Source of the DNA: Amphiura filiformis | Lineage: Eukaryota; Echinodermata; Ophiuroidea; Amphilepidida; Amphiuridae | Reading direction: 5' to 3' | Assembly (NCBI RefSeq): GCF_039555335.1 | Contig: NC_092631.1 | Location: 15,743,805-15,807,804, forward strand | DNA: 64,000 nt | Part shown: positions 1 through 64,000 of the stretch, one piece after another | How the letters are laid out: every line of letters begins with the position of its first letter | Numbering within the stretch: the stretch's first letter is position 1 | Notes under the pieces: generated by a model | What the model was told of the DNA's origin: nothing | The model's input: the letters and a program-made list of their open reading frames with translations, nothing else | Database searches by the model: none | Position numbers and translations under genes: made by a program

Positions 1-880
1 TTTAAACCACTATCAATCGAAATATTTCTAACATGTTTAACAATCCAATTTTCAAAATTCAATTTGAGTGCCTACTAGCAGGCTATGTTAGACATATTTA
101 TGACAATGACAAAGGTACCAAAATCTGAATTTCGATGATTTTTTTCAATCGTCCGGATGTTCATTGAATTTACAACCATATGACAGTAATTATAATACAA
201 TATAATTATATACAGTAATTAACTGAACAAACGTCATAATCAGGAAAAACATATGGTATCTATAATTGTATTGAATGATTAGTTTCGCTAATTTAGTAGT
301 CAATATAATTGACAAAACATTATACTGCACACTTAATTATAGTAACATGTTTTAAGTATAATAAGTACTACAATTTTAGTCATCAAGACTCTGTTTTCAA
401 TAATATCTGAACCTGAACCCCAAGTATAATCATAAAGCCAGGGCCCAACCTTAATACATGTAGAATACGTGGTATTCTTTTCTTTCTTTCGTTCTTTCTA
501 TTTTCCCTCATTTCATTTTCGCTTAGTTTGCTCTATTACTCAATATAAATGGGTCCCTGTCCGCAGAAAATAAAAAGGTCATTTTGGCGGCCATTTTGAT
601 TTTTTGCCTTTTTTTAATTTAAATATTCATCTGGCCATTATAGATTTAAAATCAGCAGCCTCAAACACATATTACATGGTGATTTTTGCCCAAAACTATA
701 CAAATAGTGGTAAAATACCTCAAAAACACACCTATTTTGGGGGCCATTTTGAATTTTTGCCAAAACCCGACCTAAAACTTCATCTGGTGAATTTTTATTG
801 ATAGATTCCTTTTCCTGATGCAATTTGGCCATAGAAAAAATGGTTCCTGTGTAGTTTGTCTGAAAAAGTCTTTGTTTGCC
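1..880. other. AT-rich non-coding stretch, no gene seen
   Basis: I see no exon here. Around 590-800 there are two short stretches with the phrase 'ggccattttga' and similar wording, which recurs at 6360-6540 and 13020-13210, so this is repeat-derived. A short segment near 75-155 (the words 'actagcaggctatgtta' and 'atcgtccggatg') recurs near 16773-16820 in intron 1 of SDR copy 2. The phrase 'ttcattgaatttacaacc' near 162 recurs at 5077 and 38738. The short open frames look like chance. Confidence 0.5.
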
Positions 881-1760
881 CACCCCTACTATAGAACGAA
901 TAAGTTTATACAAGATATTAGCAGTTTTAGTCATATTATTTGACACTAATCTACTCTAGAAATTGATTATTCTACTTCTAATATAAATATCAAGAGGAAA
1001 TCTACCTAGTTCATCTAGTACAATACAAGTCGGGGTTGATTTGTTAAAAAATAACATTTTACAAAATTTTAAATGGAGTCTATCAAAAATGCAATTATTT
1101 TCAAAACCACACATTTCACACCCATAAAGCATAATAGGCATGACAAGCGAGTCAAAATAAGTGGAAGATGGATATCAACTGGCAAATTAAATTTTCTTCC
1201 TTTAGTAATTAAAGCAAACATTGCTCTAGTAGCCTGGTCGACAAGATATGTTTTTAGCTTTCGCAAAAGAACCACGCATTGTAATTAAAAATGATACCAA
1301 GATATTTGTGTTCAAAAACAATCTCAAAGTCCTCGTTATTAAATGTAAAGATTGGTATATTTCTGATTTTCCCTCTAGAAAAAAACAACAATTTTGGTTT
1401 TATCTGAATTAACTTGGACGCTACTGGTCATATAATAGCATTTCTGATTGGTTGATAACTTGAAATGCTCATTTCAATTGCCAATTATGACTAGGCTTTA
1501 AACTAGTTATGGTCAAACTTGCACTTGCAGATGATCTTATTAATACCCTCCTTGATTGGTTCCAAATTGGACACAGTATTCATTTTGGCCAATCGGCAGG
1601 TAGATCCCAGTTATTACTGTTGAATGTATCAAGTGCTGATTCAGCAAGTATTATTGTGTCATCTGCATATACAGGGTTAAAAAGAAACACCGCCCTAAAA
1701 TTACAAAACATTTCTTTGCATATAAACTTGACGTACATTTTGTTGATTTGAAAAAAAAAA
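881..1760 (-). mobile_element. Non-LTR retrotransposon (LINE) remnant, RT 3' part
   Basis: Read on the minus strand, this gives pieces of a non-LTR reverse transcriptase. A YADD catalytic box is followed by TIILAESALD (about 1675-1630). Next comes a stretch with KYLGIIF (about 1310), then ATRAMFALI (about 1235-1210), then MLYGCEMCGFEN and LHLKFCKMLFFNKSTP, and finally SNNMTKTANILYKL near 930. This order (catalytic box, thumb, C-terminal region) is that of CR1/Jockey-type LINEs. The frame changes several times and the 5' half is missing, so it is a dead fragment. It lies upstream of exon 5 of SDR copy 1, possibly in its intron 4. The clade is uncertain; the identification as a LINE reverse transcriptase is firm. 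Confidence 0.82.
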
Positions 1761-1761
1761 A

Positions 1762-1792
1762 GACTATTGCACTCCGCGCCCGTGCAATAGTC
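1762..1792. repeat. Short perfect hairpin
   Basis: The sequence gactattgcac...gtgcaatagtc forms an 11-bp stem around a short GC-rich loop, just outside the 5' edge of the LINE remnant. It could be the tip of a decayed MITE. No partner end was found. Confidence 0.4.
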
Positions 1793-2163
1793 ATTTTTCC
1801 ATTGCACTTACACTCAGCTACCATGGCAACGCTGACAGATGTGAGCGTATATCGCGCACGGAGACTACTCCGACTCGCCAATTATAGGTATGGGTGTCGC
1901 TTTTAAAATAAATACAGTTTTTCTGGCGATGTATAAAATTAAGTGGAAGAAAAAGAATTTTTATATCAGTTATATAAAACAAAAATTGAATGTTTTTGTT
2001 CGTTAAATGGAAAGAATATTTTCATTCGGCGAAATATGAACTGTTCCATTCAATTTGGCAAAGCCTCATTGAATGAAAAAGTACATATTTCACATCGTGA
2101 AAATATTCTTACCATTGTACCGATAAACATTCAATATATGTATATCATATTTTATCATGACAG

Positions 2164-3643
2164 GTCGAATATATCCCGGTCTACGAGAGTACCGCAGAAG
2201 CAAACTGGCTAACGTCTTATTTACCAAAGAACTTGCGCGGCAACTTGAAGGATCTGGTGTCACTACATATTCGTTACATCCAGGTGCTATAATGTCTAGT
2301 ATTATTGAGACGTCAAAGGAGACTACCCAGATGTCCCTACTAATGTATTGGTATAACGCAGGCTTATTTTGGTAAGTATAGATGAACCTTATTTATAGGT
2401 TAATAAATGCGTAACACTTCTTGAGAGTGAAATTGCCCCGAGCCCCGCAGTGTGGGTGTGGGTGGGGGGGGGGGGGCTGGTAGTTCATTAGACGCATCAA
2501 CATCTCAGCACAAGTGCATTATTTTGTACAATTTCTCGAGCAACAAGTGATACGCATTTATTAATCTATTTCATACACAAGAAAAAAAATCGTGATTTTG
2601 CTATTTTGATAACAAAATTGTCACTAAAAATGTTGGAAAATGCAAGCAAATATAAATGCATCAACCCTAAAAAAAAATGAATACGCCCGAAAGCACTGCG
2701 AATACTATAATATACGGGGAGTGTCTCCCGTGCAATTATACAATATTTATGCACACCTCGTATTTTATTAACGCTTGTTCTGATTGGTTCTCTCTATCTA
2801 GGAGTTTATGAAAATCTGGCATTGAATTGAAACAACAAATCTCATGATATAACAGGCCTTATAATTATGTTTTTTGTAATTGTTTAAGGGGGTACTACAC
2901 CCCTGTAGTAAATGTGTGACTATTTTTGCATTTTTCTCAAAAAATAATAACACACTCTGGTAACAAAAGTTATGTATATTATTGGGGCAAGGAATCCAAT
3001 TACTACACTGAAATTTCAGTGACTCAAGACAAGCGGTCCAGTATATATGATAGAAAATGAGGTACATCCCAGCGGTACCTTATTTCTTATCATAAATAAC
3101 GAACCGCTTGTCTTGGGTCATTGAAATTCCAGTGTAGTAATTGGGTTCCTTGCCCCAATAATATACATTATAATTTTTGTTACCAGTGTGTTATTAGTTT
3201 TGAGAAAAATGCAAAATATACACATTTATCGAGGGTGTAGTACCCCTCACATCAAAATGAGTAAACGATTTACAGACGGATAAAGTTATTTAGCATCTGT
3301 AGCATGTTTAGTGTGAATAGTCCATTTAGTTCAAAACTTTAAGAGGTGTTAAAAAAACCCTTTGTTTCTGTCACTTTTGCCACGTATAAACAATTAAAAG
3401 AAACAAACTAACTGACAAATAACCCTTATTTATATTTTGTTCTCGTCATTTTGCAGGCTTATATCAAGTGATGAGAGAGCCGGAGCCCAAACGACCATTT
3501 ACTGCGCTCTTGAGGAGTCTATAACGCACCTTTCAGGGCGTTATTTTGACAATTGTCGTGTCGCTAAGGAGTCCAAATTGGCTCATGACGACGGATTGGC
3601 AAAGAAATTATGGGATGTTAGTTGCCAAGCAACTGGTCTTTGA
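2164..3643 (+). CDS. SDR / retinol dehydrogenase-like copy 1, last two exons
   Basis: Exons 2164-2371 and 3457-3643 (TGA) are bounded by cag/gtaagt and ttgcag splice sites. They match exons 5 and 6 of copies 2 and 3 in length (208 and 187 nt) and phase. The first carries the catalytic YxxxK as YRRSK, then [17 protein letters not shown] and a YSLHPG segment. The second carries [11 protein letters not shown] and ends [11 protein letters not shown]. These are hallmarks of RDH11/12/13/14-type NADP(H)-dependent retinal/aldehyde reductases, which are membrane-anchored. The nucleotide-binding half (exons 1-4) is not visible from base 1 to 2163. Either it lies upstream of the window or this copy is a partial duplicate. 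The substrate is not readable from sequence. The intron holds a fold-back element absent from copy 2. Confidence 0.85.
2887..3247. mobile_element. Fold-back MITE, 361 bp, in SDR copy 1 intron
   Basis: The two halves are reverse complements over nearly the whole length. The tips are AGGGGGTACTACACCC and GGGTGTAGTACCCCT. The arms share ATTATTGGGGCAAGGAA and CAAGACAAGCGGT-type wording on both sides of a centre near 3067. The flanks are TA on the left and CA on the right, consistent with a TA target duplication with one change. The same intron in SDR copy 2 (near 22140) shows the unfilled site, so this insertion followed the duplication or was lost from copy 2. It has no coding capacity. Confidence 0.9.
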
Positions 3644-4689
3644 GAAGACATTTTTATCACATAGCGACGTATTGCCATTTAAATATTAAATGTGTGTTCC
3701 TTTCCTATAAACCCCGGAATATGTCGACATATCTGATTTTGAGATAAAAACCTCAGTTTACAAGACACGTAGCATTTGTAGACAAAATCATTTCAGAAGA
3801 CAGGTTTAATTGATCAACACATTGCTATGTATGATATTCGGTGTTGTATATTCCTTTACTTTAATTGATAGTAATATCTTTGAGCGCTACGAGCCCACAT
3901 TGTCGCAGCAGGAAATCACTTCCCTGGTCGCAGTAAGCTTCTTTTGGAAGCTCAAATACTTTACATGTGCAGTCTATCTAAAACGTGGTATATGTATTTA
4001 TCATACCACTAAAGGAAACATTAAAATCCGTGCTTTAAATATTTCAAATGGCATTCAAGTTTCAACCAGTCAAATGACCAGGAAATGAACTTCTTGTTCG
4101 AGTTCGAGTTCGAGTCGAAAATACCAAACCCCTCAGCGTCAGTGGTGTCAGCAGTTTTTAAAAAGTAGTGGGGTGGTATAGGCGGCTGAAGCGGGGGACG
4201 TGGTGGTTGTGTGTGTGGGTGTGTGGGGGTGTGTGGGGGGGGGGGGGGTGTGGGGAGGGGGGTTGTGGGGGACAGGTACCTACTAAAGTTTGGCAAGGGG
4301 GACGTCCCTCCACTAAAAATCATTTAGGACACAATAACTGTGCTCATTTGGCCCATTTTAGCATTAAAATGGCAATTTTTCCCCGGAAAAGTATAGATTT
4401 TATAAATAGTACCTGATCAGCGGAACTACTTTAAAATTTTGTCCCCCCTTCCAACCTAGCTATACCAGAATGAGTAATTTTAACACGTGATTTTTAAAAA
4501 GCTCAGAAACTTAAGGGGTACCCTCGACTCACCCCCCCTCCGATGCCCGTTTCGACACAGGTAACTCAGTACACTTGCCAACGTGCAGTGACTTTTCCGC
4601 CTAAAATAGCCCCTGCTAAAAGCCATTGTTCTGACGCGATTGTAATCTCCTAAGTGCATCAAATCTGATTATATTTATATAGCCGCTTT
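3644..4689. other. SDR copy 1 3' flank, then unassigned sequence with a G-rich run
   Basis: The first 250 bases or so align with the 3' flank of SDR copy 2 (22550-22790), so they are probably 3' UTR and duplicated flank. ATTAAA near 3685 could serve as a polyadenylation signal. Bases 4098-4117 are a tiny GAGTTC repeat. Bases 4200-4265 are a strongly G-rich run (tracts up to about 14 G) that could fold as a G-quadruplex on the + strand. I see no exon in the rest. Confidence 0.5.
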
Positions 4690-4815
4690 GAGATCAATCA
4701 ATTGAGTAGGTTGATGCGCTGGACTATGAATCTCTGATATGAACCATTTTTGTGGGTTCGAATCCCCATGTTCCTCTTTTTCCTCTTTTTTTCTTTATTT
4801 CTTCACAACGTTTCT
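4690..4815 (+). mobile_element. tRNA-headed SINE-like fragment
   Basis: GAGTAGGTTGATGCGCTGG resembles a worn box A, and GGGTTCGAATCCCC at about 4753 is an excellent box B. The spacing suits a tRNA-derived RNA polymerase III promoter. It is followed by a pyrimidine-rich tail running into the CTTT array. No clean tRNA cloverleaf can be drawn, so I favour a SINE head over a working tRNA. Confidence 0.55.
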
Positions 4816-4984
<169 letters not shown>

Positions 4985-5169
4985 TAGTGATGGACTGCAG
5001 CGATGGATTGTTTTTCCACTTTGTATTAAAGAAATTTACATATTAATTTGTAAGCGCTCTTTAGCAAAGTCATAGTTCATTGAATTTACAACCGTATGAT
5101 GAAAATGAATAAACCATTACAACAAATTAATTTATTTTGGCTCGTATGGCGAAATGTGGTGTATACTCA

Positions 5170-6186
5170 TACAGGGTGTCCCAGAATGATTTGTACCGTG
5201 TTTGCAAAAATAGCTAAAAATAGAAGACGGGCAGTGTATCTATTTTTGATACCTGCATTATAATGCTGGACATGTCTCCTACTTTTGCTGTTAATTTCAA
5301 CACGCTACCTTTATTTGTTTTGGCGTGGCTTGCAATAATGTAAAATCGATGAAAAACCTGCTTCATTTTCAGCGCAAACGACTCGCATACCCTTGAAAAT
5401 GGCACGATACGATTAAATAAAGAACGTGGGATGTTTGGCACAGCATTTCGACAACAACTACGGTACTGTCGGAGAGCTGCAATGTTCGCTCTAGTTCTAC
5501 AGTCTTACGAGCACCTGAAGCTTCACTCTGCCGATTCCTGACAGTTCTGTGCTCGTCAAACTTCTTTACGTTATGCACTATCGCTCCTTTGACTGGAACG
5601 CGTGCTCGCGGAAATCGTCTAATGAATCTTCTTTGCGTCTCAACATAGCTGCCGGTTTGCCAGTAAGGTTTTGAAAGAAATCCACGCTGTTGTACAATAA
5701 ATTGAGGAGACATCTTTTCTGTACCACAACCAGTTCGACCTCTGCAAGCATTTCAAATGACATGGACCTCACGTCACAATAACTAAAACTACCGCCAAAG
5801 AGAGAATGGGATTAGGCCGCAAATCCTTAATTCCATAATTGCTTCGTAACGTCATAAATAATAGATAGATATCGGCTATTTAGTGGAAATATGAACAGGG
5901 CACAACTAAAATACCTGCATAACTTTTTCCAAATAACTTTGTGTTGAACGGTTAGTAATGTTACAGATTTTCAAAATAGGTTGCGTTGTCAAAACTTAGA
6001 ATTCACCATTTTTACGCAATCTTCTATAACTTCTACTAGAAACGTCCAATTTTTAAAATCTAAAAAATCTGAGAAAGCTAAATATATGCAAAACTTAAAA
6101 TGTAAAACAATATGACCATTTAATATGCCCTTCATACCTAAACAATTCCATCTTTCCCGGTATAGATCATTCTGGGACACCCTGTA
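5170..6186 (-). mobile_element. Mariner/Tc1-superfamily transposon, internally deleted
   Basis: Terminal inverted repeats read CAGGGTGTCCCAGAATGAT at 5172 and its complement ending at 6184. Both are flanked by TA, the usual mariner target. On the minus strand a transposase N-terminus begins at 5713: SPQFIVQQRGFL, then YVETQRRFIRRFPRARVP. This is the helix-turn-helix region seen in many invertebrate mariner-like transposases (DUF4817 type). The frame then shifts (a later piece contains PRSLFNRIV near 5430-5400). I see no DDE/DDD catalytic domain, and the whole element is only about 1.0 kb. It is a non-autonomous or dead copy sitting next to the large inverted repeat. Confidence 0.88.
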
Positions 6187-6237
6187 TCACAGATCATCTC
6201 CATCATGTTATCATAAGGGCAGGGCTGCGACACTCAA

Positions 6238-8015
6238 AAATATTTTAATAGATACATAGCTTCAATGTGTCTTGTTTTATATTTTGGGGGTTGAGGAACA
6301 CAAGTTTGACACTTTTGAGATGATTATCTGTACCCTGTACAAGTTCAGTCGCCAAAAATTCAAAATGGCCGCCAAAATGACGTCATTTTGCTTGTAATAG
6401 CATATTTTAATAGATACATGGCTTCAAATAAGTCTATTTTATATGTTTTTAGATTTGGGAGCACAACTTTGACACTTATAAGAAGATTTGGAGTACCATG
6501 TACGAGTTATCACTTGCCTGAAATTCAAAATGGCCGCCAAAATGACGTCATTTTGCTTGTAATAGCATATATTGACAGAGACATGGCTACAAATATGTCT
6601 TTATCTATGTTTTGATGTAGGGGAACAAAAATTAGACACTTGTAACATAATTAGCAGTATTGTATACGAATTATGAGTTGCCAGCACTAAATTTAATCCA
6701 ATTTTGTTGAAGAAAACTGCTGAAATCTACTTCTTAAGAGGCATTATCTGTTATTTTGGAGAATTTTTTTTAAATGTTTGCCACGGTCAAAAAATGGATT
6801 TCCTTTAAACTTTCATATTTGATGCACCTTGACCTGAAACAAACACACATGAAATAAATTTGGGAAAAATATCCCCGTTGCCATGGTAACAGCCAAATTT
6901 CAATGTTATGCCTATTTTCACAATTTTTGCATTTTTCAGCAGTCAATTTGTCAAGTTTTGAAGCCAGTGTTACTAATATACACAATATATATATACTGTT
7001 TTCTTTATAAGGTATGAATAGGTCAAACCTTAGATGCCGCATTGAAAGTATAAAAATAATCACCAGATGTCAGGGTGGGTTATACCATTTATTTGAAATA
7101 GGGTGTTTTTCAATTTTATCAAAGTATGAAAATATACCAACTTTGTATAGCTCATAAACCATATGGTAGTGCTCCGATTTCAACATCGACCACAGCATGT
7201 TGAGATGATACATTGGTCTTGTGAAAAAGTTACATTTGAGCTTGGGGAAAACACATCTGTATATACAGTGTTGCCAGACATTTTCCTATTTTTCGAAATT
7301 CAACACAAATCTCACCTTAAGTTAAATGATGTGAAAATGAAACATCATCCTTTCAAGGAACATTTATTAGAAAGAGAGTTTTTATTCATATCAAATTTGA
7401 TCAGTTATAATGGTCAGTGTTGTTCTAAACCACATGGGTGTTGCCATAATTGGGGTTTAACTGTGATTTGTGGATATTTTCAACTTTTTACAACTCATAA
7501 AAATACCAAAATGCATTTCTATAATAAATAAAGAAACATCGACCTCGTGATGTTGAGATAATACATTGGCCTTATGAAAAGTTACTTTGATCTGGGGGGT
7601 AAAACATCAGTTTATACAGTGTTGCCAGATATTTTCCTATTTTTCAAAATTCAACACAAGTCTCGCCCTAAGTTAAAAGATATGAAAATGAAACTTCACC
7701 TTCATACGGAACATATTTTTTAGAAAGAAAGTTAATTTCATATTCAATTTGATCATCTGGGATGGTCAGTGTTATTCTAAGCCATATGGGTGTTGCCGGC
7801 CATAGCTGGTGTTTAATATGACAATTTAGATATTTCCAGCTTTTTACAAGTCTTAAAAATAGTACACATCCTTAAAATTAGTGTGGAATGAACGCAATAT
7901 TAGAAATTAACCTATGAACACTTAGTATGTGAATTTATATTCTAAATTTGAGTTCGGAAAATATTTCCTTCTATACAGTATTGCCAGATATTATCACATA
8001 TTCAAAATTCAACGT
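6238..8015 (+). repeat. Left arm of a large inverted repeat
   Basis: This arm runs opposite to 9945-13327. Shared landmarks are CAAAATGGCCGCCAAAATGACG at 6361 against 13175; CCCCGTTGCCATGGTAAC at 6873 against 11284-11301; and the 7160-7530 segment against 10650-11010, which on opposite strands gives the same translated shadow (for example FRFQHRPQHVEMIHW). The arm contains repeated modules around the phrase 'acagtgttgccagatattttcc'. Open frames here look like shadows of the repeat, with no domain that I recognise. Confidence 0.88.
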
Positions 8016-9944
8016 ATGTTGAGCTTTTTTCAGCCTTTTCAGCTATTTTTCAGTCTTAAAAATGCCAAAATACAATGGCATGCATTCCTAAAATAAAGAT
8101 GTGAAAATGAAACATCGACCTCATCATGTTGAGATGATACATCGGTCTTATGAAAAATTTACATTTGAGCTTGGGGAAAAACGTCTGTTTATACAGTGTT
8201 GCCAGATATTTTCCTATTTTTTCGAAATTCAGCACTAGTTTCACCTTGGGTTGAAAATGAAAGTTTATTAGAAAGAAATTTACTTTCATATTAAATTTGA
8301 TCAGTTGTATAAATGGTCAGTGTTGTTCCAAACCACATGGGTGTTGCCATAATTACTAGGGTTAAATAGCGAGATGTGGTTATTTTGAACTTTTTTTGAA
8401 CACTTAGTATGTGAATTTATATTCTAAATTTGAGTTCGGAAAATATTTCCTTCTATACAGTATTGCCAGATATTATCACATATTCAAATTTCAACGTATG
8501 TTGAGCTTTTTTCAGCTTTTTTCAGCCTTTTCAGCTATTTTTCAGTTTTAAAAATACCAAAATACCATGGTATGCATTCCTTAAAAAATATGTGAAAGTG
8601 AAACATCAACTTCACCATGTTGAAATGATACATATTTGGTCTTATGAAAAATTTACACTTAAGCTTGGGGAAAACATATGTTTATACAGTGTTGCCAGAT
8701 ATTTTCCTATTTTTTCGAAATTTAACACAAGTCTCACCTTAAGTAATGATGCGAAAATGAAACTTCACCTTCACAAGGAAAGTTTATTAAAATGAAATTT
8801 ACTTTCATATTAAATTTGATCAGTTGTATAAATGGTCAGTGTTGTTCCAAACCACATGGGTGTTGCCATAATTAGGGTTTAATAGTGAGATGTGGATATT
8901 TTTTAAAGTCATAAGGGTTCAAATAGCGACGTTTTCACATGTTTTTGTGGACCTGAGAGCACATCAGACATATATTGAAATTTGCGATATAATACAAATT
9001 TTATGGCAAATGATTAAAATTGACAATTTTGAAATTTAACAGGTCCGACAAAAATACTGTGCAAAGGTGGGTGACCAACCCCTTAAAATACAACACAGAA
9101 AACATCAAACATGTATACTTTAAAATATACATAAAAGCCATAACTTATTTACCAATATACACATACTAGCCAGACTAAAATAAATTAAAATAACATAAGA
9201 TTGTTACATTGCAAAAAGATGCATGTAAGAGTAAGATAATGTTTAAATTACGCCTACCCCATATTATTAAAGCCCACATCCCAACTATACTTGCAAAAAA
9301 GATATGGGGAAGAAATGGGCAAAAAACTAATAGATCCAGCAAATGTCTCGAGAGATATGAGAATAGTCAAAGACAATAATGCACAGAACATTTTCACAGC
9401 CAGACAAATTAATGTCCAGTTACTTTTCCCGGGAGGAGCTCGCAGGAGACTCTAAAGTATGACATTTAAAGTCATGCTGAAGAAGAACTGACCATTGAAA
9501 TGTTGCATGATATTGTTGCTAATTCTCTGTCATTCAAGCATCCCCAATTAATGTTGATAGAAGTTGTCTGAGGAAATATCCGTATCAAGTAGAAAAAGAG
9601 GACCACTGGGCACAGTATACCTATCACATGACCCCGGAGGGGGTTCTCCCTGGTTAAAGGTATACGGGGATGTGTCACGGTTTGAGGGGGGGGGGGGGTT
9701 GCAGTGGAGACAATACGCCAAATTGGGTGCATTAAGGTAAAAGTGCCCATAAAAGCGCCAAATTAGGACAAATTTGTGTGCTTTTTGGGTGTTTTTTTGT
9801 GAAAAATTAGAATACTAAAGCTATAACTTTAATAAGGTGTCATTTTAAAATTGAAAATGTATCCACATTTCACTATTAACTCCATTTATAGTGGCATCAT
9901 CCATGTGGTTTATTCATGGCAGCGATTTAAACAATAATAAATCC
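8016..9944. repeat. Centre of the large inverted repeat: extra modules and spacer
   Basis: Bases 8090-8900 hold two more copies of the arm's internal module (starts near 8105 and 8595; earlier ones near 7185 and 7543), so the left side carries four units in irregular tandem. From about 8930 the sequence is unlike the arms. It includes a possible decayed coding segment (9240-9570) and a G-run near 9688. Confidence 0.7.
9240..9570 (+). pseudogene. Decayed coding fragment, possibly from a transposon
   Basis: One frame reads GKKLIDPANVSRDMRIVKDN, then AQNIFTARQINVQLLFPGG. Another frame further on reads AEEELTIEMLHDIVANSLSF. The amino-acid make-up looks like real protein rather than random AT-rich translation. 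It resembles, from memory only, uncharacterised proteins found in repeats of marine invertebrates. There is no start and no splice context, and the frame breaks. I cannot name the family. Confidence 0.35.
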
Positions 9945-12900
9945 TAAAGTGAGACATACGTTGAATTTTGAATATATGTGATAATAACTGGCAATACTGT
10001 ATAGAAGGAAATATTTTCCGAACTCAAATTTAAAATTTAAATTCACATACTAAGTGTTCTTAGGGTAATTTTTAACCTTAATATTGTGTTCATTCCACAA
10101 TAATTTTAAGGATGTGTACTATTTTTAAGACTTGTAAAAAGCTGGAAATATCTAAATTGTCATATTAAACACCAGCTATGGCAACACCCATATGGCTTAG
10201 AATAACACTGACCATCCCAGATGATCAAATTGAATATGAAATTAACTTTCTTTCTAAAAAGATATGTTCCGTATGAAGGTGAAGTTTCATTTTCATATCT
10301 TTTAACTTAGGTCGAGACTTGTGTTGAATTTTGAAAAAATAGGAAAATATCTGGCAACACTGTATAAACTGATGTTTTACCCCCCCCCCAGATCAAAATA
10401 TCTTTTTCATAAGGCCAATGTATCATCTCAACATGACGAGGTCGATGTTTCTTTCTTTATTATAGAAATGCATTTTGGTATTTTTATGACTTGTAAAAAG
10501 TTGAAAATATCCACACCTCACAATTAAACCCCAATTATGGCAACACCCATGTGGTTTATCTGGCAACACTGTATAAACTGATGTCTTACCCCGCCCCCAG
10601 ATCAAAATAACTTTTTCATAAGGCCAATATATCTTCTCAACATGACGAGGTCGATGTTTCTTTCTTTATTATAGAAATGCATTTTGGTATTTTTATGACT
10701 TGTAAAAAGTTGAAAATATCCACAAATCACAATTAAACCCCAATTATGGCAACACCCATGTGGTTTAGAACAACACAAATTTGATATGAATAAAAACTCT
10801 CTTTCTAATAAATGTTCCTTGAAAGGATGATGTTTCATTTTCACATCATTTAACTTAAGGTGAGATTTGTGTTGAATTTCGAAAAATAGGAAAATGTCTG
10901 GCAACACTGTATATACAGATGTGTTTTCCCCAAGCCCAAATGTAACTTTTTCATAAGACCAATGTATCATCTCAACATGCTGTGGTCGATGTTGAAATCG
11001 GAACACTACCATATGGTTTATGAGCTATACAAAGTTGGTATATTTTCATACTTTGAAAAAATTGAAAAACACCCCTATTTCAAATAAATGGTATAACCCA
11101 CCCTGACATCTGGTGATTATTTTTACACTTTCATTGCGGCATCTAAGGTTTGACCTATTCATACCTTATAAAGAAAAAATATATATATATTGTGTATATT
11201 AGTAACACTGGCTTCAAATCTTGAAACTTTGACTGCTGAAAAATGCAAAAATTGTGAAAATAGGCCTAAAATTGAAATTTGCCTGTTACCATGGCAACGG
11301 GGATATTTTTCCGAAATTTATCCCATGTGTGTTAGTTTGAGGTCAAGGTCCATCAAATATGAAAGTATAAAGAAAATCTATTTTTGACCGTGGCAACACT
11401 ATTCTCAAAAATAACAGATAGTTCCTCTTAAGCAGTAGAAATATAAGCAGGGTTAGTTTACATGTGTTTTCATGGCATGTCATTGCATTTGTAATTTCTA
11501 GTAACTGACATTTTGTCAGTTACTAGATTAAAAATATCCTAGTGTAAAATGCAACCTACATTTTGTATTTTACACTAGGATATTTTTCAACAAAGCATCA
11601 ATATCTGCTGACAAGTTTGATTCTGGTTTCTTTGCATTTTGAATTGATTGTCACAGTTTCACACGAATATTTCACCATTTGAGTCGACTTTCACTGGTCG
11701 CATTTGATGAATATTTGGGGCTACTGTTACCATGAGATTGATAGCATCTTGTGTCACAGTACATGCATCTAGAAGTTTCCTTATTTTCAGTTCCGTTTTC
11801 TTCGCGAGGATTAGTCGCTTTGATATTTTAAGGGTCTGCGGGTAATTGGACTATATACGGGTGATTTAAAATGAACTGTACCCAAATTCAAAAATTAGAA
11901 TAAAATACTTACCGACATTTAAATAATTTGTGTTTGTAAGCTGTAACAGGATGATGTTTCCTATTATTGGTGAAAAAATCATGTCTTTACCTCAAATGGT
12001 TTTGAAGAAAAGTACATTTTTATAACACACCAATTTTGTTACTGCGGTAGAGAACACGGATAAACTTAGTTCCATGTGTTGGTCTAAAAATGGGATGATA
12101 AATTGAAAATGCGATATCTTCTGACTAAAACCACTTATTATCAAAATTCAAAATTTCTACTACAGAACACTTATCACTGCAATAATTGGAGTTCAGAAGC
12201 TGCTAAACATAACTGACGTAGAGAAAGTGCTCACCCCTGGGGTGCTCACCTCACCTGGATCTAGTATCCATACATTGGCCCTTATTGCGATTTCGAAGCT
12301 ATACTATCTGCAAGTCTGATGCAGCTCACTCCATATCCCTCTACAATGAATAAACTTGATGGAGACACAAGGTATCGACCATACTGGCTTCAAAGGGTTC
12401 ATATCAAATAGATTTGGTAGGATTGCTGAGATTGCGAAGGAATTCATGTGTCGTCGGCAGTGTCCATCATAGACTTCTTTGATGTTATCGTTGATATCAA
12501 CTCAACTATAAAAGTTAGTTTTGGCAGAAAGTGTTCACGTACATACATAACGATTGGTTCCTGTATTGAGATCTATTCTCAGCTGATTGATGCTTTCATT
12601 TTCCCATTGACAAAAGTGAAAAGTCTAGAGTATGAAGAAGAATTTGCTAAATTTGACGTTCGCATTGTAGAAAGTGGTGAAGAATGAGACAATCCATTCA
12701 AAATGCTGTGTATCCAGAATCAAACTTGCCAGCAGATATTGATGTTGAAAAATATCCTAGTGTAAAATACAAAATGCATGTTGCTCATCGTATAAGCACA
12801 CGTGAACTAATCCTGTTTATATTTCTACTCCTTAGAGAAGTAGATTTTAGCAGTTTTCTTCAACAAAATTGGATGATGTTTTAATGCTGGCAACTCATAA

Positions 12901-13327
12901 TTCGTGTATGGTACTGCTAATTATGTTAAAAGTGTCTAATTTGTGTTCCCCTTACATCAAAACATAGATAAATACATATTTGTAGCCATGACCATATATC
13001 TGTCAAAATGTGCTATTGCGAGCAAAATGACGTCATTTTGGCGGCCATTTTGTATTTCTGGCAACTGATAACTCGTACATGGTACTCCAATTCTTCTTAT
13101 TAGTTTCAAAGTTGAGCCCCCAAATCCAAAAACATTATTTGAAGTCATGTATCTACTAAAATATACTATTACAAGCAAAATGACGTCATTTTGGCGGCCA
13201 TTTTGAATTTTTGGCGACTGAACTTGTACAGGGTACAGATAATTATCTCAAAAGTGTCAAATTTGTGTTCTCAACCCCCCTAAACATATAAAAAGACACA
13301 CTGAAGCTACGTATCTACTAAAATTTG
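9945..13327 (-). repeat. Right arm of the large inverted repeat, split by an insertion
   Basis: This is the reverse complement of 6238-8015. It is longer for two visible reasons. A 1,400-bp TTAA-flanked element (11432-12831) sits inside it, and a segment of about 210 bp is tandemly doubled (the phrase 'cagatcaaaata' at 10389 and again at 10599). Removing both leaves about 1.78 kb, equal to the left arm. Frames on the minus strand here (10602-11012) are shadows of those in the left arm. Confidence 0.87.
11432..12831. mobile_element. TTAA-type TIR DNA transposon with ORF relic (Kolobok- or piggyBac-like)
   Basis: The termini are GCAGTAGAAATATAAGCAGG and, inverted, GGAGTAGAAATATAAACAGG. The inverted similarity continues inward for roughly 200 bp (ATTTTACACTAGGATATTTTT, CAATATCTGCTG). 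The flanks are TTAA on the left and TTAG on the right; the uninterrupted left arm of the surrounding inverted repeat (near 6733) has TTAA at the matching site, so the insertion point is confirmed. Inside, on +, a protein relic reads RFGRIAEIAKEFM (about 12409), then shifts frame to IIDFFDVIVDINS (12466) and IEIYSQLIDAFIFPL. I recall that pattern from transposon-borne proteins of marine animals and fish but cannot name it. An extra small stem-loop lies at 11530-11587. Confidence 0.85.
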
Positions 13328-14847
13328 CCACAAACAAGCAAAAATATGTTATTTTGGCAGCCATTTTGAATTTTTGAATAGTAGGGGGGTCAAACGTCAT
13401 TGGAGGTCAAAAATGTTGACGGATTTGTGTTCTACGCTAAATTTGACCAACAACTCGTTTTAAATCAGTTTTGTAAAAAAAGTTCAGATTTGCCCAACCC
13501 TAGTTTTATATACAATGTATATACCGTATTGTCATAATACCAATATTTGTCATAATATAATGAGTAATATTTAGCAACGCAAATGTGCAGTTCATATGCA
13601 CAAACGAATACTGATCTTTATGATATTCAGGTTTGTGTACATCACATATAACATGTCACATAGGAGGTCATACGTGTTGACCTTCATCTATTGTATTTGT
13701 TCATCTGTGTATGGAGAGGAGAAACACCATTAAACGCCATTAAAACTCCATTAGTATTAGGGCGTAGTTCAGTGAACTCACCGGATTGTTATTCCAAGTA
13801 CTTTGATAATACAGATAATATGTATTAATGGGTCGAGGCGATTGCATTGAAAAACCTAATAAATTATTCATAACAGTTACATAATCAATCGATAGTGCGG
13901 ACACCTTTCATTTGCAAATCACCAAAATTCGTGATCTTTTAGCGTTGGAAAAGAAACCACGTGAATAGAGTGCCCTCTCAAGAATATCTGCTCTCTGATA
14001 AGGGATACACCATAGATTAATTCCTGGATTCGGCAGCTTTCATTAGCATGAGGCCGCATTGATATGTAAATAGCGTATTGTTATTTAAATTTGTGCCCAG
14101 ACGTATTGAGGGCGACAGTCATGTTATCCAGACGGAGAATGGTTGCATATGCCGGGCATGTCAAATTGCTGAGTGAAGGCTGATAATCACCTTTCTGTAT
14201 AGGTAATAAGCTAGTATATTTCGTGTACCAGTTGGTTAGAACAAACAATTAGTATCATATTCATGTATTAAGTGTATAAACTTTGAAATTTACATGAATT
14301 TGAAGAGCAGAGCTTCGAAATCTAGCTAAGTCAGGTGGCGTGAAATTCTGCTGCGTGGCCCCCTCTGCGTGGTAGAATTATATTCATAAAACATTGAATT
14401 TAACAGATATCATGGGCAGCCAACCACGATTTATGAGCATTTAAAATATATGTTAATTAACAAAGATAAATAATAAAGAGTACAAATGGCAATTTTAATT
14501 GCAATTTTAATGGCAATTTTAAACTAGCAAATAAGCCTGAAATCTTAAAATGTTACCACTATTCAGATTTACCGTAAATATTTGGAGTATTGTTGCACGG
14601 CTTGCATAGTCGTATAGTCAACTGTGCATTTCTTTACCTCCGTATAAAATCAATAATTCATGCTGGGAGCCAAGTAACATTCTCTCTGCTTAGTGCAGAT
14701 TGGTATTTTATTTTACTTGAGAGCATAATAGAAATACATACGACGAATAAGGCGCCATGATGGAAAGGTCAGGTCGGGTATCAAAGGTTATTGTAACTTA
14801 AATACTACTTGTATTTCACACCTTGCCTCTGTCACATATTTCCTTCA
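13328..14847. other. Intergenic stretch, nothing recognised
   Basis: No exon, transposon ends or tandem array could be supported. The 13330-13500 part belongs to the same gccatttttga-rich repeat family as 590-880 (the phrase 'cagatttgcccaaccc' at 13483 has a relative near 875). Confidence 0.4.
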
Positions 14848-15130
14848 TATCGTCACCCTCATAACAAAGTGCCTAAGTCATTATTACACGTTTCTCATTT
14901 GCAATATTGATTCTCTGAGTAATAAACCCATAATTAATCAAATTTCTAGCCGCATTCTTCATTAACTTGTGGAATTCATATCTGTTGATGTATTCCACAA
15001 GTTTAAAATGAAGAATGCAGCTGGAATTTTTTTAAAATTAATTATGGGTTTATTTACTCAGAAAATCAAAATTGCAAATGAGAAACATGTAATAATGACT
15101 TAGGCACTTTGGTTATGAGGGTGACGATAT
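14848..15130. mobile_element. Fold-back element, 283 bp
   Basis: The outer tips are ATATCGTCACCCTCATAAC and its complement. The arms also share GTGCCTAAGTCATTATTAC, AATAAACCCATAATTAAT and TTCTTCATT...ACTTGTGGAAT around a centre near 14986. The arms are nearly identical, suggesting a young hairpin-forming insertion. It has no coding capacity. Target duplication was not resolved. Confidence 0.88.
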
Positions 15131-15359
15131 TATTGACAGCAAGTCCTAATTTTGACTTTGCTATTGCAAAATGTGATTTCATATCAAATTAGTAGACTTT
15201 CTTTGAAAAAAAAACACATATCACTGGTGCCTAATGGGAATACCCGTCCGCCATTTCATTAAACTGGATCGTTTTCGCCTGGTTTGTGCCCAGATGTATT
15301 GGGGGCGCGCTATACACTCATTGAACAGGCAAAGTTCGCAAAACTACTAACGTTGTTAT

Positions 15360-15761
15360 CAGGCCTCGAAATAAGAAGAAAAATCCAAGGGTCCTCTGGA
15401 TCCTTGCCTTTGAAATTTCAAGGGTCCTCACCAATTTTCAAGGGTCCGACCCCGGACCCATGCTTTTGAAATTTCAAGAGAGAGAATTAGCTACGGCGAA
15501 TCGGCAATCACGGTATGTAGATTGTAGAAAATTGAAAACCCGGATTGAAAACTTGATGGAAATCTAAAATGAAAGTGTACTCAGGGAGCTGGACCTATTA
15601 TGTGAACCAGATTTTCCAGTGGAACAACAAAACTGTGATTTTCTGCTCTTTGCTTGGTTCAACTTTTACGGGTCACGCGGACCCGTACCGTAGGAAATTG
15701 ACGGGTCCGCGCCTACTTTCACGGGTATTTGACGCAAGGACGCGCCTTATTTCGAGCGCTG
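15360..15761. mobile_element. Non-autonomous hAT element with 8-bp target duplication
   Basis: The ends are CAGGCCTCGAAATAAG and CTTATTTCGAGCGCTG, a hAT-style inverted terminal repeat starting CAG. Both sides carry the identical 8-mer GTTGTTAT (15352-15359 and 15762-15769), the length that hAT transposases duplicate. The 402-bp interior has GGGTCC/GGACCC-rich repeats and no transposase. It lies about 250 bp upstream of exon 1 of SDR copy 2, so it may sit in or near that gene's promoter. Confidence 0.94.
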
Positions 15762-16017
15762 GTTGTTATTTGCCAATATCAATTAACATGATCCAAGGGG
15801 TCGAACATGAATTATTCATAACGGATCGATAACTGGCCTCACTTTCTAGCTTGTAAACCAGCGGAATTTTTCATAGGTTTTGCGTTGCTTCAACCGTGAA
15901 TTTAGTGTCACCCCCTTGGATACACCCGGGGATACACGCATTGTTTAAACATCGGTGATGAGTCAGTTAGTGCACACTGCACACGCAGCTAAGCACCCCC
16001 GTATCATGGCCACTCAA

Positions 16018-19000
16018 ATGTCTTTCGGGTCCATTATACTAGCATGTTTAGGTGCATTTTTGCTCCTTTTGTTCTGTTTATTTTGTATGGGAGGTACTAG
16101 TATTTTAATGGCGGATTTTATCGGCGATACTGCAACCACATAACTACGACTTTACACGGAAAAACTGCTATTATCACAGGTAGGTGATGAATGCATGTGC
16201 AATCTATTGCATTAAAGGCCCTTTCAGTGATTTCACAGGAACATTAAAAAAATGGAAATTTGTCAGAGTTGCTTAGAAATAAAGAATAAGTCTACAGAAT
16301 TTCATTAAACCACTTTTCCCTGAATACATCGACAAATTAGTCAAAAACAGAAGTTTTAGAAAGGTTTTCTACTTCAACTCAGATCGACTCGAGAAAATCG
16401 AGATTTTCGTACAGTGCGCCACCAATCGACTGGAAAAACTTCCTAGTCCAGTGTTTCTAACACGGGGAAGTAGAGTCTAAATTGATTTAAAACAGACGCT
16501 TAATTTTTGTAGTAGAAAACAAAATAAGCAATTAAAGGTCACCGAGGCAAACTAACGGTCAATTCAAATATGAAAAACAGTTAAAATTGTGTATTTTGTT
16601 TAAAATAGTAGCTACTGATGTAATAAGTAGTAGAAACAATACGCAACGCGTGTTGGTACGTGGAGAGTGAGCTTCTTTCGATCTCGAGTCGGACTTTTGT
16701 ACTGTCAGTATCAAAAGTCCAGAATCATGCAAATGCTTTATTTTGTCTAAAATACACGGCTTTCGACCGAACCACTAGCAGGCTATGTTAGCACATCTAT
16801 GCCAATCGATCGTCCGGATGAGCAAATCACTGAATGGGCCGTTAAGCTTCTGATTATGACTACCGTGGAAGAGACACGTAAAGATACTTTATGTACTTCT
16901 TTTGTAACGTATTCATGAGGGATGATCATTGACCTATGAGAAGGGTGACTGGAATTACAGCACGATGGGTACGATTTATATAAGATGATAGACAATAGGC
17001 GCCATTAACGTCCATTTTTGTTCCTACATTATGTTATTTATGTATCGTAAACAGATGGAAACCCTGGGTATTCCACGGCCCAACTATCCGGCCCTGGGCA
17101 TCAGATGTAGGCCTAGATCTTTTGGTTTTAATATCGCGGCATACGGGTTCAAAATTCGGCAGGTATATTTCAATGGAGTGAGGTTTCTGAGGGTTCGTCG
17201 CTAAAGGCTGAGCTAGGGTAGATCTCGTAGCTATTATACTGCAGATCATCTAGACTATGCCATAGTCGATTTTTGATAAATAAAACCTGTCATTAATCAT
17301 GATGAAAGGATTCAGTTGAACTCGAAATTATACTGATATTTATTACATCAAAATACTAGTATAAAATTGTTATGAAAAAGTTTATATAATTATATTAGTG
17401 ACAGTAAAAGTAAAGTATACGTAGGCTTATATTATTGAATGCAACATTATCATAATTATATTGGCACTTCAATACTGAACAATTCTGATTTTAGAATCTA
17501 CCAGTTTATTAATCGCGAAAGTCCGGGTTAAAAATCGACTATGGACATTGCATTTTAAATGGGACTTTGATCGGGCAAAGTCCCTAACACACACACTGTC
17601 AATCACACTTGTTTATCAATCCAATTTAACCGCACGCACAAAGCTTGGAAGTACAAGCATGGTACAAAACGCGCTCATGCACCTACTGGGAGTTTAATGT
17701 TTAACACAAAGGCTGCATAGTTGTGTACCATGTAGTTATTAATGGTAATGTCAGGTACCCGGAGGATTTAAACCATAACGAGATATGGGCGACCAATCAC
17801 AAGCCAGATCCATTTAAAGATGCATTACATCATGGCCAATTTTAGTAGGCCAGAAATCCGACAATCTCATCCATAGACAGCCGTGTTAAGCATGCAAACT
17901 GCAATCCAAAGTCAGTAGTCCACTTGGGATGCTAACAAACAGAGGGGGTACGGTGACTGAAAAGATCAGTTGTGAAAATCTATCAATTGTGCACAAATTA
18001 ATTAAATCAGAGTTTTCAGCTTAAATGCAATATCCAGAGTATGGACAACTGGACTACGGAGTAGTCTACGGCACAGTCTACGGCACATGTTGTTGTTGCT
18101 TGCCTGCCCAGAATGCAATTCACGCATACCAAGGTATTGGATTGGGCTATTTATTCACATTTACGCTGAAAATGCTCTCGTGATTTTGGTGTGGATCATT
18201 TTAGTGACCATAACCATGTTAACAGTATGCTCCGGGAGTGGAGTATGTCAACGTGTTTCTTATCACCATGTGAAAATGCGATGTGCTAATTGATGATACG
18301 GTTACTTTTGTACACGTATCGGAAAAAAAATAAAACATCCGATATATTTTATGTTTCCAGGTGGAAATGCCGGAATTGGCAAAGAAACTGCCATTGATTT
18401 TGCACGTCGTGGAGCACGAGTCATTATTGGCTGCAGAAATCCAAAGAAGGCCACAGAGGCAGTCAAGGTAGGGAGAATTAAATTATGGCTTGCACTGCAG
18501 ACCAATGAACAGAATCAAGGCTTGTCATTGGCTGATTGACTTAAAAGGGCATTAACCCTCTCCATGCGAGCGTCGAATGCAGACGACAAGTTTCAAAATT
18601 CGCTCCAAAAATTGAGCATTGTATAAGTTTTCATGACCATATTTGGAATCAGCATTAAAATGAGCCCAGTATTAGCCTTTTCGATGTATGGCATACACAA
18701 AAGGAGGACAGTCTTCAATCTGGGTAAAACCTGGCAAATTCAACTTAACTTTACCCACTTCGTGCCGCGCCAACCTATTATGTCCGCCATATTTTCGAAA
18801 AGGCTAATTGGTTCATTGTTTCTTGAGATATTTCTTGATATTTTGAGAACTATCTCGAACTTGGGTTCTTATGTTGAAGTCTATGGCTAACAAGCGTGAA
18901 TACATCACAGGTAAATGTGACGTTTTCAGTTATATTACTTTCAACGGCGTATTTAAAATTCGTGAGCGCGCTGTAAATTTGCCGTTATGTAGCTAACATT

Positions 19001-22000
19001 ATTAACATCCACCCAACCAGCGGGATTTACGCTTATGGAGTGATATTTAGTACCAACTTTAATTTTGTAAGGCACAAACTTGTTTTCAAAAATAAAAAAC
19101 ACAGCGCTAAGAACTGTTACAACCACAACAATAAGTGTTTTCGACTACTGGGGCAATTCCAAACAAGTTCACCCAAATTGAAAATATAAACACTAGAAAA
19201 TTTTATAACGTGTATCTTCGTTAGCATTGTTTGAGTACCAATTTTACGATTAAAAGCATCATTCCGCAACGCAAAAGTATCATTTATTAGCACTGCATAC
19301 AATTTGAAAATAAGATTGATTTTCATTGAAACTAGAATAGTATAGCTGCTAGGCTGAATCGTTGTGCACTTTGAGATAAAAGCATGAGAATGTCCACACA
19401 TGAAGTACATGGTCCAAACTTTATTTTAAGATGTAGAACCATTTCAGATTTGACCCCTAGTGCATCTAGAGGTCACGAAAGGTAATACATTGGTGAAAAA
19501 TTCTTGTCAACAGATACACCAAACTATTCGTCTGGAAAGGTATTTTGCCTCATTCATGAACATTGGTTTTCTTTTCTCTATTGTTTTCATTTTGGTAATA
19601 ATTATTTTCATGTTTGTTTATTTGTCTTTTTATTGATACCAGGAAATTCAAAGACGCGCTGGAAGCAGCAATGTAGTATATTTTCCACTAGAACTCTCCG
19701 ATCAAGATTCCGTCCGTGAATTTGCCGAAACTGTTTTGAAACAAGAAACCCGAATTGATTATCTAATCAATAATGCAGGTAAATTATACACTATACACAG
19801 GTTGTAAGAAAGGAAATTACTTTTTGCATTTGTTGGAGAATGAGGGAGGCTGTAGAAGGTGCTTAGCAGGGGGGGAACTGCCCAGGAAATTTTCAGGGAT
19901 ATAATTTGGGGACGGCAAAGAGTAAAGTGTCCCTAAAATTACTAAAAGTGGGACAAAAATTTGACAAACGGGGACGAAAATGTGGCTTCCCCCTCCCCCT
20001 TACATCAAAATCCTGGCTACACTACTGGGCGGTAGGCGTGCGGTACTGTCTAATTATTAGAATTCTTCAGTTGCGGATATTGTTCTAATGAAATGGTTAT
20101 GTTTTACTTTTGTGTAGGTATCACCAAATCAGCCAAGGGTCAGCGCACCAAAGAAGGCTATGATATGGTTTTTGCTGTGAATTACTTTGGACATTTCCTA
20201 CTTACTATGTTATTATTGGACAGACTCAAAGCAAGCGCACCTAGTCGTATTGTTAATGTCTCATCCATTATGCATGCTTTCGTGAAGCAAGGAGATATAT
20301 ATTTTACGCCAAAAGACGCAGAAGGTAAGAATGTTAACCTGGATTTACCAGATCCACGGGACCCGCGGGAGCGAAGTATAAATTACATCATCGTAGAATT
20401 CGACTTCAACTTAAAAATGACTTCAGCCCTACCCTGACCACACTGGTCACTGAGTTACCTTGCGCCGGTTCATTGTTTGCTGCAGTGAGACCCAAGTGGG
20501 CCTTATGGTGAACATTCAAATACATAGGCGGGGGAACAGGGTACGTATTGCTTTATTTTTCTTCTATTAGGATTTTAGTGGGCACGTCTCCAATGCAATT
20601 TTTTATGGGGGACCTGTACCTTTCACCACCAACATGACCAAATAGCTTTCATTTTTGACTAAAGTATCCGGAATTTGCGCGCAAATATCTCAGTAATTCG
20701 GTACAGACTTTTATGCTCGTCACCCAAAACTTTTAATGCTTCAGCCGCCACTGTTTAAATAGACACGTGGTTTGCTCCTTTATTATATCAACTTTATACA
20801 TGAAAACAATAATGCGATTTTTATACAGTCTGCCAAAGGACTATTGCAAATATATTTGGGAGAGTGAATGTTGGGTTGCAACATTGTTAACTCATTGTCC
20901 AGTGCGAAATTAAGGTCAGCAACTATTTTAGACCGTTGCGATTATATAGTTCACAGCATCTTGTGAATGGTAGTGAGCTTTGGTAAATATTGCATTGATC
21001 ATTTCATTACGAGTGTGTAGAAGAATTAAAATATCACAGATATACTTTTGTAGGTCCTGTGGTTCTTAAGTTATGTTGTAAAGAGGGCTGAAACAACAAC
21101 ACTTTTGTCAAACGTAAATACCTCATTAAAGGTCCGTAACCCGATCGACAACATCATCCCCCCGATTTTTGTCATTGTTAATGAGTTTTTGGTATCACAA
21201 AATAGATCGTATTTTTCTTATTCCTATTCTGAAATTTGACGCTCCAAGTCGATGTATTTCCGGAGAAATCGGAGAATTCATGCCAATATACCTCCCTTGG
21301 TGGCTTCCAATTTCTGGAATTCTAGACAGATAATTATAGTCTCCTCAACAGCTAGTTTGGTTTCGCGTCATTCACATTGTATGAAAAGAGCGAACCGCAA
21401 TAACTGCTGAAGAGACTTCAGATCGATGATGTTACTATAAAGCTTTAAAAATTCCTTCCGAAATTTGAAGCTGCCCGCGTGGCGCAGTTGGTTAGAGCGT
21501 CGTATTTTTGTACCAGAGGTCCCCAGTTCAAATCCAAAACCAATAGGGTTACCCCCCTTTAACAACAATAAATCAAGCAAGTTTTCAAAGTATATGATTT
21601 GTAGAATAAACTTTTGCAAAACATCAAAGTGTTATTTTTAATGTTATATTGATTTAGATAACGAAAATACCTCGTCTACCCTTAAATATCTATTTCCCAA
21701 TGACCTTTTTATTGCACTTTCACTATCATTATGCATTGTCGTATATTGCATCTACTTTTCAACATGAGCACATAAATAACTAAATCCTATTAATACTTGA
21801 GAATAATAAGATCATATATTTTCACCATATTATGGCAGGTCGAATATACCCCGGTCTACGTGAGTACGACATAAGTAAACTGGCAAACGTATTATTTACC
21901 AAAGAACTTGCGCGGCAACTTGAAGGGTCTTGTGTCACTACATATTCATTACACCCAGGCGCTGTAATGTCTAGTATTGTTGCGACAATGAAGGAGGCTA

Positions 22001-22549
22001 CTCAGATGTCCCTACTAATGTATTGGCTTAACGCAGGCATCTTTTGGTAAGTTTTGGTAAACTTTACAATCTGATATTAAATTGAAACAACAAAACTCAT
22101 GGATTGATATAATAGGTCTTCTATCTTTTTGTAATCGTTTTAGCATCAAAATGAGTAAAGGATTTACTGACTGCCAAGTCCAATAGCATCTTTAGCATGT
22201 TTATTCTGAATATTTATATTGGTTGAAAACTTGAATAAGTGATATCAAACTTTTGTTTTGATCTCTTAACATGCTGAAGCCACATATAAAGGAGGGCCAA
22301 AGGAAATATAATACAAACAACAACAGATAAATACCGTTTTTTGTCTTCTCGTCATTTTGCAGGCTTATGGGAAGTGATGAGAGAGCCGGAGCACAAACGA
22401 GCATTTACTGCGCTCTTGAGGAGTCTATAACGCACCTTTCAGGGCGTTATTTCGACAATTGTCGTGTCGCTAAGGGGTCCAAATTGGCTTGTGACGACGG
22501 ATTGGCAAAGAAATTATGGGATGTTAGTTGCCAAGCAACTGGTCTTTGA
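16018..22549 (+). CDS. SDR / retinol dehydrogenase-like copy 2, exon 1 frameshifted
   Basis: Six exons: 16018-16179, 18361-18467, 19643-19778, 20118-20324, 21839-22046, 22363-22549 (TGA). All have GT/AG borders and phases 1-0-1-1-2. Visible are [20 protein letters not shown] (cofactor-binding TGxxxGxG with the exon 1 ending), LINNAG, the active-site Asn in [13 protein letters not shown] with the catalytic Ser, YDISK (YxxxK), SLHPG and [12 protein letters not shown]. The family reduces retinal and lipid aldehydes with NADPH at membranes. Exon 1 is 162 nt against 154 in copy 3. The net 8 nt puts its start ([12 protein letters not shown]) out of frame with the [10 protein letters not shown] end, and a TAG precedes the correct frame. 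So this copy is a recent pseudogene, uses an unseen first exon, or carries an assembly error. Exons 2-6 are otherwise intact. Exons 5-6 lie between inverted TTAA-flanked ends. Confidence 0.85.
17260..17545. mobile_element. MITE in intron 1 of SDR copy 2
   Basis: CCATAGTCGATTTTT at the left and AAAAATCGACTATGG at the right form perfect 15-bp inverted ends about 285 bp apart. The interior is AT-rich and non-coding. Target duplication is not clear. Confidence 0.7.
19840..20035. mobile_element. Relative of the 37.9-kb hAT MITE
   Basis: It shares 'taaaattactaaaa' followed by 'gtgggacaaaaa', 'ggggac' and a 'tggctacactactg' end with the element at 37867-38009. The left end is poorly defined, so the limits are approximate. 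It lies in intron 3 of SDR copy 2. Confidence 0.5.
21472..21540 (+). mobile_element. tRNA-like SINE head
   Basis: GTGGCGCAGTTGGTTAGAGCG is a good box A and GGTCCCCAGTTCAAATCC a fair box B, spaced as in tRNAs. The stems do not pair well enough for a working tRNA, and the anticodon arm is not clean. It lies within the left arm of the TTAA-flanked structure. Confidence 0.55.
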
Positions 22550-22880
22550 GAAGACATTTTTATCACATAGCAACGTATTGACTTTTAAATAATATTGTCC
22601 TTTTTCTATAAACCACGAAATATATCCACATATCTAATGATTATTAGATAAAGACCTCCGTTAACAAGATGCATACCATTTATTTGACAAAGTTATTTAA
22701 AAAAGGAGGATTATATGATCAATACAGTGCTGTGTGTAATATTCGTTGCTGAATTTTCTCTATTTTCTTTGATACTCATAATAATTAAGAACAATAATAT
22801 TGACGTAATGGTACCTCGAAAGTAGATGGCGCAAAAACAAATTTGGATTAATTTCAAAAGCTTATTCAGTAATATTTATT

Positions 22881-23250
22881 AAGGGGCTGTGCAATAGTTA
22901 TGAGCCCCCAGCCAAATATCGCTTGCCCTCCTCTCGGCCTGCCAAAAATCGCTTGCCCTCCCTCTCGGTCCGCCAAAAAATCTTTGCCCCCCCTTTACAC
23001 ATGCCAAATTTTTGAGATCCCAATTTTCAAACTTTAAATGGTCTAGATATATGTTGCGAGCGCAGCGAGCAGCAAAATTTGCATATTAAAGCGTTTCTGT
23101 TCTGTTTTCCTAAGCCTTTTTAGAACGTTATATTGAAAAGGCGCCTTATAAATGTGTGCCAAAAATCGCTTGCCCCCCTCTCGGCTCGCCAAAAATTTCT
23201 TTCCCCCAATTTTACCCTCCCTAGGGCTCATAATTATTGCACAGTCCCTT
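22881..23250. mobile_element. MITE with GGGGCTGTGCAATA ends
   Basis: The ends are AAGGGGCTGTGCAATAGTTA and TAATTATTGCACAGTCCCTT, continuing into GAGCCC/GGGCTC. The flanks repeat ATT (left 'ttatt', right 'attga'), consistent with a 3-bp target duplication. The interior repeats the words 'aatcgcttgcc' and 'ctctcgg' and carries 'gcgagcgcagcgagc'. A truncated relative with one intact end lies at 49890-50088. Confidence 0.8.
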
Positions 23251-23274
23251 ATTGATGCATCGATATGTGTTATT

Positions 23275-23772
23275 AATGAACTATTGACTAATTAATGAAC
23301 TATTGACTAATTAATGAACTATTGACTAATTAATGAACTATTGACTAATTTATGAACTATTGACTAATTAATGAACTATTGACTAATTTATGAACTATTG
23401 ACTAATTAATGAACTATTGACTAATTAATGAACTATTGACTAATTAATGAACTATTGAATAATTAATGAACTATTGACTAATTAATGAACTATTGACTAA
23501 TTAATGAACTATTGACTAATTAATGAACTATTGACTAATTAATGAACTATTGACTAATTATTGAAATATTGACCAATTAATGAACTATTGACTAATTAAT
23601 GAACTATTGACTAATCAATGAACTATTGACTAATTTATGAACTATTGAATAATCAATGAACTATTGACTAATTTATGAACTATTGACTAATTTGTGAACT
23701 AGTGACTAATTTATGAACTATTGACTAATTTGTGAACTAGTGACTAATTTATGAACTATTGACTAATTAATG
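23275..23772. repeat. 19-bp minisatellite, about 26 copies
   Basis: The unit is ATGAACTATTGACTAATTA, with few variants (TTTATGAAC, AATCAATG, GTGAACTAGTG towards the 3' end). It abuts the right arm of the TTAA-flanked inverted repeat. Variants cluster at the 3' end, as expected if the array grew from its middle or 5' part. Confidence 0.97.
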
Positions 23773-25135
23773 TTATTTTGCCAATACATTACGAACAAAG
23801 ATTATATGTTTTCAAAATTTTAAAGGGGGGTAACCCTATCGGTTTAGGATATGGATTCTCTTCAAACTTACAATGTCAAATATTGTCCCCTTTATCCATC
23901 TATGTGAGAAAACGGGAACAATTTCAGCATAAATGTGAATAATTAGCATATTAGCAAGCCAATACACTGGTACGCGTGCATTGCATTCTGGTCAGGCATC
24001 CCGAAACAACGGCCGAGTGCATGTCCCGGTGGAAACAGGAAGTGTTCGCCTTGGCACTGAAAACCGGCTCGCCCCTGTTCACTTTTATACCCTCTATTCA
24101 TACTGATTAATCTTAAAAAACATTACATATCACTGCGCTCATTATCATTCTTGACAAGATAGCCCATGTTATATTTACTTCGCTTAATTATTTCTTTATT
24201 TTTAGCAATATCATCCACATTTTCACATATTTATGATTTTTCTTTATTTTATTTTTTAACTAATTTTTTAATAGGGGGAGGTGCTCTCATATTTTTTTTC
24301 ATATTCCTCGTATCATGCTTGACAATATAGGTCATGTTTCCTTATTTATTTCGCCTCTTATGTATTTCTTTATTTTTGTTTTTGTTTAATATCATTATAG
24401 CGCCATCTATAGTTTTTGATGTAATATGTATTTTTGCGGACGAATTGGTACTGGGGTGAAGTCTTCCGAATCTATTCCGATTTCATTCTATGACTACCCA
24501 AAACTCCCGTGTCGTGTAAAATGCGGCCAACTGGTACCCTGTAACAAGGTGTTTTTTTCAAGATTTCTTCGGAAACACAACGATTTGAAGCGTCAAATTG
24601 CAGGATGGTAATGAGAAAAATACGATTCATTTTATTATATCAAAAACTCATCAACAATGAGAAAAATCGGGGGGATGATGCTGTTGATCGGGTTACGGAC
24701 CTTTAATTGATATTTCTTTATGATGAACAGGATAATTTATTGATGATATGGATGGACCAGCGCAAGCATTGTTAGTCAATCGACAGATTGATATCAGTTC
24801 CATTGCCCACAAAGAATAGGCGATACCACATACATCTATTGCCCACAATGTACCACAAAACGTAAACCTTTCTCGAATTATGTCATGATGTTGTATTATC
24901 ATCGATACATAAATAAAGATGGTTTTAATGGAAATCTGTATTTTTATACAGATTTTTACTTTGCTTACCCTGAGGTAAATACAAAGTTGTACTCAAGGGG
25001 CACAGGCATATGTACCTCTTTGAGGATGGGGCACTTTCACCCCATGTTTTCTCTGCGGCGGACTTACCCTGAACTGGAAGCGGACTTGCCTCATCCGCGT
25101 ATTATGCAACATATTGATAATAAAAAAAAATAAAA

Positions 25136-25532
25136 TAAATTTCGGTGTTTTATATAGCGCCTTTTCCGGATCTTAGAGGGATCAAAGCGCTGTAACTTCG
25201 CTGCCATGGTGAATCTTCACAATCAGATCGCATCAACTAGGCTGGTTGCAGCCGAACTTGGCGCAAACCTATCCGCACTTAGATTGTAACATCCACCAAT
25301 TATCTATGCAGCTCCCCAAATTCCATTGGGTGAAGGAAGTTTTTGATAGCCAAACAACTAATCACCGATTTTTTGAAAGCAGGAGGAAACCGGAGATCCC
25401 GGAGAAAACCTGCGAGAGCGAGCATGGAATCGGGATAAACCAAGTGCACATGAGTCCTTGGGCCGCGCCGGGGCTTGAACCCGGGACCTCAGTGGTGCAA
25501 AGCGAGGGAACTACCGCTGCGCTAACTCGCCC
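25136..25532 (-). mobile_element. SINE, full-length-looking, minus strand
   Basis: Read on the minus strand it starts GGCGAGTTAGCGCAGCGGTA (box A) and has GGTCCCGGGTTCAAGCCCCG (box B), a tRNA-type head. The body includes the complement of 'aaccggagatcccggagaaa' and the 3' end contains GGCGCTATATAAAACACCG. The 3' phrase 'gcgctatataaa' is also present at the LINE 3' end at 41150, suggesting that the SINE borrows a LINE tail. An A-rich stretch lies outside the 3' end on the + strand (25120-25135). Confidence 0.85.
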
Positions 25533-26089
25533 TCAATAATCATACCATTAAACCAGGTAAAACTACTGGAAAGCATATTTTAAATTTTTTATTTGGTATT
25601 AGTATTACTCATACCTCCTAAACCATAATCCTCCCAAAGTTGTAAACAAAATGTTTTTTGTTTACTTTGAACCCCCTAAATTGTACCCATCCAATATATT
25701 TATATTTATTGTCTTCCCGGAAGACAATGACTGCCCAATATAATCTTACTGTAAAAAGAAACATTTGCCTTGAATACATGTATAGTTATGCAATATATAT
25801 TTTGATTTTTTCTGGTTAGGGCGAACTAACCCCACCGTATGGGCGAACTTGTCCCATAATTCGTATGACATTATGAGGCCACCTGAATTCTTCCCAAAAT
25901 CCAAGATGGCAACCAAAATACCAAAATTCTACTAAAAAGTCCGAGAATAAGTTAACAACGGTTGAGGCACAATTCTACAATGTTTGTGCCCTATTCAAAT
26001 GTTGATAGTACAGTGGCAGTACAGTCAAATGGCGGCGTGGAGTTAGCAGTTCTTTATATTTTTGCAAACGTGAACGTTTATGAAATATG

Positions 26090-27223
26090 TTTCAAACTCC
26101 TGGGCTCGCCAATATTATACAGAAATCCTGGGTTCAACCCCCGGGTTCAACCGTCTCTAAAATCTACTCTCTAAATTCTCATTGAAACTACTTACTTCGG
26201 TCATGTCTTAATAACTATGAAGACAAAACAGTCAGTTTTTATTGGTTGGGGTGCGTGTCACAGTGTCAACACCCTGTATTATACATATTTTTTCCATACA
26301 GGTCCACCTGGAACTTAAGGTTGGTCTGAACCCTGGAATTATGGAAACTTTCGGGCCTCATAACTTCTAAATTGTTGGTCTAAAGTATATATAAGTATAC
26401 ATATTTAGAATGGTAAAGACTTGATAAGTTCATCTGTGAGGTCAAATTTGGGCCATTTTTGGCCCAAAATCCCCAAAATAACGGTTTTGGCCCACTTCTT
26501 CTTCGTGCACCGTAACAAAAAAATTCTTGGGCCAAATTTTTTTTTTTTTAATTTTTAAAAACTAGATCAAAATATCTAAGACCCGTTTTTTCATTTTTTT
26601 GAATTTTGACCAATTTCACCAAAAATATTTGAAATTTGGGCCAATGATTTTTTTGAAAAATCAGCAGTTTTTGACAATTTTTGGTGCAAATTTCTCAAAG
26701 TTGGTCGAAATTAAAAAAAAATGAAAAAACGGGTCCTAGATATTTTGATCTAGTTTTTAAAGATTAATAAAAAAAAAATTTTGGCCCAAGAATTTGTTTG
26801 TTACGGTGTATGAAAAAGAAGTGGGCCAAAAACCGTTATTTTTGGAATTTTGGGCCAAAAATGGCATTTTGGCCCAAATTTGACCTCACAGATGAACTTA
26901 TCAATTCTTTGCCATTCTAAATATATATACTTTTATATACTTTAGACCAACAATTTAGAAGTTATGAGGCCCGAAAGTTTCCATAATTCCAGGGTTCAGA
27001 CCAACCTTAAGTTCCAGGTGGACCTGTATGGAAAAAATATGTATAATACAGGGTGTTGACACTGTGACACGCACCCCAACCAATAAAAACTGACTGTTTT
27101 GTCTTCATAGTTATTAAGACATGACCGAAGTAAGTAGTTTCAATGAGAATTTAGAGAGTAGATTTTAGAGACGGTTGAACCCAGGATTTCTAGTATAATA
27201 TTGGCGAGCCCAGGAGTTTGAAA
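26090..27223. mobile_element. Near-perfect 1.13-kb hairpin element
   Basis: The outer tips are TTTCAAACTCCTGGGCTCGC and its complement. The arms (about 560 bp each) match almost base for base through CAACACCCTGTATTATACAT and GGTCCACCTGGAACTTAAGG to a centre near 26655, where TGATTTTTTTGAAAAATCA is itself a palindrome. The left arm has a 13-bp internal doubling (GGGTTCAACC twice). A further copy of a 50-bp arm segment follows the right tip (27223-27273). There is no ORF of note. A transcript would fold into long double-stranded RNA. Confidence 0.93.
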
Positions 27224-27489
27224 GTTATGAGGCCCGAAAGTTTCCATAATTCCAGGGTTCAGACCAACCTTAACTGAATGGGCTAAACGTGTTCCTTTAT
27301 ACCTATAAAGTATAATTGTAATTCTCAAAATTAAATATATCACAATTTTTACTTTGGATTTCAAAATCTTTACTTATAAAATGCAGTAAAAGATATCCAC
27401 AGCAAGCTGCAAGGCCCCGCTATTAGTATTGCTTTTCGAGTTAGTGTACTGGAAACAAAACCCTGGTTTTACCTGAAAACAAATCGATT

Positions 27490-27720
27490 GTGTAGAATAT
27501 AGAAACTCTGTGGTATCTCATACTCATATGATAGTCATGGTATGCTTAGCACGAGTCGCTCGGCCTATCTCGAACAAAATCGCCATGCTTAGCTGTTGAA
27601 AAACGAGAGGATTCGCTGTACTATCACGGCAATTTTTGACACGAAGATATAGGGATGATGACGATGTGCGTGTGTGATGGCGTGCATCTCTTTTTGGAGT
27701 CATGGACAATATTATTAAGG
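27490..27720 (-). repeat. Repeat shared with 43110-43340 (inverted)
   Basis: The complement of this stretch matches 43110-43340: CGTCATCGTCCCTATATCTTCG, CGTGATAGTACG/GTGATAGTACAG, TTTTTCAACAGCTA and TTTTGTTCGAGATAGGCCGAG. It ends about 155 bp upstream of the ATG of SDR copy 3, so it may be part of that promoter or simply a repeat. Confidence 0.75.
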
Positions 27721-27874
27721 TATTTTAAAGGTGACAAAGGTTGTGGGTATTGTTTGTGTTTGCCAAATATTGTTTTTCTATAATTAATCATGGTAATAAG
27801 ATAAGGAATACATACATCAACTGGCTAGTGTACAGTACTAGTAACTACACACACAGCTAAAAGCTCCTCTGAAA

Positions 27875-30800
27875 ATGTCTTTCGGGTTCATAATATGCTT
27901 ATATGCATTCTTCATCCTTGTTGTGTTAGCCATCTTGTATTTGAGGTACAAACTTAATGGCGGATTTTATCGGCGATATTGTGACCACATAACTACGACT
28001 TTACATGGAAAAACTGCTATTATCACAGGTAGGTGAATTTATACAGTGATCAGTTTGTGATAGTTACTGCGTGAGACAATAAAGTCTCAACTTTAATACG
28101 CCAGCGTAAATTTTGAACAGTGCGTGTCAGTCACGCAATATAGAAAAGCATATAGCTCTCGTAAGTGCTGCGTCAGCTGTGCGTATGTCATTCTCTATCA
28201 AATCACAATGTTATTACACCAGGGACAAGTGATTTGCGCGGAACCTTTTTTTCCGCGCAATTGGCTATTTTTTTCCTATGGGCAGGGATACATGATTTGC
28301 ACTGAAAAAAGGTTCCGCGCAATTTCCTATTTTTTCTCGCAAATCGCCTGTCCCTGCATTAGTCTCGTCCATTGCGAGTATTGCATTTCTCCTGCTGATC
28401 ACACTATAAGAATTAGAGCTAAGCTCGGCCCTTAAAGCCATTGCCTTTAGCGATAATCATTGACAAAATTAATGAGCCTGAATGCGTCCCTAAACTCTGA
28501 TCAATAACGATTTTGCCTACCTCTACCTCCAACTAAGGTTGATGCTATAAAATATTTTTCTTATTTTAGGAGGAAATGCTGGAATTGGCAAAGAAACTGC
28601 CATTGACTTTGCACGTCGTGGAGCACGAGTTATTATTGGCTGCAGAAATCCAAAGAAAGCCACAGAGGCAGTCAAGGTAGGGATAATCAAGTGTGCATGG
28701 GTTGCTCATAATTAGATGGGATGCTTTTCAGTTTTATGAAGTGCTATTATTTGGATAATAGTAATAACTAGATTTCGCGGTTCTCGGGTTGGGCGGTTCT
28801 CGTGATAGGCCTATCTCTAATTACCCAACGCCCGTTACCTATAATACTTGTCCTGACCTTTCAAACTACTATACGATTATGTCTCTCAATGATTAAGACA
28901 CAACTATCGACTCTGTTTTGTAGCTGTGACGCTTACTTCGGAACCTATTTAATCTGAAAACCCATCGTTCGCCTCTTCCAAACCCTGTCCTGCAACCACA
29001 TCGGAGGACCCAAAAATACCCCGAAATTTTAGTAGTGTCTGGATGTAGGCCGTCAATTCAATCGGGAGAAATGTGAACGCAAACGGGTATGTTAATCATG
29101 TCTTTAAAATAGGCCTATTGGTCCGATGAGATCCACCTGTTAGTCACTGTAATGCTTTCCGATGCTCGCATTGCGCCCGTCGGTACTCCGCAGCACTACG
29201 CGATAGCGCACCGCGCACACGCGATACGCACCGCGCGCTCGCGTTATACGCACCGCGAGCACGCGTTAGCGAGCCACTCGCACGCGATAGCGCGCGGACA
29301 GAGGACGGACACGCCATAATTAGTATTAAGATAATACTAATACTAATTATAATAGTAATACTTATTATAATACTAATACTAATTATAATACTAATTATAA
29401 TACTAATACTAATTATAATACTAATACTAATTATAATACTAATACTAATTATAATACTAATACTAAAACTAATTATAATACAAATACTATACTAATTATA
29501 ATACTAATACTAATACTAATTAAATGTGAACATGTTTTTTTTTCTTTTTGTCATTTTTGTAATAACTTTTTTATGTTTATTGGCATTTTATTCAGGAAAT
29601 TCGAAGACGCTCTAGAAGCAGCAATGTAGTATATATTCCACTAGAACTTTCTGATCAAGATTCCGTCCGAGAATTTGCCAACACTATATTGAGCCAAGAA
29701 TCAAGAATTGATTATCTAATCAATAATGCAGGTAATATTATATTAACAAAATACAGGTTGTATCTAATCGCGCGGTTTGTCGGCATGCCTGTGGTTCAAC
29801 AGCGTAAAAGTGGCGTCGCTGCCAAACTCGAGTTGAAACATATTGTAAAAAGTGGCTTGCTGTTTTTGGAATCATGCTGAATAATTTGGGTGAGCTGGTG
29901 CGCTAATCCAAGTGCTGGCCCTGTAGCGCTTTTATCCATTGATGCCAAACGTAGTAGCGTCAATCCCAAAGTGCGATTGCTACGACCATAATGATGTCAA
30001 ATGTGATATTTTCATATGTCATGTGCATTAAGACATTATTTCTCTATTTGCGCTACTAATGTTGGAGGAATCCTTCAGTTAACGGGCAGCATTGTTCCAA
30101 TGAAATGTCAATGTTTTACTTTATTTATAGGTATCGGCGAAGCAGCAAAGGGTCACGTCAACAAAGAAGGCTATAATATGGTTTTTGCTGTGAATCACTT
30201 GGGACACTTTCTGCTCACAATGTTATTATTGAACAGACTTAAAGAAAGCGCACCTAGTCGTATTATTAATGTCTCATCCATTGGCCATACTATGGCGAAA
30301 GAAGGAGATCTACCTTTTACGCAAAAAGGCGAAGAAGGTAAGCATGTCTGCCTGAATTGATCAGATCCACTCGTCCGCGGGAGCAAAACACGTGATCCTG
30401 CATAAAGTTTGAAATAATTATGTGTATGCAAGGGATAAGATGAGACAGAGAGAATGGAAGGCACTACATCCGGATCCTAGAGCTCTTCTTAAACAGCTTT
30501 TGGGCTATTATGGCTTGCGCTATTCCCAAAACCCATGTCTTACCGACGTGTTACTGCTAACTTGTGTAGTGTGCAGAATTCCACGAGTTTCTCATAACTG
30601 CTGTTGATATTGCCCATGCCGTACATGCCTCTGGGTGGTGCCAAGAAACTGTGGTCCGTCCCTAATTTGTAATCCGACCGTCCCTAAATGTGGCTCGTCC
30701 CTAATTTGCCGTCGAGGTCTCCCAGAACAATGAGGCTCTGTGTATTAACAGACCCTGAAAGGAATTACTAGTGTCATATTATTCAAACTAATTTAGCAAT

Positions 30801-33250
30801 CAACATGAATTGTTTGCAAATAATAAGATCATATTTTATCACCATATGACAGGTCGAATATTTCTACGAGAGTACAATAGAAGCAAACTTGCGCTCGTCT
30901 TATTTACCAAAGAACTTGCGCGGCAACTTGAAGGGTCTGGAGTCACTACCTATTCCTTACATCCGGGTGTTATCAGATCTAGTATTATTGCAACCTTGAA
31001 CGAAGCTAATCCAATGTCCCGAAATAGGTACTGGTGGCTTGTACTCTTCTTTTGGTAGGTATAATAAACACTTTCATCTGAAACAGAGTCATATAGGCCT
31101 TCTTCAAAAATTGGTACAGACGATCAAGTCTGTAGCATGTTCAGCAAGTCTGCAGCATGTTTCTTCAAGTTAGCATGTTTAATGTAAATAGTTCATTTAT
31201 TTAAAAACCTGTAGTGAAAACATTGCTTTGGTTAGGTATACGAGTCCAAGGAAACCACGCATCAATATAAAGGGCCAAAAGAAACAAATAAACAAACGGT
31301 ACGAATTAAGTGGCAATCTATGCTCTTCATAGGCCTTCTATCTGGCAAACGTCAGTACAGACTGTAGCATTGTTCAGCAAGTCTGCAGGATGTTTCTTCA
31401 AGTTAGCAGGTTTAAGGTAAACAAACTCCTGGCCCATTCCATGTCAACTCCAGGGATGTGCACCGCAGCACCTCTTCAATTTTTTTTCTTTTTTCTGTGT
31501 GGTGGTAGATATTGATGAGAAAGTAAAATCCTGAAAAATTGAGCTTCATACTCCATTTCGTTTTCCTGTGGCATCAATTTGAAATTTAGGGGGGTCAGCG
31601 TAAAAAATGTGTCGCAACGCGAACGATGTTTGGAGGTCCATAAATGTATAAAGGAACCCTTTAAAACTTTGAAAATGTATGTATCCTGGGGTACTTTTTC
31701 TGTAGAAATCAAATCTGGTATCAGGAAACTTGTAACCCCTTTACTTTAAAAGATATAGGGCCCTCAAAATGCAACTTCGTCCAACCAGGACCAACTTTGA
31801 GGGGGTCAGAACTCCAAAAGTAAAAATAATTTTAATGTCCATTTTTTTTTGCCAGTCAGAGCCCTTTGGTAGGACATTACTCTTATCCAATATTGAGCAT
31901 ATTAGAATACATTTAGCTGAGATATTACCCATACAAAACCACTTTTTTTTTTTTTTTACCCCCCTGAAAACCAATGTCAGACAATTTGCCCCACCATCAA
32001 TTTCAGGTATGAGGGAAGATATGTTCTTGGACAACATTTCTGAGAGATATTGGCAGATTTGATGGCTTACAACAAAAAGTTTGCCTTCCATAGAGATACA
32101 TTAAATCATTTACATCAAAATCAAAAAGGGTTCCTTTATACATTTATGGACCTCCAAACGTCGTCTTCGCGTTGCGACACATTTTTACGCTGACCCCTAA
32201 ATTTCAAATTGATGCCACGGGAAAACGAAATGGAGTATGAAGCTCAAATTTTCAGGATTTTACTTTCTCATCAATATCTACCACCACACAGAAAAAGAAA
32301 AAATTGAAGAGGTGCTGCGGTGCACATCCCTGAGTTGACATGGAATGGGCCTCCTCAAGAAAGTTTGGAAACTTTCAAAAACGGCTGTATATCAGATATG
32401 TTTGAACTCTATCTCCATATTGTTTCATATCAGTGAAAACATTGTTCTTTCCTGTCAACAATGACACCTCATTTGTGACGCGCCTGAGTAACTTTCTTTG
32501 AAAGACAGAGAGGGCTAAAATGTACCAAACTGACCATTTTCTGCGCTTATCTCGTTGCTTTGAATGAATGAATAAATGAGTGGGTTAATGCAAGAATAAA
32601 AGAATAAATGTAAAGTTGTTTGCAGTATATCATTTTGAATGAAAATGGCTAGGATGGGATTAACAGTTCTTCATAGTGGTCATTTGTAAAAACAGGTTCT
32701 AATCAACCATGGTTCGATTATCAGATCTGGAAAAGGTTCGAGCTATTGGTTAGCTTGAGGCTCGCATACCTCAGAATCAAGTTGCGACAACTTTTGGAGT
32801 TCCCTGCAGTATGATATCCATGATAAAAGCCAAGGTTCGTGAGACCGGAGATGTCAAAGACAGACCCTGAAGTGGCAGCCCAAGAAAATCAACGGCTGCA
32901 GAAGGCCGTTACATCATGCTGCCAGCACTTCGAAACCGTAGACTAATGAAACAGTGGGGTATTCCTTACTCACGTTAACTAATGCAAATGGCGCAGACAA
33001 TAGCAGATTTAGCACATTATGTTTAAGACCTCTCTGTCTTTCAAAGACAGTTACTCAACCGTGGAATACGTTATGGTCACAAATTTGGTGTCATTTTTGA
33101 CAGGAAAGAACAATGTTTGTATTGATATGAAACAATAAATTTTAAATATTTCTGATATACAGCCGTTTCTTCCTTTGGTTCAAAACCTGTTCAAATTTGC
33201 TTTGGTCAGGTATGTCCAAGGAATTAAGCCACAAATAATAAACAAACCCA

Positions 33251-33285
<35 letters not shown>

Positions 33286-33538
33286 TCACAAAAACGGTAC
33301 GAATTAAATGACAAATATTTAACCTTAATCTGTGCTCTTCATTATTTTCAGGCTTGTTGGAAGTAATTCGACAGCCGGAGCACAAACGACCATTTACTGC
33401 GCTCTTGAGAAGTCAATAACACATCTTTCAGGGCGTTATTTTGACAATTGTCGTGTAGCGAAGGAGTCCGAATTAGCTCGTGACGACGGATTGGCAAAGA
33501 AATTATGGGATGTTAGTTGCCGAGCAACTGGTCTTTGA
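27875..33538 (+). CDS. SDR / retinol dehydrogenase 11-14-like, copy 3 (intact)
   Basis: Six exons: 27875-28028, 28570-28676, 29596-29731, 30131-30337, 30853-31054, 33352-33538 (TGA); 993 nt, 330 residues, a usual length for the RDH11-14 group. An N-terminal hydrophobic helix (about residues 4-23, then basic residues) should anchor it to the ER or another membrane. TGGNAGIG (51-58) binds the cofactor and the following [13 protein letters not shown] favours NADP(H). NNAG is at 130-133, the active Asn at 154 in [12 protein letters not shown] at 179-182 and YNRSK at 209-213, so the Asn-Ser-Tyr-Lys tetrad is complete. The C-terminus reads [13 protein letters not shown]...[11 protein letters not shown]. 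The start was chosen because MSFGF opens the only frame reaching the TGxxxGxG exon. Exon 5 is 6 nt shorter than in the other copies. Probable role: NADPH-dependent reduction of retinal or other aldehydes; substrate unproved. Confidence 0.92.
28220..28356. mobile_element. Small fold-back MITE in SDR copy 3 intron 1
   Basis: The ends are CAGGGACAAGTGATTTGCG and CGCAAATCGCCTGTCCCTG. Inner inverted copies of GCGCGGAACC / GGTTCCGCGC follow. It is 137 bp with no coding. Confidence 0.85.
29150..29310. repeat. CpG-rich irregular tandem repeat
   Basis: GC-rich text built from 'cgatagcgcaccgcgcacacg'-type words repeated with variation, in an otherwise AT-rich intron (SDR copy 3 intron 2). It is very dense in CpG. 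It is not a promoter by position. Confidence 0.7.
29315..29525. repeat. AT-rich tandem repeat (AATACTAATACTAATTAT-like)
   Basis: About 200 bp of irregular units mixing AATACT and AATTAT, directly after the CpG-rich block and 70 bp before exon 3 of SDR copy 3. Confidence 0.9.
31431..32351. mobile_element. Fold-back element in SDR copy 3 intron 5
   Basis: The tips are GGCCCATTCCATGTCAACTC and its complement. The arms of about 240 bp share GGGATGTGCACCGCAGCACC, TGGAGGTCCATAAATGTATA and CGCAACGCGAA. The middle (about 31680-32120) is not obviously inverted and has no recognised protein. The open frames on both strands there are unconvincing. Confidence 0.87.
32378..33168 (+). mobile_element. Tc1-like DNA transposon remnant
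   Basis: Inverted ends share ACGGCTGTATATCAGA and then about 130 bp more (CATTGTTCTTTCCTGTCAA, CTTTGAAAGACAGAGAG). Inside, on +, ATG at 32709 opens a Tc1 transposase N-terminus: [14 protein letters not shown], stop, [19 protein letters not shown], then [12 protein letters not shown], stop, [16 protein letters not shown]. This is the paired-like helix-turn-helix and GRPR-like linker. The DDE domain is missing, so it is inactive. It begins 26 bp after the fold-back element. Confidence 0.88.
33250..33290. repeat. (ACA)n microsatellite
   Basis: About 12 CAA triplets in intron 5 of SDR copy 3, some 60 bp upstream of the last exon's acceptor. Confidence 0.9.
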
Positions 33539-35378
33539 AATGACATTTTCAAACAAACAAATAAACAAACAAACAAACAGCAACCCCACTACAGTCATAA
33601 AATCATGTTATTACAACGTTAAACCAACCAATTTACGTCAAAAAAACAACCATCCTACAACCATTATACAACGTTCCGACGTTGTATTGACGTCATTTTG
33701 CTGACGTGCCCGCTGGGTAGCCTCATTCCTACCGGGAACTCTGGTTACATCATGTTTGTGTGCAAGACATATCTTGCAGATGAATTACTTTAGCAAATAT
33801 ATCGTAAGGTGAAATTTGTATGTATGTTCTGTAAATTACAGCATAGTGGCATATGGAGCAATATAGGCGTACATAATTATGCACAGGGGCGTCGACGGAA
33901 ATATTTTGTGAATTGTAGACATTTTTTTAGCCAGGACGGCGCTCAAGAATCTAATATATATCGGTAGGGGTCAATTTTTTTTCGACAATATTTTTTTAAT
34001 TAGTAACTATTACGTAACAACAGCACAATTTCGTAACACATTACTCTTTTAAATGACTCTCACATAGCTTTGACAATCATATGGTTTTGACGACAACAGT
34101 CAATTTTTACCGACAAAATTGTGTACTGGGGGTGTCACCCCACCCCCTCTAGCGTCGCCCCTGATTATGCAACTTACAAACGCGTCGGAATCAACTGAAA
34201 TGCGAATAAACTTTTTTTTGCAGGTATCTACTCAAACATACCATAAAAATAGTATGCTAGAATAACAAAATGTTCCGTTAAAGGGCATATATATTGCTCT
34301 GACAACATCATAATTATCATTGGCAAGCTAATATTATGAGGACAATGAAAATGACTCCATTTTTGAGAAAATAAGACGTTTAAAATTGATATTCCGCAAA
34401 AACCAACCGTAAGCGATGAGTTCCTTCGAACGAGACAGATTTAACCTAGAAAAAAGTTTGACGTCATGAAATGAAATGTGCCCGCTTTGAGAGAATGGAC
34501 TGTAAACACTCTCAATGCATAGAACGTATACTGTTGTTGTTCTCTAAAAAAACCTCTGAATCAAGTATTACAAATTTAATGGTTTTTAAACATGGATAAC
34601 AGCTGTTTCTTTATTATATATTAGTAAATTGTGATATTACAATTCATATGTATATCAACATCATGAGAAATATTTGGACTAAAAAATAAACAAAATATTT
34701 TGAGCTTAGAATTTGAGCGTGATCAATATTGTATTTATTATGCAAATAAACAATTTCATTGGGCCGCGCATATGAATGAACATGAAAAGAGCTTAAGGCT
34801 CATGTGTTATCGTGAACACAGGGGAAGAACGGCGGGTAATCCCACTCTTGATATTGATATGGTTTATTCTATCTTACGTTGTTTTAATGTGTAGTAATAG
34901 GCTTAAATGAAAAGGTTTTTGGGATTACCCCACTCTCCCCTATATAGTGTCCTCGTCATTTATTTACGTCATTCAGCCCGCTGCCTTGAAAATTAATTTC
35001 GCTTCGAACGGGTGCAGGACCCGTACGAGCTCGAATTTTACCAACACATTTTTTTTAGGAGAAATACGCATAAAAAATTGCAACGAGTGTCAACTTGTAA
35101 TGTAACAATTATTCTCTTCGAATGGAGTCAAACTTGTTTTTGCAATAGATACGCCCTTTAACTGAATTCTTTCCTACTTTGTACATGTAACTGTAAGCTT
35201 TACTACTTCTTGCATTGTTCACACTTTGTCACTTGACAGCTTTATCAAAGATCGTGATCTATGGCTTTATCATGCAATGAAATAGATAATCAGCTTCAAA
35301 GGGCAGTCCGTTATCACAGCTTTGAAACCTGGGATTCATTGCTTAATATAAATATTTTGACTGCTCGACGGTTAAATC
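33539..35378. other. Intergenic region between SDR copy 3 and the reductase
   Basis: It begins with the SDR 3' flank and an AAAC-rich run (33555-33580) that includes AATAAA. No exon or clear transposon ends were found. A TATA box or initiator for the reductase could not be picked out with confidence. Confidence 0.4.
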
Positions 35379-38300
35379 ATGGCGGATTCAGAGTAAGTAT
35401 AAGCCTTTAGAAGCACGATCGGTCAAATGAATAACTGTTTGAAATGATACTTTCAAGGAGGATCAGTTGTCTTATTGGTCGTCGATTCACTTACGTATTT
35501 TAGGCCTTAGTGTGCGCAAACACGTATTATGGTCGCGTTTGTATGGTAATGCAGCATAAGTTAATGGCTTATAGAATTCGAGGAGGTCCGTAGCACGGAA
35601 CGTGTACGTTAGGGAAAAATGCTGATCAAGAACATGCGACCATGAGCATATTGAAGTCAACGAATACACAATAGTGTGTGTGGGTGGGGGTGGGTGTGGG
35701 GTGGGGTGGTGTGTGTGTGTGTGTGTTTGTGGGGGGGGGTATGCGTGTACCAGGAGATGGGGATAGCGTGAGTGGGGTATATATAGTGTAGATGTGATGA
35801 GTTGTTGGGGTGTTTGCTATGTATAAAGTTAACTTTTTTCATGGTACCCGATATATACTACATAATGTGCTCGGTGCACTGACATCCCGGGGGGATCACT
35901 CACATAAATGGTCTGTACGCATGCGTGACCAAAAAAACAAGTAAAAAGGGGGTGTTTTTAGGCAAGGCAAGTTACGCGAGTGACGCATTTTGGGTCTAAA
36001 AACACTGATTTTCAAGAATAAGGGTAGTTTTCTGAAACTGGACAACTTGTTTAGGGTACCTTTTCAAATTTTTGGTAAATTACGAGTCCAAAAAGGGTAC
36101 ATTTGTTGCATTTTCACCAGCCAAAATCTCATTAGGGGGTAAATTCTATATTAAATTACCTTATTAAGGGGCTAAATTTGCTGGTAGGGTAAAACTCGTT
36201 TAGGGGGTACAAATATGGTTATGTTTCAGTGGGGATGGATATGCGCATTTTATATAAGTCTTTGTTTTTACTGGAAATGCGGAAAATTAATGCTGGTACC
36301 ACAATTTCATTTTTGTGAACAATAATATTGAGATAGGGCAGTTTTTCGCTGAGTCCACAATGTAATAGACTACCGTAAAAACTCGTCTACAAGCATATAG
36401 TGTGTTTTTGATGAAAGCTAAATAAACCGAGACAGCCGTAAGTATGTCAATACAATATATTGGTCTTACAATAGTACTTGTTTGTAATATACTTGTATCA
36501 GTAATAAATTTGCTCAAACTCCATAATATTACAGTTGTGTTGATTCTATAGATTAATTTAGCTTTCATCAAAAGCGCTCTATATGCGTGCAGACTATGCG
36601 TGTATGCGGTATATTAACAAATTAGGTTGTTTTTCGCCGTCATCTTATTTCGATCAGGTTACCTGAAACGTTTGTCAAAGGATTTCACGATGAAGACTCC
36701 GTCCGAAAGATGCAATACAACCCTTTGGGGAATACGGGAATGAATGTATCAGTTATTGGTTGTGGTAAGTAGGTCAAATAATATTACCAATCATATGAGA
36801 GAGGTTGCGATGTTACAAGTATGGTGCGTGGCACGTACGTCGGCCCGTGCGTTTATACGTCGTTGAAAACGGTGTTAAATATTGCTAGTCTTTGTTCAAA
36901 ACTGGATAGCGCTCATTCGTCACGAAGGTAAACAAGGCGGCTGGAACAAAGACTAATATCTGATTCTGAAGCTGTCTGATCTGGTCGATAGAAGGCATTG
37001 TGATTGAAAATGTAATGGTTATACCGAGTCTCTGCCTAATTCAATACAGCATACTATTGACTTTGACAAAAACCAAGGTTAACATGCTGATTAAACTAAA
37101 TTGTATTTTTGTTTTTCCCAAATATTATAGTTGCCCAAAAAGTTATATTTTGGTAGATTAAGGACCAATACATCCATATATCATGACTTTACTTTCAAAA
37201 TAAGACTTTTTTGTGCTGAAAATTAGGCGCGTTGCATGAACTTCGACGTGTCGTAAAATCTGCATATTTCCACGTAACACGTGCGTTTTATACAACGTTG
37301 GAGTACAAAATGTGAAATCGCAATGTCATTTTTAATACACATTTCAATGGAAAATCTCTACATATGAACCTCGCGTGTGAATTCAGTCAAATTTTCACAC
37401 ATCTCTGTAGCTTTATTATAATGATTTTTTACAAACAAGAAGGATCATGATAATAGTAAGACTTTCCTTTTTATGTTCATTATCCTTGATTGTCTTTAAC
37501 ATATTTGAAAATGGACAAATTCTTTGCATTTTCAACGATGTATCTGCGTTAATTTCGCACGTGTAAAATCTTTAAAAATCTCTAAATACGCGACCTCGCT
37601 TCGATGCAGGAGAGTGGTTTTGAATAGATCGACGTGCGTCCGATACCTATGTTTGGAAATCGCAATCTCTCTAATAAACCGTAGAAAATGCACACAAAAT
37701 TGGTCCGTTTTATATTATATTAAAGACATTCAGATATTGATAATATGAAGGAAAGTATAACTATTAATATTTTTCATTTTGTTGTAAGCAATCATTATGA
37801 TACATATACCATATACCATATAGTTGAATCCTTATTCCTAAAATCTAACCTCCTAATGTATTTAGGCAGTGGCGTGGCAGTGGGGGATTGTCAGGGATAA
37901 AATGGGTAAGTTGTCATTAAAATTACTAAAAATGGGACAAAAAATGACAAAAATGGGGACAAAAATTTGGCTTGCCCACCCACACACTAAAAGGTTGGCT
38001 ACGCTGCTGTATTTAGGATAAGTTTGGTTTTTCACTTGAGAAATAGTTGATTTTAGGTTTTCTCCAACGTAGGTGGTGCACCTCTTGGTGGCTGGTATGG
38101 TGATTTTCATGAGGAGAAAGCTGTACAATCAGTTCGTGATGCTCTCGTCAATGGTATCAACTATATAGACACGGCACCATGGTATGGAATGGGGAAATCC
38201 GAAACGAGAATTGGGCGAGTATGTTTCATGATTAATTTCCAGAATCATACACGATAATGTATACCTACATAATAAACCTTCTAGCATTTACCTAGTATTC

Positions 38301-41300
38301 TTTTTCTCAATATCAAACTAGCCATATGTTAAACAAAGTAATAAATGCAAATCTTGAAGGGTGTGAAAACAGCCTCTACTTCTGTAGCTAAACTTAGTTA
38401 TACAACTAGTTTGTTAGCCTGTGTCTTCGGGCACGTGTGGTGCAGCGGTAGTATTTAAGGACTCAAAATATTCAGAGCGTGTGTTTGAGTGACCGTGTGC
38501 TGTGTCTTGAGCAAGGTACTTAATCTCAATTTGTTCATCTACACTCAAGTGTATAAATGGGTACCTGCTCGTGAAGATAAACGGACTCGTTTTACGGAGG
38601 TCTAGCGACCCACCCACCCCACATGCTCAGAGCAACATTACAAGGCAAAGGTTGGCCCAATGGCCACCGCCACACAGTTTACCTTTCTCAATACAAACTT
38701 CATATCAATTTGTAAGCGCTCTATAGTAAAGTCATAGTTCATTGAATTTACAACCGCATGACAAAACAGGCGAAAATAGTAATTTTTTGCACAAGACTTG
38801 CAATTTAAAGAGAATTGCGCCATTGCTCATTCTAGTGACGCTAGTATATGGACAATATCAGTGTGTTTTTTCATCTAATGACATAAAATTTGAAAAAAAA
38901 TGTAAGGAACACTTGAGGTTTTGACTTTTAAAACCTACATTTTGGTCAAAAATGTGCTTGAATAGGTAGTTTTTAACAGATATTCCACATTCGCCTCGTT
39001 ATAACATTGAATTGCGTTATCTGTTGACCTAATGACGAAAAGTATTTTTAGGGGTAAGTGTTAACTTTCGTTTGATCTAAAAATCTGATTGGATGAAGGG
39101 AACACTTGAGGTTTCGACAAACACCAATCACAGAGGCCAATTTTCAGCTAGAAGCTCCACAGCTCTTACGATGCTATGCACTCAACCGTGTAGTGTAATC
39201 AAAGACTGTTTGAAGACAAATTCACTGCTTGCTTGGAAGCTCTTGGACGAAAATGTGTGCTCAGGTGTATCGAGCAACTGTGCGTAGATGGTTTATAAGA
39301 GAATCGTTTTTGTATAGAAACCTTTCCATATGGTGCTCTTCCCTTCATTTTTACAGGAGACATACTACCAATAGGATATCCCATCAGTAACTTCATATAT
39401 CATGTACCGTAAAACCCCGTCTACAAGCATATATAGTGTTTTTGATGAAAGTTAAATTAATACGATACATGCGTAAATATGTCAATACAATAGAGTGGTC
39501 TTACAATAATACTTGTTTGTATGTGCTTGGATCTATAATTTATTTGCTCTAATTCCATAATGGCGCCTGGATTAATTTAGCTTTTATTAGAAGCACTCTA
39601 TTATGCTTGTAGACGAGGTTTTACGGTATATGCTTTGTGTTGCTGTTTTATGGAGATTATTTTAGTCTTATACATAATATACATTATTTTTTGTACCTTT
39701 ATGAAGGCGATCAAACACGTTCCCCGACAAGCGTACTACATCGCCACCAAAGTGGGTAGATACAAGCCAAATGTTGAAGAGATGTTTGATTTTTCCGCGG
39801 AGAAGACCCTTCAAAGTGTAGATGACAGTCTGCGCTATCTAGGGCTAGACTACGTAGATATTATTCAGGTAAAGCTGTTTTCTTATTGTAGACGTACCTG
39901 GGGCTAAATATAGTCAACTCGATAGGCCCGAGGCCGGCACTCTAAAGTAAAGTTTGTCGTTGGCTTAGGAGATTGCAGCCCAAAGTTGGGTAATGTTTTG
40001 CCCAATGTTGTGTAATGTAACGAGACTGCTGTGCAGCAAAATTGCATATATAATTGTCTATTTTGTTCAACTTTGTGTTTATATTGTAAACGTTTCCGTC
40101 GTTGAATATTTTTTTCCGTCGTCAAATACTTTCAAAATATTGATTTTGATAACATCTTACAAATTCTGAATTGCAAAATGTGTTTTAATTTTGCAATTCA
40201 ATTAATACTTAAATTTGATGATATTCATCTACAGAGTTCCTATCCCTTTCTGTATAGTGGTCAATGCGTGAGGATTTGGTCACGCTTGCTGGTCTTGGTA
40301 TGTCGTGCCCATGGGTCACGTGCGTATTTATAAAAGCACATTTATAAATACCGAAGTACACTGATTATAGACTTTTCCCTTTGCATTCAATTGGCTCTTT
40401 TGGACACTTCCATGTGACCACTTTACTGTGTCAATCACAGACCCCTCTGTCCAGAATCAGGTCATCATTAACGCACGATGAAATGTCCTCGCAATCAATG
40501 CCAGAGAAAACAGCCAAGACCGTATTGTTATTGCCCGGCTAAAGACTCATTCTCACGCTAATTATTTAATAGCTTTGAACAGTAAATTTGACACTCTTTG
40601 CGATTTTTGTATTTTTTGCCTTCATCATAATAATATAATGGTATATAATAATTTTGGTAGGATTGATAGGATTGAAATCTCAGACATCAACCAAATTTGA
40701 ATTATCATTTTAATACAGGTGCACGATATCGAGCATGCCAAGAGTCCTGATATCATATTAAACGAAACACTACCAGCACTGGAAAAAGTGAGACAAGCTG
40801 GAAAAGCTCGGTTTATTGGGATCACGGCATATCCCTTGAACGCTTACAGGTACTTGGAGAAATTTATCTTTATGCTGGTTTCCACAGTGTCCTGTCGCTG
40901 CCGCTTGGTTAAAAAAAATGTTGGTATTTATATAGCTCCTTTCAAATGTGCACATGTATCAGACCGTGCTTTTACATGCTACGCACCTCGTCAATGGAAC
41001 CGGCTACCGAAACATATCAGAAATGCAAACTCTCTTCTCATTTTCAAAAGACTCTTGAAATGCCATTTGTTTAATGTTGCCTATGGACTGTAATTTTATT
41101 TGGTTTAAGTGTTTATCAGCGCCTGTTAGTACAATTATTTGGTTTTAGGCGCTATATAAATTTCAGTTGTATTGTATTGTATTGTATCAAAGCGCTGCCA
41201 TACAATGCCCAAGGCATGTTTATACCTTTGCGCGCGTTCAATGGACAATATTCGTAACAGCTCCCCATTTCATCCCTGAGTAGAAAGAGGCAAGTAAGGT

Positions 41301-42449
41301 AAAGCGAATTTTGTCCAAGAGCACAACACGATATTATGAGCATGGTATAAGTATGCCTTTTGCATTATTTGACAGCTGACATGTTCTAACAATAGCGGAA
41401 TAAAGCACGTTGATACATATGAAAGGCGCTTTATAAATGTCAACATTTATTTAACATTTATTTATATTAGTTTTGTGGGTAAATATTAAGAAAAAACACC
41501 AAAAGGCAATTTTCAACAAGATGTGGCCGATTTCATGCCTCCCTAAACTACATGATAATTACACTGTACGAATGTCACTTGTTTGATTCGTTTAATGTAT
41601 TGTTTTCAGGGATATCATAGAAAGAAGCACAGTTAAGATAGATACTATCCTGTCATATGCGCACCTGACGATGCATGATACCACTCTTCTTGACTATTTA
41701 TCGTACTTCAAGGTAAGCTGGTGTGTAACGGCTTTTTTGTTCAGAAAATATCCTTTTTTTGTAAATATTTGGGGATTTTTGAGTTTTGAATACACCGTGT
41801 GCAGCACGTGTGGCCGAGTGGATAAGGCGCCCGACTCATACTCCATAGGTTGCGAGTTCGAACCCCACTTGTGCCAACGTGTTGTTACGGGTTACCATTA
41901 GAAATAAAACCTCAAAAAAAGTGGTAAAAGTGGATTAATGGAAAGAATTGTTAACCTCAATTGTTTCAATTTATTGATGGAGTATTTGTTTTCACCTACA
42001 GCCTACAACTGAGTTGTTGATAGCACTCGGCCTATTCAAATAATGCAAAAATCCTTTCATCTGACTTCTAACACCATGTCTAACTTTTGTCAATTTCTTT
42101 CACTTTATAAATTATACAAACTTTTTAGGAGAAAGGAATTGGTGTTATCAACGCGTCACCATTCGCGATGGGATTTCTGACACCGCACGGCCCGCAACCA
42201 TGGTTAACCACGCTAACAGCAGCTAAACCACACATCAAGGAGAATTGTAGGAAAGCTGTTGAATACTGTCAAACCAAAGGAGTCGACATTACTAAGTTAG
42301 CACTACACTACACACTTTCCCACAATGCAGTGCCGATTACAGTAATTGGCACGACGAGCCCTGACGAGATGAAGACCAACATTGGGAGCGCTTGTGGTTC
42401 TTTGACAGCTGTCGAATCTGAAACACTGCAATATGTACTTGAAAAGTAA
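35379..42449 (+). CDS. Aldo-keto reductase, L-galactose dehydrogenase-like
   Basis: Seven exons: 35379-35392, 36658-36764, 38073-38218, 39707-39868, 40719-40849, 41610-41712, 42129-42449 (TAA); 984 nt, 327 residues, phases 2-1-0-0-2-0. The product opens MADSELPETF, then MQYNPLGNTGMNVSVIGCGG. The AKR tetrad is complete: Asp and Tyr in NYIDTAPWYGMGKSET, Lys in YYIATKVGRY, His in VHDIEHAKSP. Further family marks are LRYLGLDYVDIIQ, GKARFIGITAYPL, INASPFAMGFLT and ITKLALHYTLSHN. It resembles plant L-galactose dehydrogenase and its animal relatives, soluble NAD(P)-dependent TIM-barrel enzymes; the animal substrate is unknown to me. The end falls about 20 residues short of plant homologues, and the stop overlaps a possible donor (GAAAA|GTAAGG), so a further exon may exist. 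Exon 4's acceptor (atgaag) is weak but keeps frame. Confidence 0.92.
35655..35750. repeat. GT/G-rich low-complexity run
   Basis: Mixed (GT)n and G-tracts (up to 10 G) in intron 1 of the reductase. It could form Z-DNA or a G-quadruplex. No coding. Confidence 0.85.
35885..36240. repeat. Unclassified interspersed repeat
   Basis: The 'ccggggggatcactcacataaatgg' opening (given in part) and repeated words such as 'agggggt' and 'tttagggggtac' look like a common marine-invertebrate repeat. I have no ends or second copy here to define it. Confidence 0.4.
36371..36611. mobile_element. TA-flanked MITE, copy 1 of 2, 46 bp before exon 2
   Basis: It begins TACCGTAAAAACTCGTCTAC and shares the body ('caagcatata', 'gtgtttttgatgaaag', 'atgtcaatacaata', 'ggtcttacaata', 'attaatttagctttcat') with 39405-39628. 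The right end is worn. TA at each side suits a mariner-type MITE. Confidence 0.85.
36879..36960. mobile_element. Small MITE, about 82 bp
   Basis: AATATTGCTAGTCTTTGTTC at the left and GAACAAAGACTAATATC at the right are inverted copies. It lies in intron 2 of the reductase. Confidence 0.65.
37867..38009. mobile_element. hAT MITE with 8-bp duplication, 63 bp before exon 3
   Basis: The ends are CAGTGGCGTGGCAG and TGGCTACGCTGCTG. The 8-mer TATTTAGG occurs directly on both sides (37859-37866 and 38010-38017), a hAT target duplication. The 143-bp body is non-coding and related to 19840-20035. Confidence 0.9.
38428..38725 (+). mobile_element. SINE-like element in reductase intron 3
   Basis: GCACGTGTGGTGCAGCGGTAG is a box-A-like start. 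The body has TTGAGCAAGGTACTTAATCTC and GTGTATAAATGGGTACCTG, phrases typical of tRNA-derived animal SINEs. The 3' part (TTTGTAAGCGCTCTATAG) resembles SINE/LINE tails and recurs at 5047. Box B is worn. Confidence 0.65.
39405..39628. mobile_element. TA-flanked MITE, copy 2 of 2, 78 bp before exon 4
   Basis: TACCGTAAAACCCCGTCTAC and GTAGACGAGGTTTTACGGTA form inverted ends with TA duplication. It is the same family as 36371-36611. This copy has the better-preserved ends. Confidence 0.9.
40925..41195 (+). mobile_element. LINE 3' end in reductase intron 5
   Basis: One frame reads SDRAFTCYAPRQWNRLPKHI, then RNANSLLIFKRLLKCHLF and a stop at 41091. This is the well-known C-terminus of many non-LTR reverse transcriptases (pattern APxLWNxLPxxIR...FKxxLKTHLF). 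It is followed by GGCGCTATATAAATTTC and a short (TATTG)n tail, as expected for a LINE 3' end. It is 5'-truncated. The frame is open upstream from about 40719 only because exon 5 of the reductase runs into it by chance. Confidence 0.87.
41804..41876 (+). mobile_element. tRNA-like SINE head or decayed tRNA (CAT anticodon position)
   Basis: TGGCCGAGTGGATAAGG matches box A and GCGAGTTCGAACCCC box B. The D-stem pairs (GCC/GGC) and the anticodon loop would read CTCATAC. The anticodon and T stems, however, pair badly and the acceptor pairs in only about four positions. I therefore read it as a SINE head or tRNA pseudogene, in intron 6 of the reductase. Confidence 0.6.
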
Positions 42450-42768
42450 GGATTAATGCCCTCTTTATTTCTTTCATACTTGCCCCGCTTTATTTTTAGT
42501 CTTAACAACGTTCAAAGTATTTTTTTAAAGTAAAGGTATACTTTATCAATTTTAGGAACTTTTGAATCGGTCTGAAAAACACATAATGAACAAAGTCTGC
42601 TCATAGGACATAAATGTCGCATGCATAATTTTGGATGTCATTTTCTTCAGCATGTTCAAGGCTCATTTTTCTGTGTATAAATTTAGTTGCTTTCATATTT
42701 GTAACAGATCTTTTCACGCTTCTATTTCGTTATCAACACGATATTTCCTTGGCATATACAGTCAGCAC

Positions 42769-42774
42769 AATAAA
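42769..42774 (+). promoter_or_regulatory. Possible polyadenylation signal of the reductase
   Basis: AATAAA lies 320 bp after the stop codon. In AT-rich DNA this hexamer is common, so it is only a candidate. A final exon downstream of 42445, if real, would leave this inside an intron or UTR. Confidence 0.3.
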
Positions 42775-42803
42775 TAAGAAAGTAGTTCATAAATAACCTT
42801 ATA

Positions 42804-42958
42804 TAATTGAAGACTGAATTAAAAAGACTAGTTTGCGTAGCCTATGACATCATGTCAACCAGACCAAAAATGCTGTGCTGCGCATGGCAGCAGCCAATCA
42901 CGTCGCGCCTTTGCCCTGAGTTCAGACAAACTAGTCTGTTTAATTCGGTCTTCAATTA
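42804..42958. mobile_element. MITE, 155 bp, 3' of the reductase
   Basis: TAATTGAAGACTGAATTAAA and its complement (TTTAATTCGGTCTTCAATTA) with AGACTAGTTT / AAACTAGTCT form inverted ends of about 30 bp. Confidence 0.85.
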
Positions 42959-43109
42959 GCCCTATAGCAAAAGTGAGGATCGATTTTGAAAATCTAGGTA
43001 ACCGCAAGGTCGATGTTTTCTTTAATTTGAGATATCATTGACGGCAAATTATACAGAAATATACAACTTATGAAACTAAAACCGATAGAAGGTACAGATT
43101 CAAAAGTTG

Positions 43110-43340
43110 CACCCTTTATATGACAATACCCTTATTCAAAATGAATCATGGTGAGTGCCGCACACCGTCATCGTCCCTATATCTTCGTGTTAATAATTTC
43201 CGTGATAGTACGATGAATCCTCACGTTTTTCAACAGCTACGCATGGTGATTTTGTTCGAGATAGGCCGAGCGACTCAGGCTCGGGCTCAGGCTAAGCATA
43301 CAATGTGAGATTTTGAGAGTCTGCCACACTGTTTCTATTC
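43110..43340 (+). repeat. Inverted partner of 27490-27720
   Basis: It shares the wording listed for 27490-27720 in opposite orientation. No coding support: the 62-residue frame here is mirrored by a 61-residue frame in the partner with several differences (SSLYLRV, FQQL and ILFEIGRAT kept), which keeps open a faint chance of an old coding repeat. Confidence 0.7.
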
Positions 43341-43372
43341 TATGTTTTTACGATTTTCGCATGATCAGTATA

Positions 43373-43500
43373 TGGCTGGCCGTAACCGCCACAACGTGGA
43401 GCTGCTACGCGCAGCTTACTTTTCGCTTCGCGGAACTAAATTGACCAATCATGTTAGATCTTTTCATTACGCGGAACCAGTGGATGCATCCTCGTTCCAG
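43373..43500 (+). repeat. Repeat with inverted partner at 44740-44866
   Basis: The phrases 'cacaacgtggagctgcta', 'aattgaccaatcatgtt' and 'tttttcatta'-like text occur here and, inverted, at 44740-44866. This could be a pair of MITE-like copies. Confidence 0.7.
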
Positions 43501-44739
43501 AGAGAGAAAACTCTTGCCAAAATTAATGTTTACTATGGGGATTTTAAATGAATCGAATATAAATACACCACGACCAGTTGTACAGGACCAATACCATTGT
43601 TTGATTAGTGTATAGTCAATGTTACCTTGCATGCATGTGTCATGTGTGTGGCGTGTTTGTTTGTTTGTTTGTTTGTCTACTGTGTCAGGCCAGGATCACT
43701 GACACCCACGGTACTGATACTGTCATACTATCACGGTGATCATATTGTTGAATGTTGTTGACTTTAAAATAATCATGATGCAGTCATGTCTACAGTAGAA
43801 TTCACCACGACCTTTGAAGGACTTAAACCCCATTAAAAGCTATTAAACCAAGATAACACTCAATGAAAACAGCTCAACTATGTTACATCAGATCTTCTCT
43901 GGTTAAATACACACTGCACTTGTGTCTGTTTTACCTGTGCAATAAGCAATGAGCTGGTATTATAGTTTCAGTTGGGTGAACGATTATAAAGCGAACGCAA
44001 GGTAACAATACTGTGTGGGCTTAGTGTTTACGAAATGAGACAATAGTCTGCTTATTGTTAACCAGCGTTCTTGAAAATGAGAAGCATAATGGTTTGCAGA
44101 CTTAACACGGTTTAGAAATAATTTCTTCATATTGTTTGGTGTTATCTGTCGTTTACATATCCTTCCTAAAACACAAAAGTACCAATATTTCCAAACACCT
44201 AAATTAGCTAAAAATTTAGGACATGTTACAAAACTATATTTTCTAGAATTTCAGAGAATACTTTAAATATTGGCCGGTTATTTTTTATACAGTGACGTCA
44301 ACTAGGCAATGGCCTATACTTCTAACATACACTATTTGTAGAGGTCACGCGTCAATGGTGAGCGCACTGAGTATTGTGTATAGGAAAACGGACAGTAACT
44401 ACAGTACAGTATGTATGGCCTACTACTAGTATATAAAGTAAATCCGAACTGGTTTGCTGAAGGTCGAATTCCGCAGGCCACGCCGCGCAAGTTGTACAAA
44501 TTAGCTCTCGGCGATACACTGCAGATCGCAGAATTGTGTGCATGGTTTACCACCACTCTGCCTAGCTATTATAGTTATGTACAATACTGTATGAGTTTCT
44601 TATGAGTGCATGTCCATCTTAATAATAACGGTTCGTACTTTTCATAAACTACTTTTATCATAACTTTCGTGACCGAGGATATCTTGCAACTACGTGAAGC
44701 TCGTCTGGCAAATTCTTAATGAATAAATGAGTAAGTCGT

Positions 44740-44866
44740 ACTTGATTGGTCAGTTTTACCTCCGAGTAATGAAAAACTCCAACATGATTGGTCAATTTGG
44801 CTCCACGGAGCAAAAAGTCAGCTACGCGTATAGCAGCTCCACGTTGTGGCTGTTGCGGCCTACTAT
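44740..44866 (-). repeat. Inverted partner of 43373-43500
   Basis: Complement of the above. An ATTGGTC word is repeated within it (44738 and 44787), as a CCAAT box would be, but promoter activity is only a guess. Confidence 0.65.
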
Positions 44867-47471
44867 ATCAGTATCCCATATGATATTTCTATTGCAAGAA
44901 AATTTTATTTGTTGTCATGTAAATCACAGGTTTTATTTTAAATACACTAACTGGAAATTAAATTCACTAATTAGTGAGGACCGGTATTAACTGCAATTTT
45001 GCGGTAAAAAATTTGAAATCCTGGGTAAAAATTTTGATATATTCAACTCTTTGAGAAAATAATTATATAAAGGAATGCATGTAAAACCCAGGTGCAATAC
45101 AATGTATATTATTGACACACTATCACTTTCTTTATCTACGTCAATAATAGAATAATCGATTTCAATCGAATTGAATACAATTCTCCATTTTGAGTTTGTA
45201 GTTGACTACTGAGCGACATAAGCGATCGATTGCTAGCCAATCAGATAGAATTCCGTTTCTTGCGTTCGGTGAAATACCACTCGCCCGTCGCTCACCAACG
45301 GAGTATTAAATTTATATTTATCGTATAGGGCGTCGACACTGTGTGCCGCGGACAATGCTTGCATGCTACCGATGAATATTGACGGAAAGCGAAAAGACAT
45401 GCATGATGTGTATTAACCGATAGGGTCCGAATACGTCTGTATTCGGACGTCTTGTGTCCATTCGTCTGTGACAAACGCAGAAGTAATTTAGGTTGATGTG
45501 AACGAAGGCCTAAACATGACATATACTAAGTATTCTGGCCCTAAAACCCGGGACTAAAACACCAATGACATTTTGAAACCTTCGTTCCTTTCAGATTTAT
45601 GCGTCCACTGAATAATAAAAATTAGGCTGATGCGAACGAAGGCCTATACATGATTTAAATTCTGGCCCTAAAACCCGGGACTAATACAAACACCAATGAC
45701 ATATTGAACTTTTCGTTCCTTTCAGATTTATGCGTCCCCTGAATAACGACAATTGGGCTGCTGAGAACCAAGGCCTACAATCATACACATAATGTGAGCT
45801 AATCAATGGAACCTTCGTTGGTCAATGAAGTTGCTCAACTTTCATCAACAATCAAGCACCAGTCAACGTGTCACTACATTTCTTTACAACAGAGGCTGGT
45901 TCTGCAACAAACCAGCAATGTGAAAAATCAAAACACATTCTTTAATTATGGGCAGGTATAGTTTCTATTCTGACCAAAACGCATTTCGTGAGAGATGTAG
46001 AAACAATTAGGCAGGTACATCCCAGAAAAAAACTACTGCTTTTTCCTACCAAAACCATACTTGGCGTGTATTTTGCTTTCGATGACAGAAGTAAAATAAG
46101 CCCAGGGGCCACCTCAATTTTTTCCTTAAATCCAAGATGGCGGCCAAAATCCCCAAAATCCACTAAAATCCCCCAAAACTCATGTTTACAGTCTTAGAAT
46201 GTTTCATTTTACCTTGCACTTATATACAGATATCGGTTAACATGTGCACACAACAAAAACAACATCACAAAATAGGTAATTCACTAAATGGACTCACCGT
46301 TGACCCAACTCAATATGACTAGATGTTAAAAATAATTATGATGAAATGACACAGTAGAGAGATTGCGAAATTTACGTGAAACGTGATACGGGAACGCCAA
46401 CCGCATGCTACATTAGTCGAAAATCAGTTAGTATGCCCTCTAGATGGTGAAATCCATTGTGAATTGGTCAATCGTGGAATTTCCGTAAGGTGGTTACGTT
46501 GCGGTTGGTAGCAAAAATGACGTTCCAAAATGATAAAAAATTGCATTACAAAATGTGCCCATCCACCACAAACTGGTCGTAAAGTCGGCATTTTCCATTT
46601 TGAGATACAATCAAAAACAGTATATGGATTTGTATGTAAAATATAGTAGGAATTTGACCTTTGATGAACCATAACTTCACTTCCAGATGTCAGATGAAGC
46701 TGGTTGAGATGTCATTTTACAGCTGCAAGTGCATTTTATTTTAATCTGCAATGAGAAAATGATCTAGAGCCGACTTTACTACTACTTCGTGGTGGATGGT
46801 CTCAAATGCAGAAAAATGTTATGTTTGTCGTGTTATGAAGCGAATCAAAGTATCCAAATAGTACAAGTAGAGTCCGACATGTAATAAAATCCATTTTGGG
46901 GGTTACAATATGACTTAGTACTGTATAAAAAAGAAGTGAATAAATTTCGATTTTTTTCGACGCGAATTCGAACGGGCAGACTGCCTATTCATTTGTGTGT
47001 GGAGAATGCCGTCCAAATATCATCTTGCGAAAATGCGTTATAGGCAAGATCGTGTCGTCTTACGGCATAATGCGGTATGAATTGTCTGTTTTGGACGACG
47101 TGCAGTAGAAGTTCGTGCAACGTCATTTTTCGCCATTGCTTTTTCGTTGCGTTAAACAGCTATCAAGTGTTTTGCTTATGGATACTATTCAGCAAACACC
47201 AAAAATGTTTTTAAAACATGATAATTAACTTGCCCATACACTATCTGTAAATAAATGATGCAGGCTCGTTCACTGATATTCATGTTAAGTAAATGGAAAT
47301 AATTTGAAATATCAACCGAAAATCTCGATCACCCATCTGCTACTCCACTTTTCACCCCTCGACCCCTCCTTCACTACCTCAATTGCCCCTGGCTTTTAAA
47401 ATGTATATTCGTGATATTACGAAACCCATTTGACTTTATTGAACAGGTCTATAACCATGATAACAACATAT
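44867..47471. other. Intergenic, mostly unassigned
   Basis: Apart from the 45.5-kb tandem duplication and a 'ccaagatggcggccaaaatccc' segment near 46130 (relative at 25900), I see no exon, tRNA or transposon ends here. Confidence 0.4.
45499..45790. repeat. About 130-bp tandem duplication, just over two units
   Basis: GAACGAAGGCCTA, 'ttctggccctaaaacccggga', 'caccaatgaca' and 'ttcgttcctttcagatttatgcg' (given in parts) recur at steps of about 130 bp, with a third partial start (GAGAACCAAGGCCTAC) near 45763. Confidence 0.88.
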
Positions 47472-47801
47472 AAGGCCCCAAAAAAAATTGTTGTGTTGCC
47501 CTCAACCGCCCGACCCTAAATCCTGAAAAATCAGGGTCGGCATTTTTTTTTTTTGAATAATGATTTTTACAGATTTGTTCAAAAAAATCAATTAATATTT
47601 TATTGAAAGACTAGTCTTTAATTGATGTCTAACAGGTATCCAGAAGTCAAAATTGACAAATGTCTCCAAATTGAAGAAGCATTATTTAATATTTGAGGGG
47701 ATTAAAAAAAAATGAAGGTTTGGGAAAAAAAAATCCGTCCGTCCGACCCAACTTTCCCATTTTCCCACTTGAGGGCAACACAACAATATTTTTTTGGCCT
47801 A
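47472..47801. mobile_element. MITE with AGGCC(C)CAAAAAA ends
   Basis: Ends: AAGGCCCCAAAAAAAATTGT...TGTTGCCCTCA and TGAGGGCAACACAACAATAT...TTTGGCCT, about 32 bp inverted. The interior is T- and A-run rich. About 330 bp long. Confidence 0.88.
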
Positions 47802-48319
47802 ATACTGCGAAGTAGTTAACTATAGAAAGTGACACAGATATACCTATAGCAACAATGGCACGGGTAATCGATCAGCAACTCTATTGAATTTATTTAAATG
47901 AGGCGCCTAAATAAAGGTGTGTGGTAAATAATTGTACATCGACGGTAAAGTGTGCTTTTGTGTGCATGTGACAACTCAAGCACACCCTTGGGTTATATTA
48001 GAACAAAGGGTACCTCTCGTTCGTGTAGGCGCTTTCATGTGACTTTCGTTTCATCACTTATTGACAGTAGCCTGCCTATTATAGCGTTAATACGCTGTCA
48101 GGTCAACATGAAGGCGCTGGAACTGACAATAGCCATAATATCAAAGAATAGCAACACTGACTGCTAATCTGCAATTATCAATGAAATTAGCGCAATTATG
48201 AACTAAACATTGCAATTATGAAACTTTCAAAATGCTCAACGAAAATAGTGCAATTATGATCCTGTTGAAATTAGCGCAATTATCAACCACATTTTGAAAT
48301 TAGCGCAATTTTGAGATTT

Positions 48320-49160
48320 TCACTACTCTCCTCTCTAGTGATAATTGCGCTATTCCGCTATTTTCAAAAATCGCTTCAAAGTAATTGCGCAATTTTGAGT
48401 TAAATTGCGCAAGTTTGAGATTTTCACTTTACCTCACCACTCAAATGATAACTGCGCTATTTCTCTATTTTCAAACATGACATTATTACTTTACATCTCC
48501 ACTCAAGTGATAATTGCGTTATTCCGCTATTATCAATCTTTTCGTCCAACGTATTTAACATACACGCAGCAGCTCAAATGTTTTGAGAACATGCTCCAAG
48601 TGGGATCACAACGTATCAGCCCCGCAGGGCAAGTAAGAAAGTGTGAACTGCTAGGTCTGACGTTTACGCATTTGTCCTGATAGCTGTGGAATTTTGTCCA
48701 AAGGGCGTTTCAAATTTTTTAATAACATACATGCAGCAGCCCAAACGTAGGTCTAGCTGAAAGGCTAATTTTGAAAATTGCGGAATAGCGCTATTATCAC
48801 TAGAGTGGTGAGGTAAAGTGAAAATTTCAAAATTGCGCAATTTTGTCTTAAGGCAATTTTTGAAAATAGCGAAATAGCGCCATTATCATCTGAGTGGTGA
48901 GGTAAAGTTGAAATTTCAAAATTCCGCAATTTTGTCTAAAGGCAATTTTTGAAAATAGCGGAATAGCGCAATTATCACTTGTGATGAGTGGTAATGTGAA
49001 AAATTCAAAAATTGCGCAATTTTGTTTAAAGGCCATTTTGAAAATATATAGCGGAAATATCATTTGAGTGGTGAGGTAAAGTGAAAAACTCAAAATTGCG
49101 CAATTTCGTGTAAAGGCCATTTTTGAAAATAAGCGGAATAGCGCTATTATCACTAGATAG
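48320..49160. repeat. Inverted arrangement of about 90-bp tandem units
   Basis: Units containing 'gataattgcgctattccgcta' and 'tcactttacctcaccactc' occur about three times forward (48320-48540) and about five times reversed (48770-49160). They sit around a spacer in which 'acatacacgcagcagc' and 'acatacatgcagcagc' repeat directly. Each unit carries AAATTGCGCAATTT, itself a perfect palindrome. Looser relatives of the unit start near 48180. Confidence 0.85.
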
Positions 49161-49858
49161 ATTTTTTTCTAATTTAAATATGTAAAAGTCCATGTTCTTC
49201 TGATTACAAAACTGAAAGTTTTATTTAATCAGACATTCGGTTCTCGAGATATGGCCTGCCAAAATGGCGCGAAACCAACAAATTGGCAACAACTTTCTTT
49301 TTATTTTCTTTATTTTTGGCATGCAGCGTTGCCAGGTAATTTTCTAATTATATATGCATGAATTATGCAAAGTAAAGTTTTCAGATACAATTAGAAGAGG
49401 TATGGTACTGAAACTTGGTACATGGGCAGTATACATGAAATGCAACAAACCTACGGTTGCGTTTGGCAAATTTCCATTTGCATAATTAATTAGGGCCCTA
49501 ATCAACTTTTCTAATTAGTGGCCCTAATTAATTATGCAAATTGAAATTTGGCAAACGCAACCATAATTTTGTAGCACCTTGTTTGTACTACCCATGTACC
49601 ATGCCTCAGTACCATAGCTCTTTTAATTCTATCTGAAAACTTTACTTTCATAATTCATGCATAATTAGAAAATTACCTGGCAACTGCATGGAATTGTCAA
49701 AAATATAGAAAACAAAAAGAAAGTTGTTGGCAATTTGTTGGTTTCGCGCCATTTTGACAGGCCATATCTCGAGAAGCGAATGTCCGATTGAAACAAAATT
49801 TTCAGTTTTGTAATCTACAAGGCAAGAGCTTTAATATTTAAATTGAAAGAAAATCTAA
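49156..49858. mobile_element. Fold-back element, about 700 bp
   Basis: The arms match in inverse: 'gattacaaaactgaaa', 'ggccatatctcgaga', 'aaatggcgcgaaaccaacaa', 'gttgccaggtaattttctaa', 'aaatttgcataattaattaggg'-like words (given in parts), with the centre near 49507. The outer limits are approximate. Non-coding. Confidence 0.88.
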
Positions 49859-49889
49859 ATGTTTGCATTAGCCGATAGGGCCACCTTAA

Positions 49890-50088
49890 GGTTTGTAAAT
49901 TGGGATCCCAAAAATTTGGCATGCACAAGGGGGGGGGGGCTTTTTGGGCAAAGAATTTTTGGCGGGCCGAGAGGGGGGGGGGGGGGCAAGCGATTTTGGG
50001 CATGCCGAGGGGGGGGGGGGCGGCAAGCGATTTTTGGCGAGCCGTTTGGAAATTCCCCCCGGGGCTCATAATTATTGCACAGCCCCTA
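49890..50088. mobile_element. Truncated relative of the 22.9-kb MITE
   Basis: The right end GGGGCTCATAATTATTGCAC...AGCCCCT matches the end at 23225-23250, and the body shares 'ggcaagcgatttttggc' words. Long G runs (up to 14) have expanded here. The left end is missing. Confidence 0.75.
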
Positions 50089-50250
50089 ATTAGGCGGAGG
50101 CGCCGTGGATATTTAATTATTTTCTTTGATTTCCACCCGCCTTACCCCCGGGCCTTTAGGCGGGCCTTTAGGCCCCTATACCCGGGTGGAAAATCAAAGA
50201 AAATAATTAAATATCCAAAACAACGCTAAACTACGGCGCCTCCGCCTAAT
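50089..50250. mobile_element. Fold-back MITE, 162 bp, GC-rich tips
   Basis: ATTAGGCGGAGGCGCCGT at the left and ACGGCGCCTCCGCCTAAT at the right. The arms continue with GATATTTAATTATTTTCTTT and CCACCCG. It directly abuts the truncated MITE before it. Confidence 0.92.
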
Positions 50251-50439
50251 GTGTACCGGGCCGGAACTGGTAAGGAGGCGCGAGTGTTAATGGAATGAAA
50301 TTCGGGGATGGCGCTATTCAGTGGTTCTTATCTTCCAAATTTGTCTTCACTTGTTTTAAAAACTCAAATTTTAATAAACATGTTATCTTTATTTAAGAGA
50401 TTGGTGTGATCAAAACAATAAAAATACTGTTACAGCAGA

Positions 50440-50515
50440 AAAACAAACTTACTTTTTTGTATTTTCACGTGTATTTCAATGAGACGTTTATTTAGTGGTG
50501 TGCACCCACAGGCTT
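50440..50515 (-). repeat. Diverged inverted copy of the B-module left end
   Basis: Read on the minus strand: GGGTGCACACCACTAAATAA, then CATTGAAATACACGTG. Compare the B module's GGGCGCACACCACTAAATAA, CATTGAAACACGTGT. Only the terminal 60 bp or so match. It shows that the B tip exists outside the array, in an older copy. Confidence 0.75.
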
Positions 50516-50761
50516 GGGTGACAGGCTAGAGATAGCGGAGCACGGACATTAATTTTTACGAGAAAGAAACAGCATTCAGTTAAATTAACACACTTAAATT
50601 AGCAGTAGGCCTAATTGGAGAATCTACTGGAGGTGACGGTAGTATGCGAGTATGAAATCGTCTCAAACAACTGTAACGCAGTGAGTATTAACGTAAGCAC
50701 AGCCTCTGTCATGATCAGGCGCGTACGCAGGAATTTATCAAAAAGGGGAGTGTGATGATAA

Positions 50762-53700
50762 GGGCGCACACCACTAAATAATCTTCCCATTGAAACACGT
50801 GTAAAAACACCGGTTTTCTTTGCTCATTTTGAGGCCTTTTGGGCTCGTTTTAAAATAATTTATGATGACCAGTCGATTGCAAATCGATGCAAGTTTAACA
50901 TATGTTTCAATGTATGGGGTCCTTCCACCTCGTTTTCCCGCTACGAGGCCGCGAACAGCGCCCTCACTGTTTTTGACATGCTCTCAAGACTGCAAACCCG
51001 ATTCTGCCATTTTTTAATTCGCGGACCTATTTTCTCAATAATTATACAAAAGCGACTTTTTTTTTTTTTTATATTTATGTATAGGCTTTACACTTTTATT
51101 TGAGCTATAATTCGCCACTCTTTCTGATTAATATGTCTAAAGACCAGCCCAAAATACCTCAAAAGTTTCTGTATTTTACCGGAACTCATTAGGGTTACAC
51201 AAATGGCGCATTGATTTAGTGGTGTGCCCCCTTCAAGAAATTATGGTGTTCATAAAATCGAATTTTGTTATATTTTTCTTGAAATATAAAATGTTTTGAG
51301 TAAAACACTCAAGGTTTGAGTGCTCTGTGACATCCACATCAAGAGAAATGTCCTATCAAAGATACATGTTGCATTCCAAAAATGTGCACATTTTCAACAT
51401 TTTGACCATTTGTGCTTATTTCCCTAGATTTGCATTAAATACCAAATCTCAACATATAGTTTTTGACCGTTTATCTGCTAAAAACCGCTTTAAAATGAAA
51501 AGAAATTAGGTTTCATAATGGCAAAGGTCTATATATTAATGATTTTGCAACAATCACCCCCCTTATAAAATAATTAACATTTGAGAGGTTTAAAGACGTG
51601 TGCCGATTTGTCACCTTAAGACAATTTTGCTTCAAATCTGAGAAATCTTAGTTTTCTCACAATTTTTGACAGTTTCTTTAACTTTGAAGGCCTCTGAGAG
51701 AATAACCTTAGCGCGACTTGCATCTAAAACGCATTAAATATATTCACTAACATAAAAACTATCTATTTAAATCAAAAAACCGCAATTTAATCGAAAGCCA
51801 ACTTCAATTTTGGGCTAAATCTCTCAGGAGCACGATTTTACACCTAGGCCCGAAATTATGGTGTTCATAAAATCGAATTTTGTTATATTTTTCTTGAAAT
51901 ATAAAATGTTTTGAGTAAAACACTCAAGGTTTGAGTGCTCTGTGACATCCACATCAAGAGAAATGTCCTATCAAAGATACATGTTGCATTCCAAAAATGT
52001 GCACATTTTCAACATTTTGACCATTTGTGCTTATTTCCCTAGATTTGCATTAAATACCAAATCTCAACATATAGTTTTAGACCGTTTATCTGCTAAAAAC
52101 CGCTTTAAAATGAAAAGAAATTAGGTTTCATAATGGCAAAGGTCTATATATTAATGATTTTGCAACAATCACCCCCCCCTTATAAAATAATTAACATTTG
52201 AGAGGTTTAAAGACGTGTGCCGATTTGTCACCTTAAGACAATTTTGCTTCAAATCTGAGAAATCTTAGTTTTCTCACAATTTTTGACAGTTTCTTTAACT
52301 TTGAAGGCCTCTGAGAGAATAACCTTAGCGCGACTTGCATCTAAAACGCATTAAATATATTCACTAACATAAAAACTATCTATTTAAATCAAAAAACCGC
52401 AATTTAATCGAAAGCCAACTTCAATTTTGGGCTAAATCTCTCAGGAGCACGATTTTACACCTAGGCCCTTCGAAGGGCGCACACCACTAAATAATCTTCC
52501 CATTGAAACACGTGTAAAAACACCGGTTTTCTTTGCTCATTTTGAGGCCTTTTGGGCTCGTTTTAAAATAATTTATGATGACCAGTCGATTGCAAATCGA
52601 TGCAAGTTTAACATATGTTTCAATGTATGGGGGTCCTTCCACCTCGTTTTCCCGCTACGAGGCCGCGAACAGCGCCCTCACTGTTTTTGACATGCTCTCA
52701 AGACTGCAAACCCGATTCTGCCATTTTTTAATTCGCGGACCTATTTTCTCAATAATTATACAAAAGCGACTTTTTTGGCGACTCAAATTTATGTATAGGC
52801 TTTACACTTTTATTTAAGCTATAATTCGCCACTCTTTCTGATTAATAAGTCTAAAGACCAGCCCAAAATACCTCAAAAAGTTTCTGTATTTTACCGGAAC
52901 TCATTAGGGTTACATAAATGGCGCATTGATTTAGTGGTGTGCCCCTTTCAAGAAATTATGGTGTTCATAAAATCGAATTTTGTTATATTTTTCTTGAAAT
53001 ATAAAATGTTTTGAGTAAAACACTCAAGGTTTGAGTGCTCTGTGACATCCACATCAAGAGAAATGTCCTATCAAAGATACATGTTGCATTCCAAAAATGT
53101 GCACATTTTCAACATTTTGACCATTTGTGCTTATTTCCCTAGATTTGCATTAAATACCAAATCTCAACATATAGTTTTTGACCGTTTATCTGCTAAAAAC
53201 CGCTTTAAAATGAAAAGAAATTAGGTTTCATAATGGCAAAGGTCTATATATTAATGATTTTGCAACAATCACCCCCCTTATAAAATAATTAACATTTGAG
53301 AGGTTTAAAGACGTGTGCCGATTTGTCACCTTAAGACAATTTTGCTTCAAATCTGAGAAATCTTAGTTTTCTCACAATTTTTGACAGTTTCTTTAACTTT
53401 GAAGGCCTCTGAGAGAATAACCTTAGCGCGACTTGCATCTAAAACGCATTAAATATATTCACTAACATAAAAACTATCTATTTAAATCAAAAAACCGCAA
53501 TTTAATCGAAAGCCAACTTCAATTTTGGGCTAAATCTCTCAGGAGCACGATTTTACACCTAGGCCCTTCGAAGGGCGCACACCACTAAATAATCTTCCCA
53601 TTGAAACACGTGTAAAAACACCGGTTTTCTTTGCTCATTTTGAGGCCTTTTGGGCTCGTTTTAAAATAATTTATGATGACCAGTCGATTGCAAATCGATG

Positions 53701-56700
53701 CAAGTTTAACATATGTTTCAATGTGTGGGGTCCTTCCACCTCGTTTTCCCGCTACGAGGCCGCGAACAGCGCCCTCACTGTTTTTGACATGCTCTCAAGA
53801 CTGCAAACCCGATTCTGCCATTTTTTAATTCGCGGACCTATTTTCTCAATAATTATACAAAAGCGACTTTTTTTGCGTCTCAAATTTATGTATAGGCTTT
53901 ACACTTTTATTTGAGCTATAATTCGCCACTCTTTCTGATTAATAAGTCTAAAGACCAGCCCAAAATACCTCAAAAAGTTTCTGTATTTTACCGGAACTCA
54001 TTAGGGTTACACAAATGGCGCATTGATTTAGTGGTGTGCCCCTTCAAGAAATTATGGTGTTCATAAAATCGAATTTTGTTATATTTTTCTTGAAATATAA
54101 AATGTTTTGAGTAAAACACTCAAGGTTTGAGTGCTCTGTGACATCCACATCAAGAGAAATGTCCTATCAAAGATACATGTTGCATTCCAAAAATGTGCAC
54201 ATTTTCAACATTTTGACCATTTGTGCTTATTTCCCTAGATTTGCATTAAATACCAAATCTCAACATATAGTTTTTGACCGTTTATCTGCTAAAAACCGCT
54301 TTAAAATGAAAAGAAATTAGGTTTCATAATGGCAAAGGTCTATATATTAATGATTTTGCAACAATCACCCCCCTTATAAAATAATTAACATTTGAGAGGT
54401 TTAAAGACGTGTGCCGATTTGTCACCTTAAGACAATTTTGCTTCAAATCTGAGAAATCTTAGTTTTCTCACAATTTTTGACAGTTTCTTTAACTTTGAAG
54501 GCCTCTGAGAGAATAACCTTAGCGCGACTTGCATCTAAAACGCATTAAATATATTCACTAACATAAAAACTATCTATTTAAATCAAAAAACCGCAATTTA
54601 ATCGAAAGCCAACTTCAATTTTGGGCTAAATCTCTCAGGAGCACGATTTTACACCTAGGCCCTTCGAAGGGCGCACACCACTAAATAATCTTCCCATTGA
54701 AACACGTGTAAAAACACCGGTTTTCTTTGCTCATTTTGAGGCCTTTTGGGCTCGTTTTAAAATAATTTATGATGACCAGTCGATTGCAAATCGATGCAAG
54801 TTTAACATATGTTTCAATGTATGGGGGTCCTTCCACCTCGTTTTCCCGCTACGAGGCCGCGAACAGCGCCCTCACTGTTTTTGACATATGCTCTCAAGAC
54901 TGCAAACCCGATTCTGCCATTTTTTAATTCGCGGACCTATTTTCTCAATAATTATACAAAAGCGACTTTTTTGGCGACTCAAATTTATGTATAGGCTTTA
55001 CACTTTTATTTGAGCTACAATTCGCCACTCTTTCTGATTAATAAGTCTAAAGACCAGCCCAAAATACCTCAAAAAGTTTCTGTATTTTACCGGAACTCAT
55101 TAGGGTTACACAAATGGCGCATTGATTTAGTGGTGTGCCTCCTTCAAGAAATTATGATGTTCATAAAATCGAATTTTGTTATATTTTTCTTGAAATATAA
55201 AATGTTTTGAGTAAAACACTCAAGGTTTGAGTGCTCTGTGACATCCACATCAAGAGAAATGTCCTATCAAAGATACATGTTGCATTCCAAAAATGTGCAC
55301 ATTTTCAACATTTTGACCATTTGTGCTTATTTCCCTAGATTTGCATTAAATACCAAATCTCAACATATAGTTTTTGACCGTTTATCTGCTAAAAACCGCT
55401 TTAAAATGAAAAGAAATTAGGTTTCATAATGGCAAAGGTCTATATATTAATGATTTTGCAACAATCACCCCCCCTTATAAAATAATTAACATTTGAGAGG
55501 TTTAAAGACGTGTGCCGATTTGTCACCTTAAGACAATTTTGCTTCAAATCTGAGAAATCTTAGTTTTCTCACAATTTTTGACAGTTTCTTTAACTTTGAA
55601 GGCCTCTGAGAGAATAACCTTAGCGCGACTTGCATCTAAAACGCATTAAATATATTCACTAACATAAAAACTATCTATTTAAATCAAAAAACCGCAATTT
55701 AATCGAAAGCCAACTTCAATTTTGGGCTAAATCTCTCAGGAGCACGATTTTACACCTAGGCCCTTCGAAGGGCGCACACCACTAAATAATCTTCCCATTG
55801 AAACACGTGTAAAAACACCGGTTTTCTTTGCTCATTTTGAGGCCTTTTGGGCTCGTTTTAAAATAATTTATGATGACCAGTCGATTGCAAATCGATGCAA
55901 GTTTAACATATGTTTCAATGTATGGGGTCCTTCCACCTCGTTTTCCCTTCTACGAGGCCGCGAACAGCGCCCTCACTGTTTTTGACATGCTCTCAAGACT
56001 GCAAACCCGATTCTGCCATTTTTTAATTCGCGGACCTATTTTCTCAATAATTATACAAAAGCGACTTTTTTGGCGACTCAAATTTATGTATAGGCTTTAC
56101 ACTTTTATTTAAGCTATAATTCGCCACTCTTTCTGATTAATAAGTCTAAAGACCAGCCCAAAATACCTCAAAAAGTTTCTGTATTTTACCGGAACTCATT
56201 AGGGTTACACAAATGGCGCATTGATTTAGTGGTGTGCCCCTTCAAGAAATTATGGTGTTCATAAAATCGAATTTTGTTATATTTTTCTTGAAATATAAAA
56301 TGTTTTGAGTAAAACACTCAAGGTTTGAGTGCTCTGTGACATCCACATCAAGAGAAATGTCCTATCAAAGATACATGTTGCATTCCAAAAATGTGCACAT
56401 TTTCAACATTTTGACCATTTGTGCTTATTTCCCTAGATTTGCATTAAATACCAAATCTCAACATATAGTTTTTGACCGTTTATCTGCTAAAAACCGCTTT
56501 AAAATGAAAAGAAATTAGGTTTCATAATGGCAAAGGTCTATATATTAATGATTTTGCAACAATCACCCCCCCCCCTTATAAAATAATTAACATTTGAGAG
56601 GTTTAAAGACGTGTGCCGATTTGTCACCTTAAGACAATTTTGCTTCAAATCTGAGAAATCTTAGTTTTCTCACAATTTTGACAGTTTCTTTAACTTTGAA

Positions 56701-59700
56701 GGCCTCTGAGAGAATAACCTTAGCGCGACTTGCATCTAAAACGCATTAAATATATTCACTAACATAAAAACTATCTATTTAAATCAAAAAACCGCAATTT
56801 AATCGAAAGCCAACTTCAATTTTGGGCTAAATCTCTCAGGAGCACGATTTTACACCTAGGCCCTTCAAGAAATTATGGTGTTCATAAAATCGAATTTTGT
56901 TATATTTTTCTTGAAATATAAAATGTTTTGAGTAAAACACTCAAGGTTTGAGTGCTCTGTGACATCCACATCAAGAGAAATGTCCTATCAAAGATACATG
57001 TTGCATTCCAAAAATGTGCACATTTTCAACATTTTGACCATTTGTGCTTATTTCCCTAGATTTGCATTAAATACCAAATCTCAACATATAGTTTTTGACC
57101 GTTTATCTGCTAAAAACCGCTTTAAAATGAAAAGAAATTAGGTTTCATAATGGCAAAGGTCTATATATTAATGATTTTGCAACAATCACCCCCCCCCCTT
57201 ACAAAATAATTAACATTTGAGAGGTTTAAAGACGTGTGCCGATTTGTCACCTTAAGACAATTTTGCTTCAAATCTGAGAAATCTTAGTTTTCTCACAATT
57301 TTTGACAGTTTCTTTAACTTTGAAGGCCTCTGAGAGAATAACCTTAGCGCGACTTGCATCTAAAACGCATTAAATATATTCACTAACATAAAACTATCTA
57401 TTTAAATCAAAAAACCGCAATTTAATCGAAAGCCAACTTCAATTTTGGGCTAAATCTCTCAGGAGCACGATTTTACACCTAGGCCCTTCGAAGGGCGCAC
57501 ACCACTAAATAATCTTCCCATTGAAACACGTGTAAAAACACCGGTTTTCTTTGCTCATTTTGAGGCCTTTTGGGCTCGTTTTAAAATAATTTATGATGAC
57601 CAGTCGATTGCAAATCGATGCAAGTTTAACATATGTTTCAATGTATGGGGGTCCTTCCACCTCGTTTTCCCGCTACGAGGCCGCGAACAGCGCCCTCACT
57701 GTTTTTGACATGCTCTCAAGACTGCAAACCCGATTCTGCCATTTTTTAATTCGCGGACCTATTTTCTCAATAATTATACAAAAGCGACTTTTTTGTCGAC
57801 TCAAATTTATGTATAGGCTTTACACTTTTATTTAAGCTATAATTCGCCACTCTTTCTGATTAATAAGTCTAAAGACCAGCCCAAAATACCTCAAAAAGTT
57901 TCTGTATTTTACCGGAACTCATTAGGGTTACACAAATGGCGCATTGATTTAGTGGTGTGCCCCTTCAAGAAATTATGGTGTTCATAAAATCGAATTTTGT
58001 TATATTTTTCTTGAAATATAAAATGTTTTGAGTAAAACACTCAAGGTTTGAGTGCTCTGTGACATCCACATCAAGAGAAATGTCCTATCAAAGATACATG
58101 TTGCATTCCAAAAAATGTGCACATTTTCAACATTTTGACCATTTGTGCTTATTTCCCTAGATTTGCATTAAATACCAAATCTCAACATATAGTTTTTGAC
58201 CGTTTATCTGCTAAAAACCGCTTTAAAATGAAAAGAAATTAGGTTTCATAATGGCAAAGGTCTATATATTAATGATTTTGCAACAATCACCCCCCTTATA
58301 AAATAATTAACATTTGAGAGGTTTAAAGACGTGTGCCGATTTGTCACCTTAAGACAATTTTGCTTCAAATCTGAGAAATCTTAGTTTTCTCACAATTTTT
58401 GACAGTTTCTTTAACTTTGAAGGCCTCTGAGAGAATAACCTTAGCGCGACTTGCATCTAAAACGCATTAAATATATTCACTAACATAAAACTATCTATTT
58501 AAATCAAAAAACCGCAATTTAATCGAAAGCCAACTTCAATTTTGGGCTAAATCTCTCAGGAGCACGATTTTACACCTAGGCCCTTCGAAGGGCGCACACC
58601 ACTAAATAATCTTCCCATTGAAACACGTGTAAAAACACCGGTTTTCTTTGCTCATTTTGAGGCCTTTTGGGCTCGTTTTAAAATAATTTATGATGACCAG
58701 TCGATTGCAAATCGATGCAAGTTTAACATATGTTTCAATGTATGGGGGTCCTTCCACCTCGTTTTCCCGCTACGAGGCCGCGAACAGCGCCCTCACTGTT
58801 TTTGACATATGCTCTCAAGACTGCAAACCCGATTCTGCCATTTTTTAATTCGCGGACCTATTTTCTCAATAATTATACAAAAGCGACTTTTTTGGCGACT
58901 CAAATTTATGTATAGGCTTTACACTTTTATTTGAGCTACAATTCGCCACTCTTTCTGATTAATAAGTCTAAAGACCAGCCCAAAATACCTCAAAAAGTTT
59001 CTGTATTTTACCGGAACTCATTAGGGTTACACAAATGGCGCATTGATTTAGTGGTGTGCCCCCTTCAAGAAATTATGGTGTTCATAAAATCGAATTTTGT
59101 TATATTTTTCTTGAAATATAAAATGTTTTGAGTAAAACACTCAAGGTTTGAGTGCTCTGTGACATCCACATCAAGAGAAATGTCCTATCAAAGATACATG
59201 TTGCATTCCAAAAAATGTGCACATTTTCAACATTTTGACCATTTGTGCTTATTTCCCTAGATTTGCATTAAATACCAAATCTCAACATATAGTTTTTGAC
59301 CGTTTATCTGCCAAAAACCGCTTTAAAATGAAAAGAAATTAGGTTTCATAATGGCAAAGGTCTATATATTAATGATTTTGCAACAATCACCCCCCCTTAT
59401 AAAATAATTAACATTTGAGAGGTTTAAAGACGTGTGCCGATTTGTCACCTTAAGACAATTTTGCTTCAAATCTGAGAAATCTTAGTTTTCTCACAATTTT
59501 GACAGTTTCTTTAACTTTGAAGGCCTCTGAGAGAATAACCTTAGCGCGACTTGCATCTAAAACGCATTAAATATATTCACTAACATAAAACTATCTATTT
59601 AAATCAAAAAACCGCAATTTAATCGAAAGCCAACTTCAATTTTGGGCTAAATCTCTCAGGAGCACGATTTTACACCTAGGCCCTTCGAAGGGCGCACACC

Positions 59701-62700
59701 ACTAAATAATCTTCCCATTGAAACACGTGTAAAAACACCGGTTTCTTTGCTCATTTTGAGGCCTTTTGGGCTCGTTTTAAAATAATTTATGATGACCAGT
59801 CGATTGCAAATCGATGCAAGTTTAACATATGTTTCAATGTATGGGGTCCTTCCACCTCGTTTTCCCGCTACGAGGCCGCGAACAGCGCCCTCACTGTTTT
59901 TGACATGCTCTCAAGACTGCAAACCCGATTCTGCCATTTTTAATTCGCGGACCTATTTTCTCAATAATTATACAAAAGCGACTTTTTTTTTTTTTTTAAG
60001 TTATGTATAGGCTTTACACTTTTATTTAAGCTATAATTCGCCACTCTTTCTGATTAATAAGTCTAAAGACCAGCCCAAAATACCTCAAAAAGTTTCTGTA
60101 TTTTACCGGAACTCATTAGGGTTACACAAATGGCGCATTGATTTAGTGGTGTGCCCCCTTCAAGAAATTATGGTGTTCATAAAATCGAATTTTGTTATAT
60201 TTTTCTTGAAATATAAAATGTTTTGAGTAAAACACTCAAGGTTTGAGTGCTCTGTGACATCCACATCAAGAGAAATGTCCTATCAAAGATACATGTTGCA
60301 TTCCAAAAATGTGCACATTTTCAACATTTTGACCATTTGTGCTTATTTCCCTAGATTTGCATTAAATACCAAATCTCAACATATAGTTTTTGACCGTTTA
60401 TCTGCTAAAAACCGCTTTAAAATGAAAAGAAATTAGGTTTCATAATGGCAAAGGTCTATATATTAATGATTTTGCAACAATCACCCCCCCCCCTATAAAA
60501 TAATTAACATTTGAGAGGTTTAAAGACGTGTGCCGATTTGTCACCTTAAGACAATTTTGCTTCAAATCTGAGAAATCTTAGTTTTCTCACAATTTTTTAC
60601 AGTTTCTTTAACTTTGAAGGCCTCTGAGAGAATAACCTTAGCGCGACTTGCATCTAAAACGCATTAAATATATTCACTAACATAAAAACTATCTATTTAA
60701 ATCAAAAAACCGCAATTTAATCGAAAGCCAACTTCAATTTTGGGCTAAATCTCTCAGGAGCACGATTTTACACCTAGGCCCTTCAAGAAATTATGGTGTT
60801 CATAAAATCGAATTTTGTTATATTTTTCTTGAAATATAAAATGTTTTGAGTAAAACACTCAAGGTTTGAGTGCTCTGTGACATCCACATCAAGAGAAATG
60901 TCCTATCAAAGATACATGTTGCATTCCAAAAATGTGCACATTTTCAACATTTTGACCATTTGTGCTTATTTCCCTAGATTTGCATTAAATACCAAATCTC
61001 AACATATAGTTTTTGACCGTTTATCTGCTAAAAACCGCTTTAAAATGAAAAGAAATTAGGTTTCATAATGGCAAAGGTCTATATATTAATGATTTTGCAA
61101 CAATCACACCCCCCCTTATAAAATAATTAACATTTGAGAGGTTTAAAGACGTGTGCCGATTTGTCACCTTAAGACAATTTTGCTTCAAATCTGAGAAATC
61201 TTAGTTTTCTCACAATTTTTGACAGTTTCTTTAACTTTGAAGGCCTCTGAGAGAATAACCTTAGCGCGACTTGCATCTAAAACGCATTAAATATATTCAC
61301 TAACATAAAAACTATCTATTTAAATCAAAAAACCGCAATTTAATCGAAAGCCAACTTCAATTTTGGGCTAAATCTCTCAGGAGCACGATTTTACACCTAG
61401 GCCCTTCGAAGGGCGCACACCACTAAATAATCTTCCCATTGAAACACGTGTAAAAACACCGGTTTTCTTTGCTCATTTTGAGGCCTTTTGGGCTCGTTTT
61501 AAAATAATTTATGATGACCAGTCGATTGCAAATCGATGCAAGTTTAACATATGTTTCAATGTATGGGGTCCTTCCACCTCGTTTTCCCGCTACGAGGCCG
61601 CGAACAGCGCCCTCACTGTTTTTGACATGCTCTCAAGACTGCAAACCCGATTCTGCCATTTTTTAATTCGCGGACCTATTTTCTCAATAATTATACAAAA
61701 GCGACTTTTTTGGCGACTCAATTTTATGTATAGGCTTTACACTTTTATTTAAGCTATAATTCGCCACTCTTTCTGATTAATAAGTCTAAAGACCAGCCCA
61801 AAATACCTCAAAAAGTTTCTGTATTTTACCGGAACTCATTAGGGTTACACAAATGGCGCATTGATTTAGTGGTGTGCCCCTTCAAGAAATTATGGTGTTC
61901 ATAAAATCGAATTTTGTTATATTTTTCTTGAAATATAAAATGTTTTGAGTAAAACACTCAAGGTTTGAGTGCTCTGTGACATCCACATCAAGAGAAATGT
62001 CCTATCAAAGATACATGTTGCATTCCAAAAATGTGCACATTTTCAACATTTTGACCATTTGTGCTTATTTCCCTAGATTTGCATTAAATACCAAATCTCA
62101 ACATATAGTTTTTGACCGTTTATCTGCTAAAAACCGCTTTAAAATGAAAAGAAATTAGGTTTCATAATGGCAAAGGTCTATATATTAATGATTTTGCAAC
62201 AATCACCCCCCTTATAAAATAATTAACATTTGAGAGGTTTAAAGACGTGTGCCGATTTGTCACCTTAAGACAATTTTGCTTCAAATCTGAGAAATCTTAG
62301 TTTTCTCACAATTTTTGACAGTTTCTTTAACTTTGAAGGCCTCTGAGAGAATAACCTTAGCGCGACTTGCATCTAAAACGCATTAAATATATTCACTAAC
62401 ATAAAAACTATCTATTTAAATCAAAAAACCGCAATTTAATCGAAAGCCAACTTCAATTTTGGGCTAAATCTCTCAGGAGCACGATTTTACACCTAGGCCC
62501 TTCAAGAAATTATGGTGTTCATAAAATCGAATTTTGTTATATTTTTCTTGAAATATAAAATGTTTTGAGTAAAACACTCAAGGTTTGAGTGCTCTGTGAC
62601 ATCCACATCAAGAGAAATGTCCTATCAAAGATACATGTTGCATTCCAAAAATGTGCACATTTTCAACATTTTGACCATTTGTGCTTATTTCCCTAGATTT

Positions 62701-63576
62701 GCATTAAATACCAAATCTCAACATATAGTTTTTGACCGTTTATCTGCTAAAAACCGCTTTAAAATGAAAAGAAATTAGGTTTCATAATGGCAAAGGTCTA
62801 TATATTAATGATTTTGCAACAATCACACCCCCCCTTATAAAATAATTAACATTTGAGAGGTTTAAAGACGTGTGCCGATTTGTCACCTTAAGACAATTTT
62901 GCTTCAAATCTGAGAAATCTTAGTTTTCTCACAATTTTTGACAGTTTCTTTAACTTTGAAGGCCTCTGAGAGAATAACCTTAGCGCGACTTGCATCTAAA
63001 ACGCATTAAATATATTCACTAACATAAAACTATCTATTTAAATCAAAAAACCGCAATTTAATCGAAAGCCAACTTCAATTTTGGGCTAAATCTCTCAGGA
63101 GCACGATTTTACACCTAGGCCCTTCGAAGGGCGCACACCACTAAATAATCTTCCCATTGAAACACGTGTAAAAACACCGGTTTTCTTTGCTCATTTTGAG
63201 GCCTTTTGGGCTCGTTTTAAAATAATTTATGATGACCAGTCGATTGCAAATCGATGCAAGTTTAACATATGTTTCAATGTATGGGGGTCCTTCCACCTCG
63301 TTTTCCCGCTACGAGGCCGCGAACAGCGCCCTCACTGTTTTTGACATGCTCTCAAGACTGCAAACCCGATTCTGCCATTTTTAATTCGCGGACCTATTTT
63401 CTCAATAATTATACAAAAGCGACTTTTTTGGCTACTCAAATTTATGTATAGGCTTTACACTTTTATTTGAGCTATAATTCGCCACTCTTTCTGATTAATA
63501 AGTCTAAAGACCAGCCCAAAATACCGGAACTCATTAGGGTTACACAAATGGCGCATTGATTTAGTGGTGTGCCCCC
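50762..63576. repeat. 12.8-kb two-module array (10 B, 13 A), unassigned
   Basis: B copies: 50762-51231, 52475-52945, 53573-54042, 54669-55142, 55770-56240, 57493-57963, 58590-59063, 59690-60158, 61411-61880, 63129-63576. A copies: 51232-51851, 51852-52468, 52946-53566, 54043-54662, 55143-55763, 56241-56863, 56864-57486, 57964-58583, 59064-59683, 60159-60781, 60782-61404, 61881-62500, 62501-63122. B has inverted tips, GGGCGCACACCACTAAAT and ATTTAGTGGTGTGCCCC. A has no inverted tips; it carries a hairpin (CACTCAAGGTTTGAGTG). Copies differ at few sites, mostly C or A run lengths. The array starts and stops at B tips and is flanked by ATAA on both sides (50758-50761, 63577-63580). Repeated 60- to 80-residue frames (MTSTSREMSYQRYML, MMTSRLQIDASL) are by-products: they resemble nothing known and shift between copies. 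Confidence 0.95.
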
Positions 63577-64000
63577 ATAAACAATACTAAAATAAAGAAA
63601 TGGCCGCGTAGCGGTATCCCGTCGCGCTTCCGCGACGCAGGGAGGTGTCTGAGGGGGGATGTGCCCCCCTGAGAATTAAGAAACTTTTGGGAAATGAAGA
63701 CCTAATTGAAGCGATTTTTTGGTGGACAATTTTGGCACTATTAGGCTAATGAAAGTCGATTCAAAGTTTCCCGTTACCCTACTCCGCGCAAAACAAATTG
63801 CTGGCCAAATATTTCATTATTTTGAATAAACGTTGATTTCTAACAAACTTTTTAATATGCAAATAAATAATTGTGTTTTTAAATATATCATAAATCTCTT
63901 TCTGTTGATTTTCAGGGATTTTTTTTGCAGTAGGAGCATGGTATATCATGCCTGGAAAAAGTGGGGAACTTGGGAACCATGTTCCCAGGAAATTTTGCTA
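63577..64000. other. Right flank of the array, repeat-derived
   Basis: It contains 'ggccgcgtagcggtatcccg', 'gcgcttccgcgacgcaggg' and 'gggatgtgcccccctgag', the style of an interspersed repeat. The left flank ('caggcgcgtacgcaggaat', 50717) looks like the start of a similar repeat, so the array may have landed inside one. No exon seen. Confidence 0.45.

Follow-up and report, generated by a model that had tools for sequence, protein, structure and literature searches.

The borders of classical satellite DNA are usually not tied to transposon tips, a rule that is not strictly defining. Linked transposons in direct orientation were reportedly the subject of work by Huang and Dooner in 2008. Macrotransposition, in which two transposon copies are mobilised through their outer ends as a single transposon, together with the DNA between them, was named for maize Ac/Ds and has been proposed for P-element MITEs in Anopheles (PMC4270019, PMC1562414); the target duplications are given as 8 bp for both Ac/Ds (PMC3744419) and P (PMC1562414). 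MITEs are joined with tandem arrays in Xstir/Xmix and miDNA4 of Xenopus, which include composite MITE-plus-array forms and in which, as the reviews describe them, the array lies inside the MITE or an internal sequence of the MITE becomes the repeat (PMC12628747, PMC9659126). Tetris/TIR-220 of Drosophila virilis is described as a DNA transposon whose tandem repeats grew into satellite arrays; Tetris shares its TIR ends with a MITE, and its repeats are enclosed by the inverted ends of a single foldback element (PMC4079207). The Cg_HINE Helentrons of oyster, mobile elements that spread satellite-like arrays, are described with subterminal inverted repeats and a 3' palindrome (PMC7492417), and Helitrons are stated to make no target duplication (PMC9659126). 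Reversed-ends transposition of Ac generates tandem direct duplications that end exactly at transposon tips, reported as two-copy duplications with one breakpoint devoid of an element (PMC3744419). A survey of satellite junctions in molluscs describes abrupt transitions, with the junctions of only one satellite mapping non-randomly (PMC5139131).

The array described here resides in a stretch of 64,000 bases without N from Amphiura filiformis (the window), where it occupies positions 50762 to 63576 (12,815 bp), exactly the coordinates given to it by a first-pass annotation (Table 1). It consists of ten B units of 448–474 bp and 13 A units of about 620 bp, nearly identical copies that all share one orientation. 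From left to right, the units run B AA B A B A B A B AA B A B A B AA B AA B. The array opens with the first base of B1 and closes with the last base of B10, the left end reading GATGATAA and then GGGCGCACACC from 50762, and the right end reading GTGTGCCCCC up to 63576 and then ATAAACA. Both borders coincide with B tips, which sets the array apart from the usual borders of classical satellite DNA, and the first-pass description of an array that begins and ends exactly at B tips and is flanked by ATAA is accurate, the contact being flush on both sides. The same annotation had seen no partial A outside the array, and this holds within the window, where the only A-like sequence beyond the array is one weak 21-bp match (E 0.066, with a limit of 0.1).

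Table 1. Positions of the array, its units, and the associated features in the window.
Feature	Position	Strand	Remark
Whole B...B block	50762..63576	+	12,815 bp
Diverged B-family tip and subterminal region (GGGTGCACACCACTAAAT...)	50458..50507	-	84% over 50 bp to B left end
ATAA, left copy of candidate 4-bp target duplication	50758..50761		
B1	50762..51231	+	
A1-A2 doublet (with TTCGAA before B2)	51232..52474	+	A1/A2 junction 51851/51852 without TTCAA
B2	52475..52945	+	
A3	52946..53572	+	
B3	53573..54042	+	
A4	54043..54668	+	
B4	54669..55139	+	AT insertion and C351 in common with B7
A5	55140..55769	+	
B5	55770..56240	+	
A6-A7 doublet	56241..57492	+	
B6	57493..57963	+	
A8	57964..58589	+	
B7	58590..59063	+	
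A9	59064..59689	+	
B8	59690..60158	+	T-run variant, like B1
A10-A11 doublet	60159..61410	+	
B9	61411..61880	+	
A12-A13 doublet	61881..63128	+	C-tract of A13 identical to A11
B10	63129..63576	+	private 23-bp deletion
ATAA, right copy of candidate 4-bp target duplication	63577..63580		

Compared with the macrotransposons of Ac/Ds and P, the cargo here is a tandem array that holds ten copies of the end element, the transposase is one that we infer, and the candidate duplication is 4 bp instead of 8 bp. In contrast to Xstir/Xmix and miDNA4, a complete MITE-like unit is found at both ends and is also repeated within the array, and the B copies are direct, unlike the inverted ends that enclose the Tetris repeats. 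The terminal inverted tips and the candidate duplication differ from the Cg_HINE structure, and these two features speak against a Helitron or Helentron; the presence of B at both outer borders differs from the Ac reversed-ends duplications. The TRIM-like resemblance once proposed for B, as for an LTR element, finds no support: B begins with GGG and ends with CCC instead of TG...CA. What is distinctive is the double role of the mobile element, which forms part of the repeat unit and also marks the border of the array on either side. Both macrotransposition and MITEs that carry satellite arrays are already in print, and the array is an unusual combination of known processes and not a new element type; the undescribed type that had been entertained for it is not needed.

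Judged from its sequence, B is best read as a MITE-like, non-autonomous DNA transposon lodged in A, a tandem repeat of about 620 bp. It is short, as MITEs are, and its tips are inverted repeats of 17–18 bp (GGGSGCACACCACTAAAT). The 18-bp left tip is identical in all ten copies, and the right tip, when inverted, matches 17 of the 18 left-tip bases in B1, B7, B8, and B10; in the remaining six copies the final C run is shorter or altered and the right tip falls out of register. The left tip of B1 and the right tip of B10 form an inverted pair, and the border copies are suitably oriented outward for the two ends of a macrotransposon. Two listed ORFs of 126 aa span A and B in the array, and the one of the two that was scanned had no Pfam match. 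Several superfamilies (Sola, Academ, Zator, and others) were weighed as possible assignments for B, and none was retained.

The relationship between the two units can be read from their junctions, of which there are nine A-B, nine B-A, four A-A, and no B-B. The units do not simply alternate, as had been thought, and A-A doublets fill four of the nine gaps between B copies. When unit orders were shuffled with the same unit numbers, B-B was absent from 0.1% of them, a figure that serves as a guide only, as neighbours in an array are not independent. With no B-B and four A-A junctions, B is more likely to be the insert and A the tandem repeat.

All nine A/B junctions read CTAGGCCCTTCGAA followed by GGGCGC, i.e., CCCTTCGAA followed by GGG, and all nine B/A junctions read GTGTGC, a C run, and TTCAAGAAATT, with variants of the C run and of a T in some copies. 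Three of the four A/A junctions read GGCCC-TTCAAGAAATT, and the fourth, between A1 and A2, reads GGCCC-GAAATT and lacks exactly TTCAA. Passage from A through B into the next A reads TTCGAA, B, TTCAAG, and the three A/A junctions carry a single TTCAAG; TTC(G)AA flanks each internal B on both sides, and between two A units it is present once or absent. The A/A junction appears to resemble the B-free form of the site in which B resides, and the pattern is as would be left by insertion of B into tandem A with a duplication of 3–6 bp. It fits equally well with deletion of B between CCCTTC repeats, which could have left the same junctions, and the A/A junction would then not be the original site. 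The extra GAA at the A/B junction is unexplained. The CCCTTC-GAAGGG palindrome at the A/B junction was considered as a hairpin-type excision footprint and set aside as speculation. Overall, B behaves like an insert within tandem A, the direction being one that we infer, and a view of B purely as the terminal direct repeats of a B-A-B element is at odds with the four A-A junctions, the lack of B-B, and the B-free appearance of the A/A site.

ATAA is flush with both outer tips and is the only match of at least 4 bp when the ends are shifted by up to 4 bp in either direction. When two places were drawn at random from the first 50,400 bases of the window, a flush 4-bp match arose at a rate of about 0.005, rising to 0.04 and 0.10 with one and two bases of slack at each end; the observed match requires no slack, and it could still be coincidence, especially when the slack in the C run is allowed for. 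Neither B1 nor B10 has a duplication of its own of at least 4 bp within the same shifts of up to 4 bp, the flush flanks being ATAA and TTCA for B1 and CGAA and ATAA for B10. None of the eight internal copies is flanked by a flush 4-bp duplication; with shifts of up to four bases, six of them show a 6-bp CCCTTC match and the other two a 5-bp match (CCCTT in B2 and CCTTC in B4), all of which overlap the C run of B itself, so that they do not fix the length of any duplication made by B. The flush ATAA is thus confined to the outer pair, a single case of a duplication around a whole block to which the range from 0.005 to 0.04–0.10 applies. Since the outer copies lack duplications of their own and ATAA surrounds the entire block, the flanks treat the block as one insert. 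The earlier proposal of a B-A-B-type insertion with a 4-bp target duplication is supported in this respect, the outer ends and the ATAA pair fitting one insertion bounded by B, but finds no support in casting B as pure terminal direct repeats.

The same flanks bear on another history, in which two B copies inserted independently in the same orientation around one A, non-allelic homologous recombination (NAHR) followed, and the ATAA pair arose by chance. Ordinary events would suffice for such a history, and exchange between transposon copies is discussed as a first step toward satellites (PMC12628747, PMC4079207); however, each outer B should then carry its own duplication, which neither does, the ATAA pair becomes a coincidence at the 0.005 level, and the A-A junctions are left unexplained. 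We regard it as improbable.

With a probability of roughly 0.55, we favor a reading, drawn from sequence features, in which B is a MITE-like element in tandem A, and the outer tips of two direct B copies moved the block into ATAA as a macrotransposon. At the start, B would sit inside the tandem A repeat. A transposase from another source would pair the left tip of one B with the right tip of a later B in the same orientation, and the stretch between the paired tips would move as a macrotransposon into ATAA, which would be duplicated, while the A sequence beyond the outer tips would stay behind at the donor. Unequal exchange, before or after the jump, would set the copy number and the mixture of A and A-A spacers. 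Macrotransposition of this kind would account for the exact B-tip borders, the duplication around the whole block and not around a single outer B, and the lack of A outside, and the exact B-tip borders suggest that the whole block jumped in as one unit. It had been argued that A should remain outside the outermost B copies if a MITE had landed in an A satellite; this is true of a satellite that stays in place, but when the outer tips of two B copies move a block, the outside A is left behind.

The near-identity of the units indicates that the array is young or homogenised. Pairwise substitutions average 0.0010 per site among A units (gaps not counted; computed without the C tract and the start of the unit) and 0.0039 per site among B units without the T run, or 0.0117 with it (gaps not counted), and unit identity exceeds 99% outside the T run. 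The T run lies at B alignment columns 306–318 in B1 and B8, where most of the other copies read TGGCGACTCA, and B3, B6, B9, and B10 each carry one or two changes, from G to T or from A to T, at or beside this stretch; such variants are possibly sequencing or polishing errors after a homopolymer. The high identity and the accumulation of variants just after the T run in these six copies (B1, B3, B6, B8, B9, and B10) are what a partial assembly artefact might produce, in which near-identical units were collapsed or expanded and copy number or order is wrong. Unit-specific variants and the irregular A and A-A spacing differ among copies, however, and the array borders are independent of copy number; we consider an artefact very improbable.

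B4 and B7, three B units apart, have zero substitutions between them and a 2-bp insertion in common, and B6, B8, and B9 have no mutual substitutions outside the T run at other spacings. An unusual C tract is common to A11 and A13, and the second members of the four doublets have a tract that is interrupted or at least eight C long, whereas each of the five single A units has six or seven C, and the first members are mixed. Lag-3 similarity of the B units gives a permutation p of 0.03, and a post hoc three-class grouping likewise gives 0.03, with labels chosen after looking; support for a higher-order period of three B units is weak. The variant pattern fits block-wise unequal exchange and, perhaps, a single origin for the doublet.

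These hints of block exchange, namely the B4/B7 identity with its 2-bp insertion and the two p values, would also be expected if a small composite B-A-B (or B-A-A-B) had inserted at ATAA and then expanded there through unequal exchange, which is the model of the first-pass annotation with B taken to be a MITE. Growth in place between direct B copies necessarily leaves B at both ends, and it draws on the same B-tip borders and ATAA flanks as macrotransposition of a block. The A-A doublets demand an extra step, such as loss of B through the CCCTTC repeats, and make that model somewhat less simple; the higher-order signal on which it could draw is faint and post hoc, with B6, B8, and B9 substitution-free at spacings other than three, and exchange preceding the jump would give the same look. 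Growth of a small composite in place is a possible history, if a doubtful one. The high homogeneity and head-to-tail order would also suit integration, via the B tips, of an extrachromosomal (A-B)n circle or rolling-circle product, and Bari1 clusters are a reported case of an anomalous rolling-circle origin (PMC9659126). A circle integrated by homology or end joining would, however, enter in random phase, and the exact tips would still demand a transposase step. This route appears very improbable.

A further B-type tip is present at the left of the array, 254 bp outside it and in the orientation opposite to that of the array B copies, and was not mentioned in the first-pass annotation. It matches the B left end with an E value of 7.5e-9, with the tip sequence followed by about 30 bp similar to the left subterminal region of B; further-in similarity to B is absent, and no partner end was found in the window. 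Of dispersed copies sharing the B tips, the window shows this single diverged one beyond the array. A search of the window for the 14-bp tip core with up to three mismatches returned 26 matches, of which 21 are exact (20 in the array and one at 50490); the five inexact ones, each with three mismatches, are no evidence, as about 7.6 matches are expected by chance. The separate diverged tip implies that the B tip belongs to a family of two members or more, as a MITE would lead one to expect, and may be read as a second, older member of that family. The foldback-like arms at the left flank, 50471–50507 and 50762–50798, are two facing B-type tips, which we do not read as a foldback element.

Searches in viral, prokaryote, phage, and plasmid collections yielded no homologue. 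A scan for the tip pattern found two stretches in IMG/VR and six in GTDB contigs, and when the whole window was compared with these eight loci by blastn, the tip matches among the best 40 rows were at most 23 bp and were judged to be chance, as was one unrelated 26-bp match (88%) elsewhere in the window. Core-pattern scans of IMG/VR found six stretches for the B core and one for the A core. Blastn of B-A-A-B against all 15 loci gave matches of 17–20 bp only among those listed (at most 20), with none listed for L009, L013, and L014. With B and with A-A as queries against phages, and with B-A-A against plasmids, blastn returned nothing at E 1e-5. Across all of these collections, the listed matches to the array or the diverged tip were short chance matches of at most 23 bp. 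No Rfam match to the whole window reached the gathering scores. The tip sequence was not found in the full text of papers, and a word search for satellite arrays bounded by a MITE with target duplications found none, a narrow search that does not show absence from print.

The remainder of the window contains several other repeats. A foldback-like element at 26140–27185 has arms of 316 nt that are 98% complementary and 414 nt apart, and its inverted ends appear to reach into GAAATCCTGGGTTCAACC. A 19-bp tandem repeat array occupies 23158–23898, and a short palindromic MITE-like repeat with perfect 27-bp arms and 58 nt in between is located at 50106–50217. Nested inverted repeat pairs at 6242–7580 and 10404–13324, the main ones 90–97% complementary, include one ORF on both strands (7151–7531 plus and 10602–11024 minus). 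Direct repeats at 18347–20357 and 28556–30370, about 10 kb apart, include a short-chain dehydrogenase exon and are likely a tandem gene duplication. The longest listed stop-to-stop ORF in the window has 140 codons. Among the five ORFs scanned against Pfam, DUF4817 (helix-turn-helix) scored above the cut-off and adh_short and Aldo_ket_red just below their curated cut-offs, and no match was found for the array ORF or for ORF 7151–7531. Together with the short ORF lengths, these domains point to exons of a eukaryote, probably an invertebrate.

How satellite arrays reach new places is an open question, and the array described here carries a border signature that can be read, comprising the exact tips of an element that also belongs to the repeat unit, together with a flush duplication that encloses the block in its entirety. 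Since every unit that contains B has complete tips, a legal transposon would be formed by any stretch that runs between two B copies, and an array of this kind might act as a self-propagating satellite vehicle, seeding arrays of varied length across the genome; we consider this wider role unlikely, and raise it tentatively. If it were true, new arrays would each begin and end at B and have their own 4-bp duplication. If confirmed, the signature would allow the transposition of whole arrays to be tested directly, an option that borders at arbitrary monomer positions do not offer.
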